Shown here one piece after another: positions 1 through 64,000 of a stretch of DNA of 64,000 nt; the stretch's first letter is position 1; each line of letters starts with the position of its first letter. A program made the position numbers and the translations under genes. The notes below the pieces were generated by a model. It was given only the letters and a program-made list of their open reading frames with translations, made no database searches and was not told the DNA's origin. This stretch comes from Butyricicoccus sp. (GTDB lineage: Bacteria > Bacillota > Clostridia > Oscillospirales > Butyricicoccaceae), in NCBI GenBank assembly GCA_017886875.1, contig JAGHIZ010000103.1, positions 1 to 64,000 of the forward strand. Reading direction: 5' to 3'.

Positions 1-851
1 TATCAACAAGTCTAGTGCATAATACAGTAAATGTTTTTGCAAGTACTTTTTAAGTATTTAATTGTCTAGATAATTGAGAGAAATCAGTTTCAATTCTTCT
101 ACGAAATCTAAAAATAAGCTGTCTAAAGGATTTTGACCAATTATTCTTACTACTTGAACGTTTGAGTGCCATTAAACAAATACCTTGTTTTTTCAAGTTT
201 TCAGATAATTTTACTCCAAACATAACCCTTATCCGCAAGAATAACAATATTGGACTCACCATCAATCATATCAAGTAAAGCTTGTCTATCATCAATTGAG
301 GCAGGTGTAATTTCAAATTTGGTTATAAAACCATTAAGTGTAATTATAGCATGGACTTTATAGCCAAAATATACTTCTTTTTTAGATGGACATACTCCAT
401 AATTTGCATTTTCTGTACGAAAAGAACGACAATAATGAGCTCTGCCAAATTTACACACAGCAAGTGGAAAACTGTCAATTATGAAATACTTTTTTAATGT
501 TGCTGAAAATTCGGATAATAATTTTTGACGCAAAAAATCTGTTAATTTTGTAAGTGCTCTTCTTGTTCGATTAAACCTACTTCTACTACATAAATTCAGA
601 AATAAATGGCTATAATTCTTTTTTATAAAGTTAAACTATGCATTTTCTGAATTAATTCCAATAAGCTCTCCACAAATTGATATAGTTATAATTTCTGCAT
701 CTGATAATTTTGCTTTGTCTTTATTACGTCTTTTTGATATATTATCTGGAGCATATTTTTTATATAATTCATCAACTATTGCATAAACATTTAAAATAAA
801 CTCTTCAAAATTCTCTATTTTGGTGTTATTATTGTATTGGAACTTCAACAT
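1..851 (-). pseudogene. IS982-family transposase, degenerate
   Basis: Three stretches of one transposase are visible. The start at 851 gives KLSDAEIITISICGELIGI, typical of the IS982 N-terminus. A TAG at 636-638 replaces the expected Trp, but the frame continues on the other side through a Leu-rich linker into CKFGRAHYCRSF and FGYKVHAIITLNGFITKF, the family's catalytic-core region. Near 205-225 the frame shifts, after DKGYV, to one giving KQGICLMALKRSSSKNNW and FRFRRRIETDFSQL. A TAA at 50-52 then replaces the expected Glu before KVLAKTF. One frameshift and several stops make this element inactive. The C-terminus runs off the window. Confidence 0.85.
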
Positions 852-940
852 TTTCTATGCACTCTTTTCATTTGTATTTCCTACAAATAGCATAGCATAT
901 TGTTGAGGTTCTTTTTTATTTTTTATCTAGCACAACGGGT
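1..940 (-). mobile_element. IS982-family insertion sequence remnant (left part outside window)
   Basis: Contains a decayed IS982-type transposase on the minus strand. The right boundary is placed near 940 because the plus strand there ends in AGCACAACGGGT (minus strand ACCCGTTGTGCT, the ACC-type end expected for this family), and the reading frame that follows matches the interior of an unrelated DUF4041 gene. The left end lies outside the window, so neither the paired inverted repeat nor a target duplication can be checked. Confidence 0.6.
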
Positions 941-1727
941 TAAGTTAGATTCCTGCTTAGCTCAGCTTAATGAAATGATTGCAAGATACTTAAAAATTAC
1001 ATCTGATGGCAACCAAAGCATTGCACCAACATTAAATAAATTTATAGCTGAAATTCATGTAATTTTTGAAGCTCTTATCAAAACTGAATATGAATATTAT
1101 ATTCGCAAAGAAAAAGCTCGTGCTGAACAACAGGCTTTGCGTGAACAAATGTGTCAAGAAGCTGAAGAACGTAAAGCCATGGAGCTTGAACAAAAGAAAA
1201 TTGAAAAAGAAGAATCTAAATATAAATCTGAAATTTCAAATATTCAGCAACAAATTAATTCTTCTGATGATAATGCTAAGAATGCAGCGTTATTAAAGAA
1301 GATTGAAGAATTACAAGCACGACTTGCCAATATTTCTGAACAAAAAGAACAAATCATTAGTAGACAAAATGGTAAAGCTGGTTATGTATATGTAATTAGT
1401 AATCTTGGTTCTTTTGGTGAAAATACTTTTAAGGTCTGTATGACTAGAAGACTCGACCCTATGGATAGAGTTAAGGAGCTTGGTGATGCATCAGTTCCAT
1501 TCCCATTTGATGTACATAGTTTCATTTTCTCTGATGATGCAGTTGGACTTGAAAGCGAATTGCATAAACGTCTTAATAATAAACGCAAGAACAAAATCAA
1601 TCTACGAAAAGAATTTTTTGATGTAAGTATTGATGAGCTTGAAAAACTTGTTCAAGAAATCAATCCTGCTGCTGAATTTAAGACCACTATGTTAGCTACT
1701 GAATTTAGACAATCACAGTCTATTTAA
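900..1727 (+). pseudogene. DUF4041 / T5orf172 (GIY-YIG-like) protein, 5'-truncated by IS982
   Basis: The frame from about 941 encodes the C-terminal part of a DUF4041 protein: a charged coiled coil (roughly residues 55-155, rich in E, K and Q) followed by a T5orf172 domain of the GIY-YIG nuclease superfamily. The domain begins GYVYVISNLGSFGENTFKV and continues RRLDPMDRVKELGDASVPF and ELHKRLNNKRKNKINLRKEFF. Full-length relatives are usually 400-500 residues, so the N-terminal part is missing. The first dozen codons of the open frame, from TTG at 900, lie inside the IS end and are not native. The usual Gly of KVGMTRR is Cys here (KVCMTRR). Proteins of this type are common in phages and mobile elements. 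This copy lacks its own start and is probably dead. Confidence 0.75.
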
Positions 1728-1737
1728 AAAATAAAAA

Positions 1738-1815
1738 TCCCGCTTTGGTCTTACACACCAAAAACGGGACTGGGTACTGATAATCTTGCATAACCATCAG
1801 TACCCTTATTTTATC
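1738..1815 (+). terminator. Two consecutive hairpins after the DUF4041 remnant
   Basis: The first hairpin (about 1738-1770) pairs TCCCG..CGGGA and TTTGGT..ACCAAA. The second (about 1773-1812) pairs GGGTACTGAT with ATCAGTACCC and is followed by TTATTTTAT, as in a Rho-independent terminator. Together they separate the DUF4041 remnant from the integrase. Confidence 0.7.
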
Positions 1816-1848
1816 ATAATTTTTAAAATGACGAAAGGGGTTAATTTT

Positions 1849-2928
1849 ATGCCAGTTTATAAGAACGAAAAAACAGGTTCATGGTTCTGTAAATTTTATT
1901 ACACTGACTGGACGGGCTCTAAAAAGCAAAAAAAGAAAGAAGGTTTCAGAACTAAAAAAGAAGCCCAAGAATTTGAACGAGCATTTCTTTCTAAAGCTAA
2001 TGCTTCATGTGATATGACATTTGGTTCTATGGTAGAACTATATATGGAAGATTGTAAACACCGTTTAAAACCTACCACATATGCAAATAAGCAATTCCTG
2101 ATTAACACCAAACTTCTACCATTTTTTAAAGATATGCCAATCAATAGCATTACTCCCGCAACAATCAGAAGATGGCAAAACGAACTTTTATCAGATCCAA
2201 ATGGATATTCCCCTACATATCTAAAAACTGTTCATAATCAAACCAGTGCTATTTTTAACTTTGCTGTAAAGTATTATAAATTAGAAAAAAATCCTTGTCG
2301 CCTTGCTGGAAGCATGGGCAAGAAAAATGCTGATGAAATGAACATTTGGACAGTAGAAGAATTTGATAAATTTATAGAGGCTGTATCTAATAAACCAACT
2401 TCTGTTGTTATCTTTAATCTTCTATTTTGGACTGGTATTCGTTCTGGTGAAATGTTTGCCTTGACGATTGATGATTTTGATTTTAAAAATCACACTGTAA
2501 GTATATCAAAGAATTATGCCAGACAGAACAAAGAAGATTTAATTCTTCCGCCTAAGACTCCTAAAAGCAAACGAGTGGTTACTCTTCCAAAGTTTTTGTC
2601 TGATATGGTCAAAGATTATTCAAATACAATCTATGTCACCGATTTAAATGGACGAATATTCACTCAAACAAAACATTATCTTTTACATGAAATGAATAGA
2701 GGTTGTAAGTTATCTGGCGTGAAACGAATACGAGTTCATGACCTTCGTCATAGCCATGCATCTTTCCTGATTGAAAAAGGGTTCTCCCCTTTGCTTATTG
2801 CTGACCGTCTAGGACATGAAAATATTGAAACCACTCTTCAGACATATTCACACCTATATCCAAACAAACATTCGGAAGTTGCAGCCTTAATTGAAGAAGT
2901 ACGCAACAGTACACAAAATGCTGAATAA
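1849..2928 (+). CDS. Tyrosine recombinase / site-specific integrase of element L
   Basis: Phage-type integrase of 359 residues that would integrate and excise the leftmost element. Domains in order: an N-terminal AP2-like arm-binding region (GSWFCKFYYTDWTGSKKQ), a SAM-like core-binding domain, and a C-terminal catalytic domain. The catalytic residues are visible in GIRSGEMFAL (Arg), HDLRHSHASFL (His-x-x-Arg) and LGHENIETTLQTYSHLY (His, then nucleophile Tyr). The ATG at 1849 is preceded by AAAGGGG at good spacing, which is preferred over the longer frame from 1786. The gene reads toward the att site at 3082-3104, the opposite arrangement to the integrases of elements A and B, but it recognises the same guaA-type core by position. 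No excisionase or regulator lies next to it in this window. Confidence 0.95.
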   Translation: MPVYKNEKTGSWFCKFYYTDWTGSKKQKKKEGFRTKKEAQEFERAFLSKANASCDMTFGSMVELYMEDCKHRLKPTTYANKQFLINTKLLPFFKDMPINSITPATIRRWQNELLSDPNGYSPTYLKTVHNQTSAIFNFAVKYYKLEKNPCRLAGSMGKKNADEMNIWTVEEFDKFIEAVSNKPTSVVIFNLLFWTGIRSGEMFALTIDDFDFKNHTVSISKNYARQNKEDLILPPKTPKSKRVVTLPKFLSDMVKDYSNTIYVTDLNGRIFTQTKHYLLHEMNRGCKLSGVKRIRVHDLRHSHASFLIEKGFSPLLIADRLGHENIETTLQTYSHLYPNKHSEVAALIEEVRNSTQNAE

Positions 2929-2940
2929 CTTTAAAAGTTC

Positions 2941-2976
2941 AGTACGTTTTTAATTATATAGTACGAATATAGTACG
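2941..2976. repeat. Three AGTACG direct repeats, putative integrase arm sites
   Basis: AGTACG occurs at 2941-2946, 2960-2965 and 2971-2976, between the integrase stop and the att core. Clustered short direct repeats near the core are typical arm-binding sites of tyrosine recombinases. Their role is inferred. Confidence 0.45.
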
Positions 2977-2986
2977 GTAATAAAAA

Positions 2987-3036
2987 GCCCCTACAAATCA
3001 CAGAACTTTATATCGTGATTTATAGGGGTATTTTTA
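2987..3036 (+). terminator. Strong terminator after element L integrase
   Basis: Long hairpin pairing CCCCTACAAATCAC (from 2988) with GTGATTTATAGGGG (to 3028), with one mismatch, followed by TATTTTTATA. Confidence 0.85.
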
Positions 3037-3081
3037 TAAATTTTATTAATTATTGAAACTATTTAAAATAGTTCAATATAT

Positions 3082-3104
3082 TTTTACTTATTCCCACTCG
3101 CCAA
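3082..3104. repeat. Attachment site att-1 (junction of element L and element A)
   Basis: This 23-bp sequence is identical to 19664-19686, and its core ATTCCCACTCG (3090-3100) also occurs at the guaA stop (31930-31940). Read on the minus strand it gives GAG TGG GAA TAA, i.e. the C-terminal Glu-Trp-Glu of GuaA with a TAA stop. It marks the left boundary of element A. Confidence 0.85.
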
Positions 3105-3363
3105 ATAAAAGCAAATCTTAAACTAAATAGTTTAAAGTTTGTGCTCTTATTTCTATAATTTGATACCATTTATACCTATAGTATATAGTGTATAACTTTT
3201 TGCTATCAAAATTCTATCATCAACTGCTATCAAGAAATATTTTTACTTGATAGTCGTTGCGGCTGGCTTAAACGTTAAGTATATTATAGCACATATTATT
3301 TATAAGAGCAAACGGTTTATTTATATACCAAAAGCATCACTTAAGCAAAGATATTATAAAATT
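3105..3363. repeat. Left terminal region of element A with arm-type repeats
   Basis: Non-coding. It holds TTTGATACCA at 3159-3168, followed by TATAC, TGTATA and TATCAAA motifs. The same arrangement recurs at the left end of element B (19742-19800). Copies of TGCTATCAA lie near 3203 and 3230, and CTATCAAG..CTTGATAG (3231-3254) forms an inverted repeat. These look like integrase arm sites. The inverted repeat may also end the minus-strand operon that finishes at 3364. Confidence 0.55.
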
Positions 3364-4983
3364 CTATTTAACTATTTTTACAACTTTTCCATATGTTTCA
3401 AATGTATCATATTCTTTTACCTTTATTGGTTTATATTTAGTATTATCTGAACAAAGTAAAATAAAATCTCCTTCTTTCTTAATTCTTTTACAGAACACTT
3501 CTCCATTTAGGTAAAACGCACCTATATCTTCAGCTTTTATTTCTATACTTCTCTTCAATAGTACTATGCTACTATCTGGAATTGTAGGTTGCATACTATC
3601 ACCTGATATTTTGAGTGCGAAATCACAATCTTCACAATCTGTTTCATACTCTTGATATTCAACATTATCAAATATATGATTTCCTGTTCCTGCTGATAAT
3701 GAAATATCAAATAATTTAATTTTTCTTTTTGGGCTAATTTCTTTATTTAATTCATCAATCTCAAACTCACTATTGTTGGGTATTTTATTAACCCATAATT
3801 CTATATTTTTTATTGCTTTTTGATTTTCATCAAAATATGACTTTATATGATACTTATTTAATATAAATATGAAACAGAGAATATCTTTAGCTGTCCTTTT
3901 CTTTTCTTCATTCGAAATAAATTGATAAAAATTGGCGTCATCATGTAAATTATAAATTTGTTCCTCAAAATGACTTTCACCATGTAAAACCAAACGACTC
4001 ATTAAGTTTTCAAAGTATAATGACTTATTACCTAGTGCCTGTAATACATTAGGAGAAATCAACACATCTTGCACACCTTTACAATAATTAAATGTTGAAA
4101 AAGCCTCTAAAACTCTCCTCATAGAATTTCCAATTGTTATCTCATCACCATTAAAAGTACCATTTGCATACGCATATACATTCAACAATAACTCTCTATA
4201 TTCTCCTGCATTTTTCTTAAAATCATCTAATTTCTTGTTATCTAACTTCATTATACTAGATGTAACTTTAACACCATGTTTATTTTTTCCTATTGATTTA
4301 CAAATTTCTCCTGTAGCCTTTTGCAAGTCATAAATCGTTGCAAGATCATGTGAAAATATTAAAATTTTACTATTGTTATTCCCTTTTATTATTTTATTGA
4401 TTTCATATCTTATATAAGTTATAATACCAACTCTATTTTCAAAATCAAAACTAGATACAGGGTCGTCTATAACAACTAATTGTTCATATTTATAAAGATT
4501 TTTTATATCTTGATTTGAAAACATCTGAGTAAAAAAATAACATAATGCTATAATATTTCTTTCTCCCATTGAAATATCCTTTGGAAGAACGTTTTTACCT
4601 CTAGATTTTAAATAATACTTATCGTTTTTTAATTCAATAGAAAGTCTTTCTTTTGAAAAGAAAACATAATTCAATGCATTATTTATAGTATTTATTGCAA
4701 GTGACATATCAGATTTTTTTTGTTTTAATGAATCTAAATGTTCTTTTATTTTTTTGTGTTTATCTCTCTTTTGTTCCAAATCTTCCTTTAAACCTTTCAT
4801 TTCTTCAGATTGTTTTAAATAATTTTTATATGTTTCAACAACCTGTAAATGAGCTATCTTCTTATTTAAATCAAGAAGATTTTTTTGTATTTCTTTACCT
4901 CTTTTAATAGCATTTGTAAATTCATATATCTTATTTTCTAATTTTGTTAATAAATCATTAAGGTTTTTTACTTCATTTTCCAA
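3364..4983 (-). CDS. C-terminal half of AAA_13 ATPase fused to a LexA-type S24 peptidase
   Basis: Continues the ATPase encoded at 5118-6122 after a frameshift. The frame is open from about 5139 but has no ATG and no ribosome site; the nominal start at 4983 is a TTG inside a coiled coil. Order: coiled coil, ABC signature SMGERNIIALCYFF, Walker B LVVIDDPVSSFD, switch histidine ILIFSHDLATIYDL, then the helical NSMRRVLEAFSTF..GESH region usual in AAA_13 proteins. The last about 110 residues are an S24 peptidase domain. It has an Ala-Gly in SAGTG (431-432), Ser463 in SGDSM and Lys499 in GEVFCKRI, spaced as in LexA cleavage site, Ser and Lys. AAA_13 includes the PrrC/RloC anticodon nucleases that accompany type I restriction systems. 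The S24 fusion is unusual. Last gene of the hsd operon. Confidence 0.8.
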   Translation of the reverse strand: MENEVKNLNDLLTKLENKIYEFTNAIKRGKEIQKNLLDLNKKIAHLQVVETYKNYLKQSEEMKGLKEDLEQKRDKHKKIKEHLDSLKQKKSDMSLAINTINNALNYVFFSKERLSIELKNDKYYLKSRGKNVLPKDISMGERNIIALCYFFTQMFSNQDIKNLYKYEQLVVIDDPVSSFDFENRVGIITYIRYEINKIIKGNNNSKILIFSHDLATIYDLQKATGEICKSIGKNKHGVKVTSSIMKLDNKKLDDFKKNAGEYRELLLNVYAYANGTFNGDEITIGNSMRRVLEAFSTFNYCKGVQDVLISPNVLQALGNKSLYFENLMSRLVLHGESHFEEQIYNLHDDANFYQFISNEEKKRTAKDILCFIFILNKYHIKSYFDENQKAIKNIELWVNKIPNNSEFEIDELNKEISPKRKIKLFDISLSAGTGNHIFDNVEYQEYETDCEDCDFALKISGDSMQPTIPDSSIVLLKRSIEIKAEDIGAFYLNGEVFCKRIKKEGDFILLCSDNTKYKPIKVKEYDTFETYGKVVKIVK

Positions 4984-5117
4984 TCTATGATTTAAAATAG
5001 TTAATGGAGCATATACATTATTATCTTTTTTATCTATATATTGTTTATACTTATCTAGTAACTCTATACATTTTTGGTTTTGCTTGGTGATTTCATTAAC
5101 TAAATAACTATCAATAT

Positions 5118-6122
5118 TTATATAATCATTATAGTTTTTTCAAAAGATGGCAACTTTACTGATTTTAATTCTTCTCTATAGATTTCAACATCTTTATTTA
5201 GAACCCTATTTATATTTTTAATTAGTTCTTGTTTATAATTTTCGTCAATATCACGATAACAATATGGACAAATATGGGTATCTTCATTGCTGAATTTCTC
5301 CATTGCTGACTCTAAAAAACCTTGATTTCCTTCCATTATTGTTTGCAAAATCAATTTTTCGCGTTCTGATAGAACAGGTTTTTCAATTTTTTTACATAAA
5401 AGATTACAAAGTATTTCATCAAATCCTTTTTCAATAACAACCTTTTTTATATTTTGAGGTATTTGATTATCCGAGTTTGAAATTTTTTTCAATAATTCTT
5501 TTTCACTTTCGTATTTTTGCTGCAATTCTTGTATATTTTCTGTTACTGATAATTTACATATTTCATTGATAATAGAATCAGTAACTCTTGAATTAACTTT
5601 ATTTCCTTTTATCTTTGCATCTTTTACTGCCCAATACTCCTGTAAATTCTTTTTTATTGTTAACAAATGATATTCTGGACTTGATATATTTTCTTTTTTG
5701 CTCATTTCTCTTAACTTTACATCTGCTTTTTCCACTTCTTCAGAAAATTCTTTTTCTAAGTCAGTATATTTATCTATTTCAGCTTGCAAATCTACTTGAT
5801 TGCCTAGTAAAATTATTGCACCTAATCCATCACCATCAATTTTTACATTTTCATCAATATACCTTTCATTAAATACAGATATTTTATCTTTACCTATTCC
5901 TTCAATAGGTTTGTCCAATTCATCTAAAAATTGTGCTGAAATATCACTAAAATCTTGTTTGTTAGTAATTGAATAAATAGCATTTGTAATTGTACTTTTA
6001 CCACTTCCATTTTTTCCATAGATTACAGAAATTCTGTCGCTATTATTTTTATAAAACTTAAAGTTCGTTTTATCCACAAAACAACGACCTTGCACAGATA
6101 ATCCTTTAATCTTTTCAATCAT
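5118..6122 (-). CDS. N-terminal half of AAA_13 (PrrC/RloC-class) SMC-like ATPase
   Basis: Carries the Walker A motif GKNGSGKST at residues 36-44, a long coiled coil from about residue 100, and a CPYC zinc-hook-like motif at 285-288, as in Rad50 and RloC. It ends artificially after FEKTIMII. Reading one base back in the A6 tract (plus-strand TTTTTT at 5135-5140) rejoins the frame of the gene at 3364, giving NYNDYINIDSYLVNEITKQ and onward without a stop. The two halves are therefore one gene of roughly 920 residues, interrupted by a 1-nt change or expressed by frameshifting. It lies 40 bp after hsdR on the same strand, as expected for a nuclease or sensor that guards a type I restriction system. 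Confidence 0.82.
   Translation of the reverse strand: MIEKIKGLSVQGRCFVDKTNFKFYKNNSDRISVIYGKNGSGKSTITNAIYSITNKQDFSDISAQFLDELDKPIEGIGKDKISVFNERYIDENVKIDGDGLGAIILLGNQVDLQAEIDKYTDLEKEFSEEVEKADVKLREMSKKENISSPEYHLLTIKKNLQEYWAVKDAKIKGNKVNSRVTDSIINEICKLSVTENIQELQQKYESEKELLKKISNSDNQIPQNIKKVVIEKGFDEILCNLLCKKIEKPVLSEREKLILQTIMEGNQGFLESAMEKFSNEDTHICPYCYRDIDENYKQELIKNINRVLNKDVEIYREELKSVKLPSFEKTIMII
5135..5141 (-). other. Frameshift point in A6 tract joining the two ATPase halves
   Basis: In coding sense the zero frame reads GAA AAA ACT and soon stops. The downstream frame reads AAC TAT AAT GAT and stays open into the C-terminal half. A seventh A, or a -1 slip on AAA, would restore one protein. The register does not fit a canonical X XXY YYZ heptamer, so loss of one A (mutation, phase variation or sequencing error) is the simpler reading. 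Confidence 0.7.
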
Positions 6123-6162
6123 ATTTCATCCACCTTTCAAAACAAAAAAGATAAAAATAAAC

Positions 6163-9099
6163 TTACTTTTTCAATCTTTCATAAAGTATTGCACCTAAAT
6201 TCTCCATAACATATCGCATCATTTCTGGCTCTGAGAACATTTGTACAAAGAATTTTTCATTCTGTTCATACCTTGCAGCTGCCATATTAGGAAAATCTTT
6301 TTCAAATAGTAACATAAATGTCTTTTTATCGTTATTTTGAGCGTAACTATGCCATTTATCTTGTATTTCATAGTCATTTTGTAGCTGTAATATCACTTTG
6401 TCCATTTCAGTAAAGCTAGTTCCATATTTTTCATTGATTTTATCAATAATAATACTTAATTGGTCTTTCTTTTTCTCTTTGCGACCTGCTTCACCAGTAA
6501 TAGGCTTAACTTCCTCTTTACCGCTTTCCAGTTTTATTTCACCCTCAAAATCTTTTTCTAAACGATAATATTCTAAAAATACTTTATCATCTACAAAAAC
6601 TTTATCTTGTCCGCCTTTTGGTAAGAAATTATAAAGAAATTTTGCATATATACTAAATTTATGAATATCTTTATCAAACAATCTACAAACCTGTGTTATA
6701 AATGCATAAATTCTATTAAAACGTGCAAGTGTTGATTTAAAAAGTTCTTGTTTTTCCTTTGAAAGTGCATTAAAACGGTCTAAGGCTGGTTTTAATTCGC
6801 CTTGTAAACGTCCACTATTTAATTGATTTTTATAGAAAATTTCTGCAAAATGATTTATTTCTGTTTGCTGATAAACACAATATTCATCTAATGTATTTTT
6901 TATATCATAAATAACATTTGGGTCAGTTTCTTGTTCTAAAACTGTTTGCTCATAAAATGGCTCAAATGCATTTTTTATATCTTCTGCTGAATTTACAAAA
7001 TCAAGTACAAATGTATCTTGTTTACCTTTCATTGTGCGGTTAAGACGTGATAATGTTTGAACTGCTTTTACACCAGATAACTTTTTATCTACAAACATTG
7101 TATGAAGTAATGGTTCATCAAAACCTGTTTGATATTTTTCAGCTACAATAAGCATGTTAAATTTATCAGTATGAAATGTTTCTGGTAATGCTTTTTCTTT
7201 TATTGTTTCACCTGATTTATTTTTATTTAATTTTTCTTCAGTATATACTGTTCCATTGTCCTCAATTTCACCTGAAAATGCTACTAATACATCTAAATCT
7301 GTATATTTTTTATCTTCTATCTGTCGTTTAAACTCCAATAAATATCTAACCGCATGAAGTCTTGATGCTGTTACTATCATTGCTTTAGCTTTTCCGCCTA
7401 TTTTATGTCTTGTTACATTTCTAAAATGTTCTAACATAATAGCTGTTTTTTGTGAAATATTATGAGGGTGTAAAGTTTCAAAATTACTAATTGCTTTTAC
7501 TCCTGCGGCTGTGTCTAATTCTGGATTATCCTTGATTGATTTAGCTATCTTATAATACATTTTATATGTCATATAATTTTTAAGCACATCAAGAATAAAT
7601 CCTTCTTCAATCGCTTGACGCATAGAATATATATGAAATGGGTGATATTTGCCTTGTTTATCTTTTATACCGAACATTTGCAAGGTTTTCTCTTTTGGAG
7701 TTGCTGTAAATGCAAAAAATGAAAGATTTTCATGTGTTCCATGTGCTGCCATTTCCTCAAGCATTTTATCTTCATAATCTTTACTATTTTGTTCTAGCTC
7801 GGCATATTCTTCTAACACTTTGTCTGTATCGGCTAAAGCACATTTTAATTTTTTAGCTGCATCACCTGTTTGTGATGAATGGGCTTCATCTACAATTACT
7901 GCAAAACGTTTATTTGTTGAATGTACTTCTTTATATATAACTGGGAATTTTTGCAGAGTAGTTATAATAATAGGTGTTCCTGCCTCGATTGCGTTTCTTA
8001 ATTGTTTAGCATCTTTATCTATTTTTTCTACTACGCCTGCTACATGGTCAAACTGATAAACTGTATTTTGTAATTGACTATCTAAAACTTTACGGTCTGT
8101 TACTATAATAACTGACTGAAATATTTTTTCATCATTATTGTTATGTAAACCTGCAAGACGATGGGCAAGCCATGCAATAGAATTTGATTTTCCAGAACCT
8201 GCACTATGCTGAATTAAATAATGTTTACCCGAACCATTAACTTTTACATCTTCTAGTAATTTTGTAACTACATCTGACTGATGGTATCTAGGAAAAATCA
8301 TTTTTTCTTTATCTAAATGCATATATTTATGAAAAATTTCTAATAAACGGTCTTTGCAAAGCACCTTTTCCCATAAATAAGAAGTATCATAACCATCTGG
8401 GTTATTTGGGTTTCCTTTACCGCCAACTTTTCCAGCTCCATTACTGCCCTGATTAAACGGTAAAAAATATGTATTATTTCCCTCTAACCTTGTTGTCATA
8501 TATACATCTGTTAAATCTATTGCAAAATAAACCAAAATTCTATTTTTAAACTGTAAAATAGTATCTTTTCCCGCTCTATCCTGTTTATATTGCTTTATAG
8601 CGTCAAAAACATTTTGTCCTGTAAACTGACATTTTAACTCCATAGCAACAACCGGAATACCATTTAAAAACAAAACCATATCAATACTGTTATTATTGAC
8701 TAAGGAATAATGTAACTGTCTTGTACAATGCAAAATATTAGCGTTATATTGTGCATTAGTGGTTTCATTTATAGAAGTTTCAGGTTTCCAGAACACAATA
8801 CGAAACTTTATCCCCCTATCTGTGAAACCCTCACGCATAACCTTTAAAAGCCCTATATGCCTAACTTCTCTACAAAATCTATCTACAATCTGTGTTTCAC
8901 TATCTGCACCATAGATTTTTTGATAACGCTCCCATTGTTTAGGCTGACTACTTTTTATAAACTCTATAAATGTTTGAATATCTAGTGCTTTTTCTTTATC
9001 AAAGGCTTTAGGATTGCCCTTTTGATATCCCCCTTTTGTTATAAAATATTCTTCTATATCATTTTCAAAGCGTTTTTCTCTGTAGTCAAAGTCGGACAT
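6163..9099 (-). CDS. hsdR: Type I restriction endonuclease subunit R (HsdR)
   Basis: Motor and nuclease subunit that translocates DNA and cuts it away from unmethylated sites. The N-terminal nuclease shows Asp142, Glu156 and Lys158 (ID..VAMELK, numbered from the ATG at 9105), a PD-(D/E)xK site. Then come the superfamily 2 helicase motifs: Walker A SAGSGKS (301-307), DEAH (406-409), and FAFTATP. A C-terminal helical region that docks on the methyltransferase follows. Two starts exist. The ATG at 9105 overlaps the preceding stop (ATGA). The ATG at 9099 has GAGGAG at eight bases and is preferred. All motifs look intact, at about 980 residues, normal for the family. It follows hsdM and hsdS in one minus-strand operon. 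Confidence 0.95.
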   Translation of the reverse strand: MSDFDYREKRFENDIEEYFITKGGYQKGNPKAFDKEKALDIQTFIEFIKSSQPKQWERYQKIYGADSETQIVDRFCREVRHIGLLKVMREGFTDRGIKFRIVFWKPETSINETTNAQYNANILHCTRQLHYSLVNNNSIDMVLFLNGIPVVAMELKCQFTGQNVFDAIKQYKQDRAGKDTILQFKNRILVYFAIDLTDVYMTTRLEGNNTYFLPFNQGSNGAGKVGGKGNPNNPDGYDTSYLWEKVLCKDRLLEIFHKYMHLDKEKMIFPRYHQSDVVTKLLEDVKVNGSGKHYLIQHSAGSGKSNSIAWLAHRLAGLHNNNDEKIFQSVIIVTDRKVLDSQLQNTVYQFDHVAGVVEKIDKDAKQLRNAIEAGTPIIITTLQKFPVIYKEVHSTNKRFAVIVDEAHSSQTGDAAKKLKCALADTDKVLEEYAELEQNSKDYEDKMLEEMAAHGTHENLSFFAFTATPKEKTLQMFGIKDKQGKYHPFHIYSMRQAIEEGFILDVLKNYMTYKMYYKIAKSIKDNPELDTAAGVKAISNFETLHPHNISQKTAIMLEHFRNVTRHKIGGKAKAMIVTASRLHAVRYLLEFKRQIEDKKYTDLDVLVAFSGEIEDNGTVYTEEKLNKNKSGETIKEKALPETFHTDKFNMLIVAEKYQTGFDEPLLHTMFVDKKLSGVKAVQTLSRLNRTMKGKQDTFVLDFVNSAEDIKNAFEPFYEQTVLEQETDPNVIYDIKNTLDEYCVYQQTEINHFAEIFYKNQLNSGRLQGELKPALDRFNALSKEKQELFKSTLARFNRIYAFITQVCRLFDKDIHKFSIYAKFLYNFLPKGGQDKVFVDDKVFLEYYRLEKDFEGEIKLESGKEEVKPITGEAGRKEKKKDQLSIIIDKINEKYGTSFTEMDKVILQLQNDYEIQDKWHSYAQNNDKKTFMLLFEKDFPNMAAARYEQNEKFFVQMFSEPEMMRYVMENLGAILYERLKK

Positions 9100-9101
9100 T
9101 T

Positions 9102-9860
9102 TCATAACTCCTCATTTACAATAATTCCAGATAAGATATCTAAGAAATTAATTCTACTTAAAATTTCTGCATATCTTTCACCTTTTTGGGACACCTTATA
9201 CTCTAAAAGATTACTTCTATATCTAATTTTACTATTTACTTCGGCTGAAATACACATAAGACCTAAAGCAAGTAAACGCCCTGTTATTTCAGTATATACC
9301 TCTTTGTAATTAACAGGTATTTTTAACATTTTATATCGTTCCTCTCGTTCTTTGTATTCATAATCAGAACGAATTTGTATGATATCTGATAAAAAAAGCC
9401 TTTCCGTAATGCTACAAAAATCATCAAATTCAAATTTTTTAATTTCTTTATTTAAATATGCTCTATAAATCTCACTTAATATTCTCGATTTTTCTTCTCT
9501 ATCAAATCTTTCTATAGTTGAAATTAACAATTCAATTTCATCATATATCCAATCTTCTTTATTTTCTAATGCTTGTATTCTACCCTCTATTTCTTGTTGA
9601 TTGATTTCACCTTTATGAAGTTCTGAGAAAAACTTTAATGTTTTTTTTATGAAAAATCTATCTCTAATTGTTAAAAACATATTTTTTGCTGATATAAAAT
9701 AACCTAAAACAGGAAAATCTTTTAATATTGTATCAAATTCGCCAAAAGTTCCATCAGGAAAAGAATCTATAAAATTTTTAAAAATGCAATCCAAAGTATC
9801 AGTCATTGAATCGTTCATACATTTATACATAGACTTCCCAAATGATTCAACTAAATTCAT
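9102..9860 (-). CDS. Unknown helical protein between hsdS and hsdR
   Basis: Not recognised with certainty. The 252-residue protein is predicted from composition to be mostly helical. A hydrophobic stretch (FPVLGYFISAKNMF, about residues 49-62) is followed by the basic segment IRDRFFIKKTLKFF, then Glu/Lys-rich helices and a C-terminal part that may be a small wHTH-like region. No enzyme motif is visible. Its stop overlaps the possible hsdR start at 9105, and it starts eight bases after hsdS, so it is translated as part of the restriction operon. Position suggests an accessory or regulatory role in the restriction system, or an independent defence gene. This is inference only. Confidence 0.75.
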   Translation of the reverse strand: MNLVESFGKSMYKCMNDSMTDTLDCIFKNFIDSFPDGTFGEFDTILKDFPVLGYFISAKNMFLTIRDRFFIKKTLKFFSELHKGEINQQEIEGRIQALENKEDWIYDEIELLISTIERFDREEKSRILSEIYRAYLNKEIKKFEFDDFCSITERLFLSDIIQIRSDYEYKEREERYKMLKIPVNYKEVYTEITGRLLALGLMCISAEVNSKIRYRSNLLEYKVSQKGERYAEILSRINFLDILSGIIVNEEL

Positions 9861-9868
9861 AATTTTAA

Positions 9869-11188
9869 TTACACCTCTTTCTTTCCTGTTACAACCTCAT
9901 AAATAAGTGATTTTTTATATTCTGTGAGTTTATCAATAAGTTTTTGTTTTTTATTTATAGCAAAGTCGATTTTTTCGCATTTGCTGTCAAGATAATCAGC
10001 AATTTGTTTTTGTTCATCTTTAGGCGGAAGTGTTAAACATACATCTCTTAAACCCTCACCACTTATTGTATATTGACCAGCAGCAGTGCTTGTATGTAAA
10101 TCAATTTCACACTTTCCAGATGAGCTTAATAAATACCATAATAAAAAACGTTCTATACAATAATTAGATATTTTAACTCTAATAATATGGTCATTATATG
10201 CTACTTTTTCGCCTATTGAATAGAAAATAGCACATTTTCCAACTAATGATTTACTTCCATTAACTCTAACAAATAAAAAATCACCATCTGAAAGACTATA
10301 TGTATTTAATTCTTTTTCTGTCAATTCAATTCGGTTTTGATGTTCATAACTAATTTCACCATTAGGTAAAATATTTTTTAATTTAAGTACAATTTGTCCA
10401 TCAGATTTATCTAAATCTCTCCTTGTTAGTCCATTTTGTGTAGAAGTTATTATTCTTGTTGCTTTTATAATATGCCAATGCTCTGGAATTTCTCCAATCC
10501 ATTCAACCCCACTATCTTTCATAGTAACATCAGGGTTTAAGCCTTTTGTTACAGCCTCAGTAATAATAGAAAGTTTATATTCTTTAAGTTTTTCAATAAC
10601 TGTTTGCTGTTTTGATATTATTTCATCAATTTTACTGCACTTTTTGTCAAGATAGTTTGCTATGCGGTGCTGAATATTTAATTTAGGAAATGGAAAAGAA
10701 AAATTACAGAAATCATACTGATAAAGATGAATAATTGTGCTATTACCTGAATTTATTGTATAAAACCACTTCCAAAACACATCTGATTGCAAAACCCAAA
10801 ATAAAAATTTTTTTAAACAATTATCTTTTGTGCGAATAAGTAATACACCACTATTTAAAGATGTTTCTGCTGGCATATTGGAAACAATGGCAACTTTTCC
10901 AACAGTACCATCTTTTGTAATCAGTAAATCACCATTTTTAATTTGTATTTGTGACGCTTCTTCCCATCTTTTCATTGGAACATGTACACATGTTGACCAA
11001 TCAATTTTACCATTATTAAAATTAACGCCTGTTATTAAATAAGCCCCACCATCACAATATTCATTAGATGTCAAACCTTGCCAACCAATTCTACCGTTAA
11101 GAGTTGCAATATACTTAATTTTTCTACTTTCCCAATCTTTTGGAATTTCTCCAATCCATTCGATACCACTATCTTTTATTTCTCTCAT
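9869..11188 (-). CDS. hsdS: Type I restriction specificity subunit S (HsdS)
   Basis: DNA-recognition subunit that gives the methyltransferase and endonuclease their bipartite target. It has two target-recognition domains, each starting with nearly the same sequence (DSGIEWIGEIPKDW near the start and DSGVEWIGEIPEHW near residue 220). Each domain ends in a conserved helix (HRIANYLDKKCSKIDEII and KQIADYLDSKCEKIDF) that spaces the two half-sites. Two starts are possible: ATG at 11200, or ATG at 11188 with GAGG just upstream. The latter is preferred and shortens the overlap with the gene before. Only one hsdS is present, with no inverted partial copies nearby, so shuffling by inversion is not evident. 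Confidence 0.93.
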   Translation of the reverse strand: MREIKDSGIEWIGEIPKDWESRKIKYIATLNGRIGWQGLTSNEYCDGGAYLITGVNFNNGKIDWSTCVHVPMKRWEEASQIQIKNGDLLITKDGTVGKVAIVSNMPAETSLNSGVLLIRTKDNCLKKFLFWVLQSDVFWKWFYTINSGNSTIIHLYQYDFCNFSFPFPKLNIQHRIANYLDKKCSKIDEIISKQQTVIEKLKEYKLSIITEAVTKGLNPDVTMKDSGVEWIGEIPEHWHIIKATRIITSTQNGLTRRDLDKSDGQIVLKLKNILPNGEISYEHQNRIELTEKELNTYSLSDGDFLFVRVNGSKSLVGKCAIFYSIGEKVAYNDHIIRVKISNYCIERFLLWYLLSSSGKCEIDLHTSTAAGQYTISGEGLRDVCLTLPPKDEQKQIADYLDSKCEKIDFAINKKQKLIDKLTEYKKSLIYEVVTGKKEV

Positions 11189-11963
11189 AATATTCCTCAT
11201 TTAAAAAGCTAATTTTCTTTTCATTCATGTCAACTATAACAGGATATTTTAATATTTTTGATAACGGAACAATAATAGATATATTTGAAATATTACCAAT
11301 ATTTATTGTATGTGTTTCATATAAAGCATTTTGACTTATGATTTGATAATCAATACCATGTTTATTTTTTATTATAGAAATATTTTTATATGGATATTTG
11401 ATACAAAAACGAAATTCTTGTTGATATTTAAATTCAACATCTTTATAGAACACAGGATTTTTCATAGATTTTCCAGTGAGAAATTCAATTTTACGTTTAT
11501 TCATTTCTTTATAGTCAAGATATTCAACTTCAGAATACCACAATTTTAATGATTCCTTTTCACATATATTATTAACTTTCTCAACAAGCTCACAAGGACT
11601 CATAATCATAATAACATGTTCCTCAGAAAAGTTAGATAATGCATTTTTAGCATCATCTGATATTGTTAATAGATAAACATTTTCTTGGATAATATGACAA
11701 TCATTCTCTTTATATATAAAAAAACTCTTTAAAAATGTATTTCCTATCATTAATCTTGAATTTTCTGGTTTTGAAATACCAAATTCACTATATGGAAAAT
11801 CTTCAACTTTTGCAGGTATACAACCATCAAATATATCACTTCTTGCAGAATCCTTATAATCAAGTCCCTGATAATAAAGACTACTTCGCATAAAAAATTC
11901 ACCTGCTTGCAGTCGTTCTAAATATTCTTTTTTATCAACACGTAACATTGGTAACTCAAACAT
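11169..11963 (-). CDS. Unknown protein between hsdM and hsdS
   Basis: Not recognised. The 264-residue soluble protein begins with a segment (GEFFMRSSLYYQGLDYKDSARSD) reminiscent of small defence-locus proteins that start with a short phrase about a Tyr-Tyr pair followed by R-x-D. The middle is predicted beta-rich, and there are no signal peptide or membrane segments. Its start overlaps the end of hsdM by eight bases and its end overlaps hsdS, so all three are translationally coupled. This placement inside the modification cassette suggests cargo that needs the same expression as the methyltransferase, for example a toxin or effector kept in balance by it, or an accessory specificity factor. 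No function is assigned. Confidence 0.75.
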   Translation of the reverse strand: MFELPMLRVDKKEYLERLQAGEFFMRSSLYYQGLDYKDSARSDIFDGCIPAKVEDFPYSEFGISKPENSRLMIGNTFLKSFFIYKENDCHIIQENVYLLTISDDAKNALSNFSEEHVIMIMSPCELVEKVNNICEKESLKLWYSEVEYLDYKEMNKRKIEFLTGKSMKNPVFYKDVEFKYQQEFRFCIKYPYKNISIIKNKHGIDYQIISQNALYETHTINIGNISNISIIVPLSKILKYPVIVDMNEKKISFLNEEYYERNKR

Positions 11964-13686
11964 AAAACACCTCCGAAAGACTGCCGTCCAAGTCTAATTC
12001 CAGCTCTAAAATCTCAGCCATGATTTCCGCTGATGGTTTTGGAGCTTCATATTTATAAAAATATCTTGTAAACGGTATTTCATAGCCTATTTTTGATTTT
12101 TTCTCATCAATCCAAGCATCTTCAGCGAATGGCAGAACCTCACGTTCAAAATATGTGTGAATATCTTCCTTTAAAGGTACATTTTCTGTGTCCCTAAGTG
12201 AAGTATCTGGCTGAGGTTTACCTTTTTTTAATACATTTTCTCCATTTTCATCTTTTAAAGGTCGCTCAACAATGATTTTTGTATAACCAAAATCGGCATT
12301 ATCAAAAATTTTACTGATTTCACTTTCTACAAAATCGCCATATAGGTTAGTAATTTCATTTATAGCACTTTCTGGTATATCATTACGCTTGTTTCCTAGA
12401 GCTTTACGACGTTTTTCATATAGATTATTAGCGTTAATTAGCTGTATTTTGCCTTGTCGTTTTGTGCCAGCTTTTTTATTAGATAAAACCCAAATATAAG
12501 TAGCAATACCAGTATTATAAAAAATGTCATTTGGTAGAGCAATAATAGTTTCAAGTAAATCATTTTCTATAATATATTTACGGATTTCAGAAGGTCCACT
12601 TCCTGCATCACCAGTGAAAAGCGGTGAACCATTATGAATTATAGCTATTCTGCTACCTCCGTCCTTTGGTTCTTTCATTTTTGAAATAGCAGTTAATAAA
12701 AATAGCATTTGACCATCACTAGCCGCAGGCAGTCCAGCACCAAAACGACCAGCAAAACCAAGTTTAGCTTCTTTTTCAACTATTGATTTTTCGTTTTTCC
12801 ATTCTCTGCCAAAAGGCGGATTGGATAAAATATAATCGAATTTTTGCCCCTGAAATTTATCATCAGATAATGTGTTACCATCTTTTATAAAGTCTGCATT
12901 ATTGCCTTTAATAAGCATATCAGCCTTACAAATTGCAAAAGTTTGGTCATTTATTTCCTGACCAAATGCCATAATCTCAGTACCTTTATTTAACTGATGA
13001 AGATATTCTTCAGCAACAGATAACATACCACCTGTACCACAAGCAGGGTCATAAATTGTTTTTGCTACATTATTACCAGATAATATATCATTATCATCAT
13101 GAAATAGAATATTAACCATTAACTGAATTACTTCACGAGGTGTATAATGTTGTCCAGCATCTTCATTATGAGCTTCTGAAAAACGTCTAATAATTTCTTC
13201 AAAAATATAACCCATTTCCAAATTAGAAATTAAATCTGGGTGTAAATTAGCTTTATCGGTTGTAAATTCTTTGATGACTATATAAAGTATACCTTTATTA
13301 GCCATAGTTGTAATTTGACCATCAAATTTAAACTTTTCAAGTATATTGGTTACATTTTCAGAAAAGCCATTTAGATAATCACGGAAATTTGCTTCAATAT
13401 TATCAGGGTCATCTAAAAGACGTTCAAAAGTGTATTTACTTGTATTATAGAAAGCCTTTCCAGATACATTTCTTAGTAATACATCACGCATAGGAATATT
13501 TTTTACAGCTTCATATTTTTCAAGCACAGCATCTTTAGTATCTGATAAAATACAATCAAATCTACGAATAACTGTAAGTGGTAAAATAACTTCACCATAT
13601 TCATGAGGTTTATAAACACCAGTTAATTTATCTGCAATAGCCCATATTAAGGCAGCTTTTTCACTTATATTAGAACTAAGGCTCAT
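11956..13686 (-). CDS. hsdM: Type I restriction DNA methyltransferase subunit M (HsdM)
   Basis: N6-adenine methyltransferase of the type I complex. An N-terminal helical HsdM_N domain (about 1-150) is followed by the methylase domain, with the SAM-binding motif DPACGTGG (213-220) and the catalytic motif NPPF (289-292). Its 576 residues are typical for the family. The ATG at 13686 follows a strong TTAGGAGG sequence at 13695-13700. It is the first gene of the operon that continues through hsdS and hsdR to the AAA_13-S24 gene, so modification is made before restriction. It works with HsdS to protect the element and host DNA. Confidence 0.96.
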   Translation of the reverse strand: MSLSSNISEKAALIWAIADKLTGVYKPHEYGEVILPLTVIRRFDCILSDTKDAVLEKYEAVKNIPMRDVLLRNVSGKAFYNTSKYTFERLLDDPDNIEANFRDYLNGFSENVTNILEKFKFDGQITTMANKGILYIVIKEFTTDKANLHPDLISNLEMGYIFEEIIRRFSEAHNEDAGQHYTPREVIQLMVNILFHDDNDILSGNNVAKTIYDPACGTGGMLSVAEEYLHQLNKGTEIMAFGQEINDQTFAICKADMLIKGNNADFIKDGNTLSDDKFQGQKFDYILSNPPFGREWKNEKSIVEKEAKLGFAGRFGAGLPAASDGQMLFLLTAISKMKEPKDGGSRIAIIHNGSPLFTGDAGSGPSEIRKYIIENDLLETIIALPNDIFYNTGIATYIWVLSNKKAGTKRQGKIQLINANNLYEKRRKALGNKRNDIPESAINEITNLYGDFVESEISKIFDNADFGYTKIIVERPLKDENGENVLKKGKPQPDTSLRDTENVPLKEDIHTYFEREVLPFAEDAWIDEKKSKIGYEIPFTRYFYKYEAPKPSAEIMAEILELELDLDGSLSEVFYV

Positions 13687-13724
13687 TTTTATTATCCTCC
13701 TAAAAAATACTACTGTTATATATA

Positions 13725-13752
13725 ATTTTATTATAATTTGTAATGATTGACA
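13725..13752 (-). promoter_or_regulatory. Putative promoter of the hsd operon
   Basis: On the minus strand TTGTCA (13752-13747) is followed after 16 bases by TAAAAT (13730-13725), about 40 bases upstream of the hsdM start. Reasonable but not perfect sigma-A match. Confidence 0.45.
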
Positions 13753-13756
13753 ATAT

Positions 13757-13785
13757 AAAAAGCCTGCTCTTGACTAAAAGCAGAC
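13757..13785 (-). terminator. Terminator before the hsd operon
   Basis: On the minus strand CTGCTTTT and AAGAGCAG pair (one G-U) around a 4-nt loop, followed by GGCTTTTTAT. It would end transcripts of the small peptide gene and the relaxase gene upstream. Confidence 0.7.
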
Positions 13786-13814
13786 TTATGTGTTAATATT
13801 TAATTAGTAAAAGG

Positions 13815-14029
13815 GAGTGCTGTCTGACAGACGGTCAGCCCCAAAAGATTAGATTATCAAAATTAGTAACCGCATCTATTTGGTCGTAGTGGCGGTTACT
13901 TTGCATTTATAATGAAAATATGTAGCAAAAAAGCTATACATATTAAAATTCTAATGAATTTCATCATCATAAATATCACCTCCCTTCATGGGAGAGTGAC
14001 TAACCGCCCGCCGTTTGTTGACAGCACTC
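13815..14029 (-). ncRNA. Structured region resembling a type I toxin-antitoxin locus
   Basis: GAGTGCTGTC at 13815-13824 is the exact complement of GACAGCACTC at 14020-14029, giving a 10-bp long-range closing stem around the small peptide gene. Inside it, AGTAACCGC and GCGGTTACT (13865-13900) form a second hairpin right after the peptide stop, and the ribosome site lies in a short CCC..GGG hairpin. Long-range 5'-3' pairing and a structured 3' end are hallmarks of type I toxin mRNAs. An antisense RNA on the plus strand is expected but not proven. Confidence 0.5.
13896..13970 (-). CDS. Small hydrophobic peptide, candidate type I toxin (24 aa)
   Basis: Too short for ordinary gene finding. ATG at 13970 is preceded by a near-perfect ribosome site, GGGAGGTGAT (about 13985-13976), with six bases of spacing. 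The peptide starts MMMKFIRILI, continues with a hydrophobic core (CIAFLLHIFII) and ends NAK, so one short membrane helix with a basic start. A strong ribosome site before such a peptide, a hairpin directly after the stop, and long-range pairing around it match type I toxins (small membrane peptides controlled by antisense RNA). It could stabilise element A against loss. Toxicity is inferred. Confidence 0.6.
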   Translation of the reverse strand: MMMKFIRILICIAFLLHIFIINAK

Positions 14030-14068
14030 GACTTATTTTAACATAACTACACTAGATATATCAAGGTT

Positions 14069-15310
14069 TTATCTTTCCATATCCCAAGATTTTGACTTTT
14101 TACGCACTGGTTGATGTTTTTTCACTGGTTCTTGTTTTTGCTGTGGTTGTTTTTCTTCAAGCAAATGTTTTATAAAGACCTTTATTTTTTCTGGTGCTTT
14201 TTTCATCACAACTAGAAATTCTCGTGTCTGTTCTCTTAAATCCTCATAACGACTTCTCCATATCCTAGCACTTTCTAATGCACGTTGTAAACTGTTTTTC
14301 AGCTCGTTAATCTGAACTTTTGCACTTATACCGCTTTTAGCGAGTTCTTTAAGCCTTTCTGCTTCTTGTTTTGTAAATTCAATCTTACCAAATATATTTT
14401 TACGTCCCATACTATCTATTTCACTAAATGTATGGGATATATTTATATAAACCTGCGTTTTTTCTTCTATATTTTCTAACTCATTTTGCTTATCTTCAAC
14501 TTGCTTTTCAAGCTGAGATAAGCGTTCTTTTTCACGTTCTACTTTAAACTGTGTAACAGTTAGATGTTCTTCTGTGCTGCCACGCTCGCCACGTTCAATA
14601 TCTGTGTAACCAGCTTTTTTCATAGCATTGAAGAAATCGTCTTGCAAAACGCTATAAGATTTTCTTAACACGGGTTTTCCGTTTTTCTGTAAAATTATAT
14701 TACCGTTTTCATCAAGTGCAGGCTTTGAAATCCACTTTTTACTGCTACTAACTTGCATTATTGTTTCCTTAACTGTTCCAACAAGCGATTTATCTTTGCA
14801 ACGTTTTGTCCAAAGTATTTTCTTTTCTACAACTGGCACATATACAACGTGTAAATGATAATGATATATATCTTCACCTAAAGCCTCAGACATTGCTCTG
14901 TTACGTTCATCAGCGTGCATAACTGCGGATAAGATATATTGTTCACCGCCTACGATTTCAACTGCTGCTCTGTAAGCGTCCTCATAAAACATTTTGGCAA
15001 ATTCATAACCACCATGATTATAGAAATATGCGGAGTTTACATCGAAGATTAACTCACCATACAAATTAGCATCTTCTTTAAGACCTCGTGTAGATATTAT
15101 CTTTTCATTTTCCATCTGTTTAAACATATCAGAATAATTGCCACTTGGTTTCTTAAAATGAATATTCCTATTAGTTCGTTCTGATATAATATCTGGATTT
15201 GTATAAGATTCTTTTTCACGTTCATTATGCCTTTGGGCATTTCCGATTTTACCAGAGGTCATATTTACATTTCTTGCACTGGTGCGATTAGCACCATCAT
15301 TCCTTGCCAT
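14069..15310 (-). CDS. MobV-family relaxase (Pre/Mob) of element A
   Basis: Nicks the transfer origin and leads the single strand into a recipient when a helper conjugation system is present. The 413-residue protein shows the MobV signature HADERNRAMSEALG (132-145), followed by the three-histidine metal site YHYHLHVVYVP (His150, 152, 154). Earlier NAQRHNERE (24-32) is the conserved N-terminal part. A coiled coil and Lys/Gln-rich tail follow from about residue 260. Element B carries a homologue at 25398-26615. A structured oriT-like block lies directly upstream (15391-15561). No type IV secretion genes are nearby, so the element is mobilizable rather than self-transmissible. Confidence 0.93.
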   Translation of the reverse strand: MARNDGANRTSARNVNMTSGKIGNAQRHNEREKESYTNPDIISERTNRNIHFKKPSGNYSDMFKQMENEKIISTRGLKEDANLYGELIFDVNSAYFYNHGGYEFAKMFYEDAYRAAVEIVGGEQYILSAVMHADERNRAMSEALGEDIYHYHLHVVYVPVVEKKILWTKRCKDKSLVGTVKETIMQVSSSKKWISKPALDENGNIILQKNGKPVLRKSYSVLQDDFFNAMKKAGYTDIERGERGSTEEHLTVTQFKVEREKERLSQLEKQVEDKQNELENIEEKTQVYINISHTFSEIDSMGRKNIFGKIEFTKQEAERLKELAKSGISAKVQINELKNSLQRALESARIWRSRYEDLREQTREFLVVMKKAPEKIKVFIKHLLEEKQPQQKQEPVKKHQPVRKKSKSWDMER

Positions 15311-15390
15311 TTCGTTAAACCTCCTTTCTGACAGCTAACTTTTTAGCTTTGCACTAAGCCCCCTCTCAGCTTGTACATTGCACTTTGTTA

Positions 15391-15561
15391 AAGTGTAATA
15401 ACCCACTATGACACTTTCACTTCGTGCAAAGATGTCAGTGGGCTCTCCCGAGGGGCTCTACGAGGTGGAATGGGGCTTTGCCCCGTTGTCTGCGGACAAC
15501 TCCCCAGCAGGGCGTACCCTTTGAAAAGGGTACCCTGCACCCCACCTAAACTTTAATTTTT
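15391..15561. other. oriT-like structured block of element A
   Basis: About 165 bp that is almost identical to 26675-26832 in element B, except for a GAGGGGCTCTCC-type insertion and a few substitutions. It contains CCCAC..TGACA paired with TGTCA..GTGGG, then GGGGC..GCCCC, GTTGTC..GGACAAC, and a strong stem GCAGGG, GTACCCTTT with AAAGGGTAC, CCTGC. It sits directly upstream of the relaxase gene, as MobV transfer origins do. The nick site was not identified. Confidence 0.6.
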
Positions 15562-15565
15562 GATG

Positions 15566-15901
15566 TGGGTGACGATGGGTGACGATGGTGACGATGATTT
15601 TGACACCGTCATCGTCACCGTCACCTTTTCTTTGTTTCATCGTCACCTCATTGCACTTATATATAATTTTTTAACTGTTATATAGTTGTTTTTATATTTT
15701 TTCTTTTTTAATTATTATCGAACTTTATCAACTTTCAAAGCTGTTTATTTATGATTTTATAACAATATTAAATACTATTTTATACTTTTATTAAATTTTA
15801 ATTTTTGAATTTATTTTCGCACTGATTTAGGTTTTGCGATAGGGTGACGATGTAGGTATCGGTGCTCATTTCATCGTCACCATCGTCACCCATCGTCACC
15901 T
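15566..15901. repeat. GTGACGATG iterons flanking an AT-rich core, candidate replication origin
   Basis: GTGACGATG occurs three times in direct orientation at 15569-15596, then inverted (CATCGTCAC) at 15609-15645. After about 190 bp of very AT-rich DNA (15655-15840) it recurs once direct and three times inverted (15844-15900). Iterons in both orientations beside an AT-rich stretch, next to a replicative helicase gene, are the usual layout of an iteron-type replication origin. The segment has no convincing gene; a short frame at 15458-15646 is an artefact of the repeats. Confidence 0.55.
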
Positions 15902-15902
15902 T

Positions 15903-17051
15903 TTAACTTTTAATCAGTGTTAATGTTATATTGCTTCCTGTTTTTGTTCTATTGTTTTCATATCTAATATTAAATTCATCAAGCAATCGTCCTGCTTTTA
16001 CATTTAATTTTTTAGATAAGAAATTTGGCTTAATATCTTCATCTAAAATTTCAACTAATTCTGTCGCACTACCTTGCCAAACTGGATTTTCTTGTGTAAG
16101 TAATCCTGCTATTTTTTCTAACATTTTGTCTGGTGGTTCTTTCCAAAGCTCTAATTCTTTATGCTCTAAATTCCAGATTAAATGTTCTTGGTCTTTTGAA
16201 AGATATAACCTTTGGTCTGGTTGGTCACGACCTACAATTTCAAGTGTAGCGGTTCTATCTGTTCGTTTTTCCTTTTGCATTAAAAATGCTCCATCAGCAC
16301 AGCCAAGCAGTCCAGTAGTGCCAGAAATCATTTCAAAACTATCTACTGATGGCTGTTTTCTTGTATGATGTACAATCAAGATACAAATGCAATGTTTATC
16401 TGCAATTTCTTTTAGCTTGCTAATAATTTCATAATCACCAGCATAGCTATAAGTATCACTTTCAATTTCACGCACCTTTTGAAGTGTATCTATAATGATT
16501 AACTTTGTATTTTTCTTTTCATATATAAATCCTTCAAGTTGGTCATTTAAACCTTTCCCTATTTGATTTGCTGTTATTGAAAAGAATAAATCTCCCGTTG
16601 CATCTATGCCAAACATTCTTGACATACGTTCTTGTAATCTGCGATAATCATCTTCTAAAGCTAGATATAAGACTGAACCTTGCTTTACATCATAATCCCA
16701 TAGTTTCTTACCTGTGCTGACATGATAAGCGATTTGTGCAACTAAAAATGATTTACCGATTTTAGGTGCTCCTGCTAAAATATATGCTCCTGTATAGAGT
16801 AGACCATCTATAATAGATAGTCTACTTTGATATACATTATCATAGAGTTCATTTAATGATACAGTTGGAAGATAATTTGGGTCATCTAACCACATTTTTC
16901 TACGACACATTTCATAAAAATCTTCTTCATCAGCATTGTTTTCTTCTTCATAATTTGTTATACTTTCATTGGTATTATTATATGTTGGCTGTTCCCAGTC
17001 TGCTCCAACAGACTGAGCTGGAACAGCCATTTTTTCATCTTCAAATATCAT
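15903..17051 (-). CDS. RepA-type (AAA_25) replicative helicase of element A
   Basis: Hexameric DnaB/RepA-like helicase expected to unwind the element for extrachromosomal or transfer replication. Motifs: Walker A GAPKIGKS (94-101), Walker B KLIIIDTLQ, and ILIVHHTRKQ (motif H3). A C-terminal wHTH-like part (WQGSATELVEIL onward) resembles DNA-binding tails of plasmid RepA proteins. ATG at 17051 follows AGGAGG at nine bases. The longer frame from 17075 lacks such a site. It overlaps the small RHH gene upstream by 11 bases. Codons 7-21 lie in a 42-nt hairpin shared with the unrelated replication gene of element B. Iterons lie directly downstream. Confidence 0.88.
   Translation of the reverse strand: MIFEDEKMAVPAQSVGADWEQPTYNNTNESITNYEEENNADEEDFYEMCRRKMWLDDPNYLPTVSLNELYDNVYQSRLSIIDGLLYTGAYILAGAPKIGKSFLVAQIAYHVSTGKKLWDYDVKQGSVLYLALEDDYRRLQERMSRMFGIDATGDLFFSITANQIGKGLNDQLEGFIYEKKNTKLIIIDTLQKVREIESDTYSYAGDYEIISKLKEIADKHCICILIVHHTRKQPSVDSFEMISGTTGLLGCADGAFLMQKEKRTDRTATLEIVGRDQPDQRLYLSKDQEHLIWNLEHKELELWKEPPDKMLEKIAGLLTQENPVWQGSATELVEILDEDIKPNFLSKKLNVKAGRLLDEFNIRYENNRTKTGSNITLTLIKS
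16987..17028 (-). other. 42-nt hairpin at the 5' end of the repA coding region
   Basis: In coding sense: GGCTGTTCC pairs with GGAACAGCC (9 bp), a 4-nt bulge AGCT follows the first arm, then CAGTCTG pairs with CAGACTG (7 bp) around the loop TTGGAG. All pairs are perfect. The same 9-4-7-6-7-9 design, with different bases in both stems, lies at 29263-29304 in element B. Confidence 0.8.
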
Positions 17052-17376
17052 AATTTGTTTCCTCCTGCATTCCATTCATAATATTAGCAATGAGTTGTAT
17101 GATATCTAAAAGTTCATCATTTACATTTTGACCTGCTTCAATTCGCTTTAACTCATCTAAAACCTCTGCGAATTGATTTTTAAGTGCCTTATAAATTCTT
17201 GGATTTCCTTGTACAACAATATCTTTACAAAGAAGTCTGCGAATAATATAATCTTGCTTTGTAAGTCCTGTGAGTTTTACCTCTTTTTCAAGTTGCTTAT
17301 CCTCCTCTGGTGACATTCGGAACGCTATTGTTTTATTTCTCCAGCGTCCATTACAATCTAAATTTTTTAGTGACAT
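17041..17376 (-). CDS. Small RHH / MobC-like relaxosome protein of element A
   Basis: 111 residues. NKTIAFRMSPEEDKQLEKEVKLTGLTKQDYIIRRLL has the form of a ribbon-helix-helix DNA-binding segment followed by a helix, as in MobC-type mobilisation accessory proteins that help the relaxase open oriT. The C-terminal half is an amphipathic helix. Element B has a close homologue (29317-29649). It lies three bases after the integrase gene end and overlaps repA, so integrase, this protein and RepA are probably one transcript. It could instead be a repressor of the replication gene; the RHH fold does not distinguish these. Confidence 0.75.
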   Translation of the reverse strand: MSLKNLDCNGRWRNKTIAFRMSPEEDKQLEKEVKLTGLTKQDYIIRRLLCKDIVVQGNPRIYKALKNQFAEVLDELKRIEAGQNVNDELLDIIQLIANIMNGMQEETNYDI

Positions 17377-17379
17377 AGT

Positions 17380-18459
17380 TTAAACCTCCTTTTTATTTTC
17401 CATGTCAAGTTTATTTGCCATATCTGTTTGACGATTTGGAAACAGATGTGCATATCTATAAGTTATATCTATGCTTTCATGCCCTACTCTATCTGCAATA
17501 GCTAAGGCTGTGAAACCCATATCTATAAGCAAACTAATATGTGAATGCCGAATATCATGAATTCTTATACGTTTTACACCAGTTTGTTTACAGCCACGTT
17601 CCATTTCCCTTGCTAAATAATATTTACTTATCTGAAAAATTCTTGTTTCTTTATCAAGACCATAGATTTGTTTAAAATAATCTTGCATTTCTTCACAAAG
17701 AAAATGTGGCATTTTAATAATTCTATTGCTTTTTGGAGTTTTAGGGGTTGTTATAATATCTTCACCTTTTAAACGTTGATAAGACTTATTTATACTTACA
17801 GTTTCAGCTTTAAAATCAAAATCTTTTACGGTTAATGCTAATAGCTCACCCTCACGAATACCACACCAATAAAGCATTTCAAACGCATAAAATGAAATTG
17901 GTTTATCCATCATTGCATAAGAAAATTTTTTATATTCTTCTTTAGTCCAGAATTGCATTTCTTTGCGTTCTTCTGCACCCATATTTCCAGCTCTAGCTGC
18001 TGGATTTATTTGAAGTCCATAATACTTAACTGCATGATTAAATATTGCACTTAGCTGATTATGAACTGTTTTTAAGTACGTTTTAGAATATTTATTGCCT
18101 TTTATATCTTTTAAATTTCTTATTTCGTTTTGCCAAGCGATTATATCATTTGGTTTAATATCTGAAAGTTTACGATTTTTAAAGTAAGGCACAATCTTTT
18201 TATCAATAATACTTTCTTTTGTCAGCCAAGTGTTTAACTTTAACTTTGGTTTAATATCATTTTCATAAATCTTTACAAAACTTTCAAATGTCATATTTAC
18301 ATCTGACTGTTTTTGCATTAGAAACTCTCGTTCCCATTCTAAAGCCTCACGCTTAGTTGCAAAACCTCGTTTAAATTTTTGTTGTTTCTCTCCTTTCCAA
18401 TCTTTGTATCTAAACTGTACAAACCATGTACCATTGGTTTTATTTTTAAACGCTGCCAC
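17380..18459 (-). CDS. Tyrosine recombinase / integrase of element A
   Basis: Catalyses integration at and excision from the guaA 3' end. An N-terminal arm-binding region (GTWFVQFRYKDWKGEKQQK) is followed by a core-binding domain and the catalytic domain with CGIREGELLAL (Arg), HDIRHSHISLL (His-x-x-Arg) and VGHESIDITYRYAHLF (His, Tyr). The GTG at 18459 is preferred because AAAGGGGTG lies just upstream and the homologue in element B starts at the matching residue. The longer frame to 18498 lacks a ribosome site. It overlaps the excisionase gene by 14 bases. It is about two-thirds similar by eye to the integrase of element B and more distant from that of element L. Confidence 0.95.
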   Translation of the reverse strand: MAAFKNKTNGTWFVQFRYKDWKGEKQQKFKRGFATKREALEWEREFLMQKQSDVNMTFESFVKIYENDIKPKLKLNTWLTKESIIDKKIVPYFKNRKLSDIKPNDIIAWQNEIRNLKDIKGNKYSKTYLKTVHNQLSAIFNHAVKYYGLQINPAARAGNMGAEERKEMQFWTKEEYKKFSYAMMDKPISFYAFEMLYWCGIREGELLALTVKDFDFKAETVSINKSYQRLKGEDIITTPKTPKSNRIIKMPHFLCEEMQDYFKQIYGLDKETRIFQISKYYLAREMERGCKQTGVKRIRIHDIRHSHISLLIDMGFTALAIADRVGHESIDITYRYAHLFPNRQTDMANKLDMENKKEV

Positions 18460-18652
18460 TATTAACACCCCTTTCATGAGTTGCGTACATTCTATCATGG
18501 AAATATTTTCGGTCTACTCTACCATTGATAACAATAAAGCCTTTGCTTTCAAGTTCACTGTTAAGCTGTTTAATTACTCGATATGCAAATGCTTGTGATA
18601 CACCTAATTCCTCAGCAACTTCTTTTGCTCTCATATAAATTTTCTCTGACAT
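18446..18652 (-). CDS. Excisionase-like HTH protein of element A
   Basis: 68 residues: MSEKIYMRAKEVAEELGVSQ is a typical MerR/Xis winged-helix start (RAKEVAEELGVSQAFAYRVIKQL). It ends with a basic segment. It sits directly upstream of, and overlapping, the integrase gene, and is divergent from the XRE regulator. Small HTH proteins in this position (Xis of Tn916-type modules) direct excision and often regulate the int promoter. A homologue is at 30728-30928. Confidence 0.85.
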   Translation of the reverse strand: MSEKIYMRAKEVAEELGVSQAFAYRVIKQLNSELESKGFIVINGRVDRKYFHDRMYATHERGVNSGSV

Positions 18653-18716
18653 ATTTTTTCTTCCTTTCCATAGCTTTTAAAAGCTAAATTTTTGTATATT
18701 TGTTAAAAATATATCT

Positions 18717-18850
18717 TAAACCTTTTGGTTTAATGTTTTCCTAAATTATACTAAACCATTTTATTTAAGTCAATGGCTTAAATGTAAATAATTTTTAAAC
18801 ATATTTGTTTTATATTTTTATTGACTATTATAAAAAACATCTGATATACT
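18717..18850 (+). promoter_or_regulatory. Divergent control region of xis-int and XRE regulator
   Basis: For the plus-strand regulator, TTGACT (18821-18826) and TATACT (18845-18850) are spaced by 18 bases. The palindrome TAAACC-TTTT-GGTTTA (18717-18732) lies on the xis side and is a candidate operator. The arrangement is repeated before the element B regulator (TTGACT 31086, TATGCT 31110). Confidence 0.55.
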
Positions 18851-18887
18851 GAGCTTGATAAATTTATATTTAAGGGAGGTCTAATCA

Positions 18888-19406
18888 ATGGCAATAGGCG
18901 AAAGAATACGCTTTTTCCGCAATTTACGGGGTTTTACCCTAAAAGCTCTCGGTGTTGCTGCTGGTTTTTCTCAAAGAACTGCTGATATTAGAATGTCGCA
19001 GTATGAATCTGGAACAAGAACACCCAAAGCGGATATGACTGATAGACTTGCATACATATTTGATATTTCACCCAAGGCTTTAGACGTGCCAGATATTGAC
19101 ACTTACATAGGTTTAATGCACACATTATTTGCCCTTGAAGATATATACGGTCTTAAAATGTGTGATGTTAACGGCAAAGCAAGTCTACAAGTTGATGAAA
19201 CTAAAAATGATAAAGCCAATGAAGTTTTTAAAATGTTTGATGCTTGGAGAGAACAAGCAGTAAAATTACAAAAAGGTGAAATATCTAAAGAACAATACGA
19301 CCAATGGAGATATAATTACCCTGAATTTGACACCACTCAAAAATGGGCTAAAGTTCCACCTAAATGGCTTACTGATGCTCTTGTTAAGAAATTTGTAAAA
19401 GATTAA
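18888..19406 (+). CDS. XRE-family transcriptional regulator of element A
   Basis: 172 residues. The N-terminal helix-turn-helix (IGERIRFFRNLRGFTLKALGVAAGF..MSQYESGTRTPKADMTDRLA) is of the Cro/C1 type. The C-terminal part (GLMHTLFALEDIYGLK, EQAVKLQKGEISKEQYDQW) is shared almost unchanged with the protein at 31157-31669. ATG at 18888 follows AAGGGAGG. It is transcribed divergently from xis-int, so it most likely represses excision and integration genes, keeping the element in the chromosome. The DNA-binding helices differ more between the two copies than the C-terminus does, which would allow separate control of the two elements. Confidence 0.9.
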   Translation: MAIGERIRFFRNLRGFTLKALGVAAGFSQRTADIRMSQYESGTRTPKADMTDRLAYIFDISPKALDVPDIDTYIGLMHTLFALEDIYGLKMCDVNGKASLQVDETKNDKANEVFKMFDAWREQAVKLQKGEISKEQYDQWRYNYPEFDTTQKWAKVPPKWLTDALVKKFVKD

Positions 19407-19409
19407 AAA

Positions 19410-19448
19410 AATGGCTCTGCTGACACACAAAAAGTCAACAGAGCCATT
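19410..19448 (+). terminator. Terminator of the element A regulator
   Basis: AATGGCTCTGCTGAC pairs with GTCAACAGAGCCATT around a short loop (one bulge), with a few T residues after it. Confidence 0.75.
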
Positions 19449-19541
19449 GCTCATTTATTATATAATTATAGGTGTTAAAACCTTGTCACCTGCAAGCCTA
19501 TTGCAACACAATAAGAAATAAAGTAAACTCGGTTTTTAATA

Positions 19542-19561
19542 TGCTATCAAATTGCTATCAA
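19542..19561. repeat. Integrase arm-type repeats at the right end of element A
   Basis: TGCTATCAA occurs twice in tandem (19542-19550 and 19553-19561). The same pair, as TGTTATCAA, is found at 31789-31808 near the right end of element B, and TGCTATCAA occurs near 3203-3240 in the left end of element A. The rest of 19449-19663 is AT-rich and shows no gene. Confidence 0.55.
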
Positions 19562-19663
19562 GCGAAAATCGTAGCAAATTTAATTTGACTTTTAATAAGT
19601 TAAAATTGCGATTTAAAGGCATTTTCACAACTTTTTATATGGTTTAAAAGTCAATTTGTTAAA

Positions 19664-19686
19664 TTTTACTTATTCCCACTCGCCAA
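19664..19686. repeat. Attachment site att-2 (junction of elements A and B)
   Basis: Identical over 23 bp to 3082-3104. The core ATTCCCACTCG is at 19672-19682. The minus strand again reads GAG TGG GAA TAA, a copy of the guaA end. Confidence 0.85.
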
Positions 19687-19896
19687 GCCTTTCTAAATCC
19701 TTAACAAATTCGTTTAGAAAATATAACTTGTAGTGGTTTCTTTTGATACCAATTATACTATTTATATGGTCTTGTATACTGTTTATTATCAAATTATTAT
19801 CAGTGTAGTGTTATCACCAACAACACGATTATTTATATTATCTGTATTATATCAGATTATCTTATTCAATACAATAAAAAATCTATGCGTTACACA
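19687..19896. repeat. Left terminal region of element B
   Basis: Non-coding. TTTGATACCA (19742-19751), TATAC motifs, TTATCAAATTATTATCA (from about 19787) and TTATCACC follow in the same order as at the left end of element A, supporting the boundary. No gene seen. Confidence 0.5.
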
Positions 19897-21168
19897 TTAA
19901 ATCTCATCTATTAAACTTTTAATACAATTTTTTGCATTAAATAAATCAATAAATTCAACTCGTACATCAATACCATCAAGTGCTTCAAATTGTATTTTTT
20001 CTGATAGTTTATCTGTTCTTGGATATATTAGTGTTACATATTCTGCATTATATTTTTTCTGATAAACATACATTTGATACATATCTGATTGTGAAATACC
20101 ATAGTTTGCCTTATCCGAAGATAATATTTTCCATTTTGTGTCCATAACATAGACTTTATTATTAAATTGGCATTTTATAACTAAATCTGGTCGTATAGAA
20201 AATTTTTTACTAGGTTTATCAAATAAATAAAATGATTTATCCTGTACTGATATACAATACCTAGTTTTATTTATATATTTTTTCATAAGAAATGCAATGT
20301 ATTTCTCAAATAGGACTTCCATAGGAAACAACAATGCAATTGCAACTTCCGAACCTGTAAAAGATGTAAAACTCTTACCCATCATAAAAATTTTGCTCCA
20401 TATTAAAGCATTATTGTAATCTTTAGTATTACGATTTAAAATACACTTTTCAAAATCACTATTAACATCTATACATTTTGGCACTTCATCAAAGCTATTT
20501 AAAAGTATCTTTATATCTGTTTTGTTTTTAGTAGATTTGGAATGTTTATATAAGTATATAAGAGTGGTTTTTAATATACGATTTTCTGGTCTATTAACGC
20601 TAAATACATCATATTGTATATAATTTTTTTCTTTATGCGTATGATTATATTTTATGTGCTCTGAAAACTTTATTTTTCCTTTTAGAAAGGTAGCATTTTC
20701 TTCGATTAGTTCATAATTACATTTCAATCCACGCTTAACAATATAAAAAACTTCATCAATAAACATTCTTATAAATATATCTAATATATTTATTTTATCA
20801 CAACTTATATTTGCCGTTTGGAATGATTTATATGGATAATTATCTAATGTTTTTAGCATATCTAAAAGCAATTTTTTTGTTTTAATTATATAATCATCGC
20901 TCATATCTGAATATGTGATTTTAGGTAAGATTTCTATGCTTGTACCATCATTTAATACAATAATTCCAACATAATTTCTAACTGTAATGACTTTTCCTAT
21001 ACCTTTTTTAGTTGAAAGTCGCATAAATTCAAACGTGTCATCACATCGATTATTTAAAACAAATTGCTCTAATTTAGCAAATATTTGTTGCGGAAGTGTG
21101 ACATATCCCCCTATATCTCTGCCTGTTATAAATGAACCATATTCTTGTATTTGATAGATTGGTTTCAT
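19897..21168 (-). CDS. mcrC: McrC, nuclease subunit of McrBC restriction system
   Basis: Partner of the McrB motor; it cuts DNA carrying modified cytosine. The N-terminal part (GYVTLPQQIFAKLEQF, NYVGIIVLNDGTSIEILPKI) is the usual McrC opening. The C-terminal nuclease has RPDLVI (Asp328) and VMDTKWK (Asp343, Lys345), a PD-(D/E)xK site, then a conserved Gln-Met-Tyr-x-Tyr segment. Length 423 residues is normal. The ATG at 21168 follows AAAGGTG. It lies 26 bp after mcrB on the same strand, so the two form one transcript. Confidence 0.93.
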   Translation of the reverse strand: MKPIYQIQEYGSFITGRDIGGYVTLPQQIFAKLEQFVLNNRCDDTFEFMRLSTKKGIGKVITVRNYVGIIVLNDGTSIEILPKITYSDMSDDYIIKTKKLLLDMLKTLDNYPYKSFQTANISCDKINILDIFIRMFIDEVFYIVKRGLKCNYELIEENATFLKGKIKFSEHIKYNHTHKEKNYIQYDVFSVNRPENRILKTTLIYLYKHSKSTKNKTDIKILLNSFDEVPKCIDVNSDFEKCILNRNTKDYNNALIWSKIFMMGKSFTSFTGSEVAIALLFPMEVLFEKYIAFLMKKYINKTRYCISVQDKSFYLFDKPSKKFSIRPDLVIKCQFNNKVYVMDTKWKILSSDKANYGISQSDMYQMYVYQKKYNAEYVTLIYPRTDKLSEKIQFEALDGIDVRVEFIDLFNAKNCIKSLIDEI

Positions 21169-21194
21169 CTTTGCACACCTTTCTATGCATAAAT

Positions 21195-23213
21195 TTATAT
21201 TGTTCTATATGATTCTATATTTTCAAATGCAGCATTATTTATCTCATAACTATAACTATCATCTAAATCAATATCAACATCACCAAACAAATCAATATAA
21301 TCATTAATTTTAGCTATAATAAATTGACTATCTGGTGATGTCTTTTTCGTATCACCTAATACCAAACGAATTTTCTCATAATCCTCATAAAAATACTCCT
21401 GTAAAAGAGGAATTATATTATTTTTGAAAATATCAGATAATGTTTGTAAATTAGGATTATCTTTCAATGGCATAAAATAAGCATGACCTATTGTATGCTC
21501 TCTATCATATAAAACAGAAATACGCTTATTAAGCTTAATAAGTAGTTCACTTATTGATATATCATCTACAAAAACATCTTCTAAAACTTCAGGCTGTGGT
21601 AGCATCTCTTTAAATAAAAATCTGCGTCTTAACGCAGTATCTATCGTAGCAATCGAACGGTCAGCTGTATTCATAGTACCAATTAAATATATATTATTAG
21701 GTATTCCAAACGGTTTTTTACAATATGGTAGTTTAACTGTTAAACCCTCCATTTCACCAACACGTTTTGTAGGCTCTACTAATGTAATTAACTCACCAAA
21801 AATTTTAGATATATTTCCTCGATTTATTTCATCTATTATAAACACATAATTTTGTTTTGTGTAATTTACATTTAGATAATTTGTATTTATATAATTTTGA
21901 TTTAAATTTATATCTCTTGATAAGTTTCTATACTTTTCCATAATTTTATATACATCTGTTAGTGATATATTAGACATTTTATATACAGATGCTAATGTCA
22001 TAGTTACACCACCATTCGCTTCTAAAATATTTTCTTTAATACCTTTTACAATCCATTCAACCTTACGCAAACGTTTATAATATTTATATTCATCATGCCA
22101 TTCGTATTCACCAGTTACAACACCAATTGCATCAATAGTAGAGGCACTATAACACGAAAGCACTATATCACCTATTTTCATACGGTTAATAAATGCATTT
22201 AATACAATTTCTCCACCAAATTTAGTAAAATCAGTTTTATCTGTGATATCTTTTCCATAATCGTCCCAGCCAATTCGTATATGACTATTTTCCATGCATT
22301 CTGTTCTAGTAGGATTATCACCTGTTTTTTCCAATGACACTTTCCAAATATTAGGATTATTACCGATATTAAAATTGTTTTTATCTTTTTTTATAGGTGT
22401 AACCGCATTTTCACAAAAACGTTTAAATACACCAGACTCTACATCGTATTTTATATCGCCACTATTTTCATCTACAGTATCATCATTAGCAATCCTAGGC
22501 TTTATACCCTCAATAAATTCCTCATATCCATATGATTGATGAAATGTAGTAAACTCAATAAGACCTTGTTCTTTATAAGTATTATATCTATCTAGAATAT
22601 CAATATATTCTTCTTGCTGTATTTTATCAAGTTTTTCATTTTCTATAATAGCAACAGCATATATAACTGTATTATATGTTTTTCCTGTACCAGGAGGACC
22701 ATACAAAATAGTATTCAAACCTATATCTGTTTTTTTATCATTCTTTAATAAATCAATATCAATACTCATAAGTGCCTCCCTCAATTCAGGACGTATTTTC
22801 CAATAGTAGTTATCAAGAAATCTTTTATTAGCTTCAAAACGTCGCTTATTTCCAACAAAGGAAATCATATAATATTCTTTATCATACTTATATTTATCAA
22901 AATTGTATTTTTTCTTAATCTTCATACCAAAATTACTAATTAATCTATGATAGTAACTATATGATTTCCCATATTTTTTTATTAAATCATCAAGTCTAAA
23001 TTCTCCTCCAACTTCTAAAATTTTCATAAATACATCAATTATTTCAAAATTTGCGATTGACCTATCATTCAATATTGATATCCAAATTTCTGTTGTAATA
23101 TTAGTATTATATTCTGGCATACGTTTCCAAGAAGGTACTATATATCCTCCTCTTCCTAGTTTTTTCCCTTTAATCATTCTATCAAAATAAGTTTCTTTAT
23201 TTTCACTTTCCAC
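21195..23213 (-). CDS. mcrB: McrB-type GTPase with inserted EVE-like domain
   Basis: Motor and recognition subunit. The N-terminal about 160 residues form an unrecognised, probably wHTH-containing region. The AAA+ domain has Walker A GPPGTGKT (about 172-179), then EFTTFHQSYGYEEFIEGIKP, Walker B FIIDEINRGNISKIFGEL and the McrB signature GTMNTADRS. Between Walker A and B, about 130 residues (WKVSLEKTGDNPTRTECMEN..HIRIGWDDYG..MKIGDIVLSCY..DAIGVVTGEYEW) resemble the EVE/PUA-like fold, which binds modified bases. Start: GTG at 23213 has AAGG nine bases upstream; a GTG at 23222 has none. It is followed by mcrC. Confidence 0.92.
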   Translation of the reverse strand: MESENKETYFDRMIKGKKLGRGGYIVPSWKRMPEYNTNITTEIWISILNDRSIANFEIIDVFMKILEVGGEFRLDDLIKKYGKSYSYYHRLISNFGMKIKKKYNFDKYKYDKEYYMISFVGNKRRFEANKRFLDNYYWKIRPELREALMSIDIDLLKNDKKTDIGLNTILYGPPGTGKTYNTVIYAVAIIENEKLDKIQQEEYIDILDRYNTYKEQGLIEFTTFHQSYGYEEFIEGIKPRIANDDTVDENSGDIKYDVESGVFKRFCENAVTPIKKDKNNFNIGNNPNIWKVSLEKTGDNPTRTECMENSHIRIGWDDYGKDITDKTDFTKFGGEIVLNAFINRMKIGDIVLSCYSASTIDAIGVVTGEYEWHDEYKYYKRLRKVEWIVKGIKENILEANGGVTMTLASVYKMSNISLTDVYKIMEKYRNLSRDINLNQNYINTNYLNVNYTKQNYVFIIDEINRGNISKIFGELITLVEPTKRVGEMEGLTVKLPYCKKPFGIPNNIYLIGTMNTADRSIATIDTALRRRFLFKEMLPQPEVLEDVFVDDISISELLIKLNKRISVLYDREHTIGHAYFMPLKDNPNLQTLSDIFKNNIIPLLQEYFYEDYEKIRLVLGDTKKTSPDSQFIIAKINDYIDLFGDVDIDLDDSYSYEINNAAFENIESYRTI

Positions 23214-23318
23214 AACAATCACCCTTACTAATAACAGCTATTATTACTAATTATTATACAAATTTAATTCAAAAACATCAAGGAATATAAGTTTATTATT
23301 AGAATTTATAATCAATAG

Positions 23319-23759
23319 TTAACTTAACTTTGTAATATTCTTATTTATTTTTTCTGAATAGCTAACTAATGCTTCAGTATTACTAGCTGAATAAAATACA
23401 TAAGCAATAAGATAATCAACCTTATCAACCATATATCTATTAGCTCTTACAATTGCAAATTTTTGTGGCACATTTTCCATTCCTTCTGGATAATAACTTG
23501 AATCAAAATCATTTGATATTTCTATTTTACTTTTATATGGGTGATATGGTAGCAACAATATCAACCTTATATCTTTATAATATCTTTTGGCATAAATAAC
23601 AGCTTTTGTAGCCAATCTATCAAAATTGCCATAATGACCGACATAAAAATCTGTTACACCATACTCCACTATGTGTTTTTCAACAGCCTCGAGTATTTGT
23701 GAAAACAGCCTGTCTGGTGCATCACGATGTCCAATAAAGAAACAACTTTTACCTTTCAT
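23319..23759 (-). CDS. SLOG-family (DUF1273/YpsA-like) nucleotide-binding protein
   Basis: 146 residues with a Rossmann-like SLOG fold. The opening KSCFFIGHRDAPDRL is the family signature, GHYGNFDRLATKAV is the second glycine-rich nucleotide-binding element, and RLILLLPYHPYK follows. SLOG proteins bind nucleotides or nucleotide-derived ligands, and several act in defence or stress signalling. ATG at 23759 has AGGAG upstream; an earlier ATG-like start at 23774 does not. It is divergent from an XRE regulator, with a palindrome between them. Its ligand cannot be told from sequence. Confidence 0.8.
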   Translation of the reverse strand: MKGKSCFFIGHRDAPDRLFSQILEAVEKHIVEYGVTDFYVGHYGNFDRLATKAVIYAKRYYKDIRLILLLPYHPYKSKIEISNDFDSSYYPEGMENVPQKFAIVRANRYMVDKVDYLIAYVFYSASNTEALVSYSEKINKNITKLS

Positions 23760-23783
23760 ATTCTTACTCCTCATAGTTGTATA

Positions 23784-23804
23784 TATCGTTAAAATTATAC
23801 GATA
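23784..23804. promoter_or_regulatory. Palindromic operator between SLOG gene and XRE gene
   Basis: TATCGT (23784-23789) and ACGATA (23799-23804) are exact inverted repeats nine bases apart, between the two divergent starts. A likely binding site for the adjacent XRE protein. Confidence 0.5.
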
Positions 23805-23873
23805 ACAATGATTAAATTACAACGATTTATCAAAGTATAATTTACGAAGAATACAAGTATAAAGGTGGTTACT

Positions 23874-24179
23874 ATGAAAGATATTCTTGCAACAATAAGC
23901 AAATACCGTCAAGAACGAGGTTGGACAGAGTATCAACTTGCTGAGCGTTCTGGTTTACCACAATCAACTATCTCATCTTGGTATCGTAAGAATATGATAC
24001 CAACTGTTCCATCTCTTGAAAAAATCTGCCTTGCATTTGGTATTACACTATCACAACTCTTTGCAGATAATGACTGTCCAGTTTCCTTGACCAAATCACA
24101 ACAAAAACTACTTGAACGCTGGTCAAGACTTAATGAAGAACAACAAGCTGTAGTATTTGCCCTTATTGATAAAATGTAA
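23874..24179 (+). CDS. Small XRE-family regulator
   Basis: 101 residues with a Cro/C1-type HTH: ISKYRQERGWTEYQLAERSGLPQSTISSWYRKNMIP, then SLEKICLAFGITLSQLF. The C-terminal region (SLTKSQQKLLERWSRLNEEQQAVVFALIDKM) is the common Firmicutes extension seen in stand-alone chromosomal regulators. ATG at 23874 follows AAGGTGG; a GTG at 23865 would overlap this site. Probably controls itself and the divergent SLOG gene through the palindrome at 23784-23804. Confidence 0.88.
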   Translation: MKDILATISKYRQERGWTEYQLAERSGLPQSTISSWYRKNMIPTVPSLEKICLAFGITLSQLFADNDCPVSLTKSQQKLLERWSRLNEEQQAVVFALIDKM

Positions 24180-24183
24180 AATT

Positions 24184-24221
24184 ACCGCCAGTATAGCATA
24201 TAACTAAAACTGGCGGTTTGA
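24184..24221 (+). terminator. Terminator after the small XRE gene
   Basis: ACCGCCAGT (24184-24192) pairs with ACTGGCGGT (24209-24217), followed by TTTG. It may also serve the convergent gene ending at 24233. Confidence 0.65.
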
Positions 24222-24232
24222 CTTATCTTATA

Positions 24233-25222
24233 TCATATCTTTTTGTTTTTATCGAGCATATTTTTTAGCGACAAAACTGCAGCGAATAACACACCTGATA
24301 CTGGCCATATAATCCATGTATTTCCCCACTTATTTGTATAAAAACTTATCGCCAAATACACTGCAGTAATAAAACACCAATAAAATCCTGTCAGTGCTTC
24401 ATTATTTTTTGCTTCTTGTTTCTTTTCTCTTGTATAATCTTCTTCCTCTAATAATTTTTGGTATGTTCCCCATATTGCAACAACTTTTATAATAACATTA
24501 ACACCAATTGCAATCATAATAAGCGTAATGCAAATTGCACAAATAGTAAAAAATTCATTTTTTACAGAACTAGATAAAAATAAAGGAACTGCACTTATAA
24601 TACAGGTGAAAATTCCAAATACTAAGCCTTTTTTATAATTATTTTCATACGCATCTCGTTTGCTTTTTATAATTCCTGAAACACCATATTCAGTCAAGAT
24701 TTTTTCTTTCTCTAGATATTCATATTTCCCTAATTTCATGCCATATAAAATAAATATTACAACTGCATATGCAATTATAATTAGAAGTATACTGCTACCA
24801 ATAGCAACAGCAATATTTTCCTTTAGTGAAATTATTGTATATTCTGATGCACTTTGTAAAAACAATAATAAAACTGGTGATAACACACACATACTAACTG
24901 CTAAAGCAATTTTACGATAACAAATATTTGCTAAATTCATATATTCATTTGCTTCTTCTAAGGAAATAGTATGTATTTTCGTTTCGTCAATTTCTATATT
25001 CTCTGTATATTGTTTCTCATCAACTATATTTTCTTTTAGCAAATAATCGGTGCTAACTTCAAAAATTTCACTCATCTTCATAATTTTATCAAGATCTGGT
25101 ATTGAGGTCATAGATTCCCACTTAGAAACAGATTGACGTGAAACACCTAAATTCATGGCAAGTTCTTCTTGTGACCAACCTTTCTGTTTTCTGAGTTTTA
25201 TAATTTTTTCTGCTAAAATCAT
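24233..25222 (-). CDS. Membrane-anchored XRE-family protein
   Basis: 329 residues. The N-terminal HTH (LAEKIIKLRKQKGWSQEELAMNLGVSRQSVSKWESMTSIPDLDKI) is followed by a linker and then six or so hydrophobic segments (about residues 105-330: ALAVSMCVLSPVLLLFL, IAVAIGSSILLIIIAYAVV, GLVFGIFTCIISAVPLFL, ICITLIMIAIGVNVII and two near the end). XRE proteins with a membrane tail occur in Firmicutes, where the tail is thought to sense a membrane or peptide signal; the target is unknown. ATG at 25222 with GGGAGGG upstream is preferred over the frame beginning at 25276. Confidence 0.85.
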   Translation of the reverse strand: MILAEKIIKLRKQKGWSQEELAMNLGVSRQSVSKWESMTSIPDLDKIMKMSEIFEVSTDYLLKENIVDEKQYTENIEIDETKIHTISLEEANEYMNLANICYRKIALAVSMCVLSPVLLLFLQSASEYTIISLKENIAVAIGSSILLIIIAYAVVIFILYGMKLGKYEYLEKEKILTEYGVSGIIKSKRDAYENNYKKGLVFGIFTCIISAVPLFLSSSVKNEFFTICAICITLIMIAIGVNVIIKVVAIWGTYQKLLEEEDYTREKKQEAKNNEALTGFYWCFITAVYLAISFYTNKWGNTWIIWPVSGVLFAAVLSLKNMLDKNKKI

Positions 25223-25397
25223 TTCAATCCCTCCCTTAAATCTATTAGGTTTTGTTGATTTAATTATAGCAAACATTATACTTTCTATCCACCAATTAGA
25301 CTGTAAACTTTGTCAATCATAAGTTGCAAATATGATATTTACGCTTTACATTGGTGTAAATACTAGTTTTTATTCTTATTTTTTATATAGTAAAATA

Positions 25398-26615
25398 CTA
25401 TCTTTCCATATCTCGTTGTCTATCCTTATTATTTAATTGTTTTCTATCAACATCAGTTGATAAGACATTTTTAATAAACTCCATAACAAGTTCTGGTGCT
25501 TTTAAAGTTGCCTTAATAAAATCTTTAGTCTGTTCTTTTAACTTCTCATAACGATTTTTCCAAATATCAGCATCTCTCTTAGCATTTTCAAGTTTTTGTT
25601 CTAAGTCAGATATTTTTGCTTTTGCTGTAACACCTTTTTTAGCAAGCTCTTTTAAATTTATAGCTTCGTTTTGTGTTAGTTGAACCTTGCCACCAAACAA
25701 TGTCTTGCTACCCATATTGTCAATCTCTGAAAAAGTAATAGCAATTTTATTTTGAACCTGTGTTTTCTGCTTGGCTTTATTAAATATACGCTCTTGTTTC
25801 TCTGTTTTTGCTTCTAACTCATATAACCTTTCCTGTTCTTTAATAACTTTAAACTGAGTAACGGTCAGATGTTCTTCTGTGCTGCCACGTTCACCACGTT
25901 CAATATCAGTGTATCCAGCTTTTCGCATAGCATCAAAGAAATCATCTTGCAGAACGCTATAAGATTTTTTGAGAACCTTTTTACCTGTTGCAGTTCTCAT
26001 GGTTTTTCCGTTCTTATCAAGCACTTCTTTAGATGACCATTTTTTACTGCTACTAACTTGCATAACAGTTTCTTTGACTGTGCCAACTAAAGATTTATCT
26101 TTACAACGCTTTGACCATAAAACCTGCTTTTCTACAACTGGCACATACACAACGTGTAAGTGGTAATGATAAACATCATGTCCTAAAGCTTCAGACATTG
26201 CCCTGTTACGTTCATCAGCGTGCATGACTGCGGATAAAATGTATTGCTCACCACCAACGATTTTCACTGCTGCTTTATAAGCGTCCTCATAGAATTTTTT
26301 AGCAAATTCATAACCTCCATGATTATGAAAATAAGCTGAATTTACATCAAATATTAATTCTCCATAATGAACAGCATCTGGTTTTAAACCACGAGTTGAA
26401 ATGGTCTTTTCCTGTTCCATTTGCTTAAACATCTCTGCATAGCTGCCTGTTGGTGTTTTAAAATGAACATTGTATTTTGTACGTTCTAAAATTACATCTG
26501 GATTATTGTAACTTTCATTTTCACGCTCATTATGCCTTTGAGCGTTTGCAATATCTGTTTCTTTTAAATTGCGATTTCTCACAAATGTGCGATGAATACC
26601 GTCGTTTCTTGCCAT
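25398..26615 (-). CDS. MobV-family relaxase of element B
   Basis: 405 residues, homologous along its length to the relaxase of element A. NAQRHNEREN, the signature HADERNRAMSEALGHD and the histidine cluster YHYHLHVVYVP are all present, followed by KRCKDKSLVGTVKE and a coiled-coil tail. It acts at the oriT-like block upstream (26675-26832). The first about 260 residues are far more conserved between A and B than the coiled-coil tail, consistent with a conserved catalytic domain and a drifting C-terminus. Confidence 0.93.
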   Translation of the reverse strand: MARNDGIHRTFVRNRNLKETDIANAQRHNERENESYNNPDVILERTKYNVHFKTPTGSYAEMFKQMEQEKTISTRGLKPDAVHYGELIFDVNSAYFHNHGGYEFAKKFYEDAYKAAVKIVGGEQYILSAVMHADERNRAMSEALGHDVYHYHLHVVYVPVVEKQVLWSKRCKDKSLVGTVKETVMQVSSSKKWSSKEVLDKNGKTMRTATGKKVLKKSYSVLQDDFFDAMRKAGYTDIERGERGSTEEHLTVTQFKVIKEQERLYELEAKTEKQERIFNKAKQKTQVQNKIAITFSEIDNMGSKTLFGGKVQLTQNEAINLKELAKKGVTAKAKISDLEQKLENAKRDADIWKNRYEKLKEQTKDFIKATLKAPELVMEFIKNVLSTDVDRKQLNNKDRQRDMER

Positions 26616-26674
26616 AGAACTCCTTTCTCGCTTATAAGCGGTTCGAGTAACTCAAGTGAAAAGCACTTCTGCAG

Positions 26675-26832
26675 AAGTGTAATAACCCACTATGACACTT
26701 TCACTTTGTGCAAAGATGTCAGTGGGCTCTACGAGGTGGAATGGGGCTTTGCCCCGTTGTCTGCGGACAACTCCCCAGCAGGGTGTACCCTTTGAAAAGG
26801 GTACCCTGCACCCCACCTAAACTTTAATTTTT
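26675..26832. other. oriT-like structured block of element B
   Basis: Nearly identical to 15391-15561 of element A and in the same place, directly upstream of the relaxase gene. It keeps every hairpin of that copy: GGGGC..GCCCC, GTTGTC..GGACAAC and GTACCCTTT..AAAGGGTAC. The high identity across non-coding DNA contrasts with the more diverged relaxase genes. Confidence 0.6.
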
Positions 26833-26845
26833 TACTCACGAGTTT

Positions 26846-26870
26846 ATGCAGTAAATGCAATAAATGCAAT
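26846..26870. repeat. Short TGCAATAAA-type direct repeats
   Basis: Three near copies of ATGCA(G/A)TAA in tandem between the oriT-like block and the replication gene, in the position occupied by the GTGACGATG iterons in element A. May be a small origin repeat. Confidence 0.35.
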
Positions 26871-26876
26871 ATATTC

Positions 26877-29324
26877 TTAAATGGCTGGATTTACAAATAT
26901 TCTTATATCTGCTGGTCTGCCTGCTGATTGTCGTTCTGGCTGCTCTATTCGTATATATCCATACCCTTCTAAAAGCTCAAGTGTTGGAAAAATTTCTTCT
27001 GTCTTTTTGAAAAATTTACCTCTGCACATTTGAAATAACTCTGAACGCTTAATTTTCTCAACTCCCTTTTTCTTGAGTTTAGCAATTACAAATTTTGCTT
27101 TTTGTATACTTAAATCTGTACCCATCATGGAATAAGCATAACTTGAATGTGCTAAAAAATATTTTCCTATTTGAATGGCTCTAGATATTGTTTTATCCGA
27201 TATTTGATTTTTATTATCTAACATATCGACTGCATGAAGTAAGCCTGCAATCCTCAGCACAGCACCAATATATTTGCTTGCCCAATCCGAAATGGCTTGA
27301 CCTTCTCCTACAAGAAAACGCTCATGTTCATCAAAATAATCCGCCATAACCATTAATGCTTTATCCGATAGTTTTAATGTTTGTATTTCTAAATTTTGAA
27401 TTGACATAAGTTTAAAAATCATATCTCTATAAGCAGATTTTACTTCTGGCAGAATTGCTGGTGTCCTAAACACACGATTGCCAATTCTTGATGGCGGTGA
27501 TGAATATAAAAATCTTGCAATCAGTCCTCGTCCACTCATAGTTGTGTTTGACATAATTTCATCTAATACACTTGGTTGTATAGATAAAATTGCAGATAAA
27601 GCTGGGTGCATAATACATTCAGCTTCACGAGTCATTCTATCTACATAAACTGCATCACCACAATGACCTTTAAGCCAAATATCAATATTTGCTTTATTGG
27701 AATATCTACCTGCCATAATATCAAATATACCGCCCTCAGTTGAAATGACTGAAAATGTACCTCCATTTGCTGCCATTAAACTTGTAAGTGCTTCACTTGA
27801 ACAATCATCTGCAAAAAATCTCACAGGTTTTAATTCTGGAGTTTGCTCTAATTCACTTTTTAAATATTGAAGTTCATAGTCAAGGTCTTTGCTTTCCTTA
27901 CGTTCAAGTTGTCTTTGTATGCCTGCGATTTGTCTTTCTAATGTTTCCCTCTTGAGATTATTTGCACGAATTTCATCACTTCTGGATTTATTATATTCTT
28001 GTTCATACTCATATAAAAACTCCGTCATATCTCGCATAACACTGGATTTTCTTTCACCTGGTGATGCAATTACAACAGTATATAAACTGAGTGGCTCATA
28101 ATAACCCTCTGTTCCCTCGACTTTGTATTTACCTTGTAAGCACACTGCTAACACACCTAAACTAATAACCGCTGCCATATCTGGTGAAGTTTGACTATGT
28201 TCAGCAACTGCATTTACATAGTTTTTAACTGTAACAGGCAGTGCATCTACTGGAAACCTTGGCAACTCATTCCACTGTGGTGTTAATGGAATAAGTGGTG
28301 CAAAACCTGTTGTTTGCTGTGTTTCCTGTTTAGCAATTTGTGGTTGTCTTGGTGTATACACATCTTTGCAATGCTGGATAGCTTTTTGAATTGTAATTGC
28401 ACCATAAGTTGTACCCGATTGTTTTCTATCCCATTTTTCTCGCATAAGTCCAGACTGGCGAAACAGCTTATCCATTAAGACTGCATCTTTGCCTGTCCAA
28501 AAAGCAAGCTGGCTACAAAGTGCTAAATCTGCCTCAGAGTGTGATAGATAACCATTAGTTGAACCACTCCAAAGACTGGAAAATACAGTACCGTTTCTGC
28601 TAGATTTTGCTAAATTTATAATCTCATTTTCGCTCAAATCTGAATTTACTGCATTTATTGCATTTCTTGCATTAGTTTCAGGTCTGCACATATACTTTTT
28701 TAAGAGCTGTTTTAGTTCTTCTGTACGGTCACCAAATTCATAATTCTCACAGCACTCACCCGTAACAGTTACATACTTGTTAGTCGCACCTGCAACATAA
28801 ACTTCAATTCCTGCCTTATGGTTCATAATGTAAAACTTAGATTTATCATATACAAAACCATCAGCACAAAATAGAATGTGCAAACCTTTTCTACTTGGAC
28901 TAAATTCTGTATAGCTGTGCATTAAGTTTACTATTTCATATGCTGTATTGCTTAATTCGCCTGTTTCTGAAATACAATGGTCTAAATCAATGGCACAAAT
29001 ACCATTAAATATTCCTATGCCTATACCATCATAGCCATTAGCATTAACAGCGGTTTTATAATCTGTAAAGCTGGTTTTATCATTGCTCTTTGCCATTTGT
29101 TCAGTACATGGATTATATGGGACTTTGGTTTTTCTACCATCACGTTCTTCATACTTCCAACAACAGAAAAGTCCTTTTTCTTTTATATAGCTTGGAAAAT
29201 CTAATGTTTTTTGATTGTATATTTGTGTATTTTGGGTTATAATATTATTGGTTTTAATATTGGACTGTCCCCCATCTGTTGGAGCAGATGGACTTGGGAC
29301 AGTCATTTTTTTATTTTCATTCAT
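26877..29324 (-). CDS. Primase-helicase (prim-pol-like N-terminus, DUF3987 C-terminus) of element B
   Basis: About 815 residues. After an N-terminal segment shared with the element A helicase, FPSYIKEKGLFCCWKYE begins a prim-pol-like domain with the acidic motif CAIDLDHCI and SPSRKGLHILF, followed by a primase-C-terminal-like region. From about residue 370 a DUF3987 (YfjI-type) helicase domain follows, with the unusual P-loop ASPGERKSS, VRFFADDCSSEAL, ISTEGGIFDIMAGRYS and GRGLIARFL. Proteins of this kind replicate plasmids, phages and IMEs. ATG at 29324 has AAGGAGG nine bases upstream; the frame from 29348 lacks this. It overlaps the RHH gene by eight bases, the same operon place as repA in element A. 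Confidence 0.87.
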   Translation of the reverse strand: MNENKKMTVPSPSAPTDGGQSNIKTNNIITQNTQIYNQKTLDFPSYIKEKGLFCCWKYEERDGRKTKVPYNPCTEQMAKSNDKTSFTDYKTAVNANGYDGIGIGIFNGICAIDLDHCISETGELSNTAYEIVNLMHSYTEFSPSRKGLHILFCADGFVYDKSKFYIMNHKAGIEVYVAGATNKYVTVTGECCENYEFGDRTEELKQLLKKYMCRPETNARNAINAVNSDLSENEIINLAKSSRNGTVFSSLWSGSTNGYLSHSEADLALCSQLAFWTGKDAVLMDKLFRQSGLMREKWDRKQSGTTYGAITIQKAIQHCKDVYTPRQPQIAKQETQQTTGFAPLIPLTPQWNELPRFPVDALPVTVKNYVNAVAEHSQTSPDMAAVISLGVLAVCLQGKYKVEGTEGYYEPLSLYTVVIASPGERKSSVMRDMTEFLYEYEQEYNKSRSDEIRANNLKRETLERQIAGIQRQLERKESKDLDYELQYLKSELEQTPELKPVRFFADDCSSEALTSLMAANGGTFSVISTEGGIFDIMAGRYSNKANIDIWLKGHCGDAVYVDRMTREAECIMHPALSAILSIQPSVLDEIMSNTTMSGRGLIARFLYSSPPSRIGNRVFRTPAILPEVKSAYRDMIFKLMSIQNLEIQTLKLSDKALMVMADYFDEHERFLVGEGQAISDWASKYIGAVLRIAGLLHAVDMLDNKNQISDKTISRAIQIGKYFLAHSSYAYSMMGTDLSIQKAKFVIAKLKKKGVEKIKRSELFQMCRGKFFKKTEEIFPTLELLEGYGYIRIEQPERQSAGRPADIRIFVNPAI
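29263..29304 (-). other. 42-nt hairpin at the 5' end of the primase gene
   Basis: In coding sense GACTGTCCC pairs with GGGACAGTC (9 bp), bulge AAGT, then CCATCTG pairs with CAGATGG (7 bp) around the loop CTCCAA. It matches the element A hairpin (16987-17028) in every length. Its loop is the reverse complement of the other loop. Confidence 0.8.
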
Positions 29325-29649
29325 AAACACTATCCTCCTTAAATCCATTCATAATATATGCGATTAAGCTTATAGTGTCTAACAGTTCATCATTAGGTTT
29401 TTGACCCGTTTCTATGCGTTTTAACTCATTTAAAACCTCTGCTAATTGATTTCTAAGTGCTTTATAAACTCTTGGATTTCCTTGTACCACAATATCTTTG
29501 CAAAGAAGTCTTCGAATAATATAATCCTGCTTTGTAAGTCCTGTGAGTTTTACAGCTATTTCAAGCTGTTTGTTTTCTTCTGGTGACATTCTAAATGAAA
29601 TAGTTTTACTTCTAAAACGGTTTTTACCGTCCATATTTTTGGCTGACAT
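29317..29649 (-). CDS. Small RHH / MobC-like relaxosome protein of element B
   Basis: 110 residues, close homologue of 17041-17376 (SFRMSPEENKQLEIAVKLTG and DYIIRRLLCKDIVVQGNPR are nearly unchanged). A ribbon-helix-helix start and a helical tail. It shares one base with the integrase stop, so integrase, this gene and the primase are one translation-coupled set. Confidence 0.75.
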   Translation of the reverse strand: MSAKNMDGKNRFRSKTISFRMSPEENKQLEIAVKLTGLTKQDYIIRRLLCKDIVVQGNPRVYKALRNQLAEVLNELKRIETGQKPNDELLDTISLIAYIMNGFKEDSVYE

Positions 29650-30725
29650 TATAAATTGCCCCTTTCTTCATTTAACTTGTTAGCCATTTCATCTTGTCTT
29701 GATGGGAATAGATGTGCATATCTATAAGTTATATCTATGCTTTCATGCCCTACTCTATCTGCAATAGCTAAGGCTGTGAAACCCATATCAATCAGATGCG
29801 ATATATGGCTATGCCTCAAATCATGGATTCTTATACGTTTTACACCTGTTTGTTTACTACCACGCTCCATTTCTTTTGTTAAATAATGCTTTGTAAATGG
29901 GAAAATACGGTCATTTTCACCTACATTATAAAACATTTTTATATATTCATTTATCTCCTCACAGAGAAAATGTGGCATTTTAATAACCCTGTTACTTTTT
30001 CTTGTTTTAGGGGTTGTTATAACATCTTGACCTTTTAGACGTTGATAAGACTTATTTATACTTACAGTTTCAGCTTTAAAATCAAAGTCCTTAGGAGTTA
30101 GTGCTAATAATTCACCCTCACGAATACCACACCAATAAAGCATTTCAAACGCATAATATGACATTGGTTTATCCATCATAGCATCTGCAAATTTTAGATA
30201 TTCTTCTTTAGTCCAAAACAGCATTTCTCTAGGTTCTTCACTGCCCATTCTGCCAGCTTTTGCTGCTGGATTGCTCTGTAAACCGTAATATTTAACTGCA
30301 TGATTAAAAAGACAGCTAAGTTGTGTATGAATATTCTTTAAATAATCTGATGAATAACACTTTCCTTGATTATTTTTAATATTTCTAATCTCATTTTGCC
30401 AATCAATCACATCTCTAGCTGTTATTTCAGATAGCTTTCGGTCTTTAAAATAAGGCAGAATTAACTTTTTAATAACACTTTCCTTGCTAAGCCAAGTGTT
30501 AAGTTTTAATTTTGGCTTAATATCTTTCTCATAGAGTGTTACAAAACTTTCAAAAGTCATTCCTAAATCAGCTTGTTTTTGCATTAAGAACTCTCGTTCC
30601 CACTCCAAAGCCTCACGTTTAGTTGCAAAACCTCGTTTGCATTTCTGTTTGCGTTTACCTTGCCAATCGGTAAACCAGCACATACAATACCATGTGCCAT
30701 TGTCATTATTTTTGTAAATTGGCAT
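29649..30725 (-). CDS. Tyrosine recombinase / integrase of element B
   Basis: 358 residues. N-terminal arm-binding region (NGTWYCMCWFTDWQGKRKQK), core-binding domain, then the catalytic set CGIREGELLAL, HDLRHSHISHL and VGHESIDITYRYAHLF. Very similar to the integrase of element A, in particular over the catalytic domain, which agrees with both using the same guaA core. ATG at 30725 lies two bases after the excisionase stop. The element next to guaA, B, presumably entered last or regenerated the site next to the gene. Confidence 0.95.
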   Translation of the reverse strand: MPIYKNNDNGTWYCMCWFTDWQGKRKQKCKRGFATKREALEWEREFLMQKQADLGMTFESFVTLYEKDIKPKLKLNTWLSKESVIKKLILPYFKDRKLSEITARDVIDWQNEIRNIKNNQGKCYSSDYLKNIHTQLSCLFNHAVKYYGLQSNPAAKAGRMGSEEPREMLFWTKEEYLKFADAMMDKPMSYYAFEMLYWCGIREGELLALTPKDFDFKAETVSINKSYQRLKGQDVITTPKTRKSNRVIKMPHFLCEEINEYIKMFYNVGENDRIFPFTKHYLTKEMERGSKQTGVKRIRIHDLRHSHISHLIDMGFTALAIADRVGHESIDITYRYAHLFPSRQDEMANKLNEERGNL

Positions 30726-30727
30726 AT

Positions 30728-30928
30728 TTACTCGCCCCTTTCATTACTGCTTTGACCTCCATAAAAATGTTCATAAAAAAACTTACGGTCAATTCGTCCT
30801 TGAATTGTGATACAGCCTGTTTTTTCTAGCTCTTTGTTCATTTTGCGGATTAGCTTATAAGCATATGGAATTGAAACTTCCAATTTTTCTGCTACTTCCT
30901 CCACACGCATAAACATTTTTTCTGACAT
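30728..30928 (-). CDS. Excisionase-like HTH protein of element B
   Basis: 66 residues, homologue of 18446-18652: MSEKMFMRVEEVAEKLEVSIPYAYKLIRKMN is the MerR/Xis-like helix-turn-helix, followed by TIQGRIDRKFFYEHFYG. Directly upstream of the integrase and divergent from the XRE regulator. Confidence 0.85.
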   Translation of the reverse strand: MSEKMFMRVEEVAEKLEVSIPYAYKLIRKMNKELEKTGCITIQGRIDRKFFYEHFYGGQSSNERGE

Positions 30929-31085
30929 AAGATACCTTCCTTTCCCCTCTAATACTTAGAGGATATTATTTAATTTATTTTTATTTAACTTATTTGTTAA
31001 TCTTTTATCCACAGTATACTTAACAAATTTATTTATGTCAAGAGATTTTTCAAAAATTAACTTAACTTTTTTGTTAATTAGCAGG

Positions 31086-31115
31086 TTGACTTTTGCTAAA
31101 CATATATGTTATGCT
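31086..31115 (+). promoter_or_regulatory. Promoter of element B XRE regulator
   Basis: TTGACT (31086-31091) and TATGCT (31110-31115), 18-bp spacing, about 40 bp before the ATG at 31157. Same layout as in element A. Confidence 0.6.
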
Positions 31116-31156
31116 CTGTTTATAAAATCCTTTAATGAAAGATATGGAGTGATGTT

Positions 31157-31669
31157 ATGGCAATAGGTGAAAGGATACATTTTATCCGAAATTTAAGAGG
31201 TTTGACACAAAAATTACTGGGTATTGCTGTTGGTTTACCAGAAAAAAGTGCTGATGTTCGTATGGCTCAATATGAAACTGGCAATAGAACACCAAAAGCA
31301 GATTTAACACAAAAACTGGCTAATGTGCTTGATGTATCCCCTATGGCTCTTGATGTGCCTAATATTGACAGCTATTTAGGTTTAATGCATACACTTTTCG
31401 CCTTAGAAGATATATATGGTCTTAAAATTGGCGAAATAGACGGAGAAGTGTGTCTTAGACTGGATAAGTCCAATATAAGCAGTTACAGAAATTTGTTTGA
31501 TATGTTCACAAGCTGGCAAGAACAAGCTGCAAAACTGCAATCTGGCGAAATAACTAAGGAACAATACGACCAATGGAGATATAACTACCCTAGATTTGAT
31601 GATAAATGTGGTTTTATAAAAGTACCATCTATCGGTTTAAGTGATTTTATTGTAGATGATTTAAAATAA
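31157..31669 (+). CDS. XRE-family transcriptional regulator of element B
   Basis: 170 residues. HTH of the Cro/C1 type (IGERIHFIRNLRGLTQKLLGIAVGL..MAQYETGNRTPKADLTQKLA), then a C-terminal part shared with the element A protein (LMHTLFALEDIYGLKIG, ITKEQYDQWRYNYP). ATG at 31157 follows GGAGTG. Divergent from xis-int, so a likely repressor of excision. The last about 20 residues differ between the two copies. Confidence 0.9.
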   Translation: MAIGERIHFIRNLRGLTQKLLGIAVGLPEKSADVRMAQYETGNRTPKADLTQKLANVLDVSPMALDVPNIDSYLGLMHTLFALEDIYGLKIGEIDGEVCLRLDKSNISSYRNLFDMFTSWQEQAAKLQSGEITKEQYDQWRYNYPRFDDKCGFIKVPSIGLSDFIVDDLK

Positions 31670-31675
31670 ACAAAA

Positions 31676-31716
31676 AAAGGTCTTGCTGATTTTTATATCA
31701 ACAAGACCTTTAATTA
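31676..31716 (+). terminator. Terminator of the element B regulator
   Basis: AAAGGTCTTG (31676-31685) pairs with CAAGACCTTT (31702-31711), followed by AATTA. Ends the regulator transcript before the att site and the convergent guaA. Confidence 0.75.
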
Positions 31717-31788
31717 TAAATAACCAAATTCTTAACCTATAAGCCACTGGCTTAAAACGGATAAATAAAATAAATTGGTTTTTTACAA

Positions 31789-31808
31789 TGTTATCAAATT
31801 GTTATCAA
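31789..31808. repeat. Integrase arm-type repeats at the right end of element B
   Basis: Two copies of TGTTATCAA spaced by two bases, matching the TGCTATCAA pair of element A at 19542-19561 in form and distance to the att core. Confidence 0.5.
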
Positions 31809-31927
31809 AAGAATTTTTGCTTTTTTACCATTCAACTTTTAAAAACACTTATTAGCTATTTTTATATCATTATAAAGATATTTAATAACTTTTTATACTT
31901 TTAAAATTGAATATGGTAAATTTTAGG

Positions 31928-33472
31928 TCATTCCCACTCGATAGTAGCAGGTGGCTTAGAGGTGATATCATAAACAATACGATTAATATGACCAACCTCA
32001 TTTACAATACGCACACTCACACGGTCTAGTACATCATAAGGAATTCTAGCCCAATCAGCGGTCATAAAGTCGGTAGTTGTTACAGAACGCAGAGCAAGAG
32101 TATAATCATAAGTTCTACCATCACCCATAACGCCTACACTACGCATATTAGTTAATACAGCAAAATACTGGTTCATAGTATGTTCAAGACCAGCCTTAGC
32201 TATTTCATCACGGAAGATAAAATCAGCATCACGTAAAACGTCTAATTTTTCCTTAGTGATATCACCAATTACACGAATTGCAAGTCCTGGACCTGGAAAT
32301 GGCTGACGCATAACAAGATATTCTGGAAGGTCAAGTTCACGACCTAACTCACGAACTTCATCTTTAAATAATAGACGTAATGGCTCAATAATTTCCTTAA
32401 AGTCAACATAATCTGGCAAACCGCCAACATTATGATGGCTTTTAATTACAGCTGCATCACCTGCACCTGACTCAATAACATCTGGATAAATAGTACCTTG
32501 AACTAAGAAATCAACCTTACCGATTTTCTTACCCTCGTCCTCAAATACACGAATAAATTCTTCACCGATAATCTTACGTTTAGTTTCTGGGTCACTTACA
32601 CCAGCGAGTTTACTAAGGAAACGTTCTTCAGCATCAACACGTATAAAGTTAATATCCCATTTAGAGAAAGCAGCCTCAACTTCATCACCTTCATCTTTAC
32701 GCATTAGACCATGGTCAACAAATACACAAGTTAGCTGATTACCAACAGCCTCAGCAAGTAAAGCGGCAGCAACAGAGGAATCTACACCGCCAGAAAGAGC
32801 TAAAAGCACCTTACCATCGCCCACTTTTTCACGAATAGCGTTAATAGAAGTGTTTTTATAATCTTCCATAGTCCAGTCACCCTTAGCACCACAAACCTCA
32901 TATAAGAAGTTTTTAAGCATAAGAGTACCATTTTCAGTGTGATTTACTTCTGGGTGATATTGAACGCCATAAAAACCACGGTTTTCATCAGCTATAGCAA
33001 CATTTGGACACATAGCAGTGTGACCAACTAATTTAAAGCCCTCTGGAACTTTAGCCATATAATCACCATGGCTCATCCAAGATATACCTTGCTCTGGTAA
33101 GCCCTTAAATAACTTACAAGAAGTATCATAGAAAGTTTCAGTTTTACCATACTCACGGGCAGAGTCATCTTGAGCAGCAGTAACTTGACCACCAAGAGAA
33201 TGAGCCATCAACTGACAACCATAACAGATACCAAGCACAGGAACGCCTAAATTAAAAATTTCTGGGTCACATTTAGGAGAGCCCTCTTCATAAACGCTAT
33301 TTGGGCCACCAGTAAAAATAATACCGATAGGATTTAAGCTCTTAATTTCTTCGATTGATGTTTTATAAGGTTTAACTTCGCAGTAAACATGATGTTCACG
33401 AACACGACGAGCTATAAGCTGATTATACTGCCCGCCAAAGTCAAGAACAAGTACAAGCTGATGATTTTGCAT
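31928..33472 (-). CDS. guaA: GMP synthase (glutamine-hydrolysing)
   Basis: Converts XMP to GMP using ATP and glutamine, the last step of guanine nucleotide synthesis. The N-terminal class I glutaminase has Cys in [13 protein letters not shown] and His-x-Glu in [11 protein letters not shown]. The ATP pyrophosphatase domain has the P-loop [15 protein letters not shown], and the C-terminal dimerisation domain ends TIEWE. The start is placed at ATG 33472, giving the usual [15 protein letters not shown] opening; ATG 33484 and GTG 33493 are alternatives. The 3' end is the integration site of the mobile elements, which leave the last codons intact, so the enzyme should be functional. Confidence 0.96.
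31930..31940. repeat. Attachment core att-3 within the guaA stop region
   Basis: ATTCCCACTCG, on the minus strand the codons GAG TGG GAA plus the first two bases read into TGA. Same core as at 3090-3100 and 19672-19682. This is the junction between element B and the chromosome. Confidence 0.85.
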
Positions 33473-33656
33473 TTTCAGCGTCATTCCTTTCACAATATTT
33501 AAAATCCAATATTTTTAGCTATTTTTAGATATAAAAATTATGCCATATTTAAGTGTTTTCGGCAAGTAGTTTTAAATAATTTTTCTGATAAATTAGAATA
33601 ATTCAGCGTCTTATGTAAAAAATAGTTATAACACACATTAGAAAGGGAGTTAATTT

Positions 33657-34595
33657 ATGAAAAATATCAAACCGATTATAAGTTTATTGTGTGCAGTTAT
33701 GTTTAGTTTTAGTCCAGCAGGAGCATTTTGGGATACAGTACAAGTATCAGATATAAACGTAAATTCTGCACCGGTAGCTAAAGAAGTTTCAGGAGAAACA
33801 TTTGTCAATGTAATGATTGAATTACCGCTTAGCGTAACTGATAAAGATGGTGATGCAGTTTTATTAAAGCTTATAGATTTACCAAAACTTGGCACAGCAT
33901 CAATTACAGGCAATAGTCTACAATATACCCCACTTGATGGAAAGACTGGTACAGACAAATTTAGTTATGCAGCGATTGATACATTTGGCAATCAATCTGA
34001 ACCTGCCGAAATTAAAATTAAAATCAATAAAAATAAATCAAAAGTGACTTATTCTGATATGGTTGATGACCCAGCACAATACGCCGCAATTACGCTTGCA
34101 CAAGAAGGCATAATGACAGGTACAAAAATCGGCACAGCCTATTTTTTCAGTCCTGATGAAAATGTAACACGTAGTGAATTTATTGCAATGGCAGCGGCAG
34201 CAAGCGGGCTTGATATAAAAGAAACCAGTCAAACTGATTTTATAGATGACTCAGGTTTATCTGATTGGGTAAAGCCATATGTTAGTGCCGCAGCCGCAAA
34301 CGGACTGATAAGCGGTTATCAAACCGCATCTGGCGGCTGTGAGCTTAGAGGTGAAAACCCTATTACACTTGCAGAGGCTTGTGTAATTTTAAGCAATATG
34401 CTATCAGATAGCACATCAGTTGTACAAACATCAGCAATAGATACCGATTATGCACCTGTATGGGCACAAAGTGCATGTGCAGTGCTAACTGCATCTAATA
34501 TTCTACCTGATGAAATAACCACAGAAAACAGCACTGCACCAATAACTAGAGCTACTGCATGCGAGCTTTTATACCGCACAATGCAGCAGCTTTGA
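33657..34595 (+). CDS. Exported SLH-domain surface protein with Ig/cadherin-like domain
   Basis: 312 residues. A signal peptide (residues 1 to about 23, KPIISLLCAVMFSFSPAGAF) is followed by a cadherin/Big_9-like domain (PLSVTDKDGDAVLLKLIDLP and GTDKFSYAAIDTFGNQS, about 45-125). Two or more SLH repeats follow (SPDENVTRSEFIAMAAAASG, VKPYVSAAAANGLISG, ITRATACELLYRTM). SLH domains hold proteins on pyruvylated secondary cell-wall polymer. ATG at 33657 follows AGAAAGGGAG. Stand-alone gene between guaA and rqcH, divergent from guaA. The ligand or structural partner is unknown. Confidence 0.85.
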   Translation: MKNIKPIISLLCAVMFSFSPAGAFWDTVQVSDINVNSAPVAKEVSGETFVNVMIELPLSVTDKDGDAVLLKLIDLPKLGTASITGNSLQYTPLDGKTGTDKFSYAAIDTFGNQSEPAEIKIKINKNKSKVTYSDMVDDPAQYAAITLAQEGIMTGTKIGTAYFFSPDENVTRSEFIAMAAAASGLDIKETSQTDFIDDSGLSDWVKPYVSAAAANGLISGYQTASGGCELRGENPITLAEACVILSNMLSDSTSVVQTSAIDTDYAPVWAQSACAVLTASNILPDEITTENSTAPITRATACELLYRTMQQL

Positions 34596-34599
34596 TTAT

Positions 34600-34637
34600 A
34601 AAATCAGCGGAAAATATAAATTCCGCTGATTTTTATT
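34600..34637. terminator. Bidirectional terminator between SLH gene and rqcH
   Basis: AAATCAGCGGAA pairs with TTCCGCTGATTT, with A and T runs on both sides. It serves the two convergent genes and touches the rqcH stop. Confidence 0.85.
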
Positions 34638-36411
34638 TAACTCTTAATTTTTCTATTTCGCTTTCATCTGGAGTAACATAAGCGGTTTGATATACATTAT
34701 AAACCACAAACCCCGGTTTTGAACCATTAGGCTTTTTAAGGTTTCTAACCTCGGTATAATCAACAGGCACCATAGAAGAATGTTTTGCCTTTGAATGATA
34801 AGCGGCAATTTTAGCCGCTTCGGTCATAGCAGTATCTGTTGGCTGTCTGCCATCAACCGCCAAAATAACATGAGAACCATGTATTTTTTGAGTATGGAAC
34901 CAAATATCACTTTTATAAGCTGTTTTCATGCTTAATAAATCATTTTGTAAATTATTTTTACCTGCCCAAACTGAAAAACCATCGCTTGTACGATATTCAA
35001 AAGGTATAGAGTCTGACTTTTTGCTTTGTTGTTTCTTTTTGTTCTGTTTTTGACTTAAAACACCAGTTTGTACAAGTTCTTCTCTAAGTTGAGCCAAATC
35101 TTTTTCATTTTCTGCCTCATCAATAGACTGTAAAACACTTTCAAGGTAAGAAAGCTCTGCCTCACCCTCACTAATCTGAGCAGTTAACATTTGCTCGGCT
35201 GTTTTAGCCTTTTGATATTGTTTAAAATATTTCTGTGCATTTTGTTGAGGAGTTAAACGAATATCAAGTTTAATTTCAATTTCTGGACAAGTTTCATCAT
35301 AATAATCTATGACTTTTGCTTTTGTCATACCCTTTTCAAGCTGATAGAAATTTGCAGAAATCAGTTCACCCATTCTTTTATATTTATCTCTATCTTTAGT
35401 TTGTTCAAGTTCTTCACGCTGAATATTAAGCTTTCTCATAGTTCTATCTCTTGCAGAAGTTACAGTGCGTATCATATCCATGCCACGTCTACGCATACGT
35501 TCAGCCTGTCCTTTTCGCTCATAGAACGCCGATAAAAGTGCTGAAAAGCTATTCATTTGAGTTTGCTCTACCAGATTTTCATATTGTTTAGTTACAAAAC
35601 AAGTGAAATCTTGAACCGCTTTGTCCTCTAATCTGATAATTAAATCAGGTGTAAAATTATAATTTTTAATATCATTTATAAGATTATCAAAAGCATTTAA
35701 TAAATTTTGCTTATCCTCATTTGTAAGCTCTATAACAGCTTTGCCTGTTTGACCAGTTGCACGATAAGCAAGCTCTCTGCATAATAGTGGCGAAAAACCT
35801 AAAAGCATGCTGAGTAGCCATTTATCAAGCTTTTTTGTTATATCTTCACATTTTTCAAGCAAAGCAATAAGTTTTTGACCATCAATTTCAAGCGGGTCTA
35901 TTTTACCTTCTTGAGAAGGTGGCATACGATAAAAAAGCCCTGGTAAAACTTGACGCTTGCCCGAAATATCTCCATCTATTCGCCTAACAGCGTCAATAAT
36001 TCTACCGTTTTCATCTTTTAATATAATATTTGAATATTTACCCATAAGCTCGCAAACAAGCTCACGTTTTACAGGTACACCCATTTCATCTGTGGTATCA
36101 AGTTCAATAATCGCCATACGCTCCATAGCTGGCTGACTGATTTTAGAGATTTTAGCACCTTGCAAATGTTTACGCATCAACATACAAAACATAGGCGGAA
36201 CAGCTGGGTTTTCACGATTGACATCAATTAAATGCATTCTAGGTGCTGATGGTTCAGCGGTAACCATAAGCTTTTTACCGCCTTTTGCTGTACGCACAGA
36301 AATTACTATTTCATCTCTATCTGGCTGATAAATTTTATCAATACGTCCGCCCGCAACTTCTTTATCTAGCTCATTTATAACTGCTCGCAGACATACCGCA
36401 TCTAATGGCAT
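34633..36411 (-). CDS. rqcH: RqcH / NFACT ribosome quality-control factor (FbpA family)
   Basis: 592 residues. Recruits tRNA-Ala to stalled 60S-equivalent large subunits and adds alanine tails to mark nascent chains; older annotation calls it fibronectin-binding protein. The NFACT-N domain begins MPLDAVCLRAVINEL and includes GGRIDKIYQPDRDEI. Helix-hairpin-helix and coiled-coil (CC-M) regions fill the middle (about 190-430). The NFACT-R domain at the end has DIWFHTQKIHGSHVIL, with the His-Thr/Gly-Ser-His element typical of the family, and AAYHSKAKHSS. ATG at 36411 follows AGGTG. All domains are present. Confidence 0.94.
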   Translation of the reverse strand: MPLDAVCLRAVINELDKEVAGGRIDKIYQPDRDEIVISVRTAKGGKKLMVTAEPSAPRMHLIDVNRENPAVPPMFCMLMRKHLQGAKISKISQPAMERMAIIELDTTDEMGVPVKRELVCELMGKYSNIILKDENGRIIDAVRRIDGDISGKRQVLPGLFYRMPPSQEGKIDPLEIDGQKLIALLEKCEDITKKLDKWLLSMLLGFSPLLCRELAYRATGQTGKAVIELTNEDKQNLLNAFDNLINDIKNYNFTPDLIIRLEDKAVQDFTCFVTKQYENLVEQTQMNSFSALLSAFYERKGQAERMRRRGMDMIRTVTSARDRTMRKLNIQREELEQTKDRDKYKRMGELISANFYQLEKGMTKAKVIDYYDETCPEIEIKLDIRLTPQQNAQKYFKQYQKAKTAEQMLTAQISEGEAELSYLESVLQSIDEAENEKDLAQLREELVQTGVLSQKQNKKKQQSKKSDSIPFEYRTSDGFSVWAGKNNLQNDLLSMKTAYKSDIWFHTQKIHGSHVILAVDGRQPTDTAMTEAAKIAAYHSKAKHSSMVPVDYTEVRNLKKPNGSKPGFVVYNVYQTAYVTPDESEIEKLRVK

Positions 36412-36427
36412 ATATTTTTCACCTCAA

Positions 36428-37204
36428 TTAAATAAATTCTATACAATCCTTATGAGTTTGACTGCATAAAACATCTATATTATTAAATTTTTCTTTAATT
36501 TTATTTGCAAATACTTCAGCTATTGGGTTTTCGGTTGAAAAATGCCCTGCATCAACTAAAGTTAATTTCAAAGATTGAGCTTTTTGCATAATATCATAAG
36601 AGCAATCGCCAATTACAAATGCATCAGCATTTTTAGCTAAAGCATAATCCATTAGCTTGCCACAAGCACCACCACCAACAGCAACACGCTTTATATTTTT
36701 TCCGCCATTTGTAAAGCGTACACCATTTGCACCAAGTTTATTTTTAACATAAAATGCAAATTCATTTGGTGTCATTTCGGTTTTAAGGTCACCAACTCTA
36801 CCAAGAAGTGCATTGTCCCCTGCTTCCATGCTTATAATATTATCAAGCTCAAGCACTTTTGCAAGTGCATCATTTACACCACCCCAAGCACAATCGGCAT
36901 TTGTATGCATACAAATAACCGAAATATCATTTTTAATTGCAAGACGAAGTGCACGACCTGTTGCATTTTTTTCTGTAATATTTTTAACAGAAGTAAAAAT
37001 CAAAGGGTGATGAGCGACAATTAAATTTGCATTTTTTTCTATTGCCTCTTTTACAACACCCTCTGTAACATCTAATGCACACATCACACATTTAACTTCT
37101 TGCTCATGGTCACCTGTCATAAGTCCAACATTATCCCAGTTTTCAGCAAAACCCACTGGTGCAAAATCTTCTAGCAGTTTTAAAACATCTGAAACGGTTG
37201 TCAT
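36428..37204 (-). CDS. Nif3-like dinuclear metal-centre protein
   Basis: 258 residues, Nif3/YqfO family (GTP cyclohydrolase I type 2-like fold). Metal ligands are visible in LIVAHHPLIF, ICMHTNADCAWGGVNDAL and VDAGHFSTENP. The biochemical role is unsettled. Its start overlaps the trmK stop by four bases (ATGA). Nif3 next to trmK is a conserved Firmicutes pair, downstream of sigma-A region genes in many genomes. No PII-like insert is present, so this is the short form of the family. Confidence 0.92.
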   Translation of the reverse strand: MTTVSDVLKLLEDFAPVGFAENWDNVGLMTGDHEQEVKCVMCALDVTEGVVKEAIEKNANLIVAHHPLIFTSVKNITEKNATGRALRLAIKNDISVICMHTNADCAWGGVNDALAKVLELDNIISMEAGDNALLGRVGDLKTEMTPNEFAFYVKNKLGANGVRFTNGGKNIKRVAVGGGACGKLMDYALAKNADAFVIGDCSYDIMQKAQSLKLTLVDAGHFSTENPIAEVFANKIKEKFNNIDVLCSQTHKDCIEFI

Positions 37205-37896
37205 AATATGTCCTCCAAACTCTGTTTTAATGTATCAACTATAAGTTGTTGCTCATTTAATCTATCATTATCTATACTTTTTGCCTGTTTAAGACCATCA
37301 AGAGCAGCATTTTCTTTTTTTAACTGTGCTTGTAAATAATCTTTTGCCCCATTTGCTTTTAAAAGTGCACCAGATACACAGCATTTGTAAAGCGGAATAT
37401 CTTTTTTATTATATCCGCCTTTAACTGTCATTACAACATAGCGTCTATGGTCTTCCTTGCATACATTTTCTTCTAAAATCTCATAGCCATTCTGCCAAAG
37501 CCATTTACGAAGATAATAAATCATAGTCATAGGCTGAAGTAAAAGTGTATAATTTTTGCTGTTTGTCCATTTAGCATCAGCTAAAATCTGAGCTATTGTT
37601 TCTCCGCCCATACCTGCAATCGAAATTGTATCACACTCATTAGGTTTTACCTTTTCCAAACCCGCACCAAGTCTAAGTGAAATTTTATCTTCAAAACCGT
37701 ATTTTTTTGTGTTTTCCTCAGCTTTTTTTAGTGGTCCTGTACGAATATCAGAGGCTATAGCACTTTTTATTATACCATTTTCTAGCAAATAAATCGGTAA
37801 ATGTGCATGGTCTGTACCAATATCGGCTAAAACTGCATTTTTTGATATTTTTTTTGCGATAAGCTCTAATCGTGGAGTTAAATTTATATTATTCAT
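37201..37896 (-). CDS. trmK: tRNA (adenine-22-N1)-methyltransferase
   Basis: 231 residues. Methylates N1 of A22 in tRNAs using SAM. The Rossmann methylase fold has LADIGTDHAHLPIYLL (motif I), AIASDIRTGPLKKAEEN and ISIAGMGGETIAQIL (motif IV region), LLLQPM and a C-terminal coiled-coil. Translation-coupled to the nif3-like gene downstream. Confidence 0.93.
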   Translation of the reverse strand: MNNINLTPRLELIAKKISKNAVLADIGTDHAHLPIYLLENGIIKSAIASDIRTGPLKKAEENTKKYGFEDKISLRLGAGLEKVKPNECDTISIAGMGGETIAQILADAKWTNSKNYTLLLQPMTMIYYLRKWLWQNGYEILEENVCKEDHRRYVVMTVKGGYNKKDIPLYKCCVSGALLKANGAKDYLQAQLKKENAALDGLKQAKSIDNDRLNEQQLIVDTLKQSLEDIL

Positions 37897-37914
37897 ATTG
37901 TTTCACCTATTTAA

Positions 37915-37944
37915 AAAACAAAAGACCAGATAAAACTGGTCTTT
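37915..37944 (-). terminator. Terminator of the DUF1858 gene
   Basis: On the minus strand AAAGACCAG pairs with CTGGTCTTT, followed by TGTTTTTT. Lies between the DUF1858 stop and trmK. Confidence 0.8.
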
Positions 37945-37951
37945 GCGAATT

Positions 37952-38158
37952 TTACTGCTGACCTGCTAGAAAAGCGTTTAACTTTGTTACTAGCTCATCT
38001 ACATCAACGCCATGAACCATACAAGCTTCTTCGATAGACTCACCTTGAGATGCTGGGCAACCTAGGCAATGCATACCCATTTCAAAGAAAAATTTAGATG
38101 TACCCATATCCATAGCCAGCACTTCGCCGATTTTAGTAGTTTTAGTAACAGTTGCCAT
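37952..38158 (-). CDS. DUF1858-domain protein
   Basis: 68 residues. KTTKIGEVLAMDMGTSKFFFEMGMHCLGCPASQGESIEEACMVHG is a DUF1858 domain with the CxxCP-type redox or metal-binding Cys pair (Cys-Leu-Gly-Cys). Family members are small and often linked to hybrid-cluster or redox proteins; function is unproven. ATG at 38158 follows GGAGG at nine bases; the frame from 38176 lacks a site. Confidence 0.85.
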   Translation of the reverse strand: MATVTKTTKIGEVLAMDMGTSKFFFEMGMHCLGCPASQGESIEEACMVHGVDVDELVTKLNAFLAGQQ

Positions 38159-38227
38159 TTTAATAAACCTCCACATTTAAGCAAATTTATGTTTTATTAT
38201 ACCTCTTTTTTACTATTATTTCAAGAT

Positions 38228-38270
38228 TAAAAAAAGAAGTGCCAGAGAAAAACCTCAAGCACTTCTTAAA
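38228..38270 (-). terminator. Terminator of the zinc-ribbon gene
   Basis: On the minus strand AGAAGTGC pairs with GCACTTCT around a 16-nt loop, followed by a run of seven T. Confidence 0.8.
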
Positions 38271-38275
38271 ATTTA

Positions 38276-38563
38276 TTATCCCTCTGATGCTTTTATTTTA
38301 GCAAAGCATTCGCTGCAATAAACTGGACGGTCGGACTTTGGCTCGAAAGGAACTTTAGCCTCTCCACCACAAGCAGCACACACAGCAGTAAAGAATTCAC
38401 GAGCAGTAGCACCTTTAGCAGCATTTTTTCTCTTATCACGGCAAGCCTTGCAGCGTTGAGGCTCATTCTGAAAGCCACGCTCTGCATAAAATTCTTGCTC
38501 ACCAGCTGAGAAAACAAATTCGCTGCCACATTCTTTACAAACTAATGTTTTGTCTTGATACAT
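38276..38563 (-). CDS. Small double zinc-ribbon protein
   Basis: 95 residues. The first ribbon CKECGSEF..RCKACRDKRK (zinc_ribbon_4-like) and the second CAACGGEAKVPF..YCSECFAKI (CxxC-CxxC) bind zinc. Related proteins are widespread in Clostridia and lack a known role; binding to nucleic acid is possible. ATG at 38563 follows GAGAGG; the frame from 38596 is not supported by a ribosome site. Confidence 0.85.
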   Translation of the reverse strand: MYQDKTLVCKECGSEFVFSAGEQEFYAERGFQNEPQRCKACRDKRKNAAKGATAREFFTAVCAACGGEAKVPFEPKSDRPVYCSECFAKIKASEG

Positions 38564-38666
38564 GATTTTTACCTCTCTTTGTAATGCGTGTTTCATCTAC
38601 TATTATTATGATGAAACTATGGTTAATTTATGCAAACAGAGCACAAAAGCCCTATTTCCATCGGTT

Positions 38667-39257
38667 TTAAAAACTGACACTAGCCGATTTTCGTTTTATT
38701 CGCTGAATTGCGTTATCAATAGACTTGACAGGCTTTCCGAGTTTAGACGCTATTTCGTCATAGGAAAAGCCATCAAGGTATAAAGATAACACATGCGACT
38801 CGAATGCTGAGAGAAGATTTTTAAGCTTAGCTATACGCTCTGCTTGTTCTTCCATACAAATAACTAACGCTTCAGGGTCAGAAACCACCGATGTGCCAGA
38901 TTCCGCATTGCTATCAAAAAGAGGCTTTTCGAGAGAAACTGCATTATTAAGCGGTTCATGCTTTTGAGCATAGATAGCACGAACAGCCGAATAAATTTTA
39001 CGCTCGATACAGACATGAGCATATGCTTCAAATGGTACGCCCTTAGACTCGTCGAAAGTTAAAACGGCTTTCCACAGTCCGAGCATACCTTCTTGTGTTA
39101 GGTCATCGCTTTCGGCTATACCGAAAGCATAGCTTCTAACGCAAGATTTAACCAATCTGGAGTAGTGAGAAACCAATAATTCAACAGCTTCACTATCACC
39201 TAATTTAGCAGCTTTACAAAGCTGTATTTCGTTTAATTCACCAATTTCCAGACTCAT
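38667..39257 (-). CDS. Sigma-70 family (SigH-like) RNA polymerase sigma factor
   Basis: About 196 residues. Region 2 has VSHYSRLVKSCVRSYAFGI and DDLTQEGMLGLWKAVLTFDESKGVPFEAYA; region 4 ends LSLYLDGFSYDEIASKLGKPVKSIDNAIQRIKRK. Closest in layout to SigH (Spo0H) of Clostridia, which controls early sporulation or competence genes. A near-consensus promoter (39317-39289) would start transcription close to 39282. The first ATG (39278) would then leave no leader, so ATG 39257 is preferred; this is not certain. Monocistronic. Confidence 0.85.
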   Translation of the reverse strand: MSLEIGELNEIQLCKAAKLGDSEAVELLVSHYSRLVKSCVRSYAFGIAESDDLTQEGMLGLWKAVLTFDESKGVPFEAYAHVCIERKIYSAVRAIYAQKHEPLNNAVSLEKPLFDSNAESGTSVVSDPEALVICMEEQAERIAKLKNLLSAFESHVLSLYLDGFSYDEIASKLGKPVKSIDNAIQRIKRKSASVSF

Positions 39258-39288
39258 TTGCTCAATTCCATTTGTCATATTTTTAATT

Positions 39289-39317
39289 ATTATATTACAG
39301 TTACCTCATTTTGTCAA
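39289..39317 (-). promoter_or_regulatory. Promoter of the SigH-like gene
   Basis: On the minus strand TTGACA (39317-39312) and TATAAT (39294-39289) with an exact 17-bp spacer: a perfect vegetative promoter. Confidence 0.8.
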
Positions 39318-39395
39318 TATATCCATGTATTAATTGTATAGTATGTGTTATAAACACTCTGATATTTTATGCATTTTTTACAAAGTTTTTCGACA

Positions 39396-41231
39396 TTATT
39401 CGACAGTTACCGACTTTGCAAGGTTTCTAGGCTTATCTACATCACAGTTTCTTTCAACAGCTACATAATAAGAGAGCAACTGAAGTGGGATAATTGACAG
39501 TGATGCAGACATTTCTTGACGTATTTCAGGAAGTTTAATAACATGGCTGCAACAAGAAGCATCACAATCAAAATCAGCACCAGTTATTAAAATAACCTCA
39601 GCACCACGGGAAACAACCTCACGAATATTAGAAATAGTTTTCTCATATAGATCTGGTTGAGTTGCAAGGGCTACAACAAGCGTACCTTGCTCAATTAGAG
39701 AGATTGTGCCATGCTTTAATTCACCCGCTGCATAAGCTTCACTGTGAATATAAGAGATTTCCTTGAGTTTTAATGATGCTTCCATAGCTGCGGCATAGTC
39801 AAGCCCTCTGCCAAGGAAGAATACGCTTGAACGGTTTGCGTATCTGTTTGCTAAATACTGCATTTTTTCCTTACCCGCAAGCATTTCACTGATTTTCTCT
39901 GGAATAGTGTAAAGAGTTTCACAATAAGCCTTTTCTTGCTCTGCGGTTATTGTACCTCTTACGCTTGCCATCTTAACCGCAAACAGATAAAGTGCAGCAA
40001 GCTGAGCTGAATAAGCCTTAGTGGTTGCAACAGCAATTTCTGGACCTGCCCAAAGATATAGCACCCCGTCAGCTTCTCTTGCTATTGTGGAAGATACAAC
40101 ATTAACCACTGCAACAGTATATGCACCCGACTGTTTAGCCAGACGCATAGCCGCAAGTGTATCTGCGGTTTCACCTGATTGACTTATAACAATACAAATA
40201 TCATCAGGGCGAATAATAGGGTTTTCATATCTAAATTCAGATGCAATAGATGCAGTTGAGCGAACTCTGCAAAGGCTTTCAATAACTGAACGACCTACCA
40301 TACCTGCATGGAGTGCGGAACCGCAACCTATAATATGCACATGTTTGGCATTTTTTAAACGTTCATCTGTTAAGCCGCTGTCTTCAAAACTAATTTTACC
40401 GTCTTTTACTCTTGGGTGAATGGTGTTTGTAACTGCTGCTGGTTGCTCCATAATTTCCTTTATCATGAAATGCTCATAACCACCCTTTTCAGCTGCGGAC
40501 AAATCCCAAGTTACTTCTTGAATTTTCTTTTCCACAACATCACCGAAAGCATTCATAACAACAACACTTTCAGGGCGAACAATAGCAACTTCACCATCAT
40601 CAAGAATAATATATTTTCTTGTGCGTGAAATAATAGCTGTAACATCAGAGGCAATCATATTTTCGCCTTCACCGATACCAATAACAAGCGGGTTATCACG
40701 TCTTGCAGCTACAATTTCTTCTGGGTCGTCCATAGAAACAACACCAAGTGCGTAAGAACCTCTAAGCATACCAACTGCTTTGAGCACAGTCATAGCAAGT
40801 GTATGATTGCTACCGTCATGCAGATAATCAACCAAATGAGCAACAGTTTCTGTATCTGTTTCAGACTGAAATTCATAACCATGCGCTTCAAGCTGCTTAC
40901 GTAGTTCCATATAGTTCTCAATAATACCATTATGAACAACAGCAACCTTTCCCCTACCGCCTAAATGTGGGTGAGAATTTCTGTCTGATGGTTCGCCATG
41001 AGTTGCCCAACGTGTATGACCAATACCGCAAGTAGCATTCATACCACCAAATTCCTTGATTTTTTCTTCAAGATTTGCGATACGTCCACGACTTTTTACA
41101 ACTTCCAGACCATCTTTAGTAAAAGCCGCAACGCCTGCGGAGTCATAACCACGATACTCTAAACGATAAAGACCTTTTATTAAAATTGGAACAGCTGGAG
41201 AATTACCTGTAAAACCAACAATACCACACAT
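39396..41231 (-). CDS. glmS: Glutamine-fructose-6-phosphate aminotransferase
   Basis: 611 residues. Makes glucosamine-6-phosphate, the entry step to cell-wall amino sugars. N-terminal Cys2 (MCGIVGF) is the glutaminase nucleophile; GHTRWATHG and HNGIIENY follow. Two SIS sugar-isomerase domains (GCGSALHAG, ISQSGETADTLAA, KLKEISYIHSEAYAAGELKHG) end in KPRNLAKSVTVE. A glmS ribozyme lies upstream on the same strand. glmM is the next gene upstream, so the pathway's first two enzymes are adjacent but separated by a terminator. Confidence 0.97.
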   Translation of the reverse strand: MCGIVGFTGNSPAVPILIKGLYRLEYRGYDSAGVAAFTKDGLEVVKSRGRIANLEEKIKEFGGMNATCGIGHTRWATHGEPSDRNSHPHLGGRGKVAVVHNGIIENYMELRKQLEAHGYEFQSETDTETVAHLVDYLHDGSNHTLAMTVLKAVGMLRGSYALGVVSMDDPEEIVAARRDNPLVIGIGEGENMIASDVTAIISRTRKYIILDDGEVAIVRPESVVVMNAFGDVVEKKIQEVTWDLSAAEKGGYEHFMIKEIMEQPAAVTNTIHPRVKDGKISFEDSGLTDERLKNAKHVHIIGCGSALHAGMVGRSVIESLCRVRSTASIASEFRYENPIIRPDDICIVISQSGETADTLAAMRLAKQSGAYTVAVVNVVSSTIAREADGVLYLWAGPEIAVATTKAYSAQLAALYLFAVKMASVRGTITAEQEKAYCETLYTIPEKISEMLAGKEKMQYLANRYANRSSVFFLGRGLDYAAAMEASLKLKEISYIHSEAYAAGELKHGTISLIEQGTLVVALATQPDLYEKTISNIREVVSRGAEVILITGADFDCDASCCSHVIKLPEIRQEMSASLSIIPLQLLSYYVAVERNCDVDKPRNLAKSVTVE

Positions 41232-41299
41232 AATAATTTTTCCTCCAAAAAAATAAAATTTATGGCACTCACATCTGCCATTTTAGCCACTTAAAAAAG

Positions 41300-41466
41300 G
41301 GCATAAAAATAGTGCGTTATGCGTACTTTCTTGTTACGAAATCACTTTCGCTCTTTGAAAAGCCGCTCACGACCAACCCACTATCAGCCGAAGGGTATCC
41401 GCCGAATATTTCGATAAACCCTTACCTCGTCAACTGTAAAACACACTTTTACAGTCCTGGCGCTTA
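41300..41466 (-). promoter_or_regulatory. glmS ribozyme / riboswitch
   Basis: On the minus strand the catalytic core begins AGCGCCAGGACTG, followed by TTGACGAGG, GGGTTTATCGA, TTCGGCGGAT and the P3-P4 hairpins (GCGAAAGTGATTTCGT). These match the glmS self-cleaving ribozyme in sequence and order. Cleavage is expected just before AGCGCC (near 41466) when glucosamine-6-phosphate is bound, destabilising the glmS mRNA. The rest of 41232-41299 is the leader with the ribosome site; no other gene is in this gap. Confidence 0.93.
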
Positions 41467-41526
41467 AAAATATTAACTTTTAGCTTTCAAAATAATATCT
41501 CCCTCCTTTTGAAAATAAACCTTTTT

Positions 41527-41562
41527 TAAAAAAACAGGACTGTGCAGCTCACACAGCCCTGC
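41527..41562 (-). terminator. Terminator of glmM
   Basis: On the minus strand CAGGGCTGTG pairs with CACAGTCCTG (one mismatch) and is followed by TTTTTTTAAA. Separates glmM from the ribozyme leader. Confidence 0.85.
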
Positions 41563-41574
41563 CTTTGACAAATA

Positions 41575-42924
41575 TTATACAATAGACTCTATTGTTTTTG
41601 CAACACTTTTTGCAGCACTATCAACTTTTTGAGCGTCTTTACCCTCAACCATAACACGCACAAGAGCCTCAGTACCAGAGGCACGAACTAAAATTCTGCC
41701 TTCACCAAGCTCACTTTGTGCTTTATTTATAGCATTTGCTACTTCTTCACGCTCTGCAATGGTTTTCTTTTCAGAGTTTGGAACAGCTACATTAATCATA
41801 ACCTGTGGCCATGGCTTAACTTCTGCCGCAATCTGAGAGCATTTTTTACCGCTTTGCTTTAAAATATCCATAAACTGAATTGCAGTTAACTGACCATCAC
41901 CAGTAGAGGCATACTCAAGGAAGATTACATGACCAGACTGCTCGCCGCCCAGCACATAACCCTTATCAAGCATCATTTCAAGCACATAACGGTCACCAAC
42001 ATTAGCACATTCGATTTTCACGCCCATTTTTTCCGCATAAGCATGAAGTCCCATGTTAGAAAGAACGGTTGCAACAAATGCACCGCCACGCAGTTTACCT
42101 TGTTGTTTCATACGAGCAGCACAAACCGCCATAATTCGGTCACCGTCAAGCACTTCACCAGTTTCATCTACAATTAGACATCTGTCAGCATCGCCATCAA
42201 ATGCAACACCAATATCAAATTTACCGCTTTTCATTCTTTCTCTAAGGTTTTCAAGATGAGTAGAACCACAGTTATCATTGATATTTAAACCATCAGGCTC
42301 ATAAAAACGATAATCCGCCTTACATTCCAAAAGACGCATTAAACGCACAATAGTGCTAGAAGATGCACCATTTGCACAGTCTACTGCTACACGCAAGCCG
42401 GAAAGGTCACCTGTAACAGTTTCAGCTAAATGGTCGGTATATTCAACCACAGGGTCAATCTTGCTTTTAATAACTCTGCCAAGCTTTTCATGGCTTGCAC
42501 GAGGAACACTATCAAAATCATCAATTAGAGCTTCAATTTTGCCTTCAAGTTCATCAGATAGTTTATAACCACTACCCGCAAAAATTTTGATACCGTTATA
42601 TTCATATGAATTATGACTTGCAGATATTACAATACCTGCATCAGCTTTATGCTTAATTGTAAGATAAGCAATAGCTGGTGTAGGAATTACTCCCAATAAC
42701 TCAACGTCTGCACCAACTGAGCAGATACCAGCAACTAAAGCACTTTCAAGCATATCAGAAGATATACGAGTATCTTTACCAATAAGCAGTTTAGCTTTAC
42801 CGCCCTGTTTTTGCTCCTGACTTAAAATATAAGCCGCAGCAGCACCAATTTTAAAAGCTAGCATTGCATCAAGTTCTATATTAGCAACGCCACGAACACC
42901 ATCTGTTCCAAAATATTTTTCCAA
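41575..42924 (-). CDS. glmM: Phosphoglucosamine mutase
   Basis: 449 residues. Interconverts glucosamine-6-phosphate and glucosamine-1-phosphate. Phosphoserine loop VISASHNSYEYNGIK, metal-binding DGDADRCLIVD and substrate loop GGEQSGHVIF are present, ending in ILVRASGTEALVRVM. TTG at 42924 is preceded by AAGGTG at six bases and gives the usual short opening before FGTDGVRGVAN. GTG at 42933 is an alternative with poorer spacing. Last gene of the repair-gene run that starts with lexA. Confidence 0.95.
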   Translation of the reverse strand: MEKYFGTDGVRGVANIELDAMLAFKIGAAAAYILSQEQKQGGKAKLLIGKDTRISSDMLESALVAGICSVGADVELLGVIPTPAIAYLTIKHKADAGIVISASHNSYEYNGIKIFAGSGYKLSDELEGKIEALIDDFDSVPRASHEKLGRVIKSKIDPVVEYTDHLAETVTGDLSGLRVAVDCANGASSSTIVRLMRLLECKADYRFYEPDGLNINDNCGSTHLENLRERMKSGKFDIGVAFDGDADRCLIVDETGEVLDGDRIMAVCAARMKQQGKLRGGAFVATVLSNMGLHAYAEKMGVKIECANVGDRYVLEMMLDKGYVLGGEQSGHVIFLEYASTGDGQLTAIQFMDILKQSGKKCSQIAAEVKPWPQVMINVAVPNSEKKTIAEREEVANAINKAQSELGEGRILVRASGTEALVRVMVEGKDAQKVDSAAKSVAKTIESIV

Positions 42925-42964
42925 AATAAACACCTTGCCTTATTTGTTAAGTAAGCACCGGATT

Positions 42965-44005
42965 TTATAATCTTAATTGACCGTCTGATGTTTCCATTTT
43001 TAAATGCTCATATGCACGAAGTGTAGCACATCTACCACGTTGTGTGCGGTTTAAAAAGCCGATTTGCATTAAATATGGCTCGTAGACGTCTTCCAGTGTA
43101 ATCGCTTCTTCTCCGATAGTAGCCGCAAGAGTTTCAAGACCTACTGGGCCACCATTATAATTGAGAATAATGCTTTCAAGCATTCTGCGGTCGATATTAT
43201 CAAGCCCTAATGGGTCAATACCAAGGGCAGTAAGTGCCATATCAGCCGCTTCAGCTGTTATTGTTCCATCTCCTTTGACCTGTGCAAAATCACGCACACG
43301 ACGTAAAAGACGGTTTGCAATACGAGGTGTACCACGAGAACGTTTAGCGATTTCTAAAGCACCATCATAACGACTATGTACACCCAAAATTCCCGCTGAA
43401 CGAGTTACAATTTTCTCCAAATCCTCTGGTGAATAAAGCTCAAGTCTAAGCATAACACCAAATCTATCTCTCAGCGGTGAAGTTAACTGACCTGCTCTAG
43501 TTGTCGCACCTATAAGCGTAAACTTAGGCAAATCAATTCTTATGGACCTTGCACTAGGTCCTTTACCAATGATGATATCCAGTACACCATCTTCCATAGC
43601 AGGATATAAAATCTCCTCTACACTGCGGTTTAATCTATGGATTTCATCAATGAATAAAATATCATTCTCGCTTAAATTTGTCAATAGAGCAGCCAAATCT
43701 CCCGCTTTTTCGATTGCAGGGCCTGAAGTAATTCTAAGGTTTACGCCCATTTCATTAGCTATTATTCCAGCGAGTGTTGTCTTACCTAAACCAGGAGGGC
43801 CATAAAGCAATGTATGGTCAAGCGGTTCATTTCTTTGTTTTGCTGCCTCTATAAATATTTTTAAATTTTCTTTTACTGCGGTTTGACCAATATATTCGTC
43901 CATTAATTTAGGACGAAGTGAATTTTCTGTGTCCTCATTTTTAAGCTGATGACTTGATACAATTCGTTCATCATCAGCCATACCGCCTGAAAACTCAATG
44001 CTCAA
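42965..44005 (-). CDS. ruvB: Holliday junction branch-migration helicase RuvB
   Basis: 346 residues. Hexameric AAA+ motor that drives branch migration with RuvA. Walker [14 protein letters not shown], Walker [11 protein letters not shown], sensor [19 protein letters not shown], and the C-terminal winged helix ending [16 protein letters not shown]. The start is TTG at 44005, with AGGAAG seven bases upstream; an in-frame ATG lies at 43981. Follows ruvA by 12 bp. Confidence 0.97.
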
Positions 44006-44017
44006 ATTTTCACTTCC

Positions 44018-44626
44018 TTACTGCATTGCTAATTTTTTAAGGCAATAACGAATAATACTTTCAGCGTCCATGCCTTCAGAGTTTAAGCCCTCCATTGCTT
44101 TAAATGCCTCTGCTTGAGAGTAACCAAGCACCATAAGAGCAGCTACTGCCTCTTGTATATGGTTTATGCTACCCTTTTCAGGCATAACGATATTATTACC
44201 CGCACTAGCTGCGGTTTCAAGTTGTCCTTTGCTCATTTTATCACGAAGTTCTAAAACAATTCTTTGAGCGATTTTTTTGCCAATACCTTGAGCTTGAGTT
44301 AATAATTTTTCATCTTCTGTAATAATTGCTAGTGCAAGCTGTGAAGGCGGAGCTACTGATAAAATCGCCAATGCTGCTTTAGGACCTACACCAGAAACGC
44401 TGGTTAGCATTTTATAACAATTTAACTCCTCTTGGTCAGCAAATCCATAAAGTTCAAAAATATCTTCTCTAACATGTAAACAAGTATAAAGTCTTGCTTT
44501 TTCGCCCATTTGTATATTAGATAACGTATTTTGCGATGTATGGCAAGCATAACCCACACCACCGCAATCAATTACAGCTAAACCTTGTTCCACATGTGAA
44601 ACTAAACCTTCTACATAATAAAACAT
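44018..44626 (-). CDS. ruvA: Holliday junction-binding protein RuvA
   Basis: 202 residues. Tetramer that holds the four-way junction. An OB-fold domain (FYYVEGLVSHVEQGLAVIDC) is followed by two helix-hairpin-helix motifs (SVSGVGPKAALAIL and AQGIGKKIAQRIVLEL) and domain III, which binds RuvB (GYSQAEAFKAM). Starts directly after the ruvC stop, with AGGAG upstream. Confidence 0.96.
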   Translation of the reverse strand: MFYYVEGLVSHVEQGLAVIDCGGVGYACHTSQNTLSNIQMGEKARLYTCLHVREDIFELYGFADQEELNCYKMLTSVSGVGPKAALAILSVAPPSQLALAIITEDEKLLTQAQGIGKKIAQRIVLELRDKMSKGQLETAASAGNNIVMPEKGSINHIQEAVAALMVLGYSQAEAFKAMEGLNSEGMDAESIIRYCLKKLAMQ

Positions 44627-45127
44627 TTATTGTATTCTCCTGTTTTCCCAAATATTGCTCCTTTTAGAATGACCATGACAAATAGCAACTGCAAGTGCAT
44701 CTGCTGCATCATCAGGCTTTGGGATTTTATTAAGCCCTAACATAGATTTTGTCATTTCCATCATTTGTTTTTTCTCTGCTCTGCCGTAACCTGTTATAGA
44801 TTGTTTAATCTGTAATGGCGTATAAGAATTTGGGTGCAATCCTTTTTGTGCTAAGGCGAGCAAAATAACACCTCTTGCTTGAGCTACTTGAATACCTGTT
44901 GTAATATTGGTATTAAAAAACAGTTCTTCAACCGCAACATCATCTGGGTGAAAAGTATCAATAATAGTGCACAAATCATCATAAATTTCACATAATCGGT
45001 GATGCATAGGTTGACCTGCTTTTGTTGTTATCGCACCATACTGAATAGGTGTAAATTTCCTTCCATCATATTTTACAACACCATAGCCAACTATTGCATA
45101 ACCAGGGTCAATTCCAAGAATAATCAA
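44627..45127 (-). CDS. ruvC: Holliday junction resolvase RuvC
   Basis: 166 residues. Cuts four-way junctions symmetrically. The acidic catalytic residues are seen in LGIDPGYAIVGYG (Asp7), VEELFFNTNITTG (Glu) and KPDDAADALAVAICH (two Asp). Normal length. In one run with recG upstream and ruvA downstream. Confidence 0.96.
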   Translation of the reverse strand: MIILGIDPGYAIVGYGVVKYDGRKFTPIQYGAITTKAGQPMHHRLCEIYDDLCTIIDTFHPDDVAVEELFFNTNITTGIQVAQARGVILLALAQKGLHPNSYTPLQIKQSITGYGRAEKKQMMEMTKSMLGLNKIPKPDDAADALAVAICHGHSKRSNIWENRRIQ

Positions 45128-45151
45128 ATAATTTTCACCCTTCTATTTATT

Positions 45152-47185
45152 TTAATTAAAAGTTCCACCTGTAACTTCAAACATACGTTCTATTCTATTT
45201 TTTAGCACAGGATAATTTTCTAAATTTTCATCATTATTTAATATAATTTCTGCTTCATAGCGAGCCTGCTCCATAGCTTGCATATCAGAGATAATATCCA
45301 CATTTTTAAGTGTAGGCAAGCCATGTTGACGGTTTCCAAAGAAATCTCCTGGACCACGCTGTGCAAGGTCAGCTCTTGCAACTTCAAAACCATCATTTGT
45401 TTTGGTCAAAACGCTTAATCTTTGCTTTGAAGATAGGCTTTTATCAGCACCGAAGAAAATACAATATGACCTTCTTTTGCCACGACCAACACGACCTCTA
45501 AGCTGGTGAAGTTGGGAAAGTCCAAATCTATCCGCATCTTCAACCACCATAAGCGAGGCATTAGGCACATTTACACCAACCTCAATAACAGTAGTAGCAA
45601 CTAAAATATCTAGTTTGCCGCTTGCAAAAAGCTTCATAACACTTTCTTTTTCTGACGATTTCATTTTTCCATGAAGCACACCTATTTTTCTATGTGGAAA
45701 GACTTTTGCAAGTGATTTAGCATAATTTTCGGTGTTTTTAAGCAGTAGCTCACCTTCTTCAACAAGAGGACAAACTACATAAACCTGACCACCGTCTAAA
45801 ATCATTTTTTCCATAAAATCATATACACGACTACGCATTCTTTCACCTACTGCAAACGTTTCAACAGGCGTTCTGTTTGGTGGAAGTTCATCTATAATTG
45901 ACACATCTAAATCGCCGTACATAATAAGTGCAAGTGTACGAGGTATAGGCGTTGCAGACATAACAAGAGTGTGAGGGTGGTCACCCTTTTCTCTTAACAT
46001 TGCTCGCTGATTTACACCAAAACGGTGTTGTTCATCGGCTACAACTGCACCAAGCTTTGCAAATTTAACGCCTTTTTGAATAAGTGCATGTGTGCCTATT
46101 ACTACATTTGCATAACCCTGCTCTATTTTTTCTAATGCCTCACGTTTTACTTTAACTCCCATAGAACCTGTTAAAATAACCGTTTCCATACCAAGTTTAG
46201 CAAAAATAGGTGCAAGTGATTGTTCATGTTGTGCTGCTAAAATTTCGGTAGGTGCCATAACAGCGGCTTGATAACCGTTTTTAACTGCAAGCATACAAAG
46301 GGCGGCTGCAACAGCGGTTTTACCTGAACCAACATCACCCTGTATTAGTCTATTCATTGGCTTACCAGATTTAACATCTTTTATTAGGTCACTTACTGCT
46401 CTAAACTGAGCTTTAGTTGGCTTAAATCCAATCAAACTCCAAAAATCATCAAGATTTGTATCTTCAAATATTGCACCCTGTTCATGTTCTCTATGATGTT
46501 TCATTTGATTTAATCCACAACAAAGTAAAAAAAGCTCCTCAAATACAATACGTCTACGTGCATTTGCTATATCATCTATGCTTTGTGGTCTATGGATTTT
46601 ATTTATTGCCTTATCAAGAGGCAATAAATCATACTTTTCCAGAATGTTTTGCGGTATAGGGTCATTATCTTTTGGAAATTCACAACTCAAAGCGTCTTGA
46701 CTTAATCTTTCAAAATCATACTGTGAAATGCCTGCTGTAAGCGGATATATTGGCACTATTTTCCCTTTTGTGTCTTCATCGCATTTTTCATAAACTGGTG
46801 ATGTCATAGTGATTTTATTACCATAGACTTGCACACGCCCATAAAACAAATACTCTGTACCACGCCTAATAAGAGAAACTGCATATTTGTTATTAAAATA
46901 AGTTATTTCCAGTGTACCCGTATCATCATAGACCATAAATTTAGTAATATCCATTCCACTTCTGATATGTTTTAAATTTGGCTCAGTGCCAACAACTGCA
47001 CGAATGGTCATTTTTTCGCCTTCTGCAAGCTCTGATATAGGTACAATATGTGTTCTATCCTCATAATCTCTTGGATAGGTATTCAAAACATCTTCTAAGG
47101 TATGAATATTTAGTTTTTCAAGCAATTTAGCTTTTTTAGGGCCTATACCCTTTGTGTAGCATACATTATCAGTCAGTTTTTTCAT
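45152..47185 (-). CDS. recG: ATP-dependent DNA helicase RecG
   Basis: 677 residues. Reverses stalled forks and processes branched DNA. N-terminal wedge/OB domain (MTIRAVVGTEPNLKHIRSG..IKFM-like region), Walker A GDVGSGKTAVAAALC, DEQH box AVVADEQHRFGVNQ, SATPIPRTLAL, and C-terminal GRVGRGKRRSYCIF and RGPGDFFGNRQHG. All helicase motifs are intact. Lies 19 bp after lexA on the same strand. Confidence 0.97.
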   Translation of the reverse strand: MKKLTDNVCYTKGIGPKKAKLLEKLNIHTLEDVLNTYPRDYEDRTHIVPISELAEGEKMTIRAVVGTEPNLKHIRSGMDITKFMVYDDTGTLEITYFNNKYAVSLIRRGTEYLFYGRVQVYGNKITMTSPVYEKCDEDTKGKIVPIYPLTAGISQYDFERLSQDALSCEFPKDNDPIPQNILEKYDLLPLDKAINKIHRPQSIDDIANARRRIVFEELFLLCCGLNQMKHHREHEQGAIFEDTNLDDFWSLIGFKPTKAQFRAVSDLIKDVKSGKPMNRLIQGDVGSGKTAVAAALCMLAVKNGYQAAVMAPTEILAAQHEQSLAPIFAKLGMETVILTGSMGVKVKREALEKIEQGYANVVIGTHALIQKGVKFAKLGAVVADEQHRFGVNQRAMLREKGDHPHTLVMSATPIPRTLALIMYGDLDVSIIDELPPNRTPVETFAVGERMRSRVYDFMEKMILDGGQVYVVCPLVEEGELLLKNTENYAKSLAKVFPHRKIGVLHGKMKSSEKESVMKLFASGKLDILVATTVIEVGVNVPNASLMVVEDADRFGLSQLHQLRGRVGRGKRRSYCIFFGADKSLSSKQRLSVLTKTNDGFEVARADLAQRGPGDFFGNRQHGLPTLKNVDIISDMQAMEQARYEAEIILNNDENLENYPVLKNRIERMFEVTGGTFN

Positions 47186-47204
47186 ATTACTCTCACATTA
47201 AAAT

Positions 47205-47801
47205 TTACACATAATAATCACGATAAACCGCAGTTACAACGCCTAAAATCGAACAATTTTCACCATTTATAGGTGGATAGGCTTCATTTTCAGGCATAAG
47301 CCAAACTTCACCCTGCTGTAAAATTAAGCGTTTACAAGTTGCCTCATCTTCGATTAAAGCGACAACAATTTGCCCATTTCTAGCGGTTTGTTGTCTGCGG
47401 ACAATTATAATATCACCGTCCATAATTCCAGCACCAATCATAGATTCACCGCTTATTCTTAATGCAAAATGTTGTTCTCCTGCACATGCATTTTCATAAG
47501 GTATATAACCTTCTACCTGTTCAATAGCAAGTGCAGGCATACCAGCGGTGACTCTGCCAAGTATAGGCACTCTAGGAGTCATAGCCGCACCGCCTCTAAC
47601 GGAAAGTGAACGAGTGCGACCATCATCACGCTGAAGATATCCAAGCTCACGCAATCTTTTTAGATGACAGTGAACGGTAGACGGTGAACGAAGCCCCACT
47701 TCATTACAAATTTCACGCACAGATGGTGGATAACCCTGCTTGAGCGTAAATTCATTTATATAATCTAAAATACGTTTTTGTTTTTCGGTTAGTGGTTTCA
47801 T
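47205..47801 (-). CDS. lexA: SOS repressor LexA
   Basis: 198 residues. The N-terminal winged HTH (EKQKRILDYINEFTLKQGYPPSVREICNEVG) binds SOS boxes. The C-terminal S24 peptidase has the cleavage site Ala86-Gly87 (RVTAGMP), catalytic Ser120 (GESM) and Lys157 (EATCKR). Self-cleaves when RecA filaments form. A box-like palindrome on its own -35 suggests autoregulation. First gene of the run lexA-recG-ruvC-ruvA-ruvB-glmM, so recombination helicases may rise with it during DNA damage. Confidence 0.96.
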   Translation of the reverse strand: MKPLTEKQKRILDYINEFTLKQGYPPSVREICNEVGLRSPSTVHCHLKRLRELGYLQRDDGRTRSLSVRGGAAMTPRVPILGRVTAGMPALAIEQVEGYIPYENACAGEQHFALRISGESMIGAGIMDGDIIIVRRQQTARNGQIVVALIEDEATCKRLILQQGEVWLMPENEAYPPINGENCSILGVVTAVYRDYYV

Positions 47802-47873
47802 GTTATTTACCTCCTAAACAGCATAGAAAACACTAAAAAATCTATCTTTTTTATTATAACTCTACATTATAAT

Positions 47874-47913
47874 ATTATATTGCATGATATAATAAATTGC
47901 AAACATTTGTTTG
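47874..47913 (-). promoter_or_regulatory. lexA promoter overlapped by a LexA-box-like palindrome
   Basis: Minus-strand -35 TTGCAA (47902-47897) and -10 TATAAT (47879-47874), 17-bp spacing. CAAACATTTGTTTG (47900-47913) overlaps the -35 and has the GAACNNNNGTTC-like form of Gram-positive LexA boxes, with A for G at the outer position. Upstream divergent gene is asp23. Confidence 0.65.
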
Positions 47914-48025
47914 ATAATTTTTGCTATTATAAATATGTGTTTTTTGAAAATTTTCTTGTGCTAAGTGTAAAAATGTTATAGAATAAAAGCAGTTAAAATA
48001 CATTTAGCTTCAGGGAGGACTCTTC

Positions 48026-48376
48026 ATGACTATTCACACCAATCTCGGATATATTGAAATCACACAGGAAGTCATAGCTGACATTGCAGGATATGCTGCA
48101 TCGTCCTGTTTTGGAGTAAAAGGCATGACTGTTCGCTCGGTATCTGATGGGCTGGCTCATCTTCTGCGTCTTGAAAATCAACGTCGTGGCGTAAAGGTGC
48201 GTGAGGCTGAAGATGGCGGTGTAAACATTGATTTACACATTGCAGTAGAGCACGGAATAAATATTACTTCTGTTTGTCGCTCTATGATACAAGAAGTACG
48301 CTATCATGTTGAACGTCTAACTGGTGTAGATGTAAAAAATGTAGATATTTATGTAGAAAGTATCAGAACTGACTGA
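48026..48376 (+). CDS. Asp23/Gls24 family envelope stress protein
   Basis: 116 residues. YIEITQEVIADIAGYAASSCFGVKGM, then VNIDLHIAVEHGINITSVCRSM and VEIYVESIR-type ending (VDIYVESIRTD) define the Asp23 domain. Family members sit at the cell envelope or associate with membrane anchors and respond to cell-wall or alkaline stress. ATG at 48026 follows AGGGAGG. Thirty bases ahead of fakA, a typical Clostridia pairing. Confidence 0.92.
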   Translation: MTIHTNLGYIEITQEVIADIAGYAASSCFGVKGMTVRSVSDGLAHLLRLENQRRGVKVREAEDGGVNIDLHIAVEHGINITSVCRSMIQEVRYHVERLTGVDVKNVDIYVESIRTD

Positions 48377-48407
48377 GTTTCAATTTAGTAAGGAGAAATT
48401 TATAAAA

Positions 48408-50048
48408 ATGACAGAGCAAAAACTCAATGGCTCACTTTTCCAGTCAATGGTAATACAAGGTGCATATGCTATTGCTGATAAAAAAGAGCGAGCAAATGAA
48501 CTGAACGTTTTTCCTGTACCAGATGGAGATACAGGCACTAATATGGCTATGACCATGTCAGCAGCTATAAAAGAACTGGAAAAACTTCATGAGCCAACTC
48601 TTGCAAAAGCAGCAGAAACAACTGCATCTGCCCTACTTCGTGGTGCAAGAGGTAATTCAGGTGTTATTCTTTCCCTTCTGTTTCGTGGCATGGCTAAAAA
48701 ACTTAAAACTCAAACAGAAGCATCAGGGCGAGATTTGGCTCTTGCTATGCGTGAAGGTGTAGATGCTGCTTATAAAGCTGTAATGAAACCCGCTGAAGGC
48801 ACTATTTTAACCGTTTCAAGAGTTTCTGCACAATATGCGGTTGAGCGTTGTCAAGCTGAACCTGACCTTTCAGTAATTGATGTGTTCGACGCAATCTTAG
48901 AACGTGGTAAAACTGCACTTGCTGAAACTAAACAACAAAACCCAGTGCTTGCAAAAGCTGATGTAGTCGATGCAGGTGCTTTTGGTTTCCTTACCATACT
49001 TGAAGGTATGCGTGATGCATTTCTAGGCATTAAACATGAATATGCAAATACTGCTGCTGAAGAAAATACTTCTGCCGATTTTTCCGCTATATCTGATGAA
49101 GATATAACTTTCACATATTGCACAGAAATTATTGCACAGCGTCTTAATAAAGGTAGAAATATCAGCAGATTACGTGGTATTTTAAATGAAATCGGTGACA
49201 GTTTGGTTGTTGTTGATGATGATGAAATTGTAAAGGTGCATGTGCATACCGACCAGCCAAACAAGGTGCTTGAAGAAGGTTTAAAATTTGGCCCTCTGCT
49301 CACCGTAAAAATTGAAAATATGCGTGAACAGCATACTGCAAAGGTTATAGAAAGTACCGAGCCTAAAAAGCGTGTGATAAGAGAACCAGAACGCAAATAT
49401 GGCTTTGTTGCGGTTGCTGCAGGTGATGGCTTAAAAGATGTGTTTACAGACTTAGGCTGTGATGTTGTAGTACAAGGTGGTCAAACAATGAACCCTTCTA
49501 CAAACGATATTCTTTATGCTATTGATGAAACACCAGCAGAAATTGTTTTTGTATTCCCTAATAATAAAAATATTATTATGGCAGCCGAACAAACAATAGA
49601 ACTGTCCGACAAAAAAGTTATAGTTATTCCAACTCGCAACATTCCACAGGGCATGTCTGCACTTTTAGCTTTTGACCCTTACGGTGAAACTGAAGATAAT
49701 ATCACTGCAATGACTGAGGCTTTTCAATTTGTAACCGCTGGTCAGCTCACTTATGCAGCAAGAAATTCTGAATTTGATGGCAAAAAAATCAAAGAGGGTG
49801 AGTATCTCTCTCTTTGTGAAGGTAAGCTATGTGCAAACACTAAAAAACCTATTGATGCTATGAAAAAACTAGCGAAAGAAATGGTTAAACCAGAACATGC
49901 TTTTGCCACTGTTATCTATGGTCAAGGTGTTTCTGAAGAAGAGGCAAACAAAGTTGCAGAGCTTTTCAAAAAAGAAAATCATGGTCTTGAAATAACCGTT
50001 GTTTATGGCGGTCAGCCAGTTTATTATTACATTGTTTCTGTAGAATAA
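48408..50048 (+). CDS. fakA: Fatty-acid kinase FakA / DAK2-domain protein
   Basis: 546 residues. The N-terminal DhaL/DAK2 domain has VFPVPDGDTGTNMAMTM (Mg-nucleotide site) and LRGARGNSGVILSLLFRG. The middle domain (TYCTEIIAQRLN..VVDDDEIVKVHVHTDQP) and the C-terminal FakA-specific domain follow. FakA phosphorylates exogenous fatty acids presented by FakB (DegV-type) proteins for phospholipid synthesis. ATG at 48408 has AAGGAG upstream. Normal length. Confidence 0.93.
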   Translation: MTEQKLNGSLFQSMVIQGAYAIADKKERANELNVFPVPDGDTGTNMAMTMSAAIKELEKLHEPTLAKAAETTASALLRGARGNSGVILSLLFRGMAKKLKTQTEASGRDLALAMREGVDAAYKAVMKPAEGTILTVSRVSAQYAVERCQAEPDLSVIDVFDAILERGKTALAETKQQNPVLAKADVVDAGAFGFLTILEGMRDAFLGIKHEYANTAAEENTSADFSAISDEDITFTYCTEIIAQRLNKGRNISRLRGILNEIGDSLVVVDDDEIVKVHVHTDQPNKVLEEGLKFGPLLTVKIENMREQHTAKVIESTEPKKRVIREPERKYGFVAVAAGDGLKDVFTDLGCDVVVQGGQTMNPSTNDILYAIDETPAEIVFVFPNNKNIIMAAEQTIELSDKKVIVIPTRNIPQGMSALLAFDPYGETEDNITAMTEAFQFVTAGQLTYAARNSEFDGKKIKEGEYLSLCEGKLCANTKKPIDAMKKLAKEMVKPEHAFATVIYGQGVSEEEANKVAELFKKENHGLEITVVYGGQPVYYYIVSVE

Positions 50049-50054
50049 AATTTT

Positions 50055-50090
50055 TAGGCAGGGAGCTTTTTCTTCCCTGCCTATCGTTTG
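50055..50090 (+). terminator. Terminator of asp23-fakA
   Basis: TAGGCAGGGA pairs with TCCCTGCCTA (50055-50082) around an AGCTTTTTCT-type loop, followed by TCGTTTGTTT. Confidence 0.75.
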
Positions 50091-50118
50091 TTTAAATATA
50101 ATATTTAAAAGGTGAGCT

Positions 50119-50751
50119 ATGTCTATTTTCGATATTTTTGCAAAACTTGAAAAAGAACGTGAAGTAAAATCAAATGAGCCAATAAATTGGCTCATAGTAG
50201 GTCTTGGAAACCCTGGTTCAAAATTTGACGGTACAAGACACAATGCAGGTTTTAGAGCCTTAGAGCGTTATTGTGAGCAAACAAGCGTTAAAATCGACAA
50301 AATGAAATTTAAAGCACTTATAGGCGAAACTACACTTGCTGGAAAACGTGTACTTCTTATGAAACCTCAAACTTTTATGAATTTATCGGGCGAGGCTGTG
50401 CGAGATGCTGCGAATTTTTATAAAATTCCGCCTGAAAATATTATTGTTTTATCTGATGATATTTCACTTGATGTTGGGCGTATTCGTGTTAGGGCAAAAG
50501 GTTCTGCAGGCGGTCAAAATGGCTTAAAAAACATTATCTATCAGTTAAATTCTGAAAATTTTCCAAGAGTTAAAATCGGTGTAGGTGCAAAACCTCACAA
50601 GGACTATGATTTAGCTGATTGGGTGCTTTCTCGTTTTACAGCTGATGAGCAAGACAACATTAACAAGGCTTGTGATAATGCTATGAAAGCCGCTGAACAA
50701 ATAATTAGTGATAGTGTACAAAGTGCAGCTAATAAATTTAATGGAAAATAA
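50119..50751 (+). CDS. pth: Peptidyl-tRNA hydrolase
   Basis: 210 residues. Releases peptides from prematurely dropped peptidyl-tRNA. WLIVGLGNPGSKFDGTRHNAGF holds the catalytic His (near residue 44), followed by MKPQTFMNLSGEAV (Asn), VLSDDISLDVGRIRVR (Asp) and GSAGGQNGLKNI. An N-terminal extension of about 23 residues precedes the usual start. ATG at 50119 has AAAAGGTG upstream. Confidence 0.95.
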   Translation: MSIFDIFAKLEKEREVKSNEPINWLIVGLGNPGSKFDGTRHNAGFRALERYCEQTSVKIDKMKFKALIGETTLAGKRVLLMKPQTFMNLSGEAVRDAANFYKIPPENIIVLSDDISLDVGRIRVRAKGSAGGQNGLKNIIYQLNSENFPRVKIGVGAKPHKDYDLADWVLSRFTADEQDNINKACDNAMKAAEQIISDSVQSAANKFNGK

Positions 50752-50762
50752 CATATAAACTT

Positions 50763-50795
50763 TTAACCCCATACAAAAATGGGGTTAATTTTTTG
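50763..50795 (+). terminator. Terminator of pth
   Basis: TTAACCCC pairs with GGGGTTAA around ATACAAAAAT, with TTTTTT after it. Confidence 0.9.
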
Positions 50796-50847
50796 TAAAT
50801 TTTTCGCAAATATAATTGCTCTTTTAGCTTTATTTATGGACAAATCA

Positions 50848-50876
50848 TTGAAACCACAGTGAATTTGTATTATAAT
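50848..50876 (+). promoter_or_regulatory. Promoter of the yceG-telA-terD operon
   Basis: TTGAAA (50848-50853) and TATAAT (50871-50876) with a 17-bp spacer, 40 bp before the first gene. Confidence 0.75.
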
Positions 50877-50916
50877 AGTATAAATAATTTTGGTCATCGA
50901 AAGAGAGGCTGCATAT

Positions 50917-53160
50917 ATGTTTAAAAATATAAATTTACTTTCACTAGATGACTTTTTTCTTTCCCTTAATAATAGAAAAGGTAATTTCGTGTTTTTTTAC
51001 CGTTTTAATGGTATTTCTAATGATATAATTGATTTTATAAAACAATATTATATGTCTGCACTACAAAACGGCGTTATAATAGATGGACGTATTCCTAACC
51101 CTACACCGGAAAATTTAAGCTATTTATCTGAAATGCTTGGTTCTGATTTTATGTTAGATAAAGCGTTTTTGGATAATAAGCTAAAAAAATGGCTGCCTCG
51201 TATGTCAGATTTGCAAAGAAATAACATTTGCTCTGCTATTTTCTCCACATTTGAGGACATGCTTAAAATGGGAAAAAACCAAAATATAATAAAAAATGCA
51301 TATATAAAATATATGTGTTGGCTTTACTATAAATTTGAACGTATAGTCGGTCAATTAGGTGCAGATAATGTGCCTAAAATATTGTATTTGGGAGATATTT
51401 CTCAATATGAGCTTCAGCTTTTAATAGCACTTTCCAGAGCCGGTGCAGATATTGTACTTTTAAATAGTGCTGGTGAACAAGCTTATTTAAAACTTGACCC
51501 AAAAAGTGAATTTTCTACGCTTTATAATATAAATTCTGGATTTCCAAAAGATTTTACTTTAAAACAAATTCAAAAACTTATAAGTGACGAACAAAACCGA
51601 CAGCGTATTTTTGGAGAAAATCCAAATTTAAAACCCTGTACTAATGCTTGGTTTGAAAAACCAGAGCTTTCAGAAATTTTAAAAACTAATCGTGGAGATA
51701 ATAAAGAATTTTTCTATAATGCATTTATTGTTCAGTATGGTGTTGAAGATACGCTTTTATTTTCCAGCGACATGTGTAACTTCTATCAAAATCTGAAAAA
51801 TAGAAATTTACTTGTTATAAATAATCAGATTACTCCCCCATCAACTGAGGAAATAAATGCTATAAAACGCACTAATTATCAAAATATTGAACAGCTTGCA
51901 AGCCATTTAAGCCAAAATATAAGCTATCCAAACAATAAAGAGCTTGAAAAAATAATGAAAAAAGCCTTTATTGATATTTTGCTTAATAGTCAAAAGCAGA
52001 ATACAATTCAAAAGCTTACAAGCAAGGCTGTTTATTTGCTTTGCTGGCTTAAAAGATATCAAAAAGACTTATTTGCAAATTGGAATATAAACTCTTTGCC
52101 CGCTGTTTTTATACTCTTTCACCCATCACCTTCGGCTAATGAGGAATTATTTTTAAATTTCCTTTCGTATTTGCCTGTTGATGTGCTTGTGATTATGCCC
52201 GATTTAAGCCAATCTTTCACTTTTTCAGGTGAAAATCTGCTTGAGATAAGATATACAAACTCGATATCAATTACAGCTTTCCCTTCTGCTCCCGCTAAAA
52301 TGAAAGTAAGCACAGCAGCATATCAGGCAGAACGTGAAATGGACACACTTTTATATTCAAATTCTGGTATGTATCGTGATAAACAACATTCAAAAGCTGA
52401 TATTATTACTTTGCAGACTATGTATGAAGAAATTTTTATACTTTGGGAGCAAGAGCTTAAATATAGAACTGGTTTCTCTGAAAACGGTGAAAGCGTAAAT
52501 GTTCCAGTGCTATTTAGTAAAATTTCTGGCGTGAAAAATGGTCAAATCTCTGATTATTGGCTGAATATTAAAAAATTAATAACTCAAGACACAATAGTTG
52601 TAAATAGCTTGCCTTGGGTTTCGAGTTTTAGCCCAATGAAACAATTTGCAACCCAGTTTTTACAAAATGGCAGATTACAAAAAAACAAAATTAAATCTCA
52701 CAAAAACTATCAATATAATATTTTAAGAAATGAAATGCAAGAGCATTTATTGGATAAAATTCAAGTTATGCTTGATGAAAAATTAATCCGTGGCACATAT
52801 CAAAACGGTACAGAATATACAATAATTGCTACTGCATTAAACCTTGATAAAAATTTACTTCGTATAATTCAAAAATTTGATTTTACAAAAAAAAATCCAA
52901 AATTATTATTTATTTTAACCAGTGAAAAGACATTTTCACTAGAAGAAAGTATACTTGTAGCTTTTCTTCATTTAATTGGTTTTGATATTCTCTTTTTTGT
53001 GCCTACTGGCTATCAATGTATAGAAGGATATTTCAATCAGCAAATTATAAATGAATATCAAATTGGCGATTATATTTATGATTTACATGTACCTAATTTT
53101 AATGAGGTAAATGAAGGTACTCTTAGCTCTATTTTAAAACGTTTTGGAAGGAGTTTTTAA
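50917..53160 (+). CDS. yceG: YceG-family protein of the tellurite/stress-resistance operon
   Basis: About 747 residues, YceG-like (Pfam PF14266) family. In Bacillus subtilis yceG sits in yceCDEFGHI beside TerD-type and TelA-type genes; it is part of the proposed Ter-linked biosynthetic module, with unknown chemistry. Recognisable pieces: YYKFERIVGQLGADNVPKILYLGDIS, AVYLLCWLKRYQ, and VVNSLPWVSSFS. No membrane segments. ATG at 50917 with AGAGAGG upstream is preferred over the frame from 50890. It is first in an operon that continues through telA and three terD genes with gaps of 3-21 bases. Confidence 0.8.
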   Translation: MFKNINLLSLDDFFLSLNNRKGNFVFFYRFNGISNDIIDFIKQYYMSALQNGVIIDGRIPNPTPENLSYLSEMLGSDFMLDKAFLDNKLKKWLPRMSDLQRNNICSAIFSTFEDMLKMGKNQNIIKNAYIKYMCWLYYKFERIVGQLGADNVPKILYLGDISQYELQLLIALSRAGADIVLLNSAGEQAYLKLDPKSEFSTLYNINSGFPKDFTLKQIQKLISDEQNRQRIFGENPNLKPCTNAWFEKPELSEILKTNRGDNKEFFYNAFIVQYGVEDTLLFSSDMCNFYQNLKNRNLLVINNQITPPSTEEINAIKRTNYQNIEQLASHLSQNISYPNNKELEKIMKKAFIDILLNSQKQNTIQKLTSKAVYLLCWLKRYQKDLFANWNINSLPAVFILFHPSPSANEELFLNFLSYLPVDVLVIMPDLSQSFTFSGENLLEIRYTNSISITAFPSAPAKMKVSTAAYQAEREMDTLLYSNSGMYRDKQHSKADIITLQTMYEEIFILWEQELKYRTGFSENGESVNVPVLFSKISGVKNGQISDYWLNIKKLITQDTIVVNSLPWVSSFSPMKQFATQFLQNGRLQKNKIKSHKNYQYNILRNEMQEHLLDKIQVMLDEKLIRGTYQNGTEYTIIATALNLDKNLLRIIQKFDFTKKNPKLLFILTSEKTFSLEESILVAFLHLIGFDILFFVPTGYQCIEGYFNQQIINEYQIGDYIYDLHVPNFNEVNEGTLSSILKRFGRSF

Positions 53161-53163
53161 ATT

Positions 53164-54321
53164 ATGGGATTAAATCTTCGTAGACCAGACTCTGCTATTA
53201 CACCAAGCTCACCTGCTCCAGCTAACAATCAAATTGAGGTCTATGAACAATATGACATTGCCGCAGACCGTCAGCAAATGAACCAAACTCTTGTTAACTC
53301 GCCTGAAGTTGATAAAATTGCAAGTCAAATTGAAGTGTATAACCTTGAAACTATTGTTTCTTTTGGTGCTGAGGCAGCTGAAGAAATCTCAAAATGTTCA
53401 GATATTGTGCTAAATAGTATGAATATGGCACAACTTGATAATTCAAGTGCTATGCTTAATACTCTAACCAAAATCATGGATAAATTTGATTTAGAGGAAA
53501 TCAAACAAGAGCCTAATTTTTTAGGTAAGCTCTTTGGAAGTATGCGAAAACAACTTGATAAACTGCTTGCAAAATATCACACTATGGGTGATGAAGTAGA
53601 TAAAATCTATGTACAGCTTAAACAATATGAATCAGAGATAAAGCAATCCAATCGCAGACTTGAAGAAATGTTTCAAGCTAATGTAGGTTATTATCATGAA
53701 CTTGTAAAGTATATTTTAGCTGGTGAACAGGGTTGTCGTGAACTTGAAGCTTATATTGCTGAACGTCAAAACGATTTAGACCAAACCGGTGACCAATCTA
53801 TTCAGTTTGAACTTACAACTCTTAACCAAGCTCTTTTAATGCTTGAACAACGTACTCAAGACCTAAGAACAGCGGAAAATGTAGCTATTCAGTCTATCCC
53901 TATGATTAAAACAATGCAGTTTAGCAATATGAACCTTGTTCGCAAAATAAACTCTGCATTTATTATTACCTTACCTGTATTTAAACAGGCTCTCACTCAA
54001 GCTATTATGCTTAAACGTCAAAAAATTCAAGCTGATGCTATGGCGGCTCTTGATGAGAAAACAAATGAAATGCTTATTAAAAATGCTCAAAACACCGCCG
54101 AACAATCAAAAATGATTGCTAGAATGGCATCTGGTAGCTCAATTAAAATGGAAACTCTTGAGCGTACATGGCAAACTATTGTTTCTGGTATTGATGAAAC
54201 TAGACAAATTCAAGAAAATGCAAGAAAACAACGTCTTGATGACCAAAAACGCTTAGAAGCTATTAAAGAGGATTTTTATAAACGTTATAATAAACCGCTT
54301 CAAAATTCTCAAAATAAATAA
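53164..54321 (+). CDS. telA: Toxic anion resistance protein TelA (YceH family)
   Basis: 385 residues, TelA/KlaA domain (PF05816): [47 protein letters not shown], and a long helical C-terminus ending [12 protein letters not shown]. Members are linked with tellurite and antibiotic or bacteriocin tolerance; the mechanism is not known. It starts three bases after yceG. Predominantly alpha-helical, no signal peptide. Confidence 0.92.
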
Positions 54322-54335
54322 AAGGAGGTTATATT

Positions 54336-54917
54336 ATGCCTATCAATCTAACAAAAGGACAGAAAGTCGATTTAACCAAAGATAACCCAAGTTTAACAAA
54401 AATCATAGTAGGTCTTGGCTGGGACGTAAATGTTTTTGACTCTGGTACAGCTTTTGACCTTGATGCCTGTGCTTTTATGGTTGGAAGTAATGGCAAATGC
54501 CCAACAGAAAATGAGTTTATCTTTTATGGTAATCTTACACATTCAAGCGAAAGTGTAAAACATATGGGCGATAACCGCACTGGTGAAGGTGATGGAGATG
54601 ATGAACAAATTGAAATTGACCTTACCAAAATTCCCGCAAATATTGATAAAATTGCGTTTACTGTTACAATCTATGAGGCTGATGAACGCAGACAAAATTT
54701 TGGTCAAGTAAGTAATTCTTACATTCATATTGTGGATATGGTAACAGGCACTGACCTTATTCGTTATGATTTGGGTGAAGATTTCTCTATTGAAACTGCC
54801 ATTGTAGTTGGTGAACTTTATCGTCACAATGGGCAGTGGAAATTTAACGCTATCGGCAGTGGTTTCCAAGGTGGCTTAGCTGCTTTGTGTGGTCACTATG
54901 GTATAGAAGTTGCATAA
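54336..54917 (+). CDS. TerD-domain stress protein (first copy)
   Basis: 193 residues. A Ca2+-binding TerD fold: [45 protein letters not shown], the acidic [18 protein letters not shown] (calcium site) and [21 protein letters not shown], ending [19 protein letters not shown]. Related to YceC/YceD/TerD/TerE. It is the first of three tandem paralogues. ATG at 54336 follows AAAAGGAGG. Confidence 0.95.
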
Positions 54918-54938
54918 AAATTAAGGAGGTAGTTTATT

Positions 54939-55520
54939 ATGCCAATCAGCTTAAAAAAAGGACAAAAAGTGAGTCTTACAAAGGACAATCCAGGACTAAC
55001 AAAAGTTGTAGTAGGTCTTGGCTGGGATATCAACCGCTTTGATACAGGTGGGGCTTTTGACCTTGATGCAGCCGCTTTCCTACTTGCAGACAATGGAAAA
55101 GCCACTTCTTCTGATGATTTTGTGTTCTATGGCAACCTAAAACATAAATCTGGTAGCGTTGAGCATATTGGTGATAATAGAACTGGCGATGGTGATGGTG
55201 ATGATGAAAAAATTATCATTGATTTAACTCTTGTACCTGCAAATATCACTAAAATTGCATTTACTGCCACTATTTATGAGGCTGATGAACGTAGACAAAA
55301 TTTCGGTCAAGTAAATAATGCATTTATCCGAATTGTTGACGAAAGCACAAATCAAGAACTTATACGTTATGATTTAGGTGAAGATTTCTCTATTGAAACC
55401 GCTGTTGTTTTTGGTGAGCTTTATAAAAACAATGGTGAATGGAAGTTTAATGCTATTGGTAGTGGTTATCAAGGTGGTTTAGCTGCACTTTGTAATAACT
55501 TTGGCATTGAAGTCGAGTAA
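54939..55520 (+). CDS. TerD-domain stress protein (second copy)
   Basis: 193 residues, same length as and very similar to the first copy: [68 protein letters not shown], and [20 protein letters not shown]. Most changes are outside the calcium loops. Follows 21 bases after the first copy with its own AAGGAGG. A recent tandem duplication. Confidence 0.95.
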
Positions 55521-55538
55521 TATAAGGAGGAAACAATT

Positions 55539-56150
55539 ATGTCTGTTTCTCTAAAAAAAGGTCAAAAAGTTAGCTTAACCAAAGAAAGCAATGGCGGTTT
55601 AAATACTGTGCTTGTTGGTCTTGGTTGGGACGAAGCCGCTAAAAAAAAGTCTGGTGGATTTTTTAGCTCTCTATTTTCTTCTGCGGGTGAAAGTATTGAC
55701 TGTGATGCTTCTGCTCTAATGCTTAGAAATGGTAAGCTTGTAGGCACTCATGATGTAGTTTATTTTGGTAATCTGGCTCATAGCACTGGTACTGTTACTC
55801 ACTTAGGTGATAACTTAACTGGTGAAGGCATGGGCGATGATGAACAAATAATTGTAAATCTGGCTCAAGTTCCAGCAGATTATGACCGTATTGTTATGGT
55901 TGTAAATATTTATAAAGCTAGTGAAAGAAATCAACATTTTGGAATGATTAAAAATGCTTTTATTCGCATTGTTGACTCAAGAAACAATGCTGAACTTTGC
56001 AGATTTAATCTATCTGATGATTATACTGGTATGACTGCTATGATTTTCGGTGAACTTTATCGTAGTGGTGGAGAATGGAAATTCAATGCTATTGGTCAAG
56101 GTACTACCGATTCAAGTTTAAAAGAACTTCTTGCACGTTTTCATGACTAA
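55539..56150 (+). CDS. TerD-domain stress protein (third, divergent copy)
   Basis: 203 residues. Opens like the others ([30 protein letters not shown]) but carries an insertion (AAKKKSGGFFSSLFSSAGES) before DCDASALMLRNG, as in the YceC/TerZ-type branch. GDNLTGEGMGDDEQIIVNL is a weaker acidic loop, and the end GQGTTDSSLKELLARF differs. Probably a different functional subgroup from the two copies before it. Confidence 0.93.
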   Translation: MSVSLKKGQKVSLTKESNGGLNTVLVGLGWDEAAKKKSGGFFSSLFSSAGESIDCDASALMLRNGKLVGTHDVVYFGNLAHSTGTVTHLGDNLTGEGMGDDEQIIVNLAQVPADYDRIVMVVNIYKASERNQHFGMIKNAFIRIVDSRNNAELCRFNLSDDYTGMTAMIFGELYRSGGEWKFNAIGQGTTDSSLKELLARFHD

Positions 56151-56168
56151 CTAAATATTCGTCATTAG

Positions 56169-56198
56169 AAAGGCGAGTTTTTATTTCTCGCCTTTTTT
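56169..56198 (+). terminator. Terminator of the ter operon
   Basis: AAGGCGAG pairs with CTCGCCTT, loop of nine, followed by TTTT. The ATPase starts 28 bp later, so some read-through may supply it. Confidence 0.8.
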
Positions 56199-56225
56199 AT
56201 GATATAAAAACAAAAGGAGAAAATT

Positions 56226-58868
56226 ATGAACTTTAACGGATTATCTGAAAAGGAAGTTGCTGAGTCTAGGCAAAAATATGGCAGCAACATTATCCCTGAC
56301 TCTGAACCGACTACGTTCTGGGCAGAATTTAAAGAAACCTTTAAAGACCCTATGATTCGTATTTTACTTGCAATCGCAGCACTTATGATTGTGATGTACT
56401 TTTTTGATTATGCAGATATTTACGAACCATTAGGAACTATTATTGCTGTGCTTATTGTAGCATTTGTATCTGCAAAAACTGGTGTTGCAAGCGATACAAA
56501 ATATCGTCAGCTCAAGGATAGCACTAAAAAAGACCAATGCAAAGTATATAGAAATGGCGTTGTAACGGTAATTGATGTTGATGATGTAGTTGTTGGCGAT
56601 AAAATACTATTACAATCTGGTGATAAAATCCCTGCTGATGGTGTATTAATAAGTGGTCATCTTAAAGTTGATAATTCGGCTTTAAATGGTGAGGCTGAAG
56701 AATGTCCAAAAACCGCAGCTGATGAAAATTTCCGTTTAGCTGATGAAATAACTGGTGATACCTTTGTTGATAAACATTCACTATTTCGTGGTGCAGTGTT
56801 ATTTGATGGCGAAGGTGTAATGGACGTACAAAAAGTTGGTCTTTCCACTATGATGGGTAAAATGGCTGAGGAAATGCAAGATGATGAGCCTGATTCCCCT
56901 CTTAAAGTTAAGCTTGCCAAACTTGCTGGTATGATTTCAAAATTTGGTTATATTGGTGCAGTTGTAATCGCTATTATGTACTTTGTGCATTTTGTAATTA
57001 CTGCTGGTGGTATTGATGCTTATTTTGCTCTTGGTTCTGCTAAGATTATAAAAGATATTATTGACGCTGTTTCACTTGCAGTTGTTGTTATTGTCTGTGC
57101 TGTTCCAGAAGGTCTGCCACTTATGATTTCTCTGGTACTTATGCAAAATACAAGCAAAATGCTTGACCATAATGTACTGGTTCGTAAAGCTGTTGGTATT
57201 GAAACCGCAGGTTCACTAAATATCTTATTCAGCGATAAAACAGGCACTATCACAAAAGGTCATCTTGAAGTTGTAGAGTTTTTTACTGCTGATGGTACTG
57301 TAATCCCTGAGCTTTCAAAACATGCTAAAACAAAACAGCTTGTTGATTTAGCAATCGGTAAAAACACACAATCTATGTTTGATGCAGAAGGTCGTGTTAT
57401 AGGTGGCAATGCTACTGACCAAGCTTTAATGAAATTTATTGGCAAAGAGGTCTTTGACAGTCTACATGACCGTTATACTATCACTAATTCTCAAAGCTTT
57501 AACTCTGCAAATAAATTCAGTCAAGCTTATTTAGCTGAATTTGGCAAAACATTTTATAAAGGTGCTCCTGAAAGACTGCTTGCAGTATCACAAAATTATC
57601 TTGATGCAAACGGTGAGATTAAGCCTATTGATATGAATGTACTAAATGCAAAAATTGATGCATTAGCTGAAAAATCTATGCGTGTACTTGCATTTGGTTA
57701 CTCTGAAAAGGCTATGACCGAAAACACATTACACAATGATACAGTAATTATTGGTTTTGTTGCTATTCGTGATGATGTTCGCCCAGAAGCTAGAGATGCT
57801 ATCCGTGAAGTTCAAAACGCAGGTATCCAAGTTGTAATGATTACTGGTGACCGTCTTGAAACTGCTGTTGCAATCGCTAAAGATGCAGGTTTACTAAAAA
57901 AGAATGATGAAGTTGCTTTGACTTCTTCTCAGCTTAATAATATGAGCGATGAAGAAGTTAAAAAGATTATCCCTAAAATTCGTGTTATTGCTCGTGCATT
58001 ACCTACCGATAAATCAAGAATGGTTCGTTTATGTCAAGAAATGAACCTTGTTGTTGGTATGACTGGTGATGGTGTAAATGACTCGCCTGCTTTAAAACGT
58101 GCTGATGTTGGTTTTGCTATGGGTAGCGGTACAGAAGCAGCCAAAGAAGCTGGCAAAATCGTTATTCTTGATGATAATTTCCGTTCAATTAAAGACGCTA
58201 TTTGGTATGGTCGTACCATTTACCATAATATCTTAAAATTCTGTAAGTTCCAACTTGTAATCAACGTTGCAGCGGTTGTTGTTAGTGCAGTTGCTCCATT
58301 CTTTGGCGTTGAAGAACCACTCAAAGTAACACACTTACTGTTTGTAAACCTTGTTATGGACGGTTTAGGTGCTATTATGCTAGGTAATGAACCAGCTAAG
58401 GAATGTTATATGACTGAAAAACCTCGTAGACGTGATGAAAGCATTGTTAGCCGTCCTATGATGATGCAGATTGTCACTATGGGTATATGGCTAACTGTAA
58501 TTAGCTTTGTATTCTTAAAGGTTGAATTTTTCAATCAATTCTTTGCAAATGAAGAACAAAAATTGTCTGCTTACTTTGTAATGTTTATTTGGAGTGCATT
58601 ATTTAACGGCTTTAATGTTCGTGATGATGGATACCATATTTTCAGTGGCTTAAATGAAAACACAGGCTTTATGAATGTGTTTATTGCAATTATCCTAATT
58701 CAAGCCGCTATAGTAAATGCAAGCATTATACCTCAGTTAAGCTTTATTGGCAATATGTTTAGCTGTATCCCATTCCCTGCCATTGGTTGGGTTGTAGTGG
58801 CTATTTTAGCATTTACTATGATACCAGTTGATTTAATTAGAAAAACTGTTACAGGCTCTAAGTCATAA
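56226..58868 (+). CDS. Calcium-translocating P-type ATPase (PMCA/SERCA-like)
   Basis: 880 residues, P2-type. N-terminal cation-ATPase segment (LSEKEVAESRQKYGSNIIP), actuator domain with LKVDNSALNGEAEECPK, phosphorylation motif DKTGTITKG, and hinge TGDGVNDSPALKRADVGFAMG. Predicted membrane helices surround these (VVVIVCAVPEGLPLMISL contains PEGLP, the Ca2+/Mn2+ site motif), and the C-terminal helices end VAILAFTMIPVDLIRKT. Pumps Ca2+ (possibly Mn2+) out of the cytosol. Follows the Ca2+-binding TerD genes, a plausible functional link. Confidence 0.93.
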   Translation: MNFNGLSEKEVAESRQKYGSNIIPDSEPTTFWAEFKETFKDPMIRILLAIAALMIVMYFFDYADIYEPLGTIIAVLIVAFVSAKTGVASDTKYRQLKDSTKKDQCKVYRNGVVTVIDVDDVVVGDKILLQSGDKIPADGVLISGHLKVDNSALNGEAEECPKTAADENFRLADEITGDTFVDKHSLFRGAVLFDGEGVMDVQKVGLSTMMGKMAEEMQDDEPDSPLKVKLAKLAGMISKFGYIGAVVIAIMYFVHFVITAGGIDAYFALGSAKIIKDIIDAVSLAVVVIVCAVPEGLPLMISLVLMQNTSKMLDHNVLVRKAVGIETAGSLNILFSDKTGTITKGHLEVVEFFTADGTVIPELSKHAKTKQLVDLAIGKNTQSMFDAEGRVIGGNATDQALMKFIGKEVFDSLHDRYTITNSQSFNSANKFSQAYLAEFGKTFYKGAPERLLAVSQNYLDANGEIKPIDMNVLNAKIDALAEKSMRVLAFGYSEKAMTENTLHNDTVIIGFVAIRDDVRPEARDAIREVQNAGIQVVMITGDRLETAVAIAKDAGLLKKNDEVALTSSQLNNMSDEEVKKIIPKIRVIARALPTDKSRMVRLCQEMNLVVGMTGDGVNDSPALKRADVGFAMGSGTEAAKEAGKIVILDDNFRSIKDAIWYGRTIYHNILKFCKFQLVINVAAVVVSAVAPFFGVEEPLKVTHLLFVNLVMDGLGAIMLGNEPAKECYMTEKPRRRDESIVSRPMMMQIVTMGIWLTVISFVFLKVEFFNQFFANEEQKLSAYFVMFIWSALFNGFNVRDDGYHIFSGLNENTGFMNVFIAIILIQAAIVNASIIPQLSFIGNMFSCIPFPAIGWVVVAILAFTMIPVDLIRKTVTGSKS

Positions 58869-58872
58869 ACTA

Positions 58873-58904
58873 AAAACCTCGCCAAAATTGGCGAGGTTTT
58901 ATTT
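58873..58904. terminator. Bidirectional terminator after the Ca2+-type ATPase
   Basis: AAAACCTCGCCA pairs with TGGCGAGGTTTT around AAAT, flanked by A and T runs. It serves the ATPase and the convergent DHHW gene, whose stop begins at 58903. Confidence 0.9.
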
Positions 58905-60015
58905 ATTTTAGCCACTGTAAACTTCTATCTGTTGCTAAAGTATCAAGCCCATATACAAATAATATATCATCATAGTTATTTTGCTCTATAAGCTCGCTTG
59001 CTGTTTGCTTTTTAAAATATCTAAGGTCTATTAAATCTATCTCGCTGTACTCACTAGCGAAAAACGGTGCTAGACAATGTGCAAATGAGTCTCTGATAAT
59101 AAGCAATTTTTTATCACTATCTGCATTAGATTTTAAATTCACAAGTGCATGATTACCATCTAAAAATACAGGATATTTATCAGCCTCATCTAAATGGTCT
59201 GTAAAAAACATACTATCATATTCTATTGGAAATGGTCTATTTTCATCTGTAATAGTTACATCTACATTTAAGTTTTTCTGTTTCCATAGTGAAATAGTAT
59301 CTGATGGAGTAAACCAAAAACCACTTTTTGAATAAGATGTACCATAAAATCCATCATAATTTTCTATATCATATTCGGTCTGAGCTGTAGGAGTAAAGCC
59401 CATTTGCTCACCCGCTTTAGAATATGCCATATATGCACCCTTGCTTGTCCAGTGATGGTCAGTTCTATAATAGACATCTGAGTTTTCACTTAAAACACCC
59501 GAAACATCAATAAATTTCACTTCTTCACTTAAAAGTGATTTTAACTGATTTAAAAGTTGTGCATTAGGATAATTATCATGTAGTTTTGGAAGTTTATCTT
59601 TCATAATATATCCCTTAGTTGGAACAGGCATAAAATAAACATTATTATGATTTTGCACAAACTGCTCAATAATTTGTATATTTTCTGTCCAAGTAGAGCT
59701 TTGTGTTATAGGTTTTTCCAAAAGCCAATTATCTTCACCTTTATAAATATCGCCATTTAAACCAACAGCTTGATTTGTATAAGAATGAAGTCCAACCCAA
59801 AAATCTCTTGCAAAAAAATGGTCAGAAAAATATGTATCCATTTTAGAAAACCATGAGCCATCAACAAGACTTTCTATAGAAAATTTAGGCATTTCCTCAA
59901 GCACACGTTTTTCATTTTGTGAAAATTCCTGTTTTGGCATGATAAAAAATAAAAACATCATGCCTGCAAAAAACACGCAAAATAACACGCTTATTAGGAG
60001 GTTAGTTTTTTTCAT
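58903..60015 (-). CDS. DHHW-family (AlgJ/AlgX-like) exported O-acyltransferase partner
   Basis: 370 residues. One N-terminal membrane segment (NLLISVLFCVFFAGMMFLFFIM), extracellular region, and the DHHW motif YRTDHHWTSKGAYMAY, which together with a Ser (LIIRDSFAHCLAPFF) forms the SGNH-like site of AlgJ/AlgX. Such proteins work with an MBOAT acyltransferase to move acetyl groups to an exopolymer. The MBOAT gene is directly upstream. Confidence 0.88.
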   Translation of the reverse strand: MKKTNLLISVLFCVFFAGMMFLFFIMPKQEFSQNEKRVLEEMPKFSIESLVDGSWFSKMDTYFSDHFFARDFWVGLHSYTNQAVGLNGDIYKGEDNWLLEKPITQSSTWTENIQIIEQFVQNHNNVYFMPVPTKGYIMKDKLPKLHDNYPNAQLLNQLKSLLSEEVKFIDVSGVLSENSDVYYRTDHHWTSKGAYMAYSKAGEQMGFTPTAQTEYDIENYDGFYGTSYSKSGFWFTPSDTISLWKQKNLNVDVTITDENRPFPIEYDSMFFTDHLDEADKYPVFLDGNHALVNLKSNADSDKKLLIIRDSFAHCLAPFFASEYSEIDLIDLRYFKKQTASELIEQNNYDDILFVYGLDTLATDRSLQWLK

Positions 60016-60027
60016 ATTCTGCCTCCC

Positions 60028-61416
60028 TTAAAATCTAAAATATAAAAATGGATTATAGCTTTGTGCAACAAGTGATGCAGTACAAAGCATAACCGCACCT
60101 ATACATAATACAGCTGTAATAACTGAACCTGTTTTAGTATCTATCATTTTACTAAATAACTGTTTGCCAAGTGGCAGACAGGCAAATATAGAAATAATAA
60201 TCAGCGGTAAATAGCTAACACACAACACCATTGCATGATGACTTATAATTCCATTTTCTGAGATAAACAGAGCTTTAAAATATAGTCCAAGCTGTTTAAA
60301 ATCATCAAATGCAAAAATAACCCAACCAATTATTACAAATAACATAGTGTAAATATGGCTTATAAATTTAGGCAATTTTTCAAGTTGTTTAAGTAGCCAT
60401 ACTTTCTCTATTACTTGTAACACAAAGTAATAAAGTCCCCAGATTACAAAATTCCAACTAGCACCATGCCACAAACCAGTTAAAAACCAAACTGCAAATA
60501 AATTTCTCATGGTTTTAAATTTGCCCTGTCTGCTACCTCCTAAAGAGATATAAACATAATCTCTAAACCATGTTGAAAGTGAAATATGCCATCTTCTCCA
60601 AAATTCAGTTATACTTTTTGAAATATACGGATAATTAAAGTTGATTGGCAGTTCAAAACCGAACATTTTACCCAAACCACAAGCCATATCCGAATAACCG
60701 CTAAAATCAAAATAAATTTGCAAAGTAAAAGCTAAAGCACCTATCCATGCACCCAGTACACCATTTGTACTTGGTGAAAGCTTTAGAGCCTCCCATAAAG
60801 CACCCATATTATTAGCAAGCAAAACCTTTTTGCTAAGTCCTACAAGAAGTTGAATAACACCTTCACCGAATTTATTAACGCTTTGTTTTCTATCTTCGAG
60901 CTGGTCTGCAAGGTCACGATATCTTACAATAGGACCTGCGATAAGCTGAGGAAACAAAGTCATATATGTTGCAAAACGTGTAAATTTCTGCTGAACTCCA
61001 ACATCTCCACGGTAAACATCAATAATATATGATAAAACCTGAAAAGTATAAAATGAAATACCAAGTGGCAAACCTATTTCAACATAAGGAAGTTCAGTCC
61101 AGAACACAAGAGGTCTTAATATATCTAAGAAAAATGTAGTATACTTAAATACAAAAAGGAGTGCTAAATCTATTAAAATAGCGATTATAGCCGCATGTTT
61201 TTTATATTTTGGTTTGGAAAGCATAATCTTTCCTGCATAAAAATTTATAACTGTTGTAAGTAAGATTACAATTAAAAATGATGGCTCTCCCCAACCATAA
61301 AATACAATATTAGCTATTAATAAAAATATATTTCTCGCTTTATGTGGTAAAATACAATAGCCAAAAAGGGTTATAGGCAAAAAGAAATATAAAAACGTTA
61401 AACTTGCAAAACTCAC
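60028..61416 (-). CDS. MBOAT-family O-acyltransferase (AlgI/DltB-like)
   Basis: 462 residues, about ten hydrophobic segments. The catalytic His lies in GLWHGASWNFVIWG, and the family signature FWRRWHISLSTWFRDYVYISLGGSR is present. Transfers an acyl (usually acetyl) group across the membrane to a wall polymer or exopolysaccharide. Operon with the DHHW gene (12 bp apart) and two lipoprotein genes upstream. The accepted polymer cannot be told from sequence. Confidence 0.93.
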   Translation of the reverse strand: MSFASLTFLYFFLPITLFGYCILPHKARNIFLLIANIVFYGWGEPSFLIVILLTTVINFYAGKIMLSKPKYKKHAAIIAILIDLALLFVFKYTTFFLDILRPLVFWTELPYVEIGLPLGISFYTFQVLSYIIDVYRGDVGVQQKFTRFATYMTLFPQLIAGPIVRYRDLADQLEDRKQSVNKFGEGVIQLLVGLSKKVLLANNMGALWEALKLSPSTNGVLGAWIGALAFTLQIYFDFSGYSDMACGLGKMFGFELPINFNYPYISKSITEFWRRWHISLSTWFRDYVYISLGGSRQGKFKTMRNLFAVWFLTGLWHGASWNFVIWGLYYFVLQVIEKVWLLKQLEKLPKFISHIYTMLFVIIGWVIFAFDDFKQLGLYFKALFISENGIISHHAMVLCVSYLPLIIISIFACLPLGKQLFSKMIDTKTGSVITAVLCIGAVMLCTASLVAQSYNPFLYFRF

Positions 61417-61428
61417 AATTTACCGCCT

Positions 61429-61890
61429 TTATCCATTTAGTGTATCACTTACAATAGATTTTGCGGCATCGTTATCTGCTGAGATACACAATACAACATA
61501 CACATCTTTACGTTCTATTATTGCACTTTCTAGCTTTGGTACTTCTTCTGGTTTATAATCAGAATAGCCTTCAATATAACCATCTATAAAAACCCCAAGC
61601 TGTTTTTCTATTTCTTGTGCAGATTTTTCATCAACCGCTTTAAACATAGCAATGCTTTCTGCTGTTGCACCAGAACCAACCATAGCTGTACTATCTTCAA
61701 CTAAATCAGCATCTACACCATAAACTCTGTTAGCATTTTCTGAGTCAAGAGGTGCAAACTGGTCTGTAAAAGTTATTTCTTCGCTCATTTGCTCCACAGC
61801 GGTAACTGGGTCAATTTCTACTTTTTTATTATCTGAACAGCCTGAAAGCAATAACAAAGCTGCACTAAGTCCAATAATATATTTTTTCAT
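61429..61890 (-). CDS. DUF4358 lipoprotein
   Basis: 153 residues. Lipobox LLLLSGCSDN (Cys at about 18), then a DUF4358 domain: YGVDADLVEDSTAMVGSGATAESIAMFKAVD, EKQLGVFIDGYIEGYSDYKPEEVPKLESAIIERK, and YVVLCIS. DUF4358 genes often sit next to MBOAT-DHHW pairs in Firmicutes, which agrees with this position. Function is unknown. Confidence 0.88.
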   Translation of the reverse strand: MKKYIIGLSAALLLLSGCSDNKKVEIDPVTAVEQMSEEITFTDQFAPLDSENANRVYGVDADLVEDSTAMVGSGATAESIAMFKAVDEKSAQEIEKQLGVFIDGYIEGYSDYKPEEVPKLESAIIERKDVYVVLCISADNDAAKSIVSDTLNG

Positions 61891-61903
61891 ATCCTTAACT
61901 CTC

Positions 61904-62608
61904 CTAATTTACATTTTCTTTTAGAAAATCCGCCCATTGTCTATAATAACTAATATTTGGGTGTATACCATCTGTAGCAGCATCTTCTGGTAAATCGCCA
62001 TTATCATCTTCAACAATAGATGCAACATCTAAATAAACAGCGTCTTTTTCTTCTGCTAAAGCCTCTAATTTTTCATTTCTTTCACGAATAGTTTTATTAT
62101 TTATACCATCTTCATTTTTATCTGAAACTTCTTTTGACACTGGAAGCATAGATTGTACATAAATAGTTGCTTTTGGCTGATATTCACGAACAGTATCAAT
62201 AATTTCACTATACCCATCTAAAAAAGCCTGCTCATTTGGCCAACCAAGCTCATTTTCGCCAAACATCAAAAGAACTTCGTCATATTCTTTATCATTTTTA
62301 AGTTCTTCAATAACAGGCACTTCACCATCTATCATAGTTTCGGTGAAAACCGTTCTAACATTAAGCCCTACACGATAAAAACAATCAGTTTCAGGCAAAA
62401 CAGAGTATGTATCAAAACCATAAAGATAAGAATTTCCAAGCATAGCTGCATTAGATAAATCATTTTCTTTCTTTTCGGTTTCAGATGATATGGCACTATT
62501 TGCACCACTTTGAGAACCAGTATTTATATTTTGCTGACAAGCAGTTAATAAAAAGCATAAAAAACCTGCACTAATACCAGATAAAATACGCTTGTAAAGA
62601 ACTTTCAT
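61904..62608 (-). CDS. SGNH/GDSL-type lipoprotein
   Basis: About 234 residues. Signal sequence and lipobox (CFLLTACQQ), low-complexity Ser/Asn linker, then an SGNH fold with LGNSYLYGF (block I), GENELGWP (Asn of block III, GxND-like) and TDGIHPNISYY (block V, Asp-x-x-His). Block I lacks a typical GDS serine (GNSY), so the catalytic Ser is the one in that segment if it is active. Likely handles acyl groups on the polymer. ATG at 62608; GTG at 62617 is possible. Confidence 0.82.
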   Translation of the reverse strand: MKVLYKRILSGISAGFLCFLLTACQQNINTGSQSGANSAISSETEKKENDLSNAAMLGNSYLYGFDTYSVLPETDCFYRVGLNVRTVFTETMIDGEVPVIEELKNDKEYDEVLLMFGENELGWPNEQAFLDGYSEIIDTVREYQPKATIYVQSMLPVSKEVSDKNEDGINNKTIRERNEKLEALAEEKDAVYLDVASIVEDDNGDLPEDAATDGIHPNISYYRQWADFLKENVN

Positions 62609-62749
62609 TTTATACACTTCGCTTTCTGTTCAATGCCTTTACACTTGCTATATTTAGTAATAATTTAGCTCATATTGGCATAATTAAGGATACTCCATTT
62701 GTCGAATAGTGTCAATATAGATATCCCTTGTGTAGTTGAAATGTAACCT

Positions 62750-63640
62750 TTACTTTATGCCCTCGCCATTAAATTCTGGTATAAAACTTTCTGTTGCTGC
62801 CTCTCCTTCTTGCCGATATCCAGAAAGCCCAAGCATTTCAAAATATTCTACTCCTTCATTATATTCATAGTCTGTTATTTTTCGGTTAAGCTCTGGAAAG
62901 TTTTGCATATCAAATGGTGTATATTGTCTCATAAGGCTTACAAGCACATTATCTCCCCAGTTTTCAGCAATTCTTCTAAGCACTTGTTTTGTATCTGATA
63001 ACATATTAGGTAACATTAAATGACGTATAACAGTACCTTTTTGTAAAATACCATCTTTATTAAAAATAGGTTTACCTGTTTGTTTTACCATTTCATCTAT
63101 GGCTTTTTCGCACACTTCCAAATAATCAACTGCATTTGAATACTTTTCGGCATAATAACCACTATAATATTTAAAATCTGGTAAATAAATATCTATTTTT
63201 TTATCAAATAATTTTATCGTTTCTGTTTTTTCATATCCGCCACAGTTTAATAATACTGGAATGTAAAGCCCTTTTTGTTTTGCAAGGTCAATAGCTTTAC
63301 ATACACTAGGAGTATAATGAACCGCTGTCACTAAATTGATATTATGTGCGTTTTTTTGCTGTAAATCTAAAAAAATTTCCGATAGTTTATTTTCATCTAC
63401 AAAAACCGATTTTGAATGTCTACAGCTAATACTTCTATTTTGACAATATACACAACCAAGTGTACAATGTGCAAAAAATACTGTCCCTGAGCCGTTTGTA
63501 CCTGAAATGCTAGGTTCTTCCCAGTGATGAAGTGAAGCTCTACCAATTTCCATTTTATCACTTGCACCACAAAAACCAATTTCACCATTTGCTCTATTAA
63601 CTTTACATTCTCTAGGGCAAAGCATACATTTACTATACAT
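62750..63640 (-). CDS. PflA-like radical SAM protein
   Basis: 296 residues. N-terminal extra Cys cluster (CMLCPRECKVNR), radical-SAM Cys motif CTLGCVYCQN (binds the 4Fe-4S cluster that cleaves SAM), then a TIM-barrel-like region with PVLLNCGGYEK and DIYLPDFKYY. COG1313-type putative pyruvate-formate-lyase activase. No glycyl-radical enzyme gene is visible, so the substrate is not known. ATG at 63640 has AAAAGGGG upstream; the frame from 63670 does not. Confidence 0.9.
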   Translation of the reverse strand: MYSKCMLCPRECKVNRANGEIGFCGASDKMEIGRASLHHWEEPSISGTNGSGTVFFAHCTLGCVYCQNRSISCRHSKSVFVDENKLSEIFLDLQQKNAHNINLVTAVHYTPSVCKAIDLAKQKGLYIPVLLNCGGYEKTETIKLFDKKIDIYLPDFKYYSGYYAEKYSNAVDYLEVCEKAIDEMVKQTGKPIFNKDGILQKGTVIRHLMLPNMLSDTKQVLRRIAENWGDNVLVSLMRQYTPFDMQNFPELNRKITDYEYNEGVEYFEMLGLSGYRQEGEAATESFIPEFNGEGIK

Positions 63641-63660
63641 TATATTCCCCTTTTCATATA

Positions 63661-63694
63661 AAATAAGCACTGTAAAATTAAATTACAGTGCTTA
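63661..63694 (-). terminator. Terminator of the cysteine synthase gene
   Basis: On the minus strand AAGCACTGTAA pairs with TTACAGTGCTT, followed by ATTTTAT. Confidence 0.85.
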
Positions 63695-63701
63695 TAAACT
63701 A

Positions 63702-64000
63702 TTAATCAAAAACTCCAGTTGATAAATAACGTTCACCAGTATCAGGTAAAACCACAACAATATTTTTATTTTTAAATTCTGGTCTTTTTGCAATTTGTAT
63801 TGCTGCTGAAACCGCTGCACCAGATGAAATACCAACAAGTAAACCTTCTGTTCTAACTATTTCTTTTGTAAACGCAAATGCATCTTCATTTGTAACAGTT
63901 AAAACTTCATCAGCTAATTTAACATTCATATTATCAGGTACAAAATTCGCACCAATGCCCTGAATTTTATGAGGTCCTGCTTTGCCTTCAGATAGAAGTG
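63702..64000 (-). CDS. cysK: Cysteine synthase, C-terminal part (gene continues beyond window)
   Basis: The last 98 residues are present: [19 protein letters not shown], then [17 protein letters not shown] (pyridoxal phosphate-phosphate loop and active-site region) and the end [18 protein letters not shown], all typical of O-acetylserine sulfhydrylase A. The N-terminus lies outside the window at higher coordinates. Confidence 0.93.

What the first reader, a model, noticed from the sequence alone, without database searches (positions are those of the whole stretch)
13815..14029. Unlisted 24-residue hydrophobic peptide in a type I toxin-like RNA locus
A strong ribosome site GGGAGGTGAT precedes an ATG (13970) for a one-helix basic-hydrophobic peptide. 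The stop is followed at once by the hairpin AGTAACCGC/GCGGTTACT (13865-13900). The whole unit is closed by an exact 10-bp long-range pairing (13815-13824 with 14020-14029). That set of features is characteristic of antisense-controlled membrane toxins. It sits between the relaxase gene and the hsd operon, and could stabilise the element or act as an abortive-infection device.
Basis: partly seen in the sequence, partly recalled or inferred. Interest (0 to 1): 0.6.

Follow-up and report, generated by a model that had tools for sequence, protein, structure and literature searches.

The report
Type I toxin-antitoxin RNA on mobile element
Next to the DNA-transfer gene of a mobile element in a Clostridia-type genome sits a tiny gene for a membrane peptide, almost certainly a toxin held in check by an RNA made from the opposite strand; it belongs to a large, unannotated family in which nearly identical toxin copies each carry a different 'address' for their own antidote RNA.

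Summary
On the minus strand, 14029->13811, a structured RNA (-86 kcal/mol, z -9) encodes MMMKFIRILICIAFLLHIFIINAK; the stop codon lies inside the hairpin stem, not before it. A covariance model finds four more copies in this genome, and matches in 53/87 genomes of the family and 46/291 of the class. The long-range stem, SD-hiding hairpin and stop hairpin covary strongly (57/59 pairs with two-sided changes). Nearly every copy encodes a 20-36-aa hydrophobic peptide, of several unrelated classes, some passing Pfam Hol_Tox. A sense promoter sits at the 5' arm; a near-consensus antisense promoter sits just outside the 3' arm (>=10/12 in 82% of copies, controls 1%). The antisense hairpin plus T-rich tail at the stop codon looks like the antitoxin terminator, its loop enriched in the YUNR kissing motif. 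In 13 tandem pairs toxin and 3' arm are ~96% identical, the antisense-recognition segment only 71%. This is a type I toxin-antitoxin of BsrG/TxpA architecture, outside Rfam BsrG and known peptide families. In a second species the same RNA again follows the relaxase, with different R-M cargo, suggesting element stabilisation. Transcripts and toxicity are untested.

The parts
14035..14064 (-). predicted toxin (sense) promoter TTGATA-18-TAAAAT with extended TG; transcription start predicted at about 14029
   Evidence: conserved position in homologues, mean 9.9/12 vs 6.9 in control orientation
13811..14029 (-). toxin mRNA (predicted ~219 nt), folded by the long-range stem
   Evidence: covariance match 13814-14029, 222.9 bits
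14020..14029 (-). 5' arm of long-range stem, pairs with 13815-13824
   Evidence: helices 1-2 ~96% paired, all pairs with two-sided changes
14000..14012 (-). 5' element GGCGGGCGGUUAG; pairs with the 3' element, and alternatively with the UAACCGCC around the stop codon
   Evidence: helix 3 96.7% paired; alternative helix 91.5% paired, weaker covariation
13976..13999 (-). hairpin hiding the Shine-Dalgarno sequence (UCACUCUCCC-AUGAA-GGGAGGUGA)
   Evidence: helix 5 93.7% paired with covariation
13896..13970 (-). ORF of the 24-aa hydrophobic peptide MMMKFIRILICIAFLLHIFIINAK (predicted membrane toxin)
   Evidence: related ORFs median dN/dS 0.30, 98% of pairs below 1; Kyte-Doolittle 2.8 over 17 aa
13865..13900 (-). 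stop-codon hairpin of the mRNA; on the + strand the predicted terminator hairpin and recognition loop of the antisense RNA (loop AUCUAUUUGGUCGUAGUG, YUNR motif)
13844..13891 (-). hypervariable recognition segment: stop-hairpin loop and the linker after the hairpin (the 3' stem 13865-13873 lies between them)
13815..13842 (-). 3' element and 3' arm of the long-range stem, followed by a short U run
13770..13799 (+). predicted antitoxin (antisense) promoter TTGACT-18-TAATAT with TG
   Evidence: conserved, mean 11.0/12 in homologues, >=10/12 in 82% vs 1% of controls
13806..13912 (+). predicted antisense antitoxin RNA (~107 nt), complementary to the 3' half of the toxin mRNA
   Evidence: inferred from promoter, hairpin and T-rich tail
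13760..13787 (-). terminator-like hairpin separating the unit from the hsd operon
14069..15310 (-). relaxase gene (Mob_Pre, PF01076) immediately upstream
   Evidence: a 65% aa homologue lies immediately upstream of the same RNA in another species

Best explanation
A type I toxin-antitoxin module carried by an integrative mobilisable element. The minus strand makes a toxin mRNA that starts at the 5' arm, with its SD locked in a hairpin and its 5' end paired to the 3' end. The plus strand makes a short antisense RNA from a promoter just beyond the 3' arm, ending at the hairpin that contains the toxin's stop codon. I infer that contact starts between the complementary stop-hairpin loops, spreads to a ~100-bp duplex, and leads to silencing or RNase III decay. 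If the element is lost, the antisense RNA would decay first and residual mRNA would yield a membrane-disrupting peptide. Shown in silico: ORF conservation, RNA fold, both promoters, antisense terminator-like hairpin, recognition loop, linkage to the relaxase. Inferred: transcription, toxicity, neutralisation, addiction.
For: Structure and covariation. Conserved coding potential with diverse hydrophobic, mostly basic-ended peptides. Paired promoters. Antisense hairpin with T-rich tail (52% T vs 21% inside the ORF). YUNR in 90% of antisense loops vs 64% shuffled, 0/500; UUGG 46% vs 14%. Recognition segment diverged in 13/13 tandem pairs while toxin and 3' arm are ~96% identical. Sub-threshold similarity to Rfam BsrG, spanning the whole model in three relatives. 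Hol_Tox peptides above the Pfam cut-off inside RNAs found by the same model. Relaxase linkage in two species. Published parallels: txpA/RatA and bsrG/SR4 overlap at their 3' ends; bsrG hides its SD and first contacts SR4 through the SR4 terminator loop (PMC3531473, PMC6562991).
Against: No RNA-seq or expression data; toxicity not shown. At the window locus the antisense promoter is weaker (9/12) and the antisense terminator tail short (CTTTGCATTTAT) compared with homologues. Model R1 barely sees true BsrG (8.7 bits), so homology rests on architecture plus weak scores. Some copies lack a clear sense promoter or have a degenerate ORF. Chromosomal copies away from any obvious element show that element maintenance cannot be the only role.
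Confidence: 0.9

Rival explanations
1. Leader or attenuator of the downstream hsd operon: the short ORF is a leader peptide and the hairpins control read-through into hsdM.
For: The RNA lies just upstream of hsdM on the same strand.
Against: A terminator-like hairpin and separate promoter-like sites lie between. In G004 the same RNA is followed by a convergent, different R-M operon. Other own-genome copies are next to tgt/transketolase, a tRNA-Arg, or atp genes/tRNA-Leu/glyS. A conserved antisense promoter has no place in this model.
Confidence: 0.03
2. A MITE-like repeat: the outer stem is the terminal inverted repeats of a non-autonomous transposon and the ORF is incidental.
For: Multiple dispersed copies per genome and an outer inverted repeat.
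Against: Stem arms vary with compensatory changes instead of conserving a terminal sequence; the ORF is under purifying selection; conserved promoters lie outside the arms.
Confidence: 0.03
3. A type I toxin-antitoxin module whose main role is abortive infection or stress response, not element maintenance.
For: Neighbouring R-M cargo; chromosomal and viral copies exist.
Against: No specific evidence for phage sensing; the R-M cargo differs between species while relaxase and TA persist.
Confidence: 0.25
4. A non-toxic small membrane protein controlled by antisense RNA.
For: No toxicity data; some copies are single and chromosomal.
Against: Tandem arrays with diverged antisense-recognition segments, a shared RNA frame with Hol_Tox peptides, and peptide exchange within one frame are more like toxin modules.
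Confidence: 0.06

Closest known systems
bsrG/SR4 (B. subtilis SP-beta; Rfam RF01412)
   Same: Hydrophobic peptide ending in lysines; SD hidden in a hairpin (AUCCCCUAUGAAAGGGGUG vs UCACUCUCCCAUGAAGGGAGGUGA); 5' end complementary to the stop-codon region; antisense RNA overlaps the 3' half; the Lys codons before the stop give a T run on the antisense strand (sequence; PMC6562991)
   Different: Scores stay far below the Rfam gathering cut-off (21.8-35.7 vs 55 bits); the peptide is shorter and unrelated; bsrG has its own 3' terminator stem beyond the overlap, here the long-range arm itself ends the unit; an additional strong 5'-3' helix
txpA/RatA (B. subtilis skin element)
   Same: Convergent toxin mRNA and antisense RNA overlapping ~120 nt at their 3' ends, on a mobile element (PMC3531473)
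   Different: RatA is longer than the overlap, and its interacting loops lack a YUNR motif (PMC6562991)
Hol_Tox peptides (PF16935)
   Same: Carried by the same RNA frame in relatives (L032, L092 above cut-off)
   Different: The window peptide has no match to PF16935
Ibs/Sib and Zor/Orz of E. coli
   Same: Repeated, similar toxins with antisense RNAs; Orz RNAs discriminate through a short variable region and SibC acts through target-recognition domains (PMC3919570, PMC8309996)
   Different: Unrelated peptides and RNA layouts; Sib covers the whole ORF, Orz is divergently encoded
C. difficile CD0956.2/RCd10-type modules
   Same: Type I modules of Clostridia mobile elements, convergent overlapping genes, Lys-rich C-termini (PMC6563280, PMC7699646)
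   Different: Toxins mostly 34-53 aa; sequence similarity was not tested here

Membership tests
type I toxin-antitoxin system | small (<60 aa) hydrophobic, usually basic-ended peptide under coding selection | tested here: met
type I toxin-antitoxin system | antisense RNA encoded on the opposite strand with its own promoter | tested here: inconclusive
   promoter and terminator-like hairpin conserved; no transcript data
type I toxin-antitoxin system | toxin mRNA structure that hides the ribosome-binding site | tested here: met
   prediction plus covariation
type I toxin-antitoxin system | peptide toxic on expression, relieved by the antisense RNA | not testable with these tools
   bench assay needed
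Rfam BsrG RF01412 | score at or above the gathering cut-off (55 bits) | tested here: not met
   21.8 bits (window copy) to 35.7 bits (relatives); reciprocal R1 on true BsrG 8.7 bits
Hol_Tox PF16935 | peptide matches the profile | tested here: not met
   no match for the window peptide; members elsewhere in the same RNA frame do match
Fst/Ldr | PXXXGC motif in the transmembrane helix | tested here: not met
   motif absent from the window peptide (motif from PMC8309996)

The most novel reading that the evidence does not exclude
A widespread Clostridia RNA frame acts as an exchangeable cassette: unrelated toxin peptides are swapped within a covarying RNA scaffold, and the antisense-recognition segment (stop-hairpin loop plus linker) is kept hypervariable by selection, so that each new copy becomes an addiction module that its siblings' antitoxins cannot silence.
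Probability: 0.55. Interest if true: 0.75.

Novelty: new variant of a known kind. Interest (0 to 1): 0.6.

Why it matters
The peptide matches no Pfam, NCBIfam or PHROG family and the RNA no Rfam family above threshold, yet the module occurs in most genomes of this bacterial family and in about one in six genomes sampled from the class. It defines a searchable family of very small toxins that ordinary gene callers would miss. The tandem copies, with near-identical toxins but diverged antidote addresses, offer a natural data set for how antisense specificity evolves and how addiction modules avoid cross-silencing. Linkage to a relaxase with swapped restriction cargo gives a concrete system for testing element stabilisation.

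Tried and rejected
blastn and tblastn in plasmids and phages found nothing, so distribution was taken from whole genomes and the covariance model. A strict DNA pattern found only 2 genome contigs and 1 viral contig. Fst/Ldr and Hol_Tox membership of the window peptide, and Rfam BsrG membership, were rejected on tests. Leader-peptide and MITE readings were rejected (see rivals). The alternative 5'-stop helix is plausible and matches the helix drawn in the Rfam BsrG model, but its covariation is weak (5 of 8 pairs with two-sided changes; score 0.204 vs 0.175 shuffled), so it is offered as a hypothesis. My script for locating stop hairpins misplaced some rows, so the T-tail figure is approximate. 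No structure prediction was run: a model of a single 24-aa helix would not be informative.

Full report
What is there. The feature is on the minus strand. A 24-codon ORF (13970->13896; MMMKFIRILICIAFLLHIFIINAK) follows the SD GGGAGGTGAT. The arms 13815-13824 and 14020-14029 are exact reverse complements. The hairpin 13865-13900 contains the stop codon in its 5' stem. The region folds far better than shuffles (-86 vs -47 +/- 4 kcal/mol, z -9.1).

Homologues. The DNA finds three further convincing copies in the same genome and copies in three same-genus genomes, plus weaker ones in other genera. A covariance model from ten copies (R1) gives five copies in the own genome, matches in 53 of 87 genomes of the family with up to 11 per genome, and in 46 of 291 genomes (38 of 180 genera) drawn from the class. 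In the 64-kb window it has one match only. The title of one same-genus contig (L095, length equal to G004:C34) reads 'uncultured Butyricicoccus sp.'; I treat this as a hint, not a classification.

Structure. On 81 distinct aligned homologues 91% of cells pair, 57 of 59 pairs have two-sided changes, and covariation is 0.414 against 0.184 (shuffled) and at most 0.097 (slid partners). The alignment is fitted to the model, which favours it, but the gap to the slid controls is large. The stop hairpin, counted alone, covaries too (0.398 vs 0.144). The SD is covered by a covarying hairpin. The 5' element can also pair with the UAACCGCC at the stop codon (91.5% paired, weak covariation); the 5' dinucleotide follows stop-codon identity in part (UC with UGA in 6 of 8, CU with UAG in 3 of 3). 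The Rfam BsrG model draws that helix. Two competing conformations are therefore possible; which one forms in the nascent and in the full-length RNA is inference.

Peptides. Nearly every match encodes a 20-36-aa hydrophobic peptide whose stop codon sits in U(AA/GA/AG)CCGCC. There are several unrelated-looking classes...R..IC...LLHIF.INAK (the window's), MEY...IKK...FLVI..ITF..NAK, and Hol_Tox-like MVTYS(E/D)L...KKK; two of the last kind pass the Pfam cut-off (L032, L092). Within the window's class median dN/dS is 0.30 and 98% of pairs are below 1, so the ORF is real. The window peptide matches nothing in Pfam, NCBIfam, PHROGs or the PDB. Peptide exchange within bsrG/SR4 loci has been reported in Bacillus (PMC6562991).

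Antisense partner. In the window a promoter-like site points inward from each side: TTGATA-18-TAAAAT on the minus strand, TTGACT-18-TAATAT on the plus strand. Across 78 homologues the antisense site averages 11.0/12 (>=10 in 82%) and the sense site 9.9/12 (>=10 in 65%), against 6.9-7.4 (>=10 in 1-3%) for the opposite orientations. On the antisense strand the stop hairpin is followed by a T-rich tail (52% vs 21% inside the ORF), the complement of the last codons of the toxin, often Lys. The same overlap is visible in bsrG itself (AAAAGAAAAAATAG). The antisense loop carries YUNR in 90% of distinct loops vs 64% in shuffles (0/500), and UUGG in 46% vs 14%. In bsrG/SR4 first contact is made by the terminator loop of SR4 (PMC6562991), the equivalent position.

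Hypervariable address. Between window and L006, 5'UTR+ORF are 98% and the 3' arm region 86% identical, but loop and linker only 58% and 55% (the alignment-based random baseline is about 46%). In all 13 same-contig tandem pairs with >=85% identical 5'UTR+ORF (mean 96%; 3' arm 96%), loop-to-linker identity is lower than in both flanks (mean 71% including the conserved 3' stem; loop alone 67%, linker alone 63%). Pairs within one array are not independent: the 13 come from 9 loci in 9 genomes. Plain relaxed constraint would predict divergence no faster than silent sites in the adjacent ORF, and 5'UTR+ORF are 97-99% identical in ten of the pairs; no formal rate test was done. Selection for non-cross-reacting antitoxins is the reading I favour. 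In E. coli, Orz RNAs discriminate between near-identical targets through a short variable region (PMC3919570), and SibC uses target-recognition domains (PMC8309996).

Context. Upstream is a Mob_Pre relaxase, with an AAA ATPase, a NikA-like protein and a tyrosine integrase further up; downstream is a type I R-M operon: an integrative mobilisable element. In G004 the same RNA again follows a 65%-identical relaxase, but the next operon is a different, convergent type I R-M (annotated by eye). So relaxase and TA stay together while cargo changes. The other own-genome copies are near tgt/transketolase, a tRNA-Arg, a cell-surface-like protein, and atp genes/tRNA-Leu/glyS (genes named by eye). A viral contig carries two copies.

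Verdict. A type I toxin-antitoxin module is the best reading (0.9). It works like bsrG/SR4 and txpA/RatA, but fails the Rfam BsrG, Hol_Tox and Fst membership tests, so I file it as a new variant of a known kind. Transcription, toxicity and neutralisation remain to be shown.

Noticed in passing
window 6163-13686 (-): Type I R-M operon (hsdM, hsdS, hsdR) with two inserted ORFs, 11169-11963 (264 aa) and 9102-9860 (252 aa), with no Pfam or PADLOC match.
   Followed up: partly
window 19897-23222 (-): Pair of ORFs resembling an McrBC-type restriction system (675-aa AAA-like protein with weak PADLOC REase_II hits; 423-aa partner with no PADLOC hit) beside the mobile element; the McrBC reading is by eye.
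   Followed up: no
window 41312-41475 (-): glmS ribozyme, 90 bits.
   Followed up: no
L107 (G325:C1:2361800-2363900), L102, L103, L105: Tandem arrays of three or more copies of the module, with near-identical toxins in most and divergent recognition segments.
   Followed up: yes
L096 (IMG/VR contig, 42 kb): A viral contig carries two copies of the module.
   Followed up: no
L043:848-1055 (+): A copy in another genus with a different toxin sequence shares 16 nt of the window's recognition loop, hinting that loops are exchanged or converge.
   Followed up: partly
L071, L074, L078, L088, L093: A subgroup with UAACGCC instead of UAACCGCC at the stop; by eye the 5' element could still pair with it through bulges.
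   Followed up: no

Follow-up and report, generated by a model that had tools for sequence, protein, structure and literature searches.

RNAII of the streptococcal plasmid pMV158, an antisense RNA of 48 nt, consists of a 5' tail followed by a single terminator hairpin, whose loop has 6 nt, and it blocks rep translation; as described in the relevant passages of PMC4485353, it has no U-turn loops, pairs through the 5' tail and has an intergenic target. RNAI of the I-complex plasmids (IncI, IncK, IncB) is presented in PMC10724649 as a single stem-loop of ~60 nt whose stem contains an interior loop and which kisses stem-loop I, and in PMC9977716 the Inc RNA is said to disrupt a pseudoknot required for repZ translation. 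In SGI1, a mobilizable genomic island of Salmonella, repA (S004-repA) is controlled at translation via an upstream leader peptide and a stem-loop, according to PMC7826253, which also cites a title on the antisense control of rep via leader peptide translation by CopA/CopT of plasmid R1. In a Gram-positive, Bacillus subtilis, an antisense RNA against the message of the replication initiator dnaA is reported in PMC12112137. How integrative mobilizable elements replicate once excised had, according to a 2017 paper, never been studied (PMC5704250); SGI1 has been studied since (PMC7826253).

In the window (the whole stretch of DNA analysed, 64,000 nt), two such elements, A and B, each carry a 42-nt hairpin near the start of the replication gene (Table 1). 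The signals in and around it make it very probable that this gene is controlled by a cis-encoded antisense RNA of the copy-control ('ctRNA') type. The rep genes of A and B are of AAA_25 or DUF3987 type, which differs from the RepB family of pMV158, and a pMV158-like operon (CopG-type repressor with pMV158-type RepB) is absent in both elements, where the order is integrase, NikA-like protein, AAA_25 or DUF3987. Like RNAII as described, the predicted RNA would be short, with a 5' tail and a terminator hairpin with a 6-nt loop, and would lie opposite the rep leader, but here one partner's loop begins with UU and the target is within the coding start. The target loop of the I-complex plasmids is probably UUGGCG. 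Their published RNA shares with the predicted one the form of one ~60-nt stem-loop interrupted by an interior loop, as well as a U-turn loop in either target or antisense RNA; in 75 of 86 hairpins here, the first four loop positions of one partner are a strict YUNR. They differ in rep family, IncFII/IncB-type Rep having not been found among 80 scanned rep ORFs, and, for most loci, in the leader peptide, which there is separate and translated to open the rep start and here is fused to rep (68 of the 92 ORFs in the hairpin frame have at least 200 aa). A literature search found no paper joining UUGGCG with antisense RNA and plasmids, and the UUGGCG papers among the matches listed were unrelated. 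CopA/CopT differs in its longer two-hairpin RNA, the auxiliary CopB and its Rep. The mobilizable setting and the translational control by leader peptide and stem-loop are shared with S004-repA, whose RepA is IncN2-related and for which no antisense RNA is mentioned in PMC7826253. The reported dnaA antisense RNA has the same sort of target in a Gram-positive, but there the gene is chromosomal and the overlap is with the 5' untranslated region.

Table 1. Features of elements A and B in the window. Starts of the predicted antisense RNAs were placed ~7 nt after the -10 box.
Feature	Position	Strand	Remark
Mob_Pre (MobV-type) relaxase, element A	14069..15310	-	Pfam; MobV under NCBIfam cut-off
repA, element A	15903..17051	-	AAA_25 RecA-type ATPase/helicase; presumed regulated gene
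Predicted -35, antisense promoter A (TTGTTT)	16936..16941	+	17-nt spacer; 3/6 match to consensus
Predicted -10, antisense promoter A (TATACT)	16959..16964	+	22 nt ahead of hairpin
Predicted antisense RNA A, ~66 nt	16971..17036	+	putative ends; 3' end in T-run 17030-17035
Hairpin A, 42 nt	16987..17028	.	sense mRNA: putative target stem-loop, loop UUGGAG; antisense RNA: putative terminator/kissing hairpin, loop CUCCAA
NikA-like mobilization protein, element A	17041..17376	-	upstream of rep, same direction, overlapping rep start
Tyrosine integrase, element A	17380..18498	-	head of module
Mob_Pre (MobV-type) relaxase, element B	25398..26615	-	Pfam; MobV under NCBIfam cut-off
Replication gene, element B	26877..29324	-	DUF3987 and NrS-1 polymerase-like HBD domain; presumed regulated gene
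Predicted -35, antisense promoter B (TTGTAT)	29215..29220	+	17-nt spacer; 3/6 match to consensus
Predicted -10, antisense promoter B (TATAAT)	29238..29243	+	19 nt ahead of hairpin
Predicted antisense RNA B, ~63 nt	29250..29312	+	putative ends; T-run 29306-29312
Hairpin B, 42 nt	29263..29304	.	loop CUCCAA in the sense mRNA and UUGGAG in the putative antisense RNA, the other way round from A
NikA-like mobilization protein, element B	29317..29649	-	upstream of rep, same direction, overlapping rep start
Tyrosine integrase, element B	29649..30725	-	head of module

Both hairpins have the layout reported in an earlier note on this DNA: a 9-bp stem, a 4-nt bulge, a 7-bp stem and a 6-nt loop, with all pairs Watson-Crick. 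On the minus strand, hairpin A reads GGCTGTTCC-AGCT-CAGTCTG-TTGGAG-CAGACTG-GGAACAGCC (17028-16987) and hairpin B GACTGTCCC-AAGT-CCATCTG-CTCCAA-CAGATGG-GGGACAGTC (29304-29263); the loops TTGGAG and CTCCAA are reverse complements, as had been noticed. The folding z-scores are -4.5 and -6.1, and none of 200 shuffles was equally stable for either hairpin. The 12-mer core CTGTTGGAGCAG has zero-mismatch matches in the 2.79 Mb genome only at hairpins A and B, one per orientation. No Rfam 15 family matched at hairpins A or B at the gathering score. When E values of up to 5 were allowed over six loci, ErsA/Pseudomon-1 alone matched over a hairpin, that of A on its antisense strand; with 22.2 bits, where the gathering score is 50, and E 1.8, this was taken as chance.

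The rep starts with a good Shine-Dalgarno sequence are 17051 (A) and 29324 (B), the distance from their first base to the hairpin being 23 and 20 nt; the listed ORF starts, 17075 and 29348, are longest-ORF starts only. The earlier placement of the hairpins at the start of the replication genes stands, with these starts in place of the listed ones. The NikA-like proteins of the two elements are 75% identical, and the DNA alignment of A and B extends from NikA through the rep gene start and the hairpin. The two settings are therefore not independent, and the unrelated part, which had been extended to the whole downstream genes, is limited to the gene bodies further downstream. Both hairpins lie at the end of a homologous integrase-NikA module, which runs into the first codons of otherwise unrelated replication genes, and the claim of very different settings was wrong.

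The survey of relatives gave 103 hits in 112 loci, which were reduced to 94 distinct loci by merging those with identical hairpin and near flanks, and to 86 unique hairpins; the locus representing a shared hairpin varies between analyses. One genome (G753) has two near-identical copies, of which duplicate removal kept one. Elements of the hairpin group are present in 52 of the 394 genomes sampled in the order. NikA was detected upstream of the hairpin in 84 of the 94 loci and undetected in 10. Among 29 NikA loci found by protein, nine are without the hairpin. Three of these nine have a replication gene next (AAA_25 in L038 and L043, VapE-like in L037), and another, L036, which is outside the hairpin counts, differs in the middle while its outer stem is kept, and has a -10-like site. 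A tblastn search of plasmids with NikA returned two records only. In 82/94 loci the distance between the start codon, counted from its first base, and the hairpin is 20 or 23 nt. An ORF runs in the hairpin frame in 92/94 loci, the exceptions being L121 and L126, the latter also with an aberrant loop. In 12/94 loci the leader is a separate ORF of 43-51 codons followed by an AAA_25 ORF. Masking of the Shine-Dalgarno sequence is predicted in four (L025-L028) of the 10 loci folded. The iteron GTGACGA (at least 3 copies) downstream of rep was rejected as part of the module because it occurs in only 4/43 loci.

Of the two strands, the one opposite the gene forms the stronger structure. The sense strand has 22 G-U cells and 115 A-C cells, and an A-C there is a G-U on the other strand, so that 1325 of 1376 cells (96.3%) pair in the antisense and 1232 (89.5%) in the sense. 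This raw wobble asymmetry weakens when codon position is controlled (deviations number 11/108 at sites that would be a wobble on the sense strand and 67/400 at those that would be one on the antisense, a weak test), and the strand claim therefore rests mainly on the recoding null and on the promoter and terminator. Against peptide-preserving recodings, the antisense fold has a z of -3.56 and beats all 100 recodings in 70/86 hairpins, compared with -2.76 and 37/86 for the sense fold. The antisense fold is the more stable of the two in 73/86, with a mean difference of -3.8 kcal/mol versus -0.25 in the null.

On this opposite strand, a predicted promoter of the form TTG…N17…TATAMT stands 16, 19 or 22 nt before the hairpin; it was absent from the model used to find the loci. 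It was scored by its 12 hexamer matches plus 1 for TG, and L021 was excluded (too little downstream DNA), leaving 85 loci. At the three fixed distances, at least 8/12 matches are present in 83/85 loci but in 0/78 chance occurrences of the 14-mer core; these come from a scan of viral contigs, whose loci, at least 80, were apparently chance matches and were reused as a negative control. A score of at least 10 is reached in 47/85 antisense windows, against 1/85 on the sense strand, 3/396 deeper in the gene and 11/425 shuffles, and the spacer is 17 nt in 77/85. The isoleucine codon at the -10 box is ATA in 80/80 and the -35 box begins with TTG in 82/85. Since both counts used a best-match pick, it was repeated further inside these genes, in four windows, giving 12/73 and 29/324. 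Without picking, 55 of the 56 isoleucines encoded 25 nt past the hairpin have ATA as codon. On the antisense strand a T-run comes after the hairpin (T at 8.5 of 12 positions, 3.2 on the sense), and in the window hairpin and T-run are predicted to fold with -27.2 and -28.0 kcal/mol. A consensus promoter and terminator scan of the window listed neither signal at A or B. The promoters went unlisted because their -35 boxes match the consensus at only three of six positions, and the stem pattern of the terminator scan probably cannot bridge the 4-nt bulge. An antisense RNA of ~65 nt is predicted because the opposite strand has the better hairpin, the promoter, the T-run and the ATA bias.

The mRNA hairpin alone might tune rep translation or mRNA stability in cis, with no antisense RNA. 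The sense hairpin is itself stable and selected, judging from its recoding z, and its distance to the start codon is fixed; yet the better structure and the conserved promoter and T-run flanking it are on the opposite strand, and an inversion of the loop would go unexplained, which makes this explanation quite unlikely. Translational control of replication genes was the closest of the options in the earlier note, which missed the opposite-strand structure, the promoter and the terminator that point to an antisense RNA. A signal in single-stranded DNA that folds on the transferred strand and serves as priming site, single-strand origin or relaxase site would suit elements that encode Mob_Pre relaxases and helicase/primase-type genes; loop inversion would be neutral for a double-stranded site, and a strand bias exists. 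Such a signal does not predict a T-run, an ATA codon bias or a sigma-type promoter that keeps a fixed 17-nt spacer and stands at three in-frame distances, and with a hairpin tied to the rep start codon we consider it highly improbable. The priming site and recombination hotspot proposed earlier leave the promoter, the T-run and the fixed start-codon distance unexplained.

Selection on structure, suggested earlier from paired changes between A and B, is upheld in the 86 unique hairpins: 12 of the 16 pairs are changed on both sides, with 178 doubly changed cells, up from 47 in a smaller 22-sequence set, an increase with more sequences for which the earlier note had proposed to test, although these sequences are related and such counts overstate the independent events. 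The covariation score is 0.339 versus 0.154 in shuffles, and none of 500 shuffles matched the doubly changed cells or the score. Parsimony on the NikA tree (the 77 of 86 hairpins with NikA found) gives 93 changes from one Watson-Crick pair to another. The number of further pair types is an unremarkable measure (26 against 23.8 in shuffles, reached by 28/500; in the 22-sequence set, the observed value was reached by 465/500).

A leader peptide of the pattern K-T-x-P-x-x-S-V-G-A-D-x-x-Q-S...N-x-I-x can be made out in most of the 92 ORF-bearing loci, stand-alone leaders included, and could be a functional N-terminal motif with the hairpin as by-product. However, synonymous sites are not free, as they should be if only the protein were conserved: among loops encoding V-G-A, V is GTT in 62/62, G is GGC in 60/62 and A is GCA in 62/62. 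Reverse-complemented loops have A-P-T or A-A-T in place of V-G-A, and peptide-preserving recodings are rarely as stable, so a purely protein-level origin is scarcely credible.

Pfam was run on 80 rep ORFs (the 68 hairpin-bearing ORFs of at least 200 aa and the 12 after a short leader); 75 have AAA_25, the others DUF3987, DUF5906, CHC2 or no match. The same leader precedes AAA_25, DUF3987, DUF5906/Pox_D5 and CHC2-type genes, so swapping downstream of it has happened, but a recombination hotspot or small palindromic mobile element as its agent deserves almost no credence, as the NikA module runs on unbroken into the hairpin, promoter and terminator would be unexplained, and swapping can follow from keeping the regulator.

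The loops fit the kissing expected of an antisense RNA and its target. TT leads the sense loop in 72/86 hairpins and the antisense loop in 12/86; reverse-complement loops follow naturally, because either partner may carry the U-turn (YUNR). The predicted duplex gain is -68.8 and -62.6 kcal/mol for the cognate pairs, and -6.6 and -1.9 for the non-cognate ones. Insulation of co-resident elements by loop inversion was set aside as a rule: among 12 genomes compared, it fits four (G000, G049, G520, G797) and not the other eight, two of which (G788, G798) have identical hairpins.

For the control by antisense RNA, the following circuit is proposed. The promoter within the start of the rep gene would fire backwards, giving the RNA of ~65 nt with a short 5' tail, the hairpin and a U-run, the hairpin doubling as transcription terminator. 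The int-nikA-rep mRNA would bear the complementary hairpin, starting 20 or 23 nt past the first base of the start codon of rep or the leader ORF. The two loops would kiss, aided by a U-turn in whichever loop has one, and zip into a duplex that comes to within ~13-16 nt of the start codon. The helicase or primase could then not begin to be translated, so that replication of the excised element would be held down in proportion to copy number. In the subclass with the hairpin in a separate leader ORF before repA, repression would pass through leader translation. The sequences themselves show the structure, its covariation and strand bias, the promoter and terminator signals, the position and the distribution; we infer that the RNA is made, binds its target and represses rep, with copy number as the purpose.

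More tentatively, and with considerable doubt, the cassette might be a portable governor. A single cassette in the first codons of an AAA_25 ATPase, a DUF3987/DUF5906 primase-helicase or a CHC2 primase would set copy number, and inversion of the 6-nt loop, moving the U-turn from target to antisense, could in a single step create a new specificity, the old and the new being blind to each other, letting two elements such as A and B replicate in one cell.

The analysis offers a concrete, testable control circuit for a large group of integrative mobilizable elements, placed before at least four unrelated types of replication protein. Its loop-inverted variants are a natural series for testing the rule that the U-turn of a kissing pair may sit in either partner. 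The predicted RNA would be akin to the copy-control antisense RNAs known from plasmids. Judging from sequence, small mobile elements of gut bacteria appear to use an antisense brake on their own replication.

Both hairpins described in the earlier note are present on the minus (gene) strand, in the layout given there (9-bp stem, 4-nt bulge, 7-bp stem and 6-nt loop) and with all pairs Watson-Crick. Their folding energies are −26.2 (A) and −25.2 (B) kcal/mol, with z-scores of −4.5 and −6.1. The 12-mer core occurs without mismatch at just these two sites in the whole 2.79-Mb genome, one per orientation. Each hairpin lies at the start of a rep gene, encoding an AAA_25 ATPase in element A and a DUF3987/NrS-1-HBD protein in element B. 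The gene order in both elements is a tyrosine integrase, a NikA-like mobilization gene, rep and then a Mob_Pre relaxase, a gene content typical of integrative mobilizable elements. The proposal that the surroundings are unrelated does not hold. The NikA proteins of A and B are 75% identical and the DNA alignment extends past NikA across the rep start and the hairpin, which is thus the tail of a homologous module and no coincidence. We interpret the hairpin as part of a predicted cis-encoded antisense RNA opposite the rep start.

Features of the window and of surveyed relatives
Feature	Sequence	Positions	Strand	Detail
Hairpin A	Window	16987-17028	minus	42 nt
Hairpin B	Window	29263-29304	minus	42 nt
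Putative promoter A	Window	16936-16964	antisense	TTGTTT-N17-TATACT
Putative promoter B	Window	29215-29243	antisense	TTGTAT-N17-TATAAT
Direct repeats, element A	Window	15566-15596		three head-to-tail GGTGACGAT units, one side of AT-rich stretch between relaxase and repA
Inverted units, element A	Window	15872-15900		three inverted ATCGTCACC units, other side of the same stretch
HTH gene	Window	18888-19406
Inverted repeat	Window	19410-19448		near-perfect, AATGGCTCTGCTGAC/GTCAACAGAGCCATT, just after HTH gene
HTH gene	Window	31157-31669		product HTH_3, barely at cut-off
Inverted repeat	Window	31676-31711		near-perfect, AAAGGTCTTGCTGAT/ATCAACAAGACCTTT, just after HTH gene
glmS ribozyme	Window	41312-41475	minus	Rfam RF00234, 90.2 bits; upstream of ORF 39396-41231
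Two other strong stem-loops	L043	4318-4444		in hairpin position, AAA_25 gene next; no 42-nt hairpin
Outer stem kept	L036	2535-2660		GACCGTTCC/GGAACAGTC, antisense −10-like site; middle different and longer
VapE-like primase gene	L037 (Collinsella contig)	4639-5868		after NikA-like gene of the same kind; without 42-nt hairpin

The repeat region in element A resembles an iteron-type origin, and rep is followed by GTGACGA repeats (at least three) in 4/43 relatives. The inverted repeats after the two HTH genes are of one kind, with matched stem changes between them, and are possibly terminators.

With the NikA pair as query, genome contigs yielded 23 loci and viral contigs 6; in 20 of these 29 the same hairpin directly follows NikA. 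At a threshold of E up to 0.01, a covariance model built from 22 hairpins (42 nt only) matched 13/87 genomes of the family; with E up to 0.001 it matched 12/391 of the class, 52/394 of the order and 4/299 of the phylum. These samples overlap, and all four were searched with Infernal's stricter filters. After duplicate removal, the working set comprised 94 loci and 86 unique hairpins, all counts being of related sequences. A NikA-like protein was detected upstream in 84 of the 94 loci. In 82/94, the distance from the first base of the start codon (picked by its Shine-Dalgarno match) to the beginning of the hairpin is 20 or 23 nt. At the 9 of 29 NikA loci where the hairpin is absent, three still have an adjoining replication gene (AAA_25 in L038 and L043, VapE-like in L037). 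The other six have none among complete ORFs of at least 90 aa in the sequence covered, which for L034 stops within 260 bases. Locus L036, with its retained outer stem and different middle, may represent a second loop architecture.

Selection on the hairpin structure, as suggested previously, is borne out by the widened alignment. Among the 22 hairpins, 91.5% of the cells are paired and both-sided changes occur in 10 of 16 pairs; among the 86, these values are 89.5% (sense strand) and 12 of 16 pairs, covering 178 cells. The covariation score of the 86 is 0.339, compared to 0.154 in shuffles (reached by 0/500); slid controls do not exceed 0.145. Further pair types are unremarkable, being reached by 28/500 shuffles for the 86 hairpins and 465/500 for the 22. 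Parsimony on the NikA tree of 77 loci requires 93 Watson-Crick to Watson-Crick replacements, a number that tree error or recombination could inflate. The structure is not accounted for by the peptide, since synonymous sites are not free: in loops coding for V-G-A, the codons are GTT in 62/62, GGC in 60/62 and GCA in 62/62.

On the gene strand, the non-Watson-Crick cells of the 86 hairpins comprise 22 G-U, 115 A-C and 29 other mismatches. Since a gene-strand A-C is a G-U opposite, 96.3% of cells are paired on the antisense strand versus 89.5% on the sense strand. In a codon-position control, this wobble difference between strands is small (11/108 versus 67/400). A stronger test is synonymous recoding with the peptide kept, using 100 recodings per hairpin. 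The antisense strand has a z-score of −3.56, with 70/86 hairpins more stable than all 100 recodings; the sense strand has −2.76, with 37/86. Antisense is more stable than sense in 73/86, with a mean gap of 3.8 kcal/mol versus 0.25 in the null. Both strands are structured, as is required of an antisense RNA and its target, with the antisense strand the more so.

The 12 positions after the hairpin contain on average 8.5 T on the antisense strand versus 3.2 on the sense strand. Just upstream, an antisense promoter score of at least 10 (one point per hexamer match, up to 12, and one for TG) is reached in 47/85, compared to 1/85 on the sense strand, 3/396 deeper in the same genes and 11/425 shuffles. 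The spacer measures 17 nt in 77/85 antisense promoters. When the spacer is set to 17, the best-matching −10 is TATACT in 46/85 and TATAAT in 27/85, its distance to the hairpin being 16, 19 or 22 nt in 83/85; the −35 starts with TTG in 82/85. This −10 is in frame in 84/85, the codon there being ATA in 80 and non-isoleucine in 4; applied to four stretches deeper in the genes, this picking rule yields TTG in 29/324 and ATA for 12/73 isoleucines. With no picking involved, 55/56 isoleucines at the codon 25 nt past the hairpin are ATA, versus 174/950 in the rest of the genes. The promoter region was not part of the covariance model that found the loci. The negative control consisted of chance matches to the 14-mer core among those listed for viral contigs, 78 of which were usable; a promoter (8/12, three distances) accompanies 0/78 and the outer stem 1, compared to a promoter in 83/85 of the survey set. 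A consensus promoter scan of the window listed neither promoter, because only 3/6 positions of each −35 match, and a terminator scan of the window listed none at either hairpin.

The predicted antisense RNAs, of ~66 nt (A) and ~63 nt (B), fold computationally into a single bulged hairpin between a tail and a U-run. Their transcription, their binding to the mRNA and the repression of rep are predicted. The calculated pairing gain is 63-69 kcal/mol with the own mRNA and at most 6.6 with that of the other element. The RNA duplex would extend to within 13-16 nt of the start codon, placing it inside or right beside the initiating ribosome. UU opens the loop on the sense side in 72/86 hairpins and on the antisense side in 12/86, and strict YUNR is found in 75/86. 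Placement of UU/YUNR in the loop of either partner explains the reverse-complement loops (TTGGAG and CTCCAA) noticed earlier. The NikA tree implies at least 7 changes of loop orientation. Loop inversion as insulation between A and B is an attractive idea; it holds in just 4/12 genomes compared. In G049, a second genome of the same genus, the loops of L050 and L016 stand in opposite orientations (TTGGAG and CTCCAA), just like those of A and B.

No Rfam family matches the hairpins at gathering score; a weak antisense-strand hit of ErsA to hairpin A (22.2 bits, E 1.8) was taken as chance. Of the known systems considered, pMV158 RNAII and the I-complex RNAI come closest in anatomy, and both differ in Rep family and target position. 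Among the matches listed for antisense RNA and integrative elements in open-licence literature, titles and abstract starts contain no such system.

The hairpin lies in its own 43-51-codon ORF ahead of an AAA_25 ORF in 12/94 loci, and in L025-L028 the leader end is predicted to mask the next Shine-Dalgarno sequence. This separate leader resembles leader-peptide coupling in plasmids and that described for SGI1 (PMC7826253). Rep appears broken in L058 (a stop soon after the leader) and in L120 (rep-like sequence in another frame), and absent in L124, where no ORF was found after the leader.

Pfam scanning of the rep ORFs identified AAA_25 in 75/80. The remaining five were taken as element B of the window (DUF3987 with NrS-1 HBD), L078 (DUF5906/Pox_D5), L085 (CHC2 zinc ribbon), L016 and L017. 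Contig ends truncate the last two, whose N-terminal sequence is shared with element B. L016 scanned singly received no Pfam name, and the Pfam tally leaves none for L017. In these elements, the predicted regulator is kept while the replication protein is changed.
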